Part shown: positions 1 to 37,527 of the stretch, piece after piece
Numbering within the stretch: position 1 is the first letter of the stretch
How the letters are laid out: every line of letters begins with the position of its first letter
NCBI GenBank assembly: GCA_947652925.1
Contig: CANTEW010000023.1
Location: 1 to 37,527, forward strand
Source: an uncultured Lachnospiraceae bacterium
GTDB lineage: Bacteria > Bacillota > Clostridia > Lachnospirales > Lachnospiraceae
Length of the DNA: 37,527 bases
Reading direction: 5' to 3'
The notes under the pieces: model-generated
What the model saw: the letters and a program-made list of their open reading frames with translations, nothing else
Told to the model about the DNA's origin: nothing
Database searches by the model: none
Position numbers and translations under genes: made by a program

Positions 1-663
1 TTCACAGAGATCTTTTTCGGGTCTGCGCTCACCTCTACTTTGACATCTTCTCCGCCCAGATCTTTTTCTTCTTTTTTCTCTGCCTGATAGATCGTTGCAA
101 CTCCCGGTAATGTCTTACTCCCTTTATATATTTTTCCATCAAGCTCTACGGCCCCATTGATGCTCACCCTCACTCCCACGTTCCCACTGTTCTCGGATTG
201 GGTGATCTCTCCCATCTTGACAAAGTCTACTTTGATCTGTTCCTCATTTACGGGATCTCCATCTATCTTTACCTCTGTCACTTTAAATCCTTTTAGTGCA
301 TTCTCTATCTCGGTCTGATCCTGGCTATTCACAGAGATCTTTTTCGGGTCTGCGCTCACCTCTACTTTGACATCTTCTCCGCTCAGATCTTTTTCTTCCT
401 TTTGTTCTACCAAGTAGATCGTTGCGACTCCCGGTATTGTTTTACTACCTTTATATACCTTGCCTCCAACTTCTATCGTGCCATTGATGCTGATCGTCAC
501 TCCCACGTTCCCACTGTTTTCGGATTGAGTGATCTCTCCCATCTTGACAAAGTTTGCTTCGATCTGCTTGATCTGATCCTCACTTACTGCATTTTTCTCT
601 ATCTTTATCTCTGTCACTTTAAAACTCTTTAGCGCTCTATCTATCTCGGTTTGATCCCGGCTA
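1..663 (-). repeat. Tandem 327-336 bp coding repeats
   Basis: Two tandem units lie inside the secreted-protein gene, at 328-663 (112 codons) and 1-327 (109 codons). The segment TTCACAGAGATCTTTTTCGG occurs at 1 and again at 328, and a shorter, diverged version begins at 664. The 9-bp difference is a three-codon insertion near the middle of the 328-663 unit. The array probably continues beyond the left edge. Confidence 0.85.
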
Positions 664-911
664 TTTACAGAGATCGGGTCCGTCTCAACTCCCACCTGGA
701 TGTCTTCTACATCACCGAGACTCACGCACGGACTTTGCCCTGGGCTCACGCTGTCTCCAGGACTCACGCTGTCTCCGGAAAGCGTTACCGCCCCATCCCC
801 CTCTGCCGCCCCATATACAGCACCTGGTACAAAAGACGTAGCCATTGCTGCTGATAACAAAAGTGCCGTCAATCTCCTCCATCTCTGTATCATCCTCTTT
901 TTTTGCTTCAT
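1..911 (-). CDS. Secreted tandem-repeat protein (partial, 3' end beyond window)
   Basis: I read this gene directly from the sequence; it runs off the left edge, so only the first 303 codons are visible. The ATG overlaps the TGA of the upstream kinase (ATGA), indicating translational coupling. Residues 1-35 form a signal peptide: a basic start (MKQKKRMIQRWRR), a hydrophobic stretch and an Ala-rich cleavage region. A linker with a doubled GDSVSPG motif follows, then repeats of 109-112 residues that each contain KMGEITQSENSGNVGV, YKGSKT-PGVATIY and GEDVKVEVSADPKK. The repeats are nearly identical and I do not recognise the fold; a beta-sandwich surface domain is a guess. As the last gene of the signalling operon, it could be a surface partner or ligand for the kinase ectodomain encoded just upstream. 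Function unknown. Confidence 0.8.
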   Translation of the reverse strand, partial: MKQKKRMIQRWRRLTALLLSAAMATSFVPGAVYGAAEGDGAVTLSGDSVSPGDSVSPGQSPCVSLGDVEDIQVGVETDPISVNSRDQTEIDRALKSFKVTEIKIEKNAVSEDQIKQIEANFVKMGEITQSENSGNVGVTISINGTIEVGGKVYKGSKTIPGVATIYLVEQKEEKDLSGEDVKVEVSADPKKISVNSQDQTEIENALKGFKVTEVKIDGDPVNEEQIKVDFVKMGEITQSENSGNVGVRVSINGAVELDGKIYKGSKTLPGVATIYQAEKKEEKDLGGEDVKVEVSADPKKISV

Positions 912-3289
912 TTCTTTTTCCCCCTTTCTCTCACATATTGCCTGCTATATGTCTGCAGCTCTTTTATATCTTCCGTTCCTCCCAGTCCATCCACAAACCG
1001 TTGTGCCTGGCCGCTCTCATTTCCCATCAGTACACAAGGTTGATTTCCTTTTTCCAATGCGATGAAGTCTCCGTATCCCGCATTGTACGAGGGGAATTGT
1101 TCAAATGAAGATCTCCATATGGGATAGGTTGACAAGATGGTCCCCGTCTTTCTGGCCTGCCCCACCTCCTGCTGCATGACCCAGAGCAGCCGCATACAGG
1201 CTGTCTGCTGTTCCTCGCTGCCTTTCGTCAGGATCGCATATCGTTCAGAATAAGTGACTAACATCTTTCCGTCATGGGTGACTACATAGATTTTATGATC
1301 CGCTATAGGATTTGCGTATCCATCTTTGCTCTTTTTTACCCTATCCTCTGCCTTGTCCATATATTTTCTATACGCCACGCCAGCCAGGACATTGCTCCCA
1401 TATATCTTGTCTTTCTTATCTCCCTCCAGGATCTTTCCATCCTCATCTACGGTACAGTTCAGCTTGTACTGAGGGCTTGTGGCTGTATTCCGAAAGTTCT
1501 GGATCTTGCTCAGTGCGGCGAGCATATCAGAAGTGGGACGTCCATTTCCTGTGAACACCTGACGCCAGTTTTCCTGATCCAGGAGCAAGACTCCGCCCAG
1601 GACACCTGCCCGGACATTTGCAAGCTCTCTGCTCAGGAATCCTCCCTCTACAGCTTCTCCGCCGGTGATGACATCCGTGAGTTCTACCGTCTTTACGCCG
1701 GTCTCCCCCTGTGCCTCAGTCGCCTGGACTGTGGAAGACTCCAGCCTGTTAGACTTGTGATAGTCGATCTCATTTGCATACAAAAGGAGGGTGTCCACGC
1801 CTGTAGGCATCTCTTTCATACCTGGAAAATGGTCTTTATAATCTGCCATAAAGACATATTTTTCCGGATCGAGGCGTTGATGATTATCTTCCAGCGAGAT
1901 CAGGCTGTACTCTTCCATATTGGAAACATGGTCTGACAGGAACATGTTGGGCAAAGGTGTTTTCTTATCTTTTTTTGCCTCTTGCAATGCCTTTTCCATA
2001 TCTTGCTGTACCACGACTTCCACTTCTACATTTTCATTCTGCTCCTGCATCTGCCTGAGCTTTTCATCTTCTTCCGGATTTTTTCCTTCTTTAAAACCGC
2101 TCTCCACCAATCCGTCTATCTGTATCTTCTGGTCATTATTTTCCACCCACACAGTGATCTTTATCGGCTCGTCGATGACCGAGCCGAATATACGGTCTTC
2201 TGGTCTTAGGATCGTACTGTATAATCCCACAGCCACGCCTATACCTACGGCTAAAATGGCAGAGATCCCGATGGTCGTATAGCGTTTCCTCTTCTTCTTG
2301 CGCAGTTTCTCCTTTGGATATTCGGCGATCCGTTTATTTAACAGCGCATCCTGGAATTGCTGGATCCCCTGGAACCTGAGTTCCGGCCGTACCGCCAGGG
2401 CTTCCATGACCGCCCGGTCCACATTTGCGCTGATCTTCGCTCCGGCTTCCATCGGCGACTTTAGCTTGTCTTTGAACTCACGTTCTGTGGATTCAATGGG
2501 CGGGACACCTGTGAGCATATGGTACAAGATAGCGCCCACAGCGTAGACATCCGTGTAAAACCCCTGCTTGCTGGTATCCCGGTACTGTTCCAGGGGTGAG
2601 TAACCTACCTTGATCACTGGTTCGGCCGCCATCCCGGCTTTCGTATCATTGAGCTGTGCCGCACCAAAATCAAAGATCTTAATGGATTCTTCACTGGCGA
2701 TAAAGATATTATCTGGACTCACGTCCCGATGTATGATCCCTTTGCTATGTATCTTCTTCACAGCCTCGATGATCGGCATGATCGTACTGAGCGCTGCCTC
2801 CGGTTCCATGGGACCTTGTTTTTCCAGATAATCCTTCAGCAGTACGCCGTCGATATACTCCATGACGATATATGCCGTACCGTTTTCCTCAAAATAATCA
2901 TTCACATTTACGATATCTTTTGCTTTGCCGAACTGGGTCACACTCTGCGCTTCCATACGAAAGCGTTTCAGCCGTTCCTCGTACTGACCTGCCTTATCTC
3001 CCGACAACAGGCCCACTCTGCGCTCTCCCGGAGAACGGTTCACCAGACCTACGATATAGAATTCCTTCACCGCAACAATGATGCCCAGGGCCGTATTAAA
3101 ACATTTGTACGTGATACCAAAACCACCCACTCCAATGACCGTCCCTACGATGATGTGATCCCCAAGGATCGTCCCAGGAGTCAGATAATGGGGCTGTTTC
3201 GGAGGTGTCCCCTCTACATAGCCGCAGTAAGGACACACTTCATAAGGCCCTTTCACACTAAAACAATCCATACATAATTCGCTTGCCAT
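908..3289 (-). CDS. Transmembrane Ser/Thr protein kinase with solute-binding-protein-like ectodomain
   Basis: Hanks-type kinase of 793 residues. A zinc ribbon (C6, C9, C19, C22) precedes the kinase domain (about 45-320), which has the glycine loop GVGGFG, catalytic Lys75 in VAVK, HRDVSPDN with Asp189 and Asn194, and Asp207-Phe-Gly. All catalytic residues are present. A basic stretch and one membrane segment (about 338-360) follow. The outer part (about 375-793) is not PASTA. It resembles extracellular ABC solute-binding proteins: a TVWVE strand at the start, a Leu/Tyr-rich segment near LLLYANE, and a helical end near YPIWRSSFEQFP. That assignment rests on pattern and size (about 420 residues) only. 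ATG follows AGGAGAT. The gene lies 15 bp after the membrane FHA gene and overlaps the repeat-protein gene by 4 bp. Inferred role: a receptor that couples an outside ligand to Ser/Thr phosphorylation. Confidence 0.9.
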   Translation of the reverse strand: MASELCMDCFSVKGPYEVCPYCGYVEGTPPKQPHYLTPGTILGDHIIVGTVIGVGGFGITYKCFNTALGIIVAVKEFYIVGLVNRSPGERRVGLLSGDKAGQYEERLKRFRMEAQSVTQFGKAKDIVNVNDYFEENGTAYIVMEYIDGVLLKDYLEKQGPMEPEAALSTIMPIIEAVKKIHSKGIIHRDVSPDNIFIASEESIKIFDFGAAQLNDTKAGMAAEPVIKVGYSPLEQYRDTSKQGFYTDVYAVGAILYHMLTGVPPIESTEREFKDKLKSPMEAGAKISANVDRAVMEALAVRPELRFQGIQQFQDALLNKRIAEYPKEKLRKKKRKRYTTIGISAILAVGIGVAVGLYSTILRPEDRIFGSVIDEPIKITVWVENNDQKIQIDGLVESGFKEGKNPEEDEKLRQMQEQNENVEVEVVVQQDMEKALQEAKKDKKTPLPNMFLSDHVSNMEEYSLISLEDNHQRLDPEKYVFMADYKDHFPGMKEMPTGVDTLLLYANEIDYHKSNRLESSTVQATEAQGETGVKTVELTDVITGGEAVEGGFLSRELANVRAGVLGGVLLLDQENWRQVFTGNGRPTSDMLAALSKIQNFRNTATSPQYKLNCTVDEDGKILEGDKKDKIYGSNVLAGVAYRKYMDKAEDRVKKSKDGYANPIADHKIYVVTHDGKMLVTYSERYAILTKGSEEQQTACMRLLWVMQQEVGQARKTGTILSTYPIWRSSFEQFPSYNAGYGDFIALEKGNQPCVLMGNESGQAQRFVDGLGGTEDIKELQTYSRQYVRERGKKK

Positions 3290-3304
3290 ATCTCCTACTC
3301 CTCT

Positions 3305-4237
3305 TTATCCCAAACGGAATGTGTTGGTATCATCTCCGATCGCTATGACCGTCCCCGGCTCCAGAGCCAGTTCCAGATTTTGGGGAAGACAGTCATGAGA
3401 GCCATTTGCAAAACTCCCGGTACTGGAATAGTCCCAGATGATATATTTCTCATTGGATGCATCCCATTTGATCTTACAATGGTCACGGCTGACTTTCGGC
3501 TGTCCCTCGAAGATCAGATGATTTGTATTCTGTCTGCCCAGCCCGATGAATTCTCCATCCGGCATAGGGATCTGGGCTCCTGCATAGATCCCAGTCAGTC
3601 CCACCATCATACCGTGGGAGCCTTTCGATATCCCAGGCTCCTGATCCGCCGGTCTCTGGTCTTTTTCCCCTGACATCATGATGTTGTATCTGGCCTCTGC
3701 CTGCTGCTGTTTGATCTCCTGCACCTGGGGGATCTTCTGCTGTACTTTCTTGACTTTCTTCGGCGTGCTCACAAGAGCCATGACCGCCATGACCGCGCTG
3801 CACACAGAGATGACTATACTCCCCGTGCAGGCGATCCCTCTCTCATAGACCTGCGCCTGCTGTGCATCCGGCCAGAGTATGTCCAAAGATCCAACAGATA
3901 CAATGTAGACGATCGATATGACCAATATCAGGACACTGCTGCCCCACTGCCTGGGACTGCCGACGATACCCCAGACACCGGCCGCCAATGCAAGGACAAG
4001 GGGTAGTACCATGCAGCACAGGATAAATACGATCTGTGTCCCGGTCACGGGCACCGCTCTCTCACCGACAAAAGGGAGCGACTTGCTAAACATAGCCTTT
4101 ACATACTGATATTGAGACCAGCGCAGCGTCGTGTACCCTTCCTGGGTCCGTTCGGTCAGCGGCAGAAAAAAAACGATCAGATGCAGTAAGACCAAAAAAC
4201 TGCCAAAACTCCGAAATCCCTTTGCATAACGCTCCAT
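3305..4237 (-). CDS. Membrane protein with C-terminal FHA domain
   Basis: A 310-residue protein. Four hydrophobic segments (about 9-28, 66-92, 98-118 and 136-157) form the membrane part. A basic, Gln-rich cytoplasmic linker (160-200) leads to an FHA phosphothreonine-binding domain (about 215-310). FHA signature residues are visible: Gly234-Arg235, Ser250-Arg251-x-His253 and Asn278-Gly279 in TGSFANG. FHA domains bind pThr peptides, so this protein probably recruits a phosphorylated partner from the same operon to the membrane. The start is preceded by AGGAGAGG. It sits between the second Zn-FHA gene and the receptor kinase, matching the place of the VWA-FHA protein in the first half of the operon. 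The membrane part matches no family I recognise. Confidence 0.85.
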   Translation of the reverse strand: MERYAKGFRSFGSFLVLLHLIVFFLPLTERTQEGYTTLRWSQYQYVKAMFSKSLPFVGERAVPVTGTQIVFILCCMVLPLVLALAAGVWGIVGSPRQWGSSVLILVISIVYIVSVGSLDILWPDAQQAQVYERGIACTGSIVISVCSAVMAVMALVSTPKKVKKVQQKIPQVQEIKQQQAEARYNIMMSGEKDQRPADQEPGISKGSHGMMVGLTGIYAGAQIPMPDGEFIGLGRQNTNHLIFEGQPKVSRDHCKIKWDASNEKYIIWDYSSTGSFANGSHDCLPQNLELALEPGTVIAIGDDTNTFRLG

Positions 4238-4261
4238 ATCCTCTCCTCTTTCAATGTTCTA

Positions 4262-5074
4262 TCAATCTTCCTCTTTCATTTTCTTTAAAAGGTCCCCCCA
4301 GTTGAAACGCGTACCGCAAAGGGGCATGAATAAAAGGTTCACATCCCCCACCGTGATCACATCGTAAGCTTCCAGTTTCACTGGAGTCAGTACCACCTCA
4401 TCGTTCCTGTATACCAGACTGCTGGATTCTCCCGGCTGCACAAGATACAGATGCGCCTTCGGTTCATAGACCACGATCCCGTGGCGCTCTCTGGATACGC
4501 TCTTATCCTCTGTCAGGGCCACATCCATCTGGCTGCTCCGTCCGATAAAGTTCTTCCCCGCCTTTAGACGGAAATCTGTCCCGATATGCTCCCCGCCCAA
4601 TGCCACCAGCCAACCCACACAGGGGGTGTCCGCTCTACCTGCGGCGTATGGTCTGCCCTGCCCCCCTGCGCCGGCACCTCTCGCCGTCGGATCGGACACA
4701 AAATAATCATCATAGATCCCGATCGTATGATCGTCATCGTCGTCCGCCCCTTGCAATAGGGTGGTTGTAGTCATGATCTCTGTCAACGGCACTGTTGGCA
4801 TATCTCTTGGATCCCCATCGAGCTCTACCGTCTGCTCATCCGCCGATCTGCTCGACAAAGACAGGCCCTGAGTATCATATTCTTCTGTATTATCTCCTGA
4901 GATAAAGCCCAGACCGCCCGCCTGTCTGCCCGGCTGCGTCACCGGCGAGGTCACATCTTCTGTAAAAGCGTCTGTCAGCTTATCATCCGCCGCGCTGCCC
5001 CCGATACAATGAGGACAAGTCGCATACTTCTCCTTGTCGTAAAAATGTCCCTTTTCACACCTGCATAAATTCAT
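4262..5074 (-). CDS. Zinc-knuckle FHA domain protein (second copy)
   Basis: A soluble 270-residue protein. The N-terminus has a Cys/His cluster (C6, H10, C20, H22, C23) in the pattern CxKGHxYD...CPHC, probably a zinc knuckle. An acidic, low-complexity linker (about 30-150) follows, then an FHA domain (about 155-252) with IGRS (Gly178-Arg179) and SRERH (Ser194 to His198). The linker holds DEQTVEL (Thr82) and DDDHTIGI (Thr117), both Thr with a hydrophobic residue at +3, as in known FHA ligands such as GarA. Layout and sequence match the 9056-9664 product, so the two are paralogs. The start has GGAGG six bases upstream. Inferred role: a phospho-switch adaptor between the kinases and phosphatases. 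Confidence 0.85.
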   Translation of the reverse strand: MNLCRCEKGHFYDKEKYATCPHCIGGSAADDKLTDAFTEDVTSPVTQPGRQAGGLGFISGDNTEEYDTQGLSLSSRSADEQTVELDGDPRDMPTVPLTEIMTTTTLLQGADDDDDHTIGIYDDYFVSDPTARGAGAGGQGRPYAAGRADTPCVGWLVALGGEHIGTDFRLKAGKNFIGRSSQMDVALTEDKSVSRERHGIVVYEPKAHLYLVQPGESSSLVYRNDEVVLTPVKLEAYDVITVGDVNLLFMPLCGTRFNWGDLLKKMKEED

Positions 5075-5101
5075 GTCGCTCCTCCTCTTCGTCTTCGATC
5101 T

Positions 5102-5962
5102 TTATTTGATATCTCTTTCCTGATAACAGATCAGCACCACTGAGGTGTTATCCTGCGAATAGGTATTCGCACGGGTCGCCGCATCGATCAATGCCTTTGC
5201 CCTCTGCTCCAACCTCACCTCGTCTGCAGTGATGATCGTCTGGATCTGCCTGTCGGTCAGCGTCTTCGTGATCCCGTCGCTGCAGAGCATGATCACATCT
5301 CCAAAGCGCATCTGAAAGGGGACTGTATTGATATCCATCAGAGAGATATTCCCCATGCCGAGATAACTGATCAGCGCTTCTTTGTGACGCGCCGCCATCA
5401 CCCCCTCCTTCGTGATCTGACCTGCCGCCTGCATCTCCTTCAGGCGCAGTCCATAATTGTGATCCCTGGTCACCTGCTGGATCTGCGCTCCCCGGATGAT
5501 ATAGATCCGGCTGTCCCCCACGGATGCCCAATACAGCCGGTCGTCCTCCGCGATACAGGCCACCATGGTAGTCCCGGAACCTTTTCCCTCTTCTTTCGGA
5601 AAATCAGCGATGGCCCGGTCGATGGCGTAGATCCCTTTCTGGAAAAACAGAGGGATATCCAATCCCGGCGTCTTCTCTACCCGTTCAAATCCGCGGACCA
5701 TCATCTGTATAGCCGTCTGGCTGGCTCTCCCTCCATCCGCCATCCCGCCCATGCCGTCGCACACGACCGCCAGTACTCTGGTCTTCTTATTCGCCGCCAG
5801 TTTCTTACTCTGGGACACGTACAGAGCATCCTGCTGGTATTCCCTGTTCCCGGTAGCCGTACAAGCCAATGTCATCAATTCAGGGACCTTCCGCACGATC
5901 CTGCCTGGGGGGCCTTCTGTCCTGTTATCCTCCACACTCTTTTTTTTCTTCCTTCCAAACAT
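5102..5962 (-). CDS. PP2C-family Ser/Thr phosphatase (second copy)
   Basis: A 286-residue metal-dependent phosphatase of the PP2C/PrpC type. Seen motifs are NREYQQDAL with Asp45, the metal-binding CDGMGGMADGG (Asp69-Gly70), ASVGDSRIY, LCSDGITKTL and the closing QDNTSVVL. A basic N-terminal tail (GRKKKKS) precedes the domain, and no membrane segment is visible. It is expected to remove phosphate from Ser/Thr residues phosphorylated by the two kinases of this operon. It lies 6 bp after the FHA-tailed kinase, and its ribosome-binding site (GTGGAG) is formed by the last codons of that gene, which suggests coupled translation. It is a paralog of the 9698-10432 product but carries an N-terminal extension of about 30 residues. 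Confidence 0.92.
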   Translation of the reverse strand: MFGRKKKKSVEDNRTEGPPGRIVRKVPELMTLACTATGNREYQQDALYVSQSKKLAANKKTRVLAVVCDGMGGMADGGRASQTAIQMMVRGFERVEKTPGLDIPLFFQKGIYAIDRAIADFPKEEGKGSGTTMVACIAEDDRLYWASVGDSRIYIIRGAQIQQVTRDHNYGLRLKEMQAAGQITKEGVMAARHKEALISYLGMGNISLMDINTVPFQMRFGDVIMLCSDGITKTLTDRQIQTIITADEVRLEQRAKALIDAATRANTYSQDNTSVVLICYQERDIK

Positions 5963-5968
5963 ATGCCT

Positions 5969-7243
5969 TTACTCCACCTCCATATAAAATATGTACCGTT
6001 CCTTTGCTGTCTGTATGTAGATCCATTCGCCCTTTTTGAGAAATGCTTTCTGCCCTCTCTCCAGCGTCCCTCTGCTCGTAAATGTACAGTTCCCGGAATA
6101 ATTCTCCACCAAGAAATCCCCCGCTGAAGGATCGTATACGATCTTGCAGTGGAGCCCGCTGACCTGACTGTCGTCCAAGACCACACGGCTTCGCTCCGCC
6201 GTCCTGCCGATCGTGAGTACACGGTCGTCCCCAAAAGGATAGCGTCTCCATCTGCCACGCACGACCATATCGCTCACAGGTATCTGCAAAAGCCCCATTT
6301 CTTTCAAAAATCCCTTCACATCCCTCGTGCGCTGCTGCCATTTAAAACAAAGGGCATGCTCCACAGCCCGGCTGATATCCTCAGGGATACCGGGAACACA
6401 CTGGCTGAGGCTCATCAACTGCACGCCTGAGATGCGGTCCGGCGCCTCGGGAGGCTTTTTTCCTGTGACCAGATAATAATAAGTCGCCGCCAATGCATAG
6501 ACATCTGTCCAGGGACCCTGCTCCCCCTTCCTGGAATATTGCTCTATGGGCGTGAAACCGGGCTTCAACAGGACTGACATGCTCTTCTGGGAATCCATCG
6601 CATAGATCCTCGTCGCCCCAAAATCGATCAGATGCACAGTCCCGTCCTTATCCATCATGATATTATCCGGACCGATATCTCTGTGGAGCAGCTTCATGGC
6701 ATGCACCTGCTCCAGAGCCATCCCTGCATCCCGTATGATCCTATCCGCCTGCTCCCAGGGCATCATCCGGATCTGCTGAGCTTTCATATATCCGCTGAGT
6801 GTACTGCCTTCCAGCAGCTCCATCACCATATAGGCAGTCCCGTTCTCCTTAAAAAGATCGCGCACATCCACAATGCTGGGGACTTTGCGCAGTTTCCTCA
6901 AGACCTCTGCCTCATTGATAAAGACTTCTTTTCCCCGCCGATACACATCTTTCTGGGATCGGCTGTTAGGGATGATCTGGTTTCCCTGAGATGCACGCAT
7001 GGCCCATTCTGCAGGAAAATATTCTTTCACTGCCAGTCTCCCATGCTCCTTCTGGTCATACGCCACATAAGTGATCCCAAATCCTCCCACCCCCAGGACA
7101 CGCCCCAGGACATATCTCCGGTGCAATATGACTCCTGCCGGCAGTGCACGCTCCTCCCTCTGTGTGTGCTGACTGAACCCACAGACGACGCACGCGCCCT
7201 TTCTCATAGTCCCGGAAGAAAAACAATTCGGACACAACTTCAT
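5969..7243 (-). CDS. Soluble Ser/Thr protein kinase with C-terminal FHA domain
   Basis: A 424-residue Hanks-type kinase. An N-terminal zinc ribbon (C4, C7, C18, C21) is followed by the kinase domain (about 45-315) with GVGGFG, Lys73 in AVKEY, HRDIGPDN (Asp189, Asn194) and DFG at 207-209, so it should be active. The C-terminal part (about 335-424) is an FHA domain with IGR (Gly346-Arg347) and Ser362/His365. The usual Asn-Gly is replaced by Asn-Cys in GNCTF, a mild oddity. No membrane segment is present. The ribosome-binding site is GGAGGGG. The N-terminal ribbon and kinase resemble the receptor kinase at 908-3289, so one is probably derived from the other or both from a common ancestor. The FHA tail suggests binding to its own or the partner's phosphothreonines. 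Confidence 0.92.
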   Translation of the reverse strand: MKLCPNCFSSGTMRKGACVVCGFSQHTQREERALPAGVILHRRYVLGRVLGVGGFGITYVAYDQKEHGRLAVKEYFPAEWAMRASQGNQIIPNSRSQKDVYRRGKEVFINEAEVLRKLRKVPSIVDVRDLFKENGTAYMVMELLEGSTLSGYMKAQQIRMMPWEQADRIIRDAGMALEQVHAMKLLHRDIGPDNIMMDKDGTVHLIDFGATRIYAMDSQKSMSVLLKPGFTPIEQYSRKGEQGPWTDVYALAATYYYLVTGKKPPEAPDRISGVQLMSLSQCVPGIPEDISRAVEHALCFKWQQRTRDVKGFLKEMGLLQIPVSDMVVRGRWRRYPFGDDRVLTIGRTAERSRVVLDDSQVSGLHCKIVYDPSAGDFLVENYSGNCTFTSRGTLERGQKAFLKKGEWIYIQTAKERYIFYMEVE

Positions 7244-7280
7244 CTCTTTCCCCTCCTGCCGATCTTACTGATATGTATCA

Positions 7281-9071
7281 CTATCTACGATCCTCGATCT
7301 CCATCGCCGTCTGGATCTTGGGTACGTGGAATACAATAGTCTCTCTCCCGGCAGTGATGATATCCCCGTCCAGGAGCATCCTCCGGTTCGTTATCTTCAC
7401 GCCGTTGACGAAAGTCCCATTCGTGGACTGCAGATCTTCCAGATAACAACCCATCTTGGTGACTTCTATGACAAAATGCTGCTTTGACAGACGATCATCA
7501 TCAAAATAAATATTACAGATATTGGAACGCCCTATGAACAGACTGCCTTCCACATCCCATTCCACATCCTTGATCGCACCGGCACGATCGGTGATGGTCA
7601 GCCATATCTTCTTTGTATCCGCTCTCACCAGATCGTCCAGATCCACTTCTACAACTTCTGTCTTTTTCTTTCGTATCGCCTGGATGAGCCATATCCCCAG
7701 GATAGCCACGAGAAGGATCAGTATGACCCACCAATAGGATCTCACAGCATTACCGAAGGCCACTTTTTTTGGATCCAATCCGTCTCTTATGGAAAATCCT
7801 ACAGAAGCGTCCATCGCATTTTCTTCCTGGGAGCCATCCCGGATATCAGTGCATTTCAGTATATGATCACCTGTAAAAAGATCCTCCTTCGTGGTCAGCG
7901 TGACCACCGCCTCCTGTCCTTTTTCCTCCACACTGACAGAATCAACTGACCAGTTTTTCCCTTTGCCGTCCTCTGACCTGGTCTGGATGCTGTAATGGGA
8001 TCTGTCTTTCGCATCTTCTACATCCACCCCATTCGGATCCTGGAGAGAGAATCTGACTGCATTTTTGCTGATCTTCTCCACATCCCCAACGATCTGGGGC
8101 GCTTCTTTATCTTCTTCATGGTCGGAATGATCGATCGTTATCGGATCGACTGCGGTCTTATCCACCTCCAGTTTGAGCTGCTCCCGTCCCGCCACCCGAT
8201 TGTTCGCTGCGCGCAAACGCACCACATAGCTTTCCTTATGGAGCAGCTGCCAGATCTGGGCAAAAGCAGCCCGCACGCCTTCAGCAGAAGGCTGCACACT
8301 GCAGTCGGCATAATATCCCCTGCAGTTTTTCTCAGCCAGGATCTGATTTTTGGTATAGGACATCTTCTCGTCCTCCTGCCCTGACTTATTAGCCAGCAAG
8401 ATCCCATACACCGGGACAGATGCATCCCTCACTGTGTTGGCTGTAGAAACATTGTCGATATCTTTCCCTTTCGAATCGTCTTCACCGTCTGTGATCAGCA
8501 AGACGATCGTACGCTCTTTCGGCGACGCCTGTTCAAGCAGGATCTCATTGAGGGAGCGGTACAAGACCGTCATGCTCTGCTTTGTGTTCATATACGCAAC
8601 AGCGCCGATCTTCTCACAGTCCCCGGCAAGGCTCTCATCTGATCCTCCCACTCTGCTGGAAAAAACCTCTGTCTTCTCCCCCTCTGGATCATCCGTCCCA
8701 ACAGTGTAGAGGGTCATCTGATCCCCTTTCCTTAACGACTGCCGCATCTGGATCAACTGAGCCTTTGTCTCGTCAAACTGCACTTGGTCCACCGACCCGG
8801 AATTGTCCATCAAGATGATGTAGTCGATCTTCTCTTTGCTCTGGTCAAAAGCTACGATATCCCCTTTTTGTTCCAGATCTATATCTTTGATCTTTCCTGA
8901 CACTGTGGAAGTTTCTTTCATCTTAGAACCCGTCATATAGACTGTCACATCGGGGGCTTTTCCCTGTGCCTGCTCAGCCATATAAGGCGACCTGACAGTA
9001 GCCGCGGACACAGGCACACCTGACAGCAGCAACATGATGGATGCCAGCAAACATATCATTCTCTTTCCCAT
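7281..9071 (-). CDS. Membrane-anchored VWA domain protein with cytoplasmic FHA domain
   Basis: I place the start at the ATG at 9071, which has GGGGAGGG just upstream; a TTG 18 bases earlier in frame is less likely. The protein has 596 residues. A signal peptide ends near VSA (about residue 23). An extracellular von Willebrand A domain follows with the MIDAS motif DNSGS (Asp89, Ser91, Ser93) and ITDGEDD (Asp195). After a region of unclear fold comes one membrane helix (about 448-470), a basic stop-transfer stretch, and a cytoplasmic FHA domain (about 490-590) with FIGRS, SKQH and STNGTFVNG, a complete signature. It therefore links a metal-dependent adhesion domain outside to phosphothreonine recognition inside. 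It overlaps the preceding FHA gene by 16 bp. Confidence 0.9.
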   Translation of the reverse strand: MGKRMICLLASIMLLLSGVPVSAATVRSPYMAEQAQGKAPDVTVYMTGSKMKETSTVSGKIKDIDLEQKGDIVAFDQSKEKIDYIILMDNSGSVDQVQFDETKAQLIQMRQSLRKGDQMTLYTVGTDDPEGEKTEVFSSRVGGSDESLAGDCEKIGAVAYMNTKQSMTVLYRSLNEILLEQASPKERTIVLLITDGEDDSKGKDIDNVSTANTVRDASVPVYGILLANKSGQEDEKMSYTKNQILAEKNCRGYYADCSVQPSAEGVRAAFAQIWQLLHKESYVVRLRAANNRVAGREQLKLEVDKTAVDPITIDHSDHEEDKEAPQIVGDVEKISKNAVRFSLQDPNGVDVEDAKDRSHYSIQTRSEDGKGKNWSVDSVSVEEKGQEAVVTLTTKEDLFTGDHILKCTDIRDGSQEENAMDASVGFSIRDGLDPKKVAFGNAVRSYWWVILILLVAILGIWLIQAIRKKKTEVVEVDLDDLVRADTKKIWLTITDRAGAIKDVEWDVEGSLFIGRSNICNIYFDDDRLSKQHFVIEVTKMGCYLEDLQSTNGTFVNGVKITNRRMLLDGDIITAGRETIVFHVPKIQTAMEIEDRR

Positions 9072-9664
9072 GTCCTGCCCTCCCCGCAAAATGGTATGAA
9101 TAACAGATCTGTCTTTCCTATGGTGATCTTATCACCTTCTTTGAGCTGCATAGAAAGATCCAGCATCTCTCCATTGAGATAGACAAGATTCCCCCCTTCA
9201 CTAGATACATAAAATGCATTTCCTTTCGGATCATAGACCACAGAACAGTGTCTGTCCCTTGCTATCGTCTTATCATCCACGATCAGGACATCCATGGACA
9301 TGCTGCGGCCGATAAAATTTTTGCCGGCATGGAGACGGTGATCTTTCCCGCACTCTGTACCTGTCATACAGACCAGCCATCCTACGACCGGAGCGATCTC
9401 CCTCACACCAAAAAAACCGAAGGCGATCGTTTTATCATCGTCTTCGTCGGATGACCCACCATTTACCTGGATCGAAGAGGTATCTAGGATATCTCCAAGC
9501 TCTGCTCCAAGTGACGGATCCATTTCTGCCAGAGAGATCGTCTTATCATCTTCCTCAATATCGTTCAATTGTATACCCAGCCGCTCTCCTGCCTGTTTAC
9601 AATGAGGGCACTCTTTATCCACACTTGTGTCATACCAGTGCCCTTTACTACATCTCGTTATCAT
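9056..9664 (-). CDS. Zinc-knuckle FHA domain protein (first copy)
   Basis: A 202-residue soluble protein. The N-terminal Cys/His cluster is C5, H9, C19, H21, C22 (CSKGHWYD...CPHC). The acidic linker (35-85) carries DDKTISL (Thr42) and DDDKTIAF (Thr79), both Thr with a hydrophobic residue at +3 in an acidic setting. The FHA domain (about 95-192) has FIGRS (Gly119-Arg120) and ARDRH ending at His139; the usual Ser before Arg is Ala135. The ribosome-binding site (AAGGGATAAG) is weaker than those of its neighbours. It lies between the first PP2C and the VWA protein and overlaps the latter. Paralog of the 4262-5074 product. Inferred role: a phosphorylation-dependent adaptor, comparable in logic to GarA/OdhI but with an added zinc knuckle. 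Confidence 0.85.
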   Translation of the reverse strand: MITRCSKGHWYDTSVDKECPHCKQAGERLGIQLNDIEEDDKTISLAEMDPSLGAELGDILDTSSIQVNGGSSDEDDDKTIAFGFFGVREIAPVVGWLVCMTGTECGKDHRLHAGKNFIGRSMSMDVLIVDDKTIARDRHCSVVYDPKGNAFYVSSEGGNLVYLNGEMLDLSMQLKEGDKITIGKTDLLFIPFCGEGRTWERE

Positions 9665-9697
9665 TTTCTTATCCCTTTCCCGATCAGATGAGCCACT

Positions 9698-10432
9698 TTA
9701 GTGTCCCCGCACAAAGACAGCGATCGCTGAATAATTATCCATCTCTCTCTCTTTTCCGTTTTTTAACACGATCTGTTCCATATGCTGCAGCCATTCTCCC
9801 GGGGTCTTGGATCTTTTCAATGTTCTGCACATCTGCTTTTCATCTACGAGTTCCCAGAATCCGTCGCTGCACAATAGAAAACTCGTGCGGCCCGTTACAG
9901 TGATATGATCTACCACTTCATATTTAGGACCCTCCCATTCTGTCCCCATCACCCGCAGCAATCGATCCCGGTCTTCGTGATGGCGGATATCCTTCTCCCG
10001 TATATCCCCCTTCTTCACCAGCATCTGCGGTACACTGTGATCTTGGCTGTGCAGCACATGTTTAGATCTTTCAAAATAATAGATCCTGGAATCTCCCACA
10101 TGGGCAAATCTTGCCTCGTTTCCCTGGATGACAAGAGCCGCTATCGTTGTTTTCATAGATGCTCTTGCATTTTCCGCTTCCTGCTTTAAGAGCAGTCCCT
10201 CTTGCGCATACTGGATACTCTCTTCCAATGTGTGGGAATCTTCCAATGCCTCCCGGACCTTCTCCACTACAAACTGTGATGCGACATCACCGCTCCCATG
10301 CCCGCCCAGCCCGTCACACAGGATAAATCCCTGACAGTCCGGCATGATGGTAACATCCAGACAGTCTTCATTTACTGCACGCCCGCCTTTATCCGTCCGC
10401 GTATCATATGTGATATCCAGATCAAATGCCAT
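9698..10432 (-). CDS. PP2C-family Ser/Thr phosphatase (first copy)
   Basis: A 244-residue phosphatase of the PrpC type, the first gene of the signalling operon. Motifs: VNEDCLD near the N-terminus, CDGLGGHGSGD (metal ligands), AHVGDSRIYYF, LLCSDGFWELVD and DNYSAIAVF at the end. Its length matches a bare catalytic PP2C domain with no membrane anchor. The start has GAGGAGAGGGAG upstream, and a good promoter lies 39-68 bp before the ATG. It presumably opposes the two kinases downstream in the same transcript. Sequence pattern and size make the family call secure; substrates are inferred from gene context only. Confidence 0.93.
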   Translation of the reverse strand: MAFDLDITYDTRTDKGGRAVNEDCLDVTIMPDCQGFILCDGLGGHGSGDVASQFVVEKVREALEDSHTLEESIQYAQEGLLLKQEAENARASMKTTIAALVIQGNEARFAHVGDSRIYYFERSKHVLHSQDHSVPQMLVKKGDIREKDIRHHEDRDRLLRVMGTEWEGPKYEVVDHITVTGRTSFLLCSDGFWELVDEKQMCRTLKRSKTPGEWLQHMEQIVLKNGKEREMDNYSAIAVFVRGH

Positions 10433-10470
10433 GTCTCCCTCTCCTCAGATCTAACGCATATTTTGAGATC

Positions 10471-10500
10471 ATTGTATCCTCATTCCGCGTTTATTGACAA
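10471..10500 (-). promoter_or_regulatory. Sigma-A-type promoter of the kinase/phosphatase operon
   Basis: On the minus strand, TTGTCA (at 10495-10500) and TACAAT (at 10471-10476) are separated by 18 bases. The spacing to the PP2C start codon leaves a leader of about 30 bases with a strong ribosome-binding site. The -35 box lies inside a 41-base sequence that is repeated 334 bases to the right. Confidence 0.7.
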
Positions 10501-10866
10501 TATGTGGCATTTTTTGTGGGCGTTTTTTTCTGCGTATGGTCTACAAAAGATCTATAAAAATAAAAAAAGCAGGCGTTCATCCTGCTCATATCTCGTACTG
10601 GTCTTTATACGTTTCCCCATCTTTATGGGATTTCTTTATAGATACTTTTTCCAAATTGGGTCATGGTCACATACCAACTGTATGGACGTATTTGGATCTC
10701 AAAATAAACGATACAGCATCCCCATGAGCATCCCCGATCCATATCATCGTTACTCGACACTTTTTGTGATAATACGTCAGCATATCTTTTTATATCCAGC
10801 CGGACCTTCCTTATGCCCTACAATGATCGACAATATGCGGCATTGTCTGTGGACAGTCTTTTCAGC
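10492..10866. repeat. Pair of imperfect 41-base direct repeats
   Basis: Copies at about 10492-10532 and 10826-10866 share 32 of 41 bases, including GACAATATG(T/C)GGCAT. The left copy overlaps the -35 box of the signalling operon; the right copy lies upstream of the regulator gene. This arrangement suits an operator pair, but no binding protein is known. Confidence 0.6.
10562..10586 (-). terminator. Orphan intrinsic terminator on the minus strand
   Basis: On the minus strand, AGCAGG and CCTGCT form a 6-bp stem with a 7-base loop, followed by TTTTTTTATTTTT. It would stop transcripts entering from the right, yet no annotated minus-strand gene lies between it and the regulator start. It may insulate the operon promoter or end a short unannotated transcript. 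Confidence 0.6.
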
Positions 10867-10995
10867 AAAATACCGGTTGTGGACACTTTTGTGGACAGAT
10901 TTTTTTGCTAGTATTTTCCATATTGATTGGATTTCCATTTTACAAACTGTTAATATATAAATACAAAATATAACAAAAGAATAGAGGATGATACA

Positions 10996-12483
10996 ATGTC
11001 AGAATTTTCAGATATTTTCAGGGGACTGATCCAGGAAAAAGACATAAATGTATATTCTATGGTGCAATACTGCAACACAGACCGTTCTACCATGTACAAA
11101 TATATCAGCGGCAAACGGAAACTAAAGGATCTTTCCCTGTTCAAGAAGATCGCAGAATATATGCGTCTTTCCCCACTGGAATACCAGGACTTCCTCCAGG
11201 CTTACCATATCAGCAACATCGGAGAATATACATATTACTGCCGCCAAAATGTAGAAAACTTTATCTTAGGTTTTCCAGAAAACCTTTCTCCGCCAAAGCC
11301 TCCCAAGGAAAGCTACGGCCCTTTACCGGATTATACGCCGGACACTCCGTGCCTCCCTTTACATACACAGGTCGAGGTCAATAATTATATCTACTGGATG
11401 ATACACCTGGAGAGTAATATCCCCCATGGACATTTAGGTATGTTGCTGCAGCCCGATCACGGATTCCTTTTTCACTTGCTGTCCAGCATCAAACCCATAC
11501 AGGCACCGATGCGGATCGATCATATATTTTGCCTGAATAATTCTGAGCAGATGACAGAGTCCAAAAAAATACGCTTCCTATGCTATATGGAGACGATCAT
11601 GCCTCTGTTTTTTGCAGGTCTGGATTACCACCCGCATTATTTTTATGATGACATCAACGCCCATTTTTATAATCTGAACACGTTTCCCTATCTGCTCTTG
11701 ACGAGTACCTGTGCTTTGATGTGTTCTTCTGATTTCAAACGTGGGATCATATACCATGATAAGCAATTCCTTTCTTTCCTGTGGAGATCCTATGAAGATA
11801 TCAGGACCAATACCTCCCCGCTCTTTCACATTGTAAATTCTGTCCTGGAAGAATGCGATGTGCTGGGCAATATGGGCTGGGGTGCGACTCCCAGTTATGC
11901 GATCCAGGCCGAACCATGCCTGATCCCATACATAACGCCAGCGATCTTAGACCGGGCTGTCCCCGACCAGATCCCTGACCGGGCCGCACTCATAACAAAC
12001 GTAAGAAAATATATTGAAGAAAGCCTTGAACGCATCCCCGACCCCAATATGCATACTTACCACACACGACAGGGGATCTTGCGCTTTCTGGAAACTGGCT
12101 TCCTGCAAGAGATACCTGCCGACATATATTCTCCATTTACTATGGAGGAAAGACTCCAGATGCTGGGATCCATGACAAAATACAGCCTGGCCGGGATACA
12201 CCGTATGCTCAAAGGACCATTGGAAAACCTGCCTCTGAATCTGCATCTGAGCTTCAACGCATACAACGGATACCTCCTTTTCAGCAACCACATCGGCCAA
12301 AATATCTATTTGATCATCGAAGAATCCGGTATGCTCTCCGCGTTCATGGATTATGTCTCCAACCTGGACGAAAATTATATCTGTACACCAGAGGAAACAA
12401 CGTTATATATCCAACAGCTCATAAACAAATACAGAAATGCCCCACTCTCCTCAGAGGACACTTATTTCCATAGATTTCGTTAG
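10996..12483 (+). CDS. HTH (XRE-like) transcriptional regulator with large unknown C-terminal region
   Basis: A 495-residue protein. Residues 1-60 look like an XRE-type helix-turn-helix: SMVQYCNTDRSTMYKYISGKR fits a recognition helix, followed by the LKDLSLFKKIAEYMRL helix. The rest (about 80-495) is helical, has no membrane segment, and belongs to no family I can name. It contains a Pro-rich stretch at about 96-120 and aromatic-rich segments. The start has GAGG eight bases upstream. It is transcribed away from the kinase/phosphatase operon across a repeat-bearing intergenic region, so it is a natural candidate to control that operon and itself. This is inference from position only. No typical terminator follows it. 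Confidence 0.75.
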   Translation: MSEFSDIFRGLIQEKDINVYSMVQYCNTDRSTMYKYISGKRKLKDLSLFKKIAEYMRLSPLEYQDFLQAYHISNIGEYTYYCRQNVENFILGFPENLSPPKPPKESYGPLPDYTPDTPCLPLHTQVEVNNYIYWMIHLESNIPHGHLGMLLQPDHGFLFHLLSSIKPIQAPMRIDHIFCLNNSEQMTESKKIRFLCYMETIMPLFFAGLDYHPHYFYDDINAHFYNLNTFPYLLLTSTCALMCSSDFKRGIIYHDKQFLSFLWRSYEDIRTNTSPLFHIVNSVLEECDVLGNMGWGATPSYAIQAEPCLIPYITPAILDRAVPDQIPDRAALITNVRKYIEESLERIPDPNMHTYHTRQGILRFLETGFLQEIPADIYSPFTMEERLQMLGSMTKYSLAGIHRMLKGPLENLPLNLHLSFNAYNGYLLFSNHIGQNIYLIIEESGMLSAFMDYVSNLDENYICTPEETTLYIQQLINKYRNAPLSSEDTYFHRFR

Positions 12484-12508
12484 ACGCTGATATTTCTCAC
12501 GAAATCCC

Positions 12509-12537
12509 TTGCATGATCACCAAAAATCTTCTATACT
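12509..12537 (+). promoter_or_regulatory. Promoter reading directly into a start codon (possible leaderless mRNA)
   Basis: TTGCAT (12509-12514), a 17-base spacer and TATACT (12532-12537). The expected transcription start, about seven bases further on, coincides with the ATG at 12544, and no ribosome-binding site is visible before that ATG. Confidence 0.5.
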
Positions 12538-12543
12538 GGATGT

Positions 12544-13191
12544 ATGGAAAACATTATCACTCAATGGAATATCTTTAAAGAAAAACTGATGTATCTGGGA
12601 TACTGGGATAAACTTGTGAGCCATCTGGAGACTATCGTGATGATCATACTGATCGGTGTCCTGCTCTTCGCACTCATGAACTGCTTCCTTGGCCATCAGC
12701 TGATGCGGCTGTGGATGACTGTGATCGGACTGGGGATCGGGGGCTGTATCGGCGGTTACCTGGGACTCCGGCAGTTTTATGACAAAAATGCCATCTTCCT
12801 GACTGCCACGATCTGCGCCTTCGCCGTAGCGATCGCGGCAACGCTGATCTACCGGGTGGGACTTGTCGTCCTGTGCGGCGGTGTGGTCTTTGCCACTTTG
12901 GAACTTTTGTTCCCTGTCTCTTCTATGAGCGTACATATGGGATTCGTGGCCCTGGGCATCGTGGCAGGGATCGCCGCTTTTGAGCGGGAGACCATTGTGG
13001 TGACCTGGATCACCGGCGTGTGCGGAGGACTGGCCACCGCCCGAGCAGGTTTTCTGCTCCTTGGCTGGGATACGATGATCGCCGCCGTGATCGTGGGAGC
13101 TGCGCTGGCCGCCCTGGGTATCAGATATCAATACAGCCAGATACGAAAGCATCCGCCCAAAAATCGAAAACGCAAAAAACAACCCGCGTAA
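12544..13191 (+). CDS. Multi-pass membrane protein, TMEM198/DUF4203-like
   Basis: A 215-residue membrane protein with about seven hydrophobic segments from residue 29 to 195. Several are Gly-rich (IGLGIGGCIGGYLGL, VGAALAALGI). It ends in a very basic tail (KHPPKNRKRKKQ), which should face the cytoplasm. The Gly-rich multi-helix layout resembles the TMEM198/DUF4203 family; that call is by pattern and only moderately sure. No Shine-Dalgarno sequence precedes the ATG, and a good promoter sits so close that the mRNA may be leaderless. A long open frame on the opposite strand covers the same bases but encodes low-complexity His/Asp/Gln-rich sequence and is a shadow. The gene converges on pepF across a hairpin. 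Confidence 0.75.
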   Translation: MENIITQWNIFKEKLMYLGYWDKLVSHLETIVMIILIGVLLFALMNCFLGHQLMRLWMTVIGLGIGGCIGGYLGLRQFYDKNAIFLTATICAFAVAIAATLIYRVGLVVLCGGVVFATLELLFPVSSMSVHMGFVALGIVAGIAAFERETIVVTWITGVCGGLATARAGFLLLGWDTMIAAVIVGAALAALGIRYQYSQIRKHPPKNRKRKKQPA

Positions 13192-13235
13192 AAACTGGAG
13201 CAGCCATCTATAGACTCCAGCTATAAGGCCAATAA

Positions 13236-13270
13236 GATAAGGGCATACCCTTACTGCGTATACCCTTATC
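13236..13270. terminator. Hairpin between convergent genes
   Basis: GATAAGGGCATAC (13236-13248) and GTATACCCTTATC (13258-13270) pair at 12 of 13 positions around a 9-base loop. No long T-run follows on either strand, so termination is likely but not certain. It lies between the membrane-protein gene and pepF, whose ends face each other. Confidence 0.5.
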
Positions 13271-13294
13271 TCCATTTGGAAAAAAGACCCACGA

Positions 13295-15094
13295 TCATCT
13301 CTTCTCCAACTCTTCCAGATATCTTTCAAACACCCTCAGTGCATTTTCAACCGGCTCTTTGGATGTCATATCCACCCCACAGATCTTCAGCAGATCGATA
13401 CAATCCATAGAACTCCCGCCGCTCAAGAACTGTTTATATTTTTCCACGATCCCCGGCTCCCCTGCCAGGATCTTACTGCTGATCGCGATAGCAGCAGAAA
13501 ACCCAGTGGCGTACTGATAGACATAGAATGCATTATAGAAATGAGGGATCCTGGCCCATTCCATCTCTATAGCCTTGTCCACTTCTATATCCTCACCATA
13601 ATATCGGACATTCAACGCATGATAGATCCGGCACAGGTTCTCTGCCGTCAGCACTTCCCCTCTCTGCACCATCTCATGGACTGTCCGTTCAAATTCCGCA
13701 AACATCGTCTGCCGAAAGAGCGTACCTTTGAACTTATCCAAAAAATGATCGATCAGATATGCTCTCTCCCTCTCGTCTTTTGCCTTTCCCAGCAGATGAT
13801 GGATCAGCAATGCCTCGTTGCAGGTGGAGGCCACTTCAGCCACGAAGATCTTATAGCCAGCATAGATGTACGGCTGGGCCTTATCTGAATAATAGCTGTG
13901 CAGCGCATGACCCATCTCATGTGCCAGGGTAAATACATGATCCAGAGTGCCGTTGTGATTCAGCAGCACATACGGATGGGTCCCGTAAGCGCCCCAGGAA
14001 TAAGCGCCGCTCCTCTTCCCCTGGTTTTCATACACATCGATCCATCCCCCCTGGAAACCTTCCTCCAACAGGCGGATATAATCTTCCCCCAAGGGCGCGA
14101 GCCCTTCTTTTACCAGTTCTTTCGCCTGGTCAAAAGTATATTCCCGACTGGGGTTTTCTACTAAAGGCACATACAGATCGTACATGTGGAGTTTCTCCAC
14201 GCCCAGTTTTTTTCTGCGCAGGCGTACATAGCGGTACATGACAGGCAGATGGCTGTGGACAGCTTCGATCAGCCTGTCGTAGACAGCCACCGGGATGTTC
14301 GCCTGGTCAAGAGCCGCCTCCCTGGAAGAATCATAATCCCGCATCCGCGCAAAAAACAGTTCCTGCTTGACATTCGCGGAAAATGTAGCGGCCAGCGTGT
14401 GACGGAAACGATCATACGCTGCATAAAGTTTTTCAAAGGCCTCCCGGCGCACCCGGCGGTCACGGCTTTCCAGAAACTGTACATACCGCCCATGGGTCAG
14501 CTCCTGCTCTGACCCGTCCGCCCCCCGGACCGTACCGAATCTTATATCCGCATTGTTGAACATCATGAAGATATTCTGGGGAGACTGCCCCATCTCCGAG
14601 GCTTTGGCAAGGACTCCCTCCATCTCTTGTGAAAGGATATGGGCTTTCTTCCGCTGCTTTTCTTCCATATACCGTTTGTAGACGGCAAGCCCCTCTTCCC
14701 CATCCAAAAAACGCTGCCAAGTCTCTTCCGGGATCTCCAAAAGTTCCGGCTCCACATAGGAAGTCCCGTCATTGACCTGCACCATCAGGATCTGCGCCCT
14801 GTCCGCCATATCCTGATAAAAAGCATTGCCCATATCCTGATGGGACCTCTGACAGGCATATACATACAGCCGTTCCATCCGCAGGGTCAGGGCGTCTTGG
14901 GCTCTGAGCGCCTCCAGCAGCATCCCGGAGGACTCTCCCAGCTTTCCCTGATAGGCAGCAAAACTCTCAAGTTCCTGCCGGAGGACTTCCACATCTTCTT
15001 CCCACGCCTGATCGGTAGGATACAGATCCTCCATACGCCAGCAATCTTTTACGTCTGCCTCTTCCCGTTTCGGATTTTTCCTCTCCACACTCAT
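13295..15094 (-). CDS. pepF: Oligoendopeptidase F (M3 family zinc peptidase)
   Basis: A cytoplasmic metallopeptidase of 599 residues, the usual PepF length. It hydrolyses peptides of roughly 7-17 residues. The zinc motif HEMGH is visible (His392, Glu393, His396), and the third ligand lies in the following AEVAST helix (Glu420). Downstream regions typical of the family (KFKGTLFRQTMFAEFE and the PHFYNAFYVYQYATGFSAA stretch) are intact. I use the ATG at 15094 (protein starting MSVERKN); an open frame continues 23 codons further upstream, but it overlaps the Uma2 gene and does not look like the family N-terminus. The gene lies 20 bp after the Uma2-like gene and probably shares its promoter. Confidence 0.93.
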   Translation of the reverse strand: MSVERKNPKREEADVKDCWRMEDLYPTDQAWEEDVEVLRQELESFAAYQGKLGESSGMLLEALRAQDALTLRMERLYVYACQRSHQDMGNAFYQDMADRAQILMVQVNDGTSYVEPELLEIPEETWQRFLDGEEGLAVYKRYMEEKQRKKAHILSQEMEGVLAKASEMGQSPQNIFMMFNNADIRFGTVRGADGSEQELTHGRYVQFLESRDRRVRREAFEKLYAAYDRFRHTLAATFSANVKQELFFARMRDYDSSREAALDQANIPVAVYDRLIEAVHSHLPVMYRYVRLRRKKLGVEKLHMYDLYVPLVENPSREYTFDQAKELVKEGLAPLGEDYIRLLEEGFQGGWIDVYENQGKRSGAYSWGAYGTHPYVLLNHNGTLDHVFTLAHEMGHALHSYYSDKAQPYIYAGYKIFVAEVASTCNEALLIHHLLGKAKDERERAYLIDHFLDKFKGTLFRQTMFAEFERTVHEMVQRGEVLTAENLCRIYHALNVRYYGEDIEVDKAIEMEWARIPHFYNAFYVYQYATGFSAAIAISSKILAGEPGIVEKYKQFLSGGSSMDCIDLLKICGVDMTSKEPVENALRVFERYLEELEKR

Positions 15095-15114
15095 CTTGCT
15101 CTTCCGTTTCCTTT

Positions 15115-15660
15115 CTACTCCAGCATTCTTTCTATATTGATGACAAATCCCTCGCAGATACACGACTGGATGTCGTCTTCAAATCCATATTGATCGGTCC
15201 TTTCCTCTTTTTCCAGATCGTAGGCCATGACCGTTTTTTTCCGGGGATCCACGATCCAGTATTCACGCACCCCCGCCGTACGGTACTTGAATAGTTTCAC
15301 ACCATAATCTATCCGGGAGTTGGACGGCGATACGATCTCGATCACCCAGTCCGGCGCGCCGTTGCATCCGCGGTCGTCTATCTTATCTTTATCACATATC
15401 ACAGAAATATCCGGTTCTACATAATTTCTGTCATCCCCGTTCAAAAAAACCGCAAAAGGCGCGGGGAAAACTTCGCACGTTCCGCCGTTTTTCTTGATAT
15501 GATCCCTTATTTCAGCAGATAATCCCATAAGGATGCGCTGGTGCATCGTATTTGGCGGCGCCATATCGTATATCTGCCCATCGATCAGTTCCGCACGCTG
15601 TCCTTCTGGCAGGGCATAGATATCTCCGATCGTATAAACTTCCTTTCTTGCCAACTGCAT
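15115..15660 (-). CDS. Uma2 family protein (PD-(D/E)XK nuclease fold, DUF820)
   Basis: A 181-residue protein of the Uma2/DUF820 family, which has the restriction-endonuclease-like fold and is often expanded in genomes without a known role. Visible family features are ELIDGQIYDMAPP near the N-terminus, VEPDISVI (central Asp), PDWVIEIVSPS (Glu of the E-x-V element) and REYWIVDP, so the catalytic core looks intact. The ATG at 15660 has GGGAGG nine bases upstream. A GTG two codons earlier is possible but sits too close to that site. It is the first gene of a two-gene unit with pepF, which does not reveal a function. Confidence 0.88.
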   Translation of the reverse strand: MQLARKEVYTIGDIYALPEGQRAELIDGQIYDMAPPNTMHQRILMGLSAEIRDHIKKNGGTCEVFPAPFAVFLNGDDRNYVEPDISVICDKDKIDDRGCNGAPDWVIEIVSPSNSRIDYGVKLFKYRTAGVREYWIVDPRKKTVMAYDLEKEERTDQYGFEDDIQSCICEGFVINIERMLE

Positions 15661-15692
15661 ATACACATACCTCCCACTCTTTACTTGACACT

Positions 15693-15721
15693 ATGATACC
15701 CCAGGGATTTTTTCTTTTCAA
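15693..15721 (-). promoter_or_regulatory. Promoter of the Uma2-like gene and pepF
   Basis: On the minus strand, TTGAAA (15716-15721) and TATCAT (15693-15698) are 17 bases apart, about 33 bases before the start codon. Confidence 0.6.
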
Positions 15722-15768
15722 GCTTTTTTTGTATCCGCCCACTTTTAGATCGCCCAAAAATTTTTATC

Positions 15769-15797
15769 TTGACATCCTGCCAGGTCTATTGTATCAT
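15769..15797 (+). promoter_or_regulatory. Promoter of the GntR-ABC operon
   Basis: TTGACA (15769-15774), 17 bases, TATCAT (15792-15797). The -10 box lies inside the left arm of a perfect inverted repeat, so a bound repressor would block RNA polymerase directly. Confidence 0.75.
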
Positions 15798-15825
15798 TGT
15801 ATTAAGTCAATAATACAATGATACA
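15790..15825 (+). promoter_or_regulatory. Operator: perfect 15-bp inverted repeat for the YtrA-like regulator
   Basis: TGTATCATTGTATTA (15790-15804) and its exact complement TAATACAATGATACA (15811-15825) flank a 6-base spacer. It covers the -10 region and ends about 12 bases before the GntR start codon. GntR/YtrA repressors typically bind such palindromes in their own promoter. Confidence 0.8.
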
Positions 15826-15837
15826 GGGAGGGGTTAT

Positions 15838-16209
15838 ATGACATGGATTCTAGATCCCAGCCGCCCGATCTATGCGCAGATCGCAGAACTGGTGCGTCTG
15901 GACATCATCTCCGGCCTTTACCAGCCGGGGACAAAGCTGCCTTCTGTCCGGGAACTGGCGGCCCAGGCGAAAGTAAATCCCAATACGATGCAGAAGGCGC
16001 TGACCGAATTGGAGCGCAGCGGCCTGGTCCATTCCATGCGGACCAGTGGAAGATTTATCACGGAGGATATCGACATGATACAAAAGATGAAAGAAAACCT
16101 GGCGACAGACCAGATACGGGGATTCCTGGAGAAGATGTCCAGTATGGGTTTCCAGCCCCAGGATACCTTAAAGCTCATTGAAAAGATTTTAAAGGAGGAG
16201 CAGTCATGA
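15838..16209 (+). CDS. GntR family transcriptional regulator, YtrA subfamily
   Basis: A 123-residue repressor with an N-terminal winged helix (about 10-75): PIYAQIAELVRLDIISG, PGTKLPSVRELAAQ, VNPNTMQKALTELERSGL and an RTSGRFIT wing. The short C-terminal helical tail (about 80-123) has no large effector domain, which places it in the YtrA subgroup, usually encoded next to ABC transporters. The start follows GGGAGGGG. The stop codon overlaps the start of the ABC ATPase gene (ATGA), so the three genes form one unit. It most likely represses this operon through the palindrome at 15790-15825. The inducing signal is unknown; cell-envelope-active compounds are common for this subfamily. Confidence 0.92.
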   Translation: MTWILDPSRPIYAQIAELVRLDIISGLYQPGTKLPSVRELAAQAKVNPNTMQKALTELERSGLVHSMRTSGRFITEDIDMIQKMKENLATDQIRGFLEKMSSMGFQPQDTLKLIEKILKEEQS

Positions 16210-16904
16210 GTACCATTCTGCAATGTGAAAATCTATCGAAGAGATACGGGGCACGGACCGCCCTGGACAATATCAGCCTCAAACTGGACTCCGGCCGGAT
16301 CATCGGTCTGCTGGGACCCAACGGGAGCGGGAAATCCACACTCATCAAACTGATCAACGACCTGCTCAGCCCCACCGCCGGGACACTGCTGATCGACGGA
16401 CACGCACCAGGCCTGGAGACGAAGAAGATCGTATCCTACCTGCCGGAACGCACCTATCTGGATGAAAACCTGAAGGTCAGCAGTTATATCTCTTACTTTG
16501 CTGATTTTTACGGAGATTTCGACACCAGCCGCGCTCTGGATATGCTGCAGCGGCTGGACATCGACCCGGATCTGCGGATCAAGACCCTGTCAAAAGGGAC
16601 ACAGGAAAAAGTACAGCTGATCCTGGTCATGAGCCGGCGGGCGCGCCTGTACTGTCTGGATGAGCCCATCGCGGGCGTGGACCCGGCGGCCCGGGACTAT
16701 ATCCTGTCCACGATCATCAACAACTATGACGAAAACGCCACGATACTGATCTCCACCCACCTGATCTCCGATGTGGAAAACATCCTGGACGAAGTAGTCT
16801 TTATCCAGAACGGGCATATCCGCCTGCAGGCGCAAGTGGATGATATCCGCTGTAACCAGGGAAACTCCATAGATGGACTATTCCGGGAGGTATTCAAATG
16901 TTAA
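16206..16904 (+). CDS. ABC transporter ATP-binding protein (YtrB/BcrA-like)
   Basis: A 232-residue ATPase subunit. Walker A is GPNGSGKST (37-45); the signature is LSKGTQEK (128-135), a variant of LSGGQ seen in this subfamily; Walker B ends in LDEP (Asp152, Glu153); and the switch His is in ISTHL (about 174). The Q-loop reads YLPERT, without the standard Gln, again as in related BcrA/YtrB proteins. AAGGAGG precedes the ATG. It overlaps the regulator by 4 bp and the permease by 7 bp. It should drive transport through the permease encoded next. The substrate cannot be read from the sequence. Confidence 0.93.
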   Translation: MSTILQCENLSKRYGARTALDNISLKLDSGRIIGLLGPNGSGKSTLIKLINDLLSPTAGTLLIDGHAPGLETKKIVSYLPERTYLDENLKVSSYISYFADFYGDFDTSRALDMLQRLDIDPDLRIKTLSKGTQEKVQLILVMSRRARLYCLDEPIAGVDPAARDYILSTIINNYDENATILISTHLISDVENILDEVVFIQNGHIRLQAQVDDIRCNQGNSIDGLFREVFKC

Positions 16905-17719
16905 AAAAGATATTCAAATATGAATGGAAAACGATCTGCCCCTTACTGCTGGCAGTCCATGGCGTCGGACTGGTGATAGCCGTCATCTGCAGGATCGGCA
17001 TCCGTCTGATGGACGGCCTTGATGGAAATGATAACTCGCTCATGGCCATATTACTGATGATGGCAGCTGTCATGGCCATCGGATGTATCGTAGCCTATAC
17101 TTATTTCTATACAGGTTACCGTTTTTATAAAAGCGTATTCACCCAGCAGGGATACCTGACCAACACCCTGCCCGTCACCGCTGACCAGCTGATCTGGGGA
17201 AAAGGCTTTACCGCGGTCATCTGGGTATCTTTAAACTTCCTGTGGGCAGTCATCGCTCTGATCATCCTGATCGCATCCCCCTCTGATGTGTCAGAGATAC
17301 TGCATGAACTCCCAAAAGCCATCGCCAGCCTGTTCAGCAGAGACACGCCTGCATTTGTCTGGCTAGCCGTACTCTCCACTTTGCTGACCCCGTTTTCCAT
17401 GACCATACAGATATATGCTTCCGCAGCGATCGGCAACTTATTCATGGGGCATAAACTTCTGGCGACCATTGGCTCTTTTTTCGGCATCAGCTTCATACAG
17501 CAGATCCTGGGATTGGTCATATTGGCCATCTGTGGACCGCATCTTACCCGTATCACTTATCAGGCACAGGAGATAGAGGGAAATATATCTTACTACACAC
17601 CTGTCCTCAACACGATGAACCTTATGATGATCCTCACACTGGCCTTCAGCGTGATCTGTGCCGTGGGTTTCTACTTCCTGTGCAGATATGTACTGGACCA
17701 TAAGCTGAATCTGGAATGA
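16898..17719 (+). CDS. ABC-2-type permease protein
   Basis: A 273-residue membrane protein with six hydrophobic segments (about 14-34, 50-72, 103-130, 150-180, 185-210 and 240-262). It is the membrane partner of the preceding ATPase, whose gene it overlaps by 7 bp. GGGAGG lies upstream of the ATG. Sequence outside the helices is little conserved, so the family call rests on topology and position. The GntR-ATPase-permease set matches small YtrA-controlled exporters of Firmicutes. A strong hairpin follows 10 bp after the stop codon. Confidence 0.85.
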   Translation: MLKKIFKYEWKTICPLLLAVHGVGLVIAVICRIGIRLMDGLDGNDNSLMAILLMMAAVMAIGCIVAYTYFYTGYRFYKSVFTQQGYLTNTLPVTADQLIWGKGFTAVIWVSLNFLWAVIALIILIASPSDVSEILHELPKAIASLFSRDTPAFVWLAVLSTLLTPFSMTIQIYASAAIGNLFMGHKLLATIGSFFGISFIQQILGLVILAICGPHLTRITYQAQEIEGNISYYTPVLNTMNLMMILTLAFSVICAVGFYFLCRYVLDHKLNLE

Positions 17720-17723
17720 GCAT

Positions 17724-17750
17724 AAAAAACCCCCGGAAAAGATCCGGGGG
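17724..17750. terminator. Bidirectional intrinsic terminator
   Basis: CCCCCGGA (17730-17737) and TCCGGGGG (17743-17750) form a perfect 8-bp GC-rich stem with a 5-base loop. On the minus strand a run of six T follows, ending the purine/VOC transcript. On the plus strand it lies just after the permease, but its T-tract there is poor. Confidence 0.85.
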
Positions 17751-17767
17751 CATTCCATATTTATTTC

Positions 17768-18160
17768 CTATAAGATCTGGCAAAACTCCATCTCTTCCCC
17801 TGTAGGGCTTGCGATCTTAAAGAATCTCACACCTTTCTCCCAAAAAGTAGGGATCTCCTCAATACCATCTGTAGTGATCCTATACCCTTTTTCTACGCAA
17901 TAGGCATGATCCGCCTCTATATCCTGGGAATCGAATGCATAGTGATCGATCTTCCCTGATACTTCCTGTGGGATAGGTTCCACTGGCTGGTACATCTCGA
18001 TCACCACGTCCTTGTTTTTCATAAATTTTACAGATGTCCCATCAGGTGCCTGAAATCCTCCCATCAGTCCAAACCCCAGCACATCCTGATACCATCTGGC
18101 ATCTGCCTCCAGGTCGTTTGTCGCTATGCCGATATGTCCATGTTTTCTATTTTTGATCAT
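17768..18160 (-). CDS. VOC family (glyoxalase/bleomycin-resistance-like) protein
   Basis: A 130-residue protein with two beta-alpha-beta-beta-beta units. The first begins at KHGHIGIATNDLEADARWYQ and the second at KIDHYAFDSQDIEADHAYC, ending in TGEEMEFCQIL. The pattern His-x-Gly near the start, His in the second unit and Glu near the end would suit metal binding as in glyoxalase I. The substrate is not identifiable; the family includes lyases, isomerases and dioxygenases. AGGAGGG lies before the ATG. It follows the AICAR transformylase gene by 21 bp and is closed by the terminator at 17724-17750, so it is probably the last gene of that transcript. Confidence 0.85.
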   Translation of the reverse strand: MIKNRKHGHIGIATNDLEADARWYQDVLGFGLMGGFQAPDGTSVKFMKNKDVVIEMYQPVEPIPQEVSGKIDHYAFDSQDIEADHAYCVEKGYRITTDGIEEIPTFWEKGVRFFKIASPTGEEMEFCQIL

Positions 18161-18181
18161 AACTGACTCACCCTCCTGTGA

Positions 18182-19369
18182 TCAATGGTGGAACAGACGG
18201 ATACCTGTAAACACCATGACCATCCCATATTTATCACACGTCTCGATCACTGCCTGATCTCGGACAGAGCCGCCGGGTTGGGCGATATACCGCACACCGC
18301 TCTTTTTCGCCCGTTCGATATTATCGCTGAAAGGAAAGAACGCATCCGACCCAAGAGTAACGCCGTCCATACGGTCTAACCAAGCCCGCTTTTCCTCCCT
18401 GGTGAATACAGACGGCTTTATCTTGAAGATCTTCTGCCATACGCCCTCTTCCAGCACATCCATATATTCATCTCCGATATAGACATCGATCGCATTGTCC
18501 CTCTCCGCCCGGCTGATACTGTCTACAAACTCCAGTCCCAGTACCTGGGGACTTTGGCGCAGCATCCAATTATCCGCTTTCTGCCCGGCCAGCCTGGTAC
18601 AATGTACCCGGGACTGCTGCCCGGCGCCGATACCGATCGCCTGGCCATCTTTCACATAACACACAGAGTTAGACTGTGTATATTTCAAAGTGATCAGCGC
18701 GATCTTCAGATCTCTCCTATCATCCGGGGATAATGCTTTATTTTTGGTCACGATATGGGATAAGAGCCCGTCGTCAATAGAAAGTTCCTGTCTGCCCTGT
18801 TCAAATGTGATCCCAAATACCTCTTTATGTTCCATCGGAGCAGGTCTGTAGTCCTGGTCTATCTGTATCACATTATAAGCACCCTTCTTCTTTGCTTTCA
18901 GGATCTCCAATGCTCCCGGTGCATAACCGGGGGCGATCACACCGTCCGAGACTTCCCGTTTGATCAGACGCGCCGTATCCTCGTCACAGACACGGGACAA
19001 AGCGATAAGGTCGCCGAAAGAAGACATCCGATCCGCCCCCCTGGCTCTTGCATAGGCACAGGCCAGCGGCGATAACTCACTCTCCCTGCTGATATCATCC
19101 ACCCAATAGATCTTTGCCAATGTGTCGTCCAGCGGCAGTCCCACCGCAGCCCCCGCCGGAGAGACATGCTTAAATGACGCGGCAGCCGGCAGACCTGTGG
19201 CCCCGTCAAGCTCCCTGACCAGCTGCCATGCATTCAACGCATCCAGAAAATTGATATAGCCAGGTCTCCCGGACAAAACCTGTATGGGCAGATCCTCCCC
19301 ACCGCTCATATAGATCCTGGAAGGTTTCTGGTTCGGGTTGCATCCGTATTTTAATTGTAATCCCTTCAA
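18182..19369 (-). CDS. purH: Stand-alone AICAR transformylase (PurH C-terminal domain only)
   Basis: A 395-residue enzyme that adds the formyl group from 10-formyl-tetrahydrofolate to AICAR, the ninth step of purine synthesis. Family motifs: KYGCNPNQKPSRIY at the N-terminus, SFKHVSPAGAAVG (catalytic Lys-His) and GIGAGQQSRVHCTRLAG. It lacks the N-terminal IMP cyclohydrolase domain of ordinary bifunctional PurH. The start is TTG at 19367-19369, with AAGGAG eight bases upstream. No ATG is available before Met22, and the family N-terminus begins exactly here, so TTG initiation is well supported. The missing cyclohydrolase is supplied by the PurO-type gene just upstream. Confidence 0.92.
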   Translation of the reverse strand: MKGLQLKYGCNPNQKPSRIYMSGGEDLPIQVLSGRPGYINFLDALNAWQLVRELDGATGLPAAASFKHVSPAGAAVGLPLDDTLAKIYWVDDISRESELSPLACAYARARGADRMSSFGDLIALSRVCDEDTARLIKREVSDGVIAPGYAPGALEILKAKKKGAYNVIQIDQDYRPAPMEHKEVFGITFEQGRQELSIDDGLLSHIVTKNKALSPDDRRDLKIALITLKYTQSNSVCYVKDGQAIGIGAGQQSRVHCTRLAGQKADNWMLRQSPQVLGLEFVDSISRAERDNAIDVYIGDEYMDVLEEGVWQKIFKIKPSVFTREEKRAWLDRMDGVTLGSDAFFPFSDNIERAKKSGVRYIAQPGGSVRDQAVIETCDKYGMVMVFTGIRLFHH

Positions 19370-19396
19370 AATGGCCGCTCCTTTGATATGATAGAT

Positions 19397-20110
19397 TTAC
19401 TGCTCCTTATTGATGATCTTTGACTCATAAGTGCCTGTAGCGATATCGATAAAACGCACAAACAATGCCACCTTATTGTCCTTATCCAGGCTGTCCCATA
19501 TCCTCCCGGCAAACTCCTCCAGATCATCCGGGATCCCTACCAGTCTCGGTTCTCCCTCATAACTGGGCAGCGGATCGCCGTCGCCTTGATACGTATGGAT
19601 AAAACGTCCCTCCCCGGGCGCAGGATCTTCATAGGCAAACGTATACCGGAGACAGCGATCCGGCCTGCCGTTGTCAGATCTGAGGATGGACATGGCAAAA
19701 TGAAAACTGCCATCCTCAATATGGAGGATCCCGGAGATACGCGGCGTATAGTTGGGTGCGTCCGGCTCAAAGGTCCGGCTGCGCAGCGTCTGTTCAAACG
19801 TCATCTGCTCATCCATGCCCTCGTATATGGTGTCTGTCTGGTCGCCATTGGTGACGATCGTCTTATTCCCCAGCACCCGCACAGGAGCATAGATCACCAG
19901 GCTGGGATCCGTCATCTTCGCCGGATCGAATGCCTGGGTGCGTATGCCCTGGCCATCTTCTACGAAGATACGGTTCCGGCTGTTCTCGCTCCTGCCCATG
20001 ATAAAATAAGCCGCCACAGCCTTTTTCCCATCCTGGCTCTTTCCGATCACGATGCCCCGTCCCGGATAGGCATTCCCCCTCAATTCCTGTTCCAATGAGA
20101 TCATCTTCAT
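19397..20110 (-). CDS. purO: IMP cyclohydrolase, PurO-type (archaeal-like)
   Basis: A 237-residue protein of the IMP_cyclohyd family first described as archaeal PurO, which closes FAICAR to IMP, the last step of purine synthesis. Recognisable stretches are YPGRGIVIGKSQDGKKAVAA, YFIMGRSENSRNRIF, NGDQTDTIY, FEPDAPNYTPRISG and YEGEPRLVGI. The length fits the family. The ATG follows the TAA of the amidase gene with no gap, and GAAGGGGG serves as ribosome-binding site. Its partner, a transformylase without cyclohydrolase domain, is encoded 27 bp downstream, so the two together replace bifunctional PurH. This combination is known in Lachnospiraceae-like Clostridia. Confidence 0.88.
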   Translation of the reverse strand: MKMISLEQELRGNAYPGRGIVIGKSQDGKKAVAAYFIMGRSENSRNRIFVEDGQGIRTQAFDPAKMTDPSLVIYAPVRVLGNKTIVTNGDQTDTIYEGMDEQMTFEQTLRSRTFEPDAPNYTPRISGILHIEDGSFHFAMSILRSDNGRPDRCLRYTFAYEDPAPGEGRFIHTYQGDGDPLPSYEGEPRLVGIPDDLEEFAGRIWDSLDKDNKVALFVRFIDIATGTYESKIINKEQ

Positions 20111-22268
<2,158 letters not shown>

Positions 22269-22328
22269 TCATCCTTAGAGTGTTTTTTCTGCTATTGCAC
22301 CATAGTTTAACAAAAATCAACAGGGGTG

Positions 22329-22832
22329 TCAATCCACAAACACTTTGTTAGGATAGTATCTCTGCAGAGTTTCCAGCATCTGCCCATCCGGTTCCAGCAA
22401 GATCTTACACAATCCTTTATCATCGCGGATGATCATACCGTAAACGTCTGCTCCGTCCGCTCTGGAAGAATAATCTTTCACTCTCAGGCGGGTATCGCTG
22501 TTATAATGATCCATCCTCCGTGATCCTATGGGAGCAAAAAGCTCCATCTCATCTAATTGGAGATCTTCCGCTTTTTTCCGCTTGCTCTTTGAGTAGATCT
22601 TGTCAATATCCAATTCCCGTTCCACCAGCAGATATTCAAATTCCATGTCAAAGGCCGGCAGCAGGAAGAACGCCGCCACACCCAGAGCGACCGCCGCCAG
22701 GAGAAATCGCACGTGGATGAACACCCCCGCAAAAGCTGCCAGCACCAGCAACAGGATCGATCCGCCCTTTTTCAGCCTGTCCAGCCCCGTCATCTGTCTT
22801 TTCACCAATACCTCAGCATATTGATCGCCCAT
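22329..22832 (-). CDS. Small membrane protein, DUF6106-like
   Basis: A 167-residue protein with two adjacent membrane helices (about 25-40 and 42-62), a short amphipathic N-terminus and a cytoplasmic C-terminal part with basic KSKRKK and conserved-looking YSSRADGADVYG stretches. It resembles the uncharacterised DUF6106 proteins often found near groEL/guaB in Lachnospiraceae; I make that link from memory of layout, with moderate certainty. AAAGGGGG precedes the ATG. It begins after the groEL terminator, so it is probably transcribed apart from groEL and possibly together with guaB, 72 bp away. Function unknown. Confidence 0.7.
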   Translation of the reverse strand: MGDQYAEVLVKRQMTGLDRLKKGGSILLLVLAAFAGVFIHVRFLLAAVALGVAAFFLLPAFDMEFEYLLVERELDIDKIYSKSKRKKAEDLQLDEMELFAPIGSRRMDHYNSDTRLRVKDYSSRADGADVYGMIIRDDKGLCKILLEPDGQMLETLQRYYPNKVFVD

Positions 22833-22862
22833 GGATCAGCCCCCTTTCTTTCGATCAAGACG

Positions 22863-22894
22863 AAAAGGGCCAACATCTTAAAAATGTCAGCCCT
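22863..22894 (-). terminator. Intrinsic terminator after groEL
   Basis: AGGGCTGACAT and ATGTTGGCCCT (minus strand) pair over 11 bp with two G-U pairs and a 7-base loop, followed by TTTT. It lies about 22 bp after the groEL stop codon. Confidence 0.75.
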
Positions 22895-22915
22895 CTATCT
22901 ATTATAGTCCAGATA

Positions 22916-24544
<1,629 letters not shown>

Positions 24545-24588
24545 TTACCTCCATCTTCTATATGATAAGTTCTGTCCGATCCAGTCCA

Positions 24589-24873
24589 TTACTCTACGAT
24601 CGCAAGGATATCGCTCTGTTTTACGATGATATATTCATCCTCATGCATCTTCACATCAGTCCCGGCATATTTGGAGTAGATCACCTGATCGCCTACTTTT
24701 ACTTCCATCTTTACTTCTTTTCCATCTACACATCCGCCCGGCCCTACTGCGATCACTTCTGCCTGCTGCGGCTTTTCCTGTGCCTGCCCCGGCAACACGA
24801 TCCCGGATTTTGTAGTCTCTTCTGCTTCTAACTGTTTCAATACAACTCTGTCACCTAAAGGTACTAATTTCAT
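24589..24873 (-). CDS. groS: Co-chaperonin GroES (Hsp10)
   Basis: A 94-residue co-chaperonin starting MKLVPLGDRVVLKQ, with the mobile loop ETTKSGIVLPGQAQEK and KYAGTDVKMHEDEYIIVKQSDILAIVE at the end. I choose the ATG at 24873 because AGGAGG lies nine bases before it and the family N-terminus begins there; the open frame extends upstream through the promoter but is not translated. Directly upstream lies a CIRCE operator, so heat-inducible control by HrcA is expected. Confidence 0.97.
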   Translation of the reverse strand: MKLVPLGDRVVLKQLEAEETTKSGIVLPGQAQEKPQQAEVIAVGPGGCVDGKEVKMEVKVGDQVIYSKYAGTDVKMHEDEYIIVKQSDILAIVE

Positions 24874-24905
24874 AGCCCATTGCCTCCTATTGATATTTTT
24901 TCTTG

Positions 24906-24932
24906 CTAGCACTCTTTTTTTCTGAGTGCTGA
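24906..24932 (-). promoter_or_regulatory. CIRCE operator (HrcA binding site)
   Basis: The plus strand reads CTAGCACTC, nine bases, GAGTGCTGA; the consensus is TTAGCACTC-N9-GAGTGCTAA. It lies between the gro promoter and the groES ribosome-binding site, the standard place for HrcA repression. Confidence 0.93.
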
Positions 24933-24943
24933 TCGTTGAGTAT

Positions 24944-24972
24944 ATATTATTCGAATTGCTGGGTTTGTGCAA
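24944..24972 (-). promoter_or_regulatory. Promoter of groES-groEL
   Basis: On the minus strand, TTGCAC (24967-24972), 17 bases, TAATAT (24944-24949). The CIRCE element begins just downstream, covering the start of the transcript. Confidence 0.7.
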
Positions 24973-25064
24973 GCGCAAAAAAAACGCTTCATGCCCATTC
25001 AACTCATATTATATCCAATTTTCTCCTGTATACTCAGATTTTCTCATATTTATAAAAAAGTGTA

Positions 25065-25095
25065 AAAGAATGGGGCCCGTTTTACCGGACCCCAT
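25065..25095 (-). terminator. Intrinsic terminator after codY
   Basis: On the minus strand, ATGGGGTCCG and CGGGCCCCAT pair with one mismatch around a short loop, then a T-rich tract (TCTTTTACACTTTTTT). It lies just past the codY stop codon. Confidence 0.75.
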
Positions 25096-25100
25096 CCCAC

Positions 25101-25889
25101 TTACCCCTTTTTCACGCGGGTTTCTTTGATCTCTTCTAATTCATCAAAAATAACTTCATTCAGGACTTTTATATAGGTCCCCTTCATACCAGAGGAGCGG
25201 GATTCGATCACACCAGCGCTCTCAAATTTGCGCAGAGCGTTTACGATCACTGAGCGGGTGATCCCCACCCGGTCTGCGATCTTACTGGCCACAAGTATCC
25301 CTTCATTGCCGTCAAGTTCCTGAAAGATATGGATGATAGCTTCTAACTCCGTAAAAGACAATGTACTGAAAGCTGACTTCACTACCTGCTTCTTCCTGTC
25401 CTCCTCAGCATTCTCCTCATGTACAGAACGCATCATCTCCAGTCCCACCACTGTAGTCCCATATTCACTCACAATGATGTCCTCGATCTCATAAGCGTTG
25501 TCGTCTCTATACATAAATACGGTGCCCAGGCGTTCCCCCGCAATGTCAATAGGGTTGATGATACCCTGATATTTGCGCATCTCTTCCCCCTCAAATCCCA
25601 GAGTCTGCAGATTCACATTCTCCTTGGTAGATAATACGCCCAAAAATCTCTCATTCAATAATGGATCTACATGGCTGCCCACTTGTCCCTCGATCAATTC
25701 CGTGATCTCATCAACTCCCGGACTCAAAGCAACCCCCAATACTTTTCCTTTTCTGCTGATTACCAATATATTGGAACTTAAGGTTTCCATCAATACCTGA
25801 CAAATATCATTGAAAACTACTTTCTTCGAGCTATTATTATGAAGTAATTTATTAATTTTCCTTGTTTTGTCTAATAATTGAACACTCAT
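25101..25889 (-). CDS. codY: GTP- and branched-chain-amino-acid-sensing repressor CodY
   Basis: A 262-residue global nutritional regulator. It starts MSVQLLDKTRKINKLL, as CodY proteins do, at the ATG at 25889 with GGAGG eight bases upstream; a TTG 24 bases earlier is not needed. The N-terminal GAF domain (about 1-155) binds isoleucine, leucine or valine. The C-terminal winged helix-turn-helix includes ASKIADRVGITRSVIVNALRKFESAGVIESRSSGMKGTYI, with the classic recognition helix. The gene lies downstream of topA but is separated by a terminator and about 290 bp, so it has its own promoter. A CodY-box-like sequence lies in that gap. Confidence 0.96.
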   Translation of the reverse strand: MSVQLLDKTRKINKLLHNNSSKKVVFNDICQVLMETLSSNILVISRKGKVLGVALSPGVDEITELIEGQVGSHVDPLLNERFLGVLSTKENVNLQTLGFEGEEMRKYQGIINPIDIAGERLGTVFMYRDDNAYEIEDIIVSEYGTTVVGLEMMRSVHEENAEEDRKKQVVKSAFSTLSFTELEAIIHIFQELDGNEGILVASKIADRVGITRSVIVNALRKFESAGVIESRSSGMKGTYIKVLNEVIFDELEEIKETRVKKG

Positions 25890-26116
25890 ATAGCCGTCCT
25901 CCTCTTTTTTCAAAGAAATATTCGGTTACACAGCTTCAAAGACCTTAAATTTACAAAACGCTGTGTCAATTCCTCACACTGTCATGATAATATACGGTAA
26001 AGCATCCTGATATAATCTTCTTATGCCTGGGCAAGACATAAAGCTACTGTCTCATGTTACCACACAATTAAAACGAAATCAACAGATATCTGCACGTATT
26101 ATATGTATATTCTTCT

Positions 26117-26131
26117 TATTTTCAGATAATA
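26117..26131. promoter_or_regulatory. Possible CodY box upstream of codY
   Basis: TATTTTCAGATAATA matches 12 of 15 positions of the CodY consensus AATTTTCWGAAAATT. It lies about 230 bp upstream of the codY start, next to the topA terminator. Self-regulation would be typical, but a single three-mismatch site is weak evidence. I see no other feature, and no confident promoter, in 25890-26146. Confidence 0.35.
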
Positions 26132-26143
26132 AAGACATCCGCC

Positions 26144-26174
26144 AAAAAAGAGGCATCCCATCCAATGCCTCTTT
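26144..26174 (-). terminator. Intrinsic terminator after topA
   Basis: AAAGAGGCAT and ATGCCTCTTT (10-bp perfect stem, 8-base loop), followed on the minus strand by TTT beyond the stem's own T-run. It starts about 8 bp after the topA stop codon. Confidence 0.85.
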
Positions 26175-26181
26175 CCCTGCT

Positions 26182-28254
26182 CTATCCCTCTTTTTCCCTT
26201 ACTTTCACAAATCCGCACGCCTCACTCGCGCAGACCAGCTTGCTGCCCTTCTCCAGCAGATGACCGCCGCATTGGGGACATTTTTCTTTGGAGGGCTTCT
26301 GCCAGGACATGAACTCACAGTCTGGATTGTCCTCACAGCCATAATACTTCCGGCCTTTTTTCGTCTTCTTAAGGACTACTTCTTTGCCGCACAAGGGACA
26401 GGGGACCCCAATCTTCTCATAATATGGTTTCGTATTCCGGCATTCGGGAAACCCAGGGCAGGCCAGGAATCTTCCATGGGGCCCGTATTTTATCACCATA
26501 TTGCGCCCACACAGCTCACAGACCACATCCGTGACCTCATCCTCGATCTTCACCTGTTCCAACTCTTCCTGGGCGGCATCAATGGCTTCTTTCAGCCCTG
26601 GATAGAAATCGCGCACGATCTTCTTCCATTCTACCTCCCCTTCTTCCACCTTGTCCAGCAGTTCCTCCATGGCCGCAGTAAAATGTACGTCCATGATAGA
26701 CGGGAACGCCTGCAGCATGATCCCGTTGACCACCTCTCCCAGCTCTGTGATATATAGGTTTTTCTTCTCCTTCGCCACATAATGCCTGCTTATCAGTGTA
26801 GTGATCGTGGGCGCATAAGTACTCGGCCGTCCGATACCCAATTCTTCCAGAGTCCTCACCAAGGATGCTTCCGTGTAATGCGCAGGGGGCTGGGTAAAAT
26901 GCTGCTCTGGGACCAGCTCCTGCACGGAAAGCTCCGTGTCCTCATCCAGTCCTTTTGCCAGGACCACACCGCTCTTCTTATCCTCATCCTGGGAATAGAC
27001 AGACAAAAAACCGTCAAATAAGATCTTTGACGCCGACACTGTGAAGATATAGTCCCCTCCGGCGATCTTCACCGAAGTCGTCTCATACCTGGCATCCCTC
27101 ATCTGACTGGCTGTAAAGCGCTTCCATATGAGTTGATAGAGCCTGTACTGATCCCTGGCCAGAGATTCTTTGATACTGGCGGGGGTACGGACTATATCTG
27201 TGGGACGGATGCCTTCATGGGCATCCTGGATCTTCTTGCCCTTCTCAGGTCCTTTTTTCCTCTCGGCCGTATAGCTGTCCCCGTATGTCTGGGCGATATA
27301 CTCTTTCGCATTCTTTTTTGCCTCTTCTGATATCCGGGTGGAATCTGTACGCAGGTAACTGATCAGAGCCACCGTACCGGCTCCTTTGATATCCACCCCT
27401 TCATACAGCTGCTGGGCCAGACGCATCGTCTTCTGGGTAGAGAAATTCAGCGTCTTTGCCGCTTCCTGCTGGAGTGTGCTCGTGGTGAAAGGCAAAGGCG
27501 CCTTTTTCACCCGTTCGCCTTTTTTGATCTCATCCACCCGGTAAGATACGCCCTCCAGCCCCTTTAAGATCACATCCATCTCTTCCCTGTCATGGATGGC
27601 GATCTTCTCTTCCCTGGAACCATAAAATTTTGCCACCAGCGGCTTCTTCTCCCCTGGAATGTCAAGGACCGCCTCTAAGGACCAATACTCCTCCGGTATA
27701 AATGCATTGATCTCATCCTCCCTGTCGCCGATCAGACGGAGGGCTACCGACTGTACACGCCCGGCACTCAAGCCTCTCTTGACCTTGGCCCACAGCACCG
27801 GACTGATCTGATACCCCACCAGCCTGTCCAGGGTGCGCCTTGCCTGCTGTGCATCCACAAGGTTCATATCGATGTCCCTTGCCTCTTTCAACGATGTCTT
27901 CACCGCGTTCTTTGTGATCTCGTTAAAAGTGATCCGGTGCATCTTCCCCTCATCTGTATGGAGAGCCGTTTTCAAATGCCATGAGATCGCCTCTCCCTCC
28001 CGGTCAGGGTCAGTCGCCAGGAAGATCTTGTCTGCTTTCTTCGCAGATTTCCTGAGCTTTGCCAGAAGCTCCCCCTTCCCCCGTATAGTGATGTACTTTG
28101 GTTCAAAATCGTGTTCCACATCAATGCCAAGCTGACTCTTCGGCAAATCTCTTACGTGTCCCTGGGAGGCGGCGACTTCATAATTTTTTCCTAAAAATTT
28201 CTTGATTGTCTTCACCTTTGCCGGTGATTCCACGATCACTAGATACTTTGCCAT
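26182..28254 (-). CDS. topA: DNA topoisomerase I
   Basis: A 690-residue type IA topoisomerase that relaxes negative supercoils. The N-terminal Toprim domain shows VIVESPAKVKTIKKFLG with Glu9 and the metal-binding TDPDREGEAI (about 81-90). The active-site Tyr300 is in ISYLRTDSTRIS. The C-terminal part carries two full four-Cys zinc fingers (CELCGRNM...CPGFPEC and CPLCGKEV...CEDNPDC) and a third of the same kind (CPQCGGHL...CASEAC). AGGAG lies seven bases before the ATG. It is the third gene of a comM-dprA-topA run, a conserved order in Firmicutes, and ends in a strong terminator. Confidence 0.97.
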   Translation of the reverse strand: MAKYLVIVESPAKVKTIKKFLGKNYEVAASQGHVRDLPKSQLGIDVEHDFEPKYITIRGKGELLAKLRKSAKKADKIFLATDPDREGEAISWHLKTALHTDEGKMHRITFNEITKNAVKTSLKEARDIDMNLVDAQQARRTLDRLVGYQISPVLWAKVKRGLSAGRVQSVALRLIGDREDEINAFIPEEYWSLEAVLDIPGEKKPLVAKFYGSREEKIAIHDREEMDVILKGLEGVSYRVDEIKKGERVKKAPLPFTTSTLQQEAAKTLNFSTQKTMRLAQQLYEGVDIKGAGTVALISYLRTDSTRISEEAKKNAKEYIAQTYGDSYTAERKKGPEKGKKIQDAHEGIRPTDIVRTPASIKESLARDQYRLYQLIWKRFTASQMRDARYETTSVKIAGGDYIFTVSASKILFDGFLSVYSQDEDKKSGVVLAKGLDEDTELSVQELVPEQHFTQPPAHYTEASLVRTLEELGIGRPSTYAPTITTLISRHYVAKEKKNLYITELGEVVNGIMLQAFPSIMDVHFTAAMEELLDKVEEGEVEWKKIVRDFYPGLKEAIDAAQEELEQVKIEDEVTDVVCELCGRNMVIKYGPHGRFLACPGFPECRNTKPYYEKIGVPCPLCGKEVVLKKTKKGRKYYGCEDNPDCEFMSWQKPSKEKCPQCGGHLLEKGSKLVCASEACGFVKVREKEG

Positions 28255-28293
28255 GTCCTATCTCCTGTATTTGCAAATGCATATATCTATGCA

Positions 28294-29163
28294 TCATGAT
28301 CTTATATAATGATTCTTTCCTATCTCCTCCACCAGACCCATGATCTGCAGCTCTGTCAGGATAGACAGCACCTTCCCTGGAGGAAATCCACTCTTCTGGA
28401 TCAATGTCTCATGATCTGTCGGTTGGAAATCTACACAACTATACACCAAATCCAGATCCCTTGCAAGACCTATCTGTTTTTTTTTGCCGCTCCCCTTTGT
28501 ACTATATGTATCCATCCCCAGCTCATTTAGAACCATTTCCGGCGATAATGCGATCACAGCCCCCTGGCTGATCAATCCATTACATCCTTCACTCAAAGTA
28601 TCTGTTACCCGTCCTGGAACAGCGAATACAGTCTTCCCCTGCTCCAGAGCGCAGTCCACCGTGATCAGCGACCCGCTCTTCTTCTTAGCTTCTATCACCA
28701 GCAATGCATCAGACAGACCACTGATGATACGGTTCCTGGCCGGAAAATGCCATCCCGCCGGCGGCGCCCCGGGCGGATATTCACTGATGAGCCCGCCATT
28801 TAACGGGATCTTCTCGTACAGATCCCTGTTGCTCTTGGGATAACATACGTCTGCACCACAGCCCAGCACGGCAAAGGTCGGTGTAGGTCCCTGTAAAGCT
28901 CCCCTGTGGGATTCTCCGTCTATCCCCAGCGCCATCCCACTGATGACCTGGACACCATGATCGCTGAATACCCGGGCATATTCCCAGGCTACATGCCTGC
29001 CATAGCCGCTGCAGCTGCGTGCGCCTACCATGCCGATCGTCAGCTGCTCTTCTTTCGGCAGGCGCCCCCGCACATACAGACAGGCGGGCATATCCGGCAG
29101 AGAGCGCAATCTGCGGGGATATCCCTGCTGGCTCTCTGAGATACGTTGTAGGATCTCTTCCAT
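28294..29163 (-). CDS. dprA: DNA-processing protein DprA
   Basis: A 289-residue RecA loader that binds incoming single-stranded DNA during transformation. The Rossmann-like core is clear: VGARSCSGYGR, GVQVISGMALGIDGESHRGAL, TFAVLGCGADVCYPKSN, GGLISEYPPGAPP, FPARNRIISGLSDALLVIEAKKKSGSLIT and VFAVPGRVTD. The C-terminal winged-helix part (about 235-289) is present. I prefer the ATG at 29163; a GTG four codons upstream is possible but lies only two bases after the AGGA site. It follows comM by 21 bp. Natural competence is not proven by this gene, which is widely kept in non-competent bacteria. Confidence 0.95.
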   Translation of the reverse strand: MEEILQRISESQQGYPRRLRSLPDMPACLYVRGRLPKEEQLTIGMVGARSCSGYGRHVAWEYARVFSDHGVQVISGMALGIDGESHRGALQGPTPTFAVLGCGADVCYPKSNRDLYEKIPLNGGLISEYPPGAPPAGWHFPARNRIISGLSDALLVIEAKKKSGSLITVDCALEQGKTVFAVPGRVTDTLSEGCNGLISQGAVIALSPEMVLNELGMDTYSTKGSGKKKQIGLARDLDLVYSCVDFQPTDHETLIQKSGFPPGKVLSILTELQIMGLVEEIGKNHYIRS

Positions 29164-29184
29164 AATATATATCACATCCTGCTT

Positions 29185-30717
29185 TTATAGATATTTCTGT
29201 TCCACGATACGATATCCGAACGCTTCCCGGATATGGACGTCTGTGATCAGCTCCTCCCCTTCCAGATCGGCGATGGTACGGGACACTTTCAAGATCCTGT
29301 GGTAAGAACGGGGACTCAGACGCTGCCCTGTGTAGATCCGCTCCATCCATCGCCGCGCCTCCCGGGTCATAGGACAATACTCTTCCAGGTCCTTTCCGTC
29401 CAGCTGGCTGTTGGACCGTATCCCTTTTCCCGCATAACGCTCCTGCTGGATCTTCTGCACCTCCATGACCCTCTCCCGTATCTGGGCCGAAGATACAGGG
29501 CTGCTGCCCCCTGTGATCTGCTCATACGTGGGTTCTCTTGTCTCCACACACAGATCCAGCCTGTCCAATAACGGACCACTGATCTTACTCAGATACCGCC
29601 TCACTTGTGCAGGCGTACAGCGGCACCGGTCCAGATCCGGATAATAGCCGCATGCACAAGGGTTCATAGCCGCTACCAGCATACAGTCCGCGGGAAATGT
29701 ATAGATCCCCTGCACCCTGGATATATGGATATATCTCTCCTCTAAAGGCTGCCGCAAGATCTCCAGGCTCCTCCTGGAAAACTCCGGAAACTCATCCATG
29801 AACAGGACACCTCTGTGGGCCAGTGTGATCTCTCCAGGCCGGGGTGTACGCCCGCCTCCCGCCAACGCCTGGGGAGAGATCGTATGATGGGGACTGCGGA
29901 AAGGCCTCCGGCTGATGACAGGCTGCTCTTTGGTCAGCAGCCCTGCAATGCTGTATATCTCTGTGATCTCCAGACATTCTTCTCTGGTAAGGGGCGGCAG
30001 GATACCTGGTATCCGTTGAGCCAGCATAGATTTTCCAGAACCAGGACTGCCGATATATAGAAGATCATGCATACCCGCCGCCGCGATCAGCGTAGCGCGC
30101 ACTGCCCCCTCCTGCCCCCGGATATCAGAAAGATCTGGTCCGCCCAGGTCCGTCTCCAGATGCTCAAAAGACAGACGGGACTGTCGGCCGCCCTCCTGCG
30201 CCAGGCATCCTTTTGCCAGCAGATCCACCACCCTTTGCAGGTCATCCACACCCACCACCCGGATGCCCTCGATCAGCTGGCCTTCCGCTTCATTGTCTTT
30301 GGGGACGATGCATGTATGGCACCCCGCTCCCCTGGCTTTATGTACGATGGGCAAGACACCCCATACGCCCTTGATCTTCCCATCCAGCCCTAATTCCCCG
30401 ACGACCATGACACCTTCCAAATGTCTCTTCGGGATCCTCCCTAAAGCAGTCAGGATAGCCAGTGCCACCGGGAGATCATAGCCTGTCCCCTCTTTGCGCA
30501 CATCCCCCGGCGCCAGATTCACAGTTATCCGTTTCGCCGGAAGCCCCATCTTTTTATTATGGAATGCCGTTCGGACACGGTCCTGGGTCTCTTTTACCTG
30601 GGAATTGACATAGCCCACCATGGAAAACATGGGCAGACCGTCACTTACATCTGCTTCCACCTGGACAGGCACTGCCTCCATACCCAAAATAGCCGCAGAA
30701 CATACACTGCTGAACAT
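29185..30717 (-). CDS. comM: YifB/ComM family Mg-chelatase-like AAA+ ATPase
   Basis: A 510-residue protein of the ComM/YifB family; ComM in other bacteria is a hexameric helicase that promotes branch migration during recombination of transforming DNA. The N-terminal Lon-like fold domain (about 1-170) includes FSMVGYVNSQVKETQDRVR and LAPGDVRKEGTGYDLPVA. The AAA+ core has Walker A GSPGSGKS (223-230), the Walker B-like LFMDEFPEFSR and AAMNPCACGYYPD, a Cys-containing stretch typical of the family. The C-terminal lid ends SRTIADLEG. It is first in the comM-dprA-topA unit. Its leader overlaps a nested inverted-repeat element, so its promoter is uncertain. Confidence 0.95.
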   Translation of the reverse strand: MFSSVCSAAILGMEAVPVQVEADVSDGLPMFSMVGYVNSQVKETQDRVRTAFHNKKMGLPAKRITVNLAPGDVRKEGTGYDLPVALAILTALGRIPKRHLEGVMVVGELGLDGKIKGVWGVLPIVHKARGAGCHTCIVPKDNEAEGQLIEGIRVVGVDDLQRVVDLLAKGCLAQEGGRQSRLSFEHLETDLGGPDLSDIRGQEGAVRATLIAAAGMHDLLYIGSPGSGKSMLAQRIPGILPPLTREECLEITEIYSIAGLLTKEQPVISRRPFRSPHHTISPQALAGGGRTPRPGEITLAHRGVLFMDEFPEFSRRSLEILRQPLEERYIHISRVQGIYTFPADCMLVAAMNPCACGYYPDLDRCRCTPAQVRRYLSKISGPLLDRLDLCVETREPTYEQITGGSSPVSSAQIRERVMEVQKIQQERYAGKGIRSNSQLDGKDLEEYCPMTREARRWMERIYTGQRLSPRSYHRILKVSRTIADLEGEELITDVHIREAFGYRIVEQKYL

Positions 30718-30741
30718 CCTTTATCCCTCACATCGTTTTAA

Positions 30742-31028
30742 TGTTTGAAAAATGAAGCGAATGCTTCTTAAAAAAGATCATCTGAAAATGAAAGAACTAA
30801 TGTAGCGACCAGCTGACTTCTGTATCGATCGCACCACCTATTTTACCATCTGCCGCGTTGGTCTGCACTCAATTCCGGTCCGTGCTGAACATGTGCCACT
30901 GGCACATAGCACCGTTGATCGCTGTAGCCACCGCTACACCTCATTCCTCCGCCTTGCAGAGTGACAAGATATCCGGCACACTTTATTATAGAAGTCAGCT
31001 TGTCGATACACTAGAAGGTTTTCAAACA
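30742..31028. mobile_element. Nested inverted-repeat element (MITE-like or IS relic), 287 bp
   Basis: The element is bounded by TGTTTGAAAA (30742-30751) and its exact complement (31019-31028). Inside, 24-base arms at 30801-30824 and 30987-31010 match at 21 of 24 positions. The core holds two small perfect hairpins: ATGTGCC/GGCACAT (around 30890-30906) and TGTAGC/GCTACA (around 30921-30936). A 36-base segment at one arm (30978-31013) recurs with 32 matches at 36719-36754 in this window, which supports a dispersed repeat. No transposase is present. A structured RNA is an alternative, because an extended -10 motif (TGGTATAAT, minus strand, 31041-31049) could drive transcription leftward through it. 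Confidence 0.55.
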
Positions 31029-31090
31029 CGCTCTAAAGGGATTATACCACGATCACCTCCAGAGCAATAGAAAAGATCTCTTAACTTTTT

Positions 31091-31138
31091 ATAAAAAAAG
31101 GATGCCAAACACACTCCAGGCATGTTCGGCACCTTTTT
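31091..31138 (-). terminator. Intrinsic terminator after the thioredoxin/FTR pair
   Basis: On the minus strand, AAAAAGGTGCC and GGCATCCTTTTTTT form a long stem with a one-base bulge around an inner imperfect hairpin, ending in seven T. It begins 2 bp after the stop codon at 31141. Confidence 0.75.
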
Positions 31139-31140
31139 GA

Positions 31141-31344
31141 TCATCCTTTATTCTTATAGTATAACATACAATGGCAATACCCTTCAAAGTCCGGGTCTTC
31201 GATCTGTTCCCGGAACTCCTGGCACATGCATTTATTTTCCTCCGTACGCTCCAGACGGCAAGGGCAGTAACCCCCCGTCTTCTCCAGTCCTTCCCGGACT
31301 GACTTGACAATATCTCCATCAGGATTCAGGGTTATCTTCTTCAT
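31141..31344 (-). CDS. Ferredoxin-thioredoxin reductase catalytic-chain-like protein
   Basis: A 67-residue protein with the three paired cysteine motifs of the ferredoxin-thioredoxin reductase catalytic chain: Cys27-Pro-Cys29, Cys39-Met-Cys41 and Cys57-His-Cys59. These bind a 4Fe-4S cluster and provide a redox-active disulfide. The chain is shorter than the plant/cyanobacterial form, and the spacing between motifs differs. I start it at the ATG at 31344, which has GAGGTG seven bases upstream. It lies 4 bp after a thioredoxin gene, which makes thioredoxin the obvious substrate, reduced with electrons from ferredoxin. No variable chain is seen nearby. Confidence 0.8.
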   Translation of the reverse strand: MKKITLNPDGDIVKSVREGLEKTGGYCPCRLERTEENKCMCQEFREQIEDPDFEGYCHCMLYYKNKG

Positions 31345-31348
31345 ACCT

Positions 31349-31660
31349 TCACACCTCATCAATAAATCGTTCCAACGCCTCTTTCGCCAAAAAACCGCTG
31401 CTGCGCTTCACCTCTCTGCCGTCTTTGAACAACAAGAGCGTGGGCACCGCACTGATCGAAAACTGTCTGGCAAGAGCCGCCTCCTGATCCACATCCACTT
31501 TTCCCACCAGGATATCGTCCCGGCTGCTCTCCAGTCCTTCCAGGACCGGTGCCAACATCTTACAAGGCCCGCACCATGTGGCAAAAAAATCCACCAAGAC
31601 CGGTTTTTCAGCCTTTAATACCTGACTCTCAAATCCTCCATATGTAATATGCATACCCAT
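31349..31660 (-). CDS. trxA: Thioredoxin
   Basis: A 103-residue thioredoxin with the active site WCGPC (Cys30, Cys33) and the cis-Pro loop AVPTLLLF. It is a small, general disulfide reductase of the cytoplasm. GGAGG lies nine bases upstream of the ATG. It directly precedes the ferredoxin-thioredoxin-reductase-like gene, suggesting it is reduced from ferredoxin rather than by NADPH-dependent TrxB. It is probably part of the transcript that begins with murI. Confidence 0.94.
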   Translation of the reverse strand: MGMHITYGGFESQVLKAEKPVLVDFFATWCGPCKMLAPVLEGLESSRDDILVGKVDVDQEAALARQFSISAVPTLLLFKDGREVKRSSGFLAKEALERFIDEV

Positions 31661-31706
31661 GTAAATATGCCTCCTTTCCTATCTTATGATAAAAGTCCAT
31701 GATCGC

Positions 31707-32162
31707 TCAATTTAAAAGAGAAAAATCAGAAGAAGACTTGGGCCGTACATTGACCGAGATATAACAATCCGCCACTGTCTCCTCGTTCAGTTCAAGAGAA
31801 TAGTCCACCTGTATATCGATCTTCTCCTCCGATTCCTCGCACTTGATCCTAGTCGCTGAGATCCCCATCTGTATGGAGCCAAAAGGCGTCTGGTAAAAAG
31901 TCACATTCTTTTTCTGGGGTGTGAATATCATATGTACGTTTGCTGTCCCTTTCTTACGGACTTCCATGGACTCATTATTGACCTTGATCAAATTCACTGT
32001 CGGATCAGAGAACCCCTCAAACGCTTCATCAAATCTGATAAAATGTTTGCCGTTCTGAAAATGATACTGTCCCACAGTCACCATCTCAATGGGCTGCTGC
32101 GCCCCCTGGCACTCCCCCATCACCTGCAGGCCGGTAACGCTCACGAATACATCTTTCGTCAT
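31707..32162 (-). CDS. DUF1934 family protein (YwiB-like)
   Basis: A 151-residue protein of the DUF1934 family, with a beta-barrel (calycin-like) fold and no known activity. Typical family features are the alternating strands around QYHFQNGKHFIRFDE, a central MIFTPQKKNVTFYQTPFGSIQMGI and the final VDYSLELNEE...DCYISVNV. I use the ATG at 32162, preceded by GAGAGGG; six codons upstream are open but overlap murI. It follows murI closely and is followed by thioredoxin. The partner genes do not suggest a clear role. Confidence 0.82.
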   Translation of the reverse strand: MTKDVFVSVTGLQVMGECQGAQQPIEMVTVGQYHFQNGKHFIRFDEAFEGFSDPTVNLIKVNNESMEVRKKGTANVHMIFTPQKKNVTFYQTPFGSIQMGISATRIKCEESEEKIDIQVDYSLELNEETVADCYISVNVRPKSSSDFSLLN

Positions 32163-32176
32163 ATGTAACATCCCTC

Positions 32177-33001
32177 TCAATATTCTTCAATATCAATTTT
32201 CTGTGTCATCCCTACATCGTAGGGCAGGATACTATTTGCAAATTCCTTAAAACTCTCCGCCAGGTCGCTGACAAAAAAACGATACGGAAATCCTTTCTCA
32301 TCTGTCCCAGGATTGGTGAGACCCTCCGAATCCAGCAGCCGCTTCAATTCCTGGGCGGCCTCATAAGCCGGGTTCACTAAAGTGACCCGATCCCCCATGA
32401 CTTCCCCGATCATAGACCGCAGCAGAGGATAATGCGTACATCCCAAAACAAGTGTATCCACCTGCTCTTCTTTCATCTGTTCCAGATAACGCTCGGCCAC
32501 CTGCCGGGTGATCGTGTCATGGATCCATCTCTCTTCCACCAGCGGCACAAAGAGCGGACATGCTTTCTCGATCACTGTGATCCGCGGATCGATCTTGCGG
32601 ATAAAGTCTCTGTAGATATGGCTCCCCACAGTCCCTTCCGTGCCGATCACCCCGATCCGTCCATTGACCGTAGCACTTGCCGCCACCCGCGCACCGGGTT
32701 TGACCACCCCGATCATGGGGAGGCTGTTCTCACGCGACACTTCATCCAGCGCAAATGCACTGGCCGTATTACACGCGATCACAATGGCTTTCACACCCTG
32801 CGTCTGTAAAAAACGGATGATCTGCCGGGAAAACATCAGGATCGTCTCCCTGGACTTACTGCCGTAAGGAAGCCGGGCCGTATCACCAAAATATACGATC
32901 TGCTCCGCTGGGAGACCACGCATGATCTCCCGGGCCACCGTCAGCCCTCCCACCCCGGAATCAAAAACCCCAATGGGCGACTCTGCCGCTCCTCTGTCCA
33001 T
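32177..33001 (-). CDS. murI: Glutamate racemase
   Basis: A 274-residue racemase that makes D-glutamate for peptidoglycan. The two catalytic cysteines are visible: Cys77 in VIACNTAS and Cys188 in LGCTHYPLL. The N-terminal IGVFDSGVGGLTV (catalytic Asp13) and FGDTARLPYG motifs are intact. GGAAGGGGGAG precedes the ATG. It is first in a four-gene unit (murI, DUF1934, trxA, FTR-like) with its own promoter at 33038-33066. Confidence 0.96.
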   Translation of the reverse strand: MDRGAAESPIGVFDSGVGGLTVAREIMRGLPAEQIVYFGDTARLPYGSKSRETILMFSRQIIRFLQTQGVKAIVIACNTASAFALDEVSRENSLPMIGVVKPGARVAASATVNGRIGVIGTEGTVGSHIYRDFIRKIDPRITVIEKACPLFVPLVEERWIHDTITRQVAERYLEQMKEEQVDTLVLGCTHYPLLRSMIGEVMGDRVTLVNPAYEAAQELKRLLDSEGLTNPGTDEKGFPYRFFVSDLAESFKEFANSILPYDVGMTQKIDIEEY

Positions 33002-33037
33002 ACTGTTGCTCCCCCTTCCTTTACCGGATCTTCATCT

Positions 33038-33066
33038 ATTTTATCATCCTTTTATTTTATGCGCAA
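33038..33066 (-). promoter_or_regulatory. Promoter of the murI operon
   Basis: On the minus strand, TTGCGC (33061-33066), 17 bases, TAAAAT (33038-33043), about 35 bases before the murI start codon. Confidence 0.6.
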
Positions 33067-33075
33067 CCACCTCAT

Positions 33076-33108
33076 AAAAACAGCAAGTGATCTTAGCAGA
33101 CCACTCGC
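33076..33108 (-). terminator. Intrinsic terminator of the germination operon
   Basis: On the minus strand, GCGAGTGGTC and GATCACTTGC form a 10-bp stem with two G-U pairs and a 6-base loop, followed by TGTTTTTAT. It begins 2 bp after the stop codon of the small ORF at 33111. Confidence 0.8.
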
Positions 33109-33110
33109 CT

Positions 33111-33326
33111 TTATCTTCCCGGCAGCCATCGAAAACTGATCTTCACCGGCATCTCTCTATCCCCCCTGCACTCCCCATCTTCCTCAGAAAAACAATACCC
33201 CGGATACATACTCCCCCACCAGGCATACACCGGCGTCTTGATACACGAAGGGCGATACACAGACAGGAGAACGAACATCCAAACAAGTGCCAATATGATA
33301 TATCTCCTCAATCCTCTACAGGCCAT
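33111..33326 (-). CDS. Small hypothetical membrane protein in the germination operon
   Basis: A 71-residue ORF. Residues 8-24 form one hydrophobic helix or signal anchor (YIILALVWMFVLLSVY). The rest is short, with two cysteines in PGYCFSEEDGEC and a basic C-terminus, and would lie outside the membrane. It starts 18 bp after the gerAC-like gene, and the operon terminator sits 2 bp after its stop, which supports its being a real gene. Its ribosome-binding site is poor: AAAGG abuts the ATG. It does not resemble the missing C-terminal domain of GerAC. Function unknown. Confidence 0.45.
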   Translation of the reverse strand: MACRGLRRYIILALVWMFVLLSVYRPSCIKTPVYAWWGSMYPGYCFSEEDGECRGDREMPVKISFRWLPGR

Positions 33327-33344
33327 CCTTTCTTTATGATCTGT

Positions 33345-33965
33345 CTATAAGTATGGCCCACTTTCTTTCAATTTAATCAATGGCAATGCAGGAAGTCCCT
33401 CCTGACCGTACCAGCTGTTGTACACTTGCCGGAGGGTCACCCCCGTTTTTTTCTGGGAATAGGGGCGGTTTTCATAGATGCCCACCAGATATTCCCCGAT
33501 CGTTTGGTTATCCTTTCCTTGGTAGGCCATGACCTCTTCCACGTCGCCAGCCCTGAAAACATACAGATCTTCCCCCACCGAAGGATCCCCTTTCAGATAA
33601 TTCAGCAGACCCGCGCACTGATCCTGGCGTATCAGCTCTTCTCCCAGGATCAATACCTGCATATGGCCCACGTCCAGATACTTTTCCTGGCTCCGGTCAT
33701 ATTCTTTCTCGATCTCCTTAAAATTCCTGCCGGACAGGGATACATTCCCTGGATCTTCCCCTTCCTCCGGTTTCTCCTGTCCGGTGGCTCCAGGAAGATC
33801 CGCCATCCCATAGGTGACCCGGTACTGACTGTTCTCATAATCTACCGACATGACCAAAGGATACAGCCGCTTCTCAGGTTCCACACCGCTGCACCCACAC
33901 AGGGCAAAGATAACACCGCATGACAAAACCACTGCAAACAGGATCTTCTCCACATTCCTCTTCAT
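33345..33965 (-). CDS. gerAC: Ger(x)C-type spore germination lipoprotein, N-terminal domain only
   Basis: A 206-residue lipoprotein: a basic start, a hydrophobic stretch and the lipobox LCGC (Cys at about 25). The sequence then follows the N-terminal domain of GerAC/GerBC proteins (KRLYPLVMSVDYEN, LDVGHMQVLILGEEL, LRQVYNSWYGQ, LPALPLIKL). Full-length relatives have about 370-400 residues; this one ends right where the second domain should begin. The bases after the stop do not continue that domain in any frame, so it is not a simple frameshift. The start overlaps gerAB by 4 bp. Either a naturally short form or a truncated gene. Confidence 0.8.
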   Translation of the reverse strand: MKRNVEKILFAVVLSCGVIFALCGCSGVEPEKRLYPLVMSVDYENSQYRVTYGMADLPGATGQEKPEEGEDPGNVSLSGRNFKEIEKEYDRSQEKYLDVGHMQVLILGEELIRQDQCAGLLNYLKGDPSVGEDLYVFRAGDVEEVMAYQGKDNQTIGEYLVGIYENRPYSQKKTGVTLRQVYNSWYGQEGLPALPLIKLKESGPYL

Positions 33966-35020
33966 TTCTCTGGCACACCCCCTCTGCTCCTGCTCTTATA
34001 CCAGACAGTCACATACAGTGTGAGGATGACCATCAAAGGTGCCAGCACATGGGTGAGCAGCCATCCGAACCACTCTTCGATCTGATAACGTTCAATGGAA
34101 TGGACCGCCAGGACATAGATCAGCAAGAGCAGCCAGTAACGCAGCGGCCTAAAACGTGCCTGTTCCAAGATATGGCTCCCGTAGAAACAGATACTCCCCA
34201 GTGAAAATAACAATCCATAGATCAGGAGTGCGATCCACAGCACATCAAACCTTGCCAAGACATCCCCGGGAAGATCCGTCCCAGCCATCAGCGGGAGTAT
34301 GGGAAATCTCTCACGCACCAGCCTCTCCCACCCAAAGACCGCCTGCGCCAGCACAAGCCCGGCTCCCAGCATCCCCCCGATGATCAACACCCCGACAAAA
34401 ACAGGTCGTCTGGAGCTGTTCGGTTTTGACACTTTAGAGAGCAGAAAAGGCAGAAATCCCAGAAAAGAAAAGGCACAGAAAATGGCATATGCACTGTCCA
34501 ATCCATGCCACCACTGCAGATCACCCTGTACCGGACTGTTGATGTAGGCACTATCCCCCTGAAAACAGGCCAGGACATACAAAAGTATGAAACTCCCCAG
34601 TACCAGCCCACAGGATACCTCTCCCATCCGCCCCCTTTTTTCCAGCCCCATATGGCTCCCGGTGGAACACACCGCCAATATCAATGCTCCCGCCAGCCAT
34701 TGGGGGACCCCGGTGATCAGATACGTGCATACAAGCCTCGATGCCGTTTCCAGAAGGTATGCCCCCGCGAAGATCAGCGGGATCAGATACAAAAAGGCAA
34801 TATATCTTGGAAGTTCTCCATAAGCCGGGGCTATACGGATCAACAAGATGATCACAAAATAATAGATAACAAAATTTATAAGGATACCCAGCAGCCCATC
34901 CGCACCCAGGACATGATGCGTACCAGGCAGGCAGAGCAGGATCGGGACGATCAGACTCAAGATCATCTGCCGGCTCATCTGCCGATGGGAGATCCTCTGG
35001 TTATCAGCAAACATATACAT
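33962..35020 (-). CDS. gerAB: GerAB-type spore germination permease subunit
   Basis: A 352-residue membrane protein with about ten hydrophobic segments, matching the amino-acid-permease-like fold of GerAB, the subunit that binds germinants in the spore inner membrane. The N-terminus (RISHRQMSRQMILSLIVPILLCLPG) is typical of the family. It lies 4 bp after gerAA and overlaps gerAC by 4 bp, giving the standard A-B-C order of a GerA receptor operon. The germinant cannot be deduced. Confidence 0.92.
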   Translation of the reverse strand: MYMFADNQRISHRQMSRQMILSLIVPILLCLPGTHHVLGADGLLGILINFVIYYFVIILLIRIAPAYGELPRYIAFLYLIPLIFAGAYLLETASRLVCTYLITGVPQWLAGALILAVCSTGSHMGLEKRGRMGEVSCGLVLGSFILLYVLACFQGDSAYINSPVQGDLQWWHGLDSAYAIFCAFSFLGFLPFLLSKVSKPNSSRRPVFVGVLIIGGMLGAGLVLAQAVFGWERLVRERFPILPLMAGTDLPGDVLARFDVLWIALLIYGLLFSLGSICFYGSHILEQARFRPLRYWLLLLIYVLAVHSIERYQIEEWFGWLLTHVLAPLMVILTLYVTVWYKSRSRGGVPEK

Positions 35021-35024
35021 ACTC

Positions 35025-36509
35025 TTACCTTCCTTTCAGGCGTATCTTCTGGCCCTCGTCCGCGAAGACTGGCCTCCAGACCATGTCCCTGAGAGGCCGG
35101 CGCAAGATGCCGTCGCCCTGTTTCTTCTCCAGCTCCTTACCCACAAAAGGCATGAGATAGGGGATATGGAAGCTCTTCAATCCCGCTAGATGGCTGATCA
35201 CACCGTAGATCCCCAGTAAGACCCCAAAGATCCCAAGAAATCCGCCTAAAAATATATACAGATACTTGAGCAGCCTAAACGGAGCTGAAAACTCCTCACT
35301 GGGGATCGTCAGGGATCCTAACGCCGTCAGCGCTACGATCATCACCACGATCGGACTGACCAGATTCGCCTCTACAGCCGCCTGCCCCACGATCAGACCG
35401 CCCACAAGCCCGATGGCATTCCCCAACGCCCCAGGTATCCGCACCCCCGCCTCCCGGATCATCTCAAAAGAAAGTTCCAGGAAGATCAATTCCACGATAC
35501 TGGAGAAAGGCACTCCCTGCCGGGCCTCTGCAAAAGATAAGAGCAGATTCGTGGGCAGCACCTGGGTGTGGAATCGAGTGACTGCCAGATAAAGCCCTGG
35601 GAGCAACGTAGCCGTCAGCATAGCCATGTAGCGCAGACACCTTAAAAAAGATACCAATTCAAAATGCTGATAACGATCCTCACTCACCTGCATGAAATTA
35701 TGGAAAGTCGTGGGCAAGATCAATGCGATCGGAGAATTATCACAGATCAGTACGATACGCCCATTGAGCAGCTCCATGGCTGCCCTGTCTGGCCTCTCCG
35801 TGGTCTGGAACTGGGGAAAAGGAGAATACCAGACTTCCTCCGACAACTGCTGGACGATCCCGCTGTCCAGCACACCGTCGATCTCAAAAGATGCCAGGCG
35901 CTCTTTGATCTCCTCCAGCAATTCCTCCGAAGCCAGATCCTCCACATACAAAAGATGCATCAGCGTATCCGATCTGACCCCGCTGTAAGATTCCACGATC
36001 TTCAGCCGCGTATCCTTCACCCTTTTCCGGATCAAAGCTGAATTGGTCTTCACGGAATCAGAAAATCCCTCTTTGGATCCCCGGAGTACTTTTTCCCGCT
36101 CCGCCTCCGATACTCCCATATTGGGATAGCCTTTACTGGCGATCTTGATGGCCTGGTCAAATCCATCCATAAAAAAAATCGCATTTCCGGCCAACATCGC
36201 TTTCAGCGCTGCTTCCATGGTGGGGATCTCCGTCACATCAGAGATCCCCAGTGAATTATATTCCAGGAATTCCTTCATCTTAGACGGAGGGATCTCCCAG
36301 AAATGATTGATCAGTTTTCCGATGACAGAATCCTCCAGCATCATATTGCTGACCGCCACCTCGATATACACCACCAGACAATCCACTTTTTTCCCATCTC
36401 CCAAACGCATGGGGCGGATGATGATATCATCACAATCACTCAGTTTCTGGCGGATATAGTCCTCGTTGACACGCAGGCTGGAAGAAACAGGAGTTTCACT
36501 CGTATCCAT
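35025..36509 (-). CDS. gerAA: GerAA-type spore germination receptor subunit
   Basis: A 494-residue GerA family protein. The N-terminal hydrophilic region (about 1-260) holds the family motif ISDVTEIPTMEAALKAMLAGNAIFF...GYPNMGVSE. The C-terminal region has about five membrane segments, including EARQGVPFSSIVELIFLELSFEMIREAGVRIP and GNAIGLVGGLIVGQAAV, both diagnostic. AGAGGAGGT lies before the ATG. First gene of the germination operon; a forespore-specific promoter is expected but I could not identify one with confidence. It shows that the organism, or its recent ancestor, forms spores. Confidence 0.94.
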   Translation of the reverse strand: MDTSETPVSSSLRVNEDYIRQKLSDCDDIIIRPMRLGDGKKVDCLVVYIEVAVSNMMLEDSVIGKLINHFWEIPPSKMKEFLEYNSLGISDVTEIPTMEAALKAMLAGNAIFFMDGFDQAIKIASKGYPNMGVSEAEREKVLRGSKEGFSDSVKTNSALIRKRVKDTRLKIVESYSGVRSDTLMHLLYVEDLASEELLEEIKERLASFEIDGVLDSGIVQQLSEEVWYSPFPQFQTTERPDRAAMELLNGRIVLICDNSPIALILPTTFHNFMQVSEDRYQHFELVSFLRCLRYMAMLTATLLPGLYLAVTRFHTQVLPTNLLLSFAEARQGVPFSSIVELIFLELSFEMIREAGVRIPGALGNAIGLVGGLIVGQAAVEANLVSPIVVMIVALTALGSLTIPSEEFSAPFRLLKYLYIFLGGFLGIFGVLLGIYGVISHLAGLKSFHIPYLMPFVGKELEKKQGDGILRRPLRDMVWRPVFADEGQKIRLKGR

Positions 36510-36671
36510 GCCGTACCTCCTCTAAAGCATGTTTTAAAATTGTTTTTATTATCTTCACTTTGTATCATTTCTATACATTATCTTTTCTGAGTTTTTCCAT
36601 TAAAACGATCTCACATATTTTACTAAGAACACTTTGTAAAAGATCTATTTTTGTGTAAAAAAATAAAGCTA

Positions 36672-36691
36672 GGGATCTGTCTCCAAATCCC
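36672..36691 (-). terminator. Possible terminator in the AT-rich gap
   Basis: On the minus strand, GGGATTTG and CAGATCCC pair over 8 bp (one G-U) with a GAGA tetraloop, then TAGCTTTATTTTTTT. It would stop leftward transcripts from the tRNA side before gerAA. Confidence 0.55.
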
Positions 36692-36718
36692 CAACCCATT
36701 TCTACGATCAAGCCAGTG

Positions 36719-36754
36719 TAGTGTATCCACAAGCTGATCTCTGTAATAAAGTGT
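36719..36754 (+). repeat. Degenerate copy of the 30742-31028 element arm
   Basis: This 36-base stretch matches the minus strand of 31013-30978 at 32 positions, including AAGCTGA and TAATAAAGTGT. The flanking parts of the element are not recognisable, so this is a fragment. Confidence 0.7.
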
Positions 36755-36929
36755 AGTATCCTTTTTTATAATTAGTATGAATAGTATCACAAATTAAATA
36801 ATGATACTCGATATGATATGTCAATGACAATAATCCTATAGATCCATTGATCGGACTTGAGGACTTTGTTCAAAAACTTTATGATAGTATATTGCAGGGA
36901 ATGATCACATATGCTATAATGCCAGTAGG

Positions 36930-37070
36930 CTAAAGGACGTGAGTAGTCCATTTAAGTTTGTTTGTAAAAAAACATGATCTTGCTCTTTCTATCATATCAT
37001 CAAGTTCTTGACATTTTCTCATAAATTCTGAGCTACCAACTCCAGGGCGTTTGAGTTCTTCTTCTGCCAT
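36930..37070 (-). pseudogene. Small coding remnant (46 residues)
   Basis: The frame encodes an acidic start (MAEEELKRPGVGSSEFMRK) followed by CQELDDMIERARSC, which has protein-like composition. There is no ribosome-binding site. One base upstream, inside a run of A at about 37088-37091, a shift would join a further DAFVK segment in phase, suggesting a frameshifted remnant of a longer gene. I do not recognise the parent family. Confidence 0.35.
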
Positions 37071-37263
37071 TGCGTCTGCTTGTTCTTTTCACAAAGGCAT
37101 CAGATTAAAAAATATTTGCTATAAGTTTCAATAAGTATTAGTAAAGCAGTAAAAAACAACAAAAAAAGCAACCAACGATCCAGTTGATCACCTTTTTGAT
37201 CTTGGCTCAAAAGTGAAGTGCGTATCTCCCTCCGTTCTCAAAGTTTTCCACACTTCCCAAGAA

Positions 37264-37334
37264 CAGGGGATGAGAGAATCGAACTCCCACTAAGAGTTTT
37301 GGAGACTCCTGTCATGCCATTTGACCAATCCCCT
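37264..37334 (-). tRNA. trnW: tRNA-Trp (anticodon CCA)
   Basis: The minus strand folds into a full cloverleaf. The acceptor AGGGGAT pairs with ATCCCCT, the D stem is GTC/GAC, the anticodon stem GGAGT/ACTCT has loop CTCCAAA giving anticodon CCA, and the T stem GGGAG/CTCTC has a TTCGATT loop. The discriminator is G, as expected for tRNA-Trp. CCA is not encoded. A possible -10 box (TACAAT, minus strand, 37339-37344) lies only 4 bases before the 5' end. The 3' side has no strong terminator; a weak hairpin before a T7 run lies near 37158-37180. Confidence 0.95.
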
Positions 37335-37348
37335 CTATATTGTACAAC

Positions 37349-37464
37349 CTAGTACTCCATCCGGCCAGAGATCATATGCCACCGCATCGCCGTCAAAATT
37401 TTGCCTAGCACTGATGCAGATCAGGCAAAGTCTAACTATGATTTCTGTCTGGATGGAGTACTAG
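37349..37464. repeat. 116-bp inverted-repeat element beside tRNA-Trp
   Basis: Arms at 37349-37373 and 37440-37464 match at 22 of 25 positions; the outer 14 bases (CTAGTACTCCATCC) match perfectly. An inner repeat TTTGCCT (37400-37406) / AGGCAAA (37423-37429) allows a two-part hairpin. It could be a MITE-like element or a structured RNA upstream of the tRNA. The remaining bases to the window end show nothing I can name. Confidence 0.55.
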
Positions 37465-37527
37465 ACGTACCCTCAAAACTGCATATACGATATCATTCCT
37501 TATCCTGACATTCTGGTCAAACCCTCA

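Follow-up and report, generated by a model that had tools for sequence, protein, structure and literature searches.

Does the run of eight signalling genes at one end of this stretch consist of two copies of a four-gene cassette, and what would it do for the cell? The window (the whole stretch analysed, 37,527 nucleotides on contig C23 of an uncultured Lachnospiraceae bacterium) was examined by ORF calling and Pfam searches. The eight ORFs lie at the positions, and in the domain order, that a sequence-only reading had given, all on the minus strand. The first core gene, g8 (9698..10432; PF13672, E 1.8e-12), encodes a PP2C phosphatase of a lineage called P8 here. It is followed by g7 (9056..9664; PF00498, E 3.8e-8), for a Zn-knuckle FHA (Zn-FHA) protein, g6 (7281..9071; PF00092, E 7.7e-10; PF00498, E 1e-18), for a membrane protein with VWA and FHA domains, and g5 (5969..7243; PF00069, E 1.9e-29; PF00498, E 2.4e-8), for a Zn-ribbon Ser/Thr kinase with a C-terminal FHA domain. 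The other half comprises g4 (5102..5962; PF13672, E 2.9e-13), a PP2C phosphatase of the P4 lineage; g3 (4262..5074; PF00498, E 3.8e-5), again a Zn-FHA protein; g2 (3305..4237; PF00498, E 3.1e-8), predicted to be a four-helix membrane protein with a C-terminal FHA domain; and g1 (908..3289; PF00069, E 2.9e-37), a Zn-ribbon Ser/Thr kinase with one membrane helix and an ectodomain like a solute-binding protein (SBP). In the core, the two PP2Cs come from different old lineages and the two Zn-ribbon kinases from different branches; a pair of Zn-FHA proteins and a pair of membrane FHA proteins complete it. The reading that we favour, and consider rather probable, is that these genes form a conserved core within a large Ser/Thr phospho-signalling locus based at the membrane, free of type VII secretion (T7SS) in this genome, with a mechanism and an old origin that we infer.

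The intergenic gaps from g8 to g1 are 33, -16, 37, 6, 27, 24 and 15 bases, when ATG at 9071, not TTG at 9089, is taken as the start of g6. A promoter-like site upstream of 10432 (10500-10471, minus strand) was dismissed and is no evidence, because such sites (13 found) were no commoner than in shuffles (17.7). Terminator-like sites numbered 15, against 8.3 in shuffles.

Catalytic residues and most phosphothreonine-binding residues are kept across the core proteins, and the metal-site Asp residues of g8 in at least nine of the ten core loci. The Cys/His knuckle of the Zn-FHA proteins was invariant in all nine aligned sequences; g7 has Ala at the canonical FHA Ser position. Acidic-Thr-Ile motifs occur in the linker of g7, at T42 and T79, and in g3, at T117, each kept in at least nine of the ten core loci. 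An acidic-T-[IVL] motif was present in 39 of 131 Zn-FHA linkers (the same-contig doubles L093, L152 and L102 being left out), whereas 500 shuffles gave 5.4 on average and 12 at most; these rows are related, hence not independent. Both kinases carry paired CxxC motifs at the N-terminus. The g6 protein has a signal peptide, a VWA domain with DxSxS at residue 89 (596-aa form) and one membrane helix near 440; judging from the charge pattern, its VWA domain is probably extracellular and its FHA domain cytoplasmic. The proposal that the two halves sense different outside signals is weak for the half that begins with g8: helix prediction gave no membrane helix after the kinase domain of g5, and what speaks for it there is the probably outward VWA domain of g6.

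Of 147 annotated stretches, 10 carry all eight genes in identical order, the window being one of them; they come from ten different contigs of Clostridia, and the arrangement exceeds chance. This proportion is not a frequency, because 80 of the stretches were chosen for resembling the first PP2C and not all lie on separate contigs; counts over the 147 include the doubles L093, L152 and L102. No article describing this core was found by title or start of abstract within the open-licence part of PubMed Central.

Two sets in the same domain order had been described, and the broad order is indeed the same. The likeness is not four against four: g6 and g2 match in the FHA domain only (E 1.7), with no blastp homology outside it. 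In pairwise alignments the kinases g5 and g1 were 31% identical (E 1e-48), the Zn-FHA proteins g7 and g3 32% (E 1e-37) and the PP2Cs g8 and g4 26% (E 3e-9), so that the proposed duplication of a four-gene cassette finds paralogy at three of four positions. Against it stand the loci with T7SS markers, that is, with WXG100, FtsK/EssC, DUF6382 or TseI-like matches nearby (in L108, one of the 14, the DUF6382 mark appeared in the first gene calls, not in the repeat). Each of g8 and g4 had a closer protein in 14 of the 14 loci, and each of g1 and g5 in 13 of the 14, with different partners within each pair. For the Zn-FHA proteins such a protein was found in none of the 14 loci (g7) and in four (g3), and this pair is mostly nearer to each other than to the T7SS-locus forms. 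Greater closeness to other proteins than to each other, which the sequence-only reading had named as fatal to duplication, was found for the PP2Cs and the kinases, and mostly not for the Zn-FHA pair.

Trees were built with the three same-contig doubles left out. In the PP2C tree (proteins of 200-340 aa) the P8 and P4 clades each had support 99, and the two grouped as sisters, apart from PrpC and a few other proteins, with support 83. The kinase trees, limited to kinases with roughly 220 or more matched residues, gave two main branches, both holding T7SS members, and a kinase-FHA clade containing g5 with support 99. The locus L080 counted as T7-like in the PP2C tree and not in the trees that followed it, the first kinase tree among them. 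AU tests on chosen subsets (66 of 169 PP2C rows, 72 of 179 kinase rows) rejected the core P8 and P4 proteins as one clade (p-AU 4e-103) and did not reject one clade of g1-type and g5-type kinases (p 0.347), the held group in the latter taking in the g1 orthologues L099_8014 and L155_14680. L095_2634 is absent from the AU-test sets and L095_3 from the final one. The PP2C and kinase trees and their AU tests used the first gene calls, where long antisense ORFs hid some genes, P4 in L072 being one example; the repeat calls gave precedence to ORFs with domain hits. The Zn-FHA tree, rooted with other FHA domains (126 columns, 79 rows, one short Zn-FHA of L115 omitted), grouped the g3 form with the T7SS forms with support 96; alternative groupings fitted equally well or better (p-AU 0.78 and 0.61).

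These results bear on two accounts of the doubled layout. That the whole four-gene cassette was recently duplicated in tandem in the core's ancestor, as first proposed, would suit the shared domain order and the kinase result, and real module duplication does occur: L077 repeats a Zn-FHA, a four-helix FHA and a kinase gene at 77, 40 and 68% identity. The AU test rules this out for the PP2Cs, and the closer T7SS-locus counterparts and the dissimilar membrane proteins speak against it as well, making it hardly credible. Because the PP2Cs and kinases are closer to separate T7SS-locus counterparts, we infer that the halves are not copies from one recent four-gene tandem duplication. A duplication could lie much deeper, a unit of PP2C, Zn-FHA and kinase having been doubled before T7SS-linked and stand-alone forms split, with one Zn-FHA gene lost from the T7SS loci and the core order left as a relic. 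The sisterhood of P8 and P4, the T7SS members in each kinase branch and the rooted Zn-FHA tree agree with this; the equally good Zn-FHA alternatives, the membrane proteins with only FHA in common and the usual T7SS-locus order P8-P4-Zn-FHA-kinase-kinase, which is not that of two ordered units, do not. We regard this full scheme as rather unlikely; a very old partial duplication of the core is possible. Both PP2C genes were present in 28 of the 44 stretches of the survey with only one Zn-FHA gene to be seen, and they were adjacent in 12 of the 14 T7SS-marker loci. In the reading that we favour, the core would be a set of old genes common to T7SS loci (P8, P4, Zn-FHA, SBP-kinase and second kinase), with a block of Zn-FHA, VWA-FHA and kinase-FHA genes situated between P8 and P4.

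The operon extends beyond the left edge of the window. The gene after g1, for a secreted repeat protein (3..911, minus strand; N-terminal part, no Pfam domain above cut-off), runs off the contig; its repeats are 85-93% identical to the end of contig C67 (two best alignments), where its remainder apparently lies. The rest of the locus appears to lie on C67 and C10, in a putative order C23-C67-C10. These further parts encode the secreted protein, four more kinases, membrane FHA proteins, an FHA-FHA-ABC exporter and, on C10, an amidase and a Zn-ribbon VWA protein. The ectodomains of the C67 kinases gave no clear PASTA match (E 0.021), and a PASTA identity is not established for them. The exporter, with two FHA domains, an ABC ATPase and an ABC-2 membrane part, is whole in L230:2240-4639; in the window genome its gene is apparently divided between one end of C67 and one of C10, about 12 kb past the core if the presumed contig breaks are bridged. 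The downstream gene order was repeated in five loci of four relatives. Together the three contigs hold 10 of the 11 FHA matches of the genome, 6 of its 10 kinases and 2 of its 3 PP2Cs.

For the ectodomain of g1, the aligned homologues suggest a likeness to family-1 solute-binding proteins. SBP_bac_8 and SBP_bac_1 each matched 5 of 18 aligned homologues, five family members exceeding a Pfam cut-off; the window's own ectodomain, searched alone, matched none of the Pfam SBP families with an E of 1 or less. Among the 20 PDB profile matches listed for the family, 13 were named solute- or sugar-binding proteins, the first listed not being one. A profile-based comparison against one genuine SBP encoded in this genome scored poorly (E 0.0075, probability 5%); for two unrelated proteins the E values were 0.49 and 0.26.

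Relatives of the P8, P4, Zn-FHA and kinase genes sit in T7SS-marker loci, and the core might be a module that regulates a T7SS, the secretion genes having been lost or lying elsewhere in the genome. Of the nine core-bearing genomes, three (G360, G364 and G165) have WXG100 proteins, and G360 and, in two pieces, G165 gave long matches in the EssC-like search, as did G016 and G021. The core of G165 has five WXG100 matches on its own contig, about 7 kb upstream; because of these three genomes, a T7SS tie is possible in some species. Against a general tie, no WXG100 match was found in the other six (G000, which is the window genome, G162, G361, G362, G363 and G365), the same search being positive in G016, G021, G165, G360 and G364, and no full-length EssC-like ATPase in G000, G162 and G361-G363, which have an FtsK-domain match only (in G000 33%, query 698-906 of 1321). 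Given these negative results and a window-genome assembly that is 98% complete, we think such a module improbable here. According to passages of Garrett et al. 2024 (PMC11217815), T7SSc, T7SSe and related variants in Bacillota likewise encode a membrane Ser/Thr kinase, a PPM phosphatase and FHA proteins together. The core differs in adding the VWA-FHA, kinase-FHA, four-helix FHA and second Zn-FHA proteins and in its genome without WXG100 or EssC-like ATPase; a set of two phosphatases with Zn-FHA is not named in those passages.

An anti-phage or TerY-P-like conflict system was also weighed. The TerY-P triad, as part of PMC11090510 describes it, also joins VWA, PP2C and a kinase with a Zn ribbon; in the core, by contrast, the ribbon is N-terminal, the VWA protein has a signal peptide and FHA, and two PP2Cs and FHA adaptors are present. 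The PP2C-like phosphatase of the triad is present in two copies; its C-terminal kinase Zn ribbon is absent, the C-termini of g1 and g5 being ectodomain or FHA. The VWA protein, with its signal peptide, helix and FHA domain, is set beside TerY by domain architecture only. PADLOC kinase models did match; the listed matches of the kinases are kinase models, no other MADS proteins were found among the eight genes (best 25 of 34-35 matches per kinase), and the MADS / PD-T4-6 equivalog cut-off was missed by a wide margin (MADS6, 119 and 126 of 460 bits). These matches were taken as generic kinase-domain matches and a defence-kinase identity was dismissed. An ORF of the Uma2 family (putative nuclease; 15115-15666, about 4.7 kb upstream of the core) would suit a conflict role, but divergent genes cut it off from the core and it lies outside the conserved order. 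A conflict system is thus very improbable. The core proteins also fell below the NCBIfam cut-offs for the PrkC/Stk1 PASTA kinase (g1 169 and g5 115 of 450 bits) and the Stp1/PrpC phosphatase (g4 158 and g8 151 of 230). The rlmN-prpC-prkC genes that this genome does have lie on contig C43.

Other systems offer partial parallels. The T6SS threonine phosphorylation pathway PpkA-PppA-Fha (PMC3953482) is likewise a kinase/phosphatase/FHA switch for a surface machine; no T6SS link was found here, the TagH model reaching on g2 31 of 120 bits, far below cut-off. PknF-Rv1747 (in part of PMC3908365) also has a kinase gene beside an ABC exporter gene, and Rv1747 has two FHA domains (passages of PMC5549992); by domain make-up the C67/C10 exporter would be of the Rv1747 type, here in the company of numerous kinases, of two PP2Cs and of other FHA proteins. 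In GlnH-GlnX-PknG-GarA/OdhI an outside SBP is similarly proposed to control a Ser/Thr kinase, and how GarA, the substrate of this kinase, acts depends on its phosphorylation (passages of PMC6069109); there the SBP is a separate lipoprotein working via GlnX, whereas the SBP-like domain of the core is fused to the kinase through one helix.

The following scheme, built from domain content, is what we propose for the core. The ectodomain of g1 would bind a small molecule or glycan outside and alter kinase activity. Both g1 and g5 would phosphorylate threonines in the acidic-x-T-I motifs of the Zn-FHA adaptors, whose phosphorylated forms would bind FHA domains, either their own or those of partners, by analogy with GarA/OdhI, GarA being an FHA protein; P8 and P4 would reset different targets. 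The FHA tails of the VWA protein and of the four-helix protein may serve as docking sites for phosphorylated partners, and the inside state would thereby control the outward VWA binding domain, or the reverse. Further along the locus, the exporter, the secreted protein and the amidase would carry out envelope changes. The locus probably senses something outside and adjusts the cell surface. Put more boldly, and tentatively, it may be a stand-alone circuit of the clostridial envelope, made up of ligand-gated SBP-kinases, a GarA-like Zn-FHA pair, two dedicated phosphatases and an integrin-like VWA-FHA protein, which together control the surface exporter as well as remodelling of the wall; several T7SS variants would have regulatory sets derived from the same stock.

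What activates bacterial Ser/Thr kinases is described as an outstanding question in part of PMC6069109, and a kinase with an SBP-like ectodomain would offer a direct route to a ligand. A kinase/phosphatase/FHA set resembling T7SS neighbours exists, and is conserved, in genomes where no T7SS was detected. Provided that the contigs are ordered as proposed, this genome would lose most of its phosphothreonine-reading capacity through one deletion, because the locus holds nearly all its FHA matches and more than half its kinases.

The eight core ORFs (908–10432) all lie on the minus strand with almost no intergenic gaps, and their domain assignments were backed by Pfam; the layout described in the sequence-only reading was correct in coordinates and domain order. 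From first to last they encode a P8-lineage PP2C (g8), a Zn-FHA protein (g7), a VWA-FHA protein (g6), a Zn-ribbon kinase-FHA protein (g5), a P4-lineage PP2C (g4), a Zn-FHA protein (g3), a four-helix (4TM) FHA protein (g2) and a Zn-ribbon membrane kinase (g1). The window makes up all of contig C23, which comes from a 2.9 Mb genome that is 98% complete. When the matching proteins were compared by pairwise blastp, the kinases g1 and g5 (31% identity, E 1e-48), the Zn-FHA proteins g3 and g7 (32%, E 1e-37) and the PP2Cs g4 and g8 (26% over 181 residues, E 3e-9) aligned, whereas the membrane proteins g2 and g6 did so within FHA only (E 1.7). Hence, three of the four positions are paralogous pairs, and the homology proposed for the fourth is confined to its FHA domain. 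No description of the eight-gene core was found in the open-licence PubMed Central literature searched; TerY-P is described in PMC11090510.

Divergent ORFs of 220 and 495 aa adjoin the core (10298–12483, plus strand), the former overlapping g8. Neither had an NCBIfam match; HTH_26 was weak in the 495-aa ORF. Further along, at 18182–20110 (minus strand), a separate AICAR transformylase-type gene accompanies an IMP cyclohydrolase of PF07826, the archaeal PurO type, and IMPDH adjoins; a single bifunctional PurH is usual in bacteria. A Uma2-family ORF (PF05685, E 5.6e-35; 15115–15666, minus strand), a putative nuclease, lies directly upstream of an M3 peptidase gene.

Of 328 genomes of the family, 47 gave matches to a Zn-FHA profile at E ≤ 1e-12. 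The first PP2C was used in a scan from which the best 80 of at least 578 loci were taken, and these, with stretches from further genomes, made up 147 annotated stretches. The exact eight-gene order was present in 10 of them: the window and loci L092, L094, L096, L097, L098, L099, L100, L106 and L133 on other contigs. Five of these nine loci are labelled Lachnospiraceae, Roseburia or Lachnoclostridium, and the rest Eubacteriales, Clostridium, Clostridiaceae or Oscillospiraceae. Seven more stretches, representing six contigs (L072 and L093 share one), have P8, Zn-FHA, VWA, P4 and Zn-FHA in order without the kinase-FHA gene; P8, P4 and Zn-FHA are consecutive in 18 stretches on 17 contigs (L022 and L152 share one). 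At least 9 of the 10 core loci retain the kinase and PP2C catalytic residues, DxSxS in VWA and the FHA Arg/Ser/His; the exception is the Ser of g7, which is replaced by Ala. DxSxS occurs in 49 of 51 VWA-FHA proteins. L096 and L097 carry an additional VWA-FHA protein (883 and 900 aa) immediately upstream of core P8.

A second recurrent class was seen in 17 of the 147 stretches (L026–L029, L196, L199, L201, L203, L204, L205, L207, L210, L212, L215, L218, L219, L223). It combines Zn-FHA, a P4 mostly with a membrane helix and a membrane P8 (with TPR in L028), and each stretch has at least one of a 721-aa, a 424-aa or a ~143-aa protein; the 721-aa and 424-aa proteins of L028 matched no Pfam family.

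The sequence-only reading had explained the two halves by duplication of a four-gene cassette. In a PP2C tree of 169 rows, P8 (87 rows) and P4 (67 rows) formed clades with support of 99 each, both including members linked to type VII secretion (T7SS), and a single clade of core P8 and core P4 was rejected (p-AU 4e-103, 20 of 66 rows constrained as one group). In kinase trees, g1 sided with the kinases that come first in T7SS loci. Those that come second sided with a kinase-FHA clade containing g5. In the corrected AU test, a clade of g1-type plus g5-type kinases was not rejected (p 0.347). On direct comparison, a protein closer than the window partner was present in 14 of 14 T7SS-marker loci for g8 and g4, and in 13 of 14 for g5 and g1 (L144 has no kinase in its stretch). 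This is largely the result that the reading had named as contrary to duplication. The Zn-FHA proteins mostly escape it (g3, 4 of 14; g7, 0 of 14). P8 adjoins P4 in 12 of these loci (exceptions L112 and L126), and 12 have a single Zn-FHA (L115 two, L144 none). Among 55 survey stretches, 54 had Zn-FHA, 35 of these with both P8 and P4; both were present in 28 of the 44 showing just one Zn-FHA, gene absences being uncertain because many stretches stop at contig ends. A true tandem repeat of Zn-FHA, 4TM-FHA and membrane kinase was seen at L077:3756–11391 (minus strand), with 77, 40 and 68% identity, very unlike the window pairs. We conclude that the core halves are not copies from a single recent event. 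The simple form of the duplication is mostly wrong, given the rejected PP2C clade and the closer T7SS counterparts; an ancient duplication is possible.

Kinases, phosphatases and FHA proteins are reported in T7SS variants by Garrett et al. 2024 (PMC11217815). WXG100 was sought in nine core-bearing genomes, seven with the exact core and two, G162 and G165, with the variant that has no kinase-FHA gene; G016 and G021 were positive controls. Matches were obtained in G165, G360 and G364, and none in G000 (the window's genome), G162, G361, G362, G363 and G365. An EssC-like ATPase was present in both controls, G360 and G165, and not found in the other five genomes searched for it (G000, G162, G361, G362 and G363). 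The core therefore occurs without T7SS, although both are present in some core-bearing species. In G165, the contig that bears the core also carries five WXG100 matches (C120:1277–2892), ~7 kb upstream of it. The second kinase of one T7SS locus (L020:4593–8045, minus strand) bears four PASTA and four Flg_new stretches.

The g1 ectodomain is likely SBP-like, judging from remote similarities. It was recognised in 7 of the 10 exact-order loci, with no match in L106 and L133, and L099 is cut by a contig end. In an 18-row ectodomain alignment, SBP_bac_8 and SBP_bac_1 each matched 5 of 18; the five members above a Pfam cut-off (L138 and the first kinases of T7SS-marker loci L020, L022, L126 and L163) share 14–18% identity with the window ectodomain, which gave no SBP match when searched alone. 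In PDB profile searches, 13 of 20 rows were named solute- or sugar-binding proteins; the top row, RBL4, is not so named and had no passing stretch. The g6 product might be integrin-like, because it combines a signal peptide, VWA, a helix and FHA. For the Zn-FHA proteins, an acidic-x-T-[IVL] motif occurred in 39 of the 131 linkers measured, out of a total of 153 proteins, whereas shuffling gave a mean of 5.4; in core loci, g7 keeps T42 and T79, and g3 keeps T117. These features suggest a putative switch like GarA/OdhI, the parallel we propose from PMC6069109; OdhI and FhaB models matched weakly, under cut-off. PknF-Rv1747 (PMC3908365) offers a further comparison.

The locus appears to extend beyond C23. 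A ninth gene, encoding a secreted repeat protein, leaves C23 at position 3, and one end of contig C67 lies within a protein sharing its repeats, the best alignments showing 85 and 93% identity. C67 continues with two Zn-ribbon membrane kinases, two more kinases and two membrane FHA proteins; an FHA-FHA-ABC gene then leaves it at the opposite end. An exporter query matched C67 over 34–486, and the membrane half absent there (514–799) matched the extreme end of C10. Next on C10 come genes for an FHA membrane protein, a secreted Amidase_3 protein and a VWA protein with a Zn ribbon. In five loci from four relatives (L229; L230/L231; L232/L233; L234; L236), the end of the core runs on into a secreted protein, a pair of membrane kinases and two or three additional kinases, all in a row; in L236, the first such kinase has no SBP-like label and the core lacks kinase-FHA. 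A LytTR response regulator was Pfam-confirmed in both loci tested (L229, L232). The shared repeats, the split exporter and the row kept in relatives give good support to the inferred order C23-C67-C10.

The sole FHA match outside the locus, in this genome without detectable T7SS, is a DUF6382-FHA protein (L242:1889–3133, minus strand, on contig C8), a domain pair named TseJ/TsfJ in T7SS (PMC11217815). If the contig order is right, the locus holds 10 of the 11 FHA matches, 6 of the 10 kinases and 2 of the 3 PP2Cs of the genome. This large phospho-signalling locus is real and conserved.
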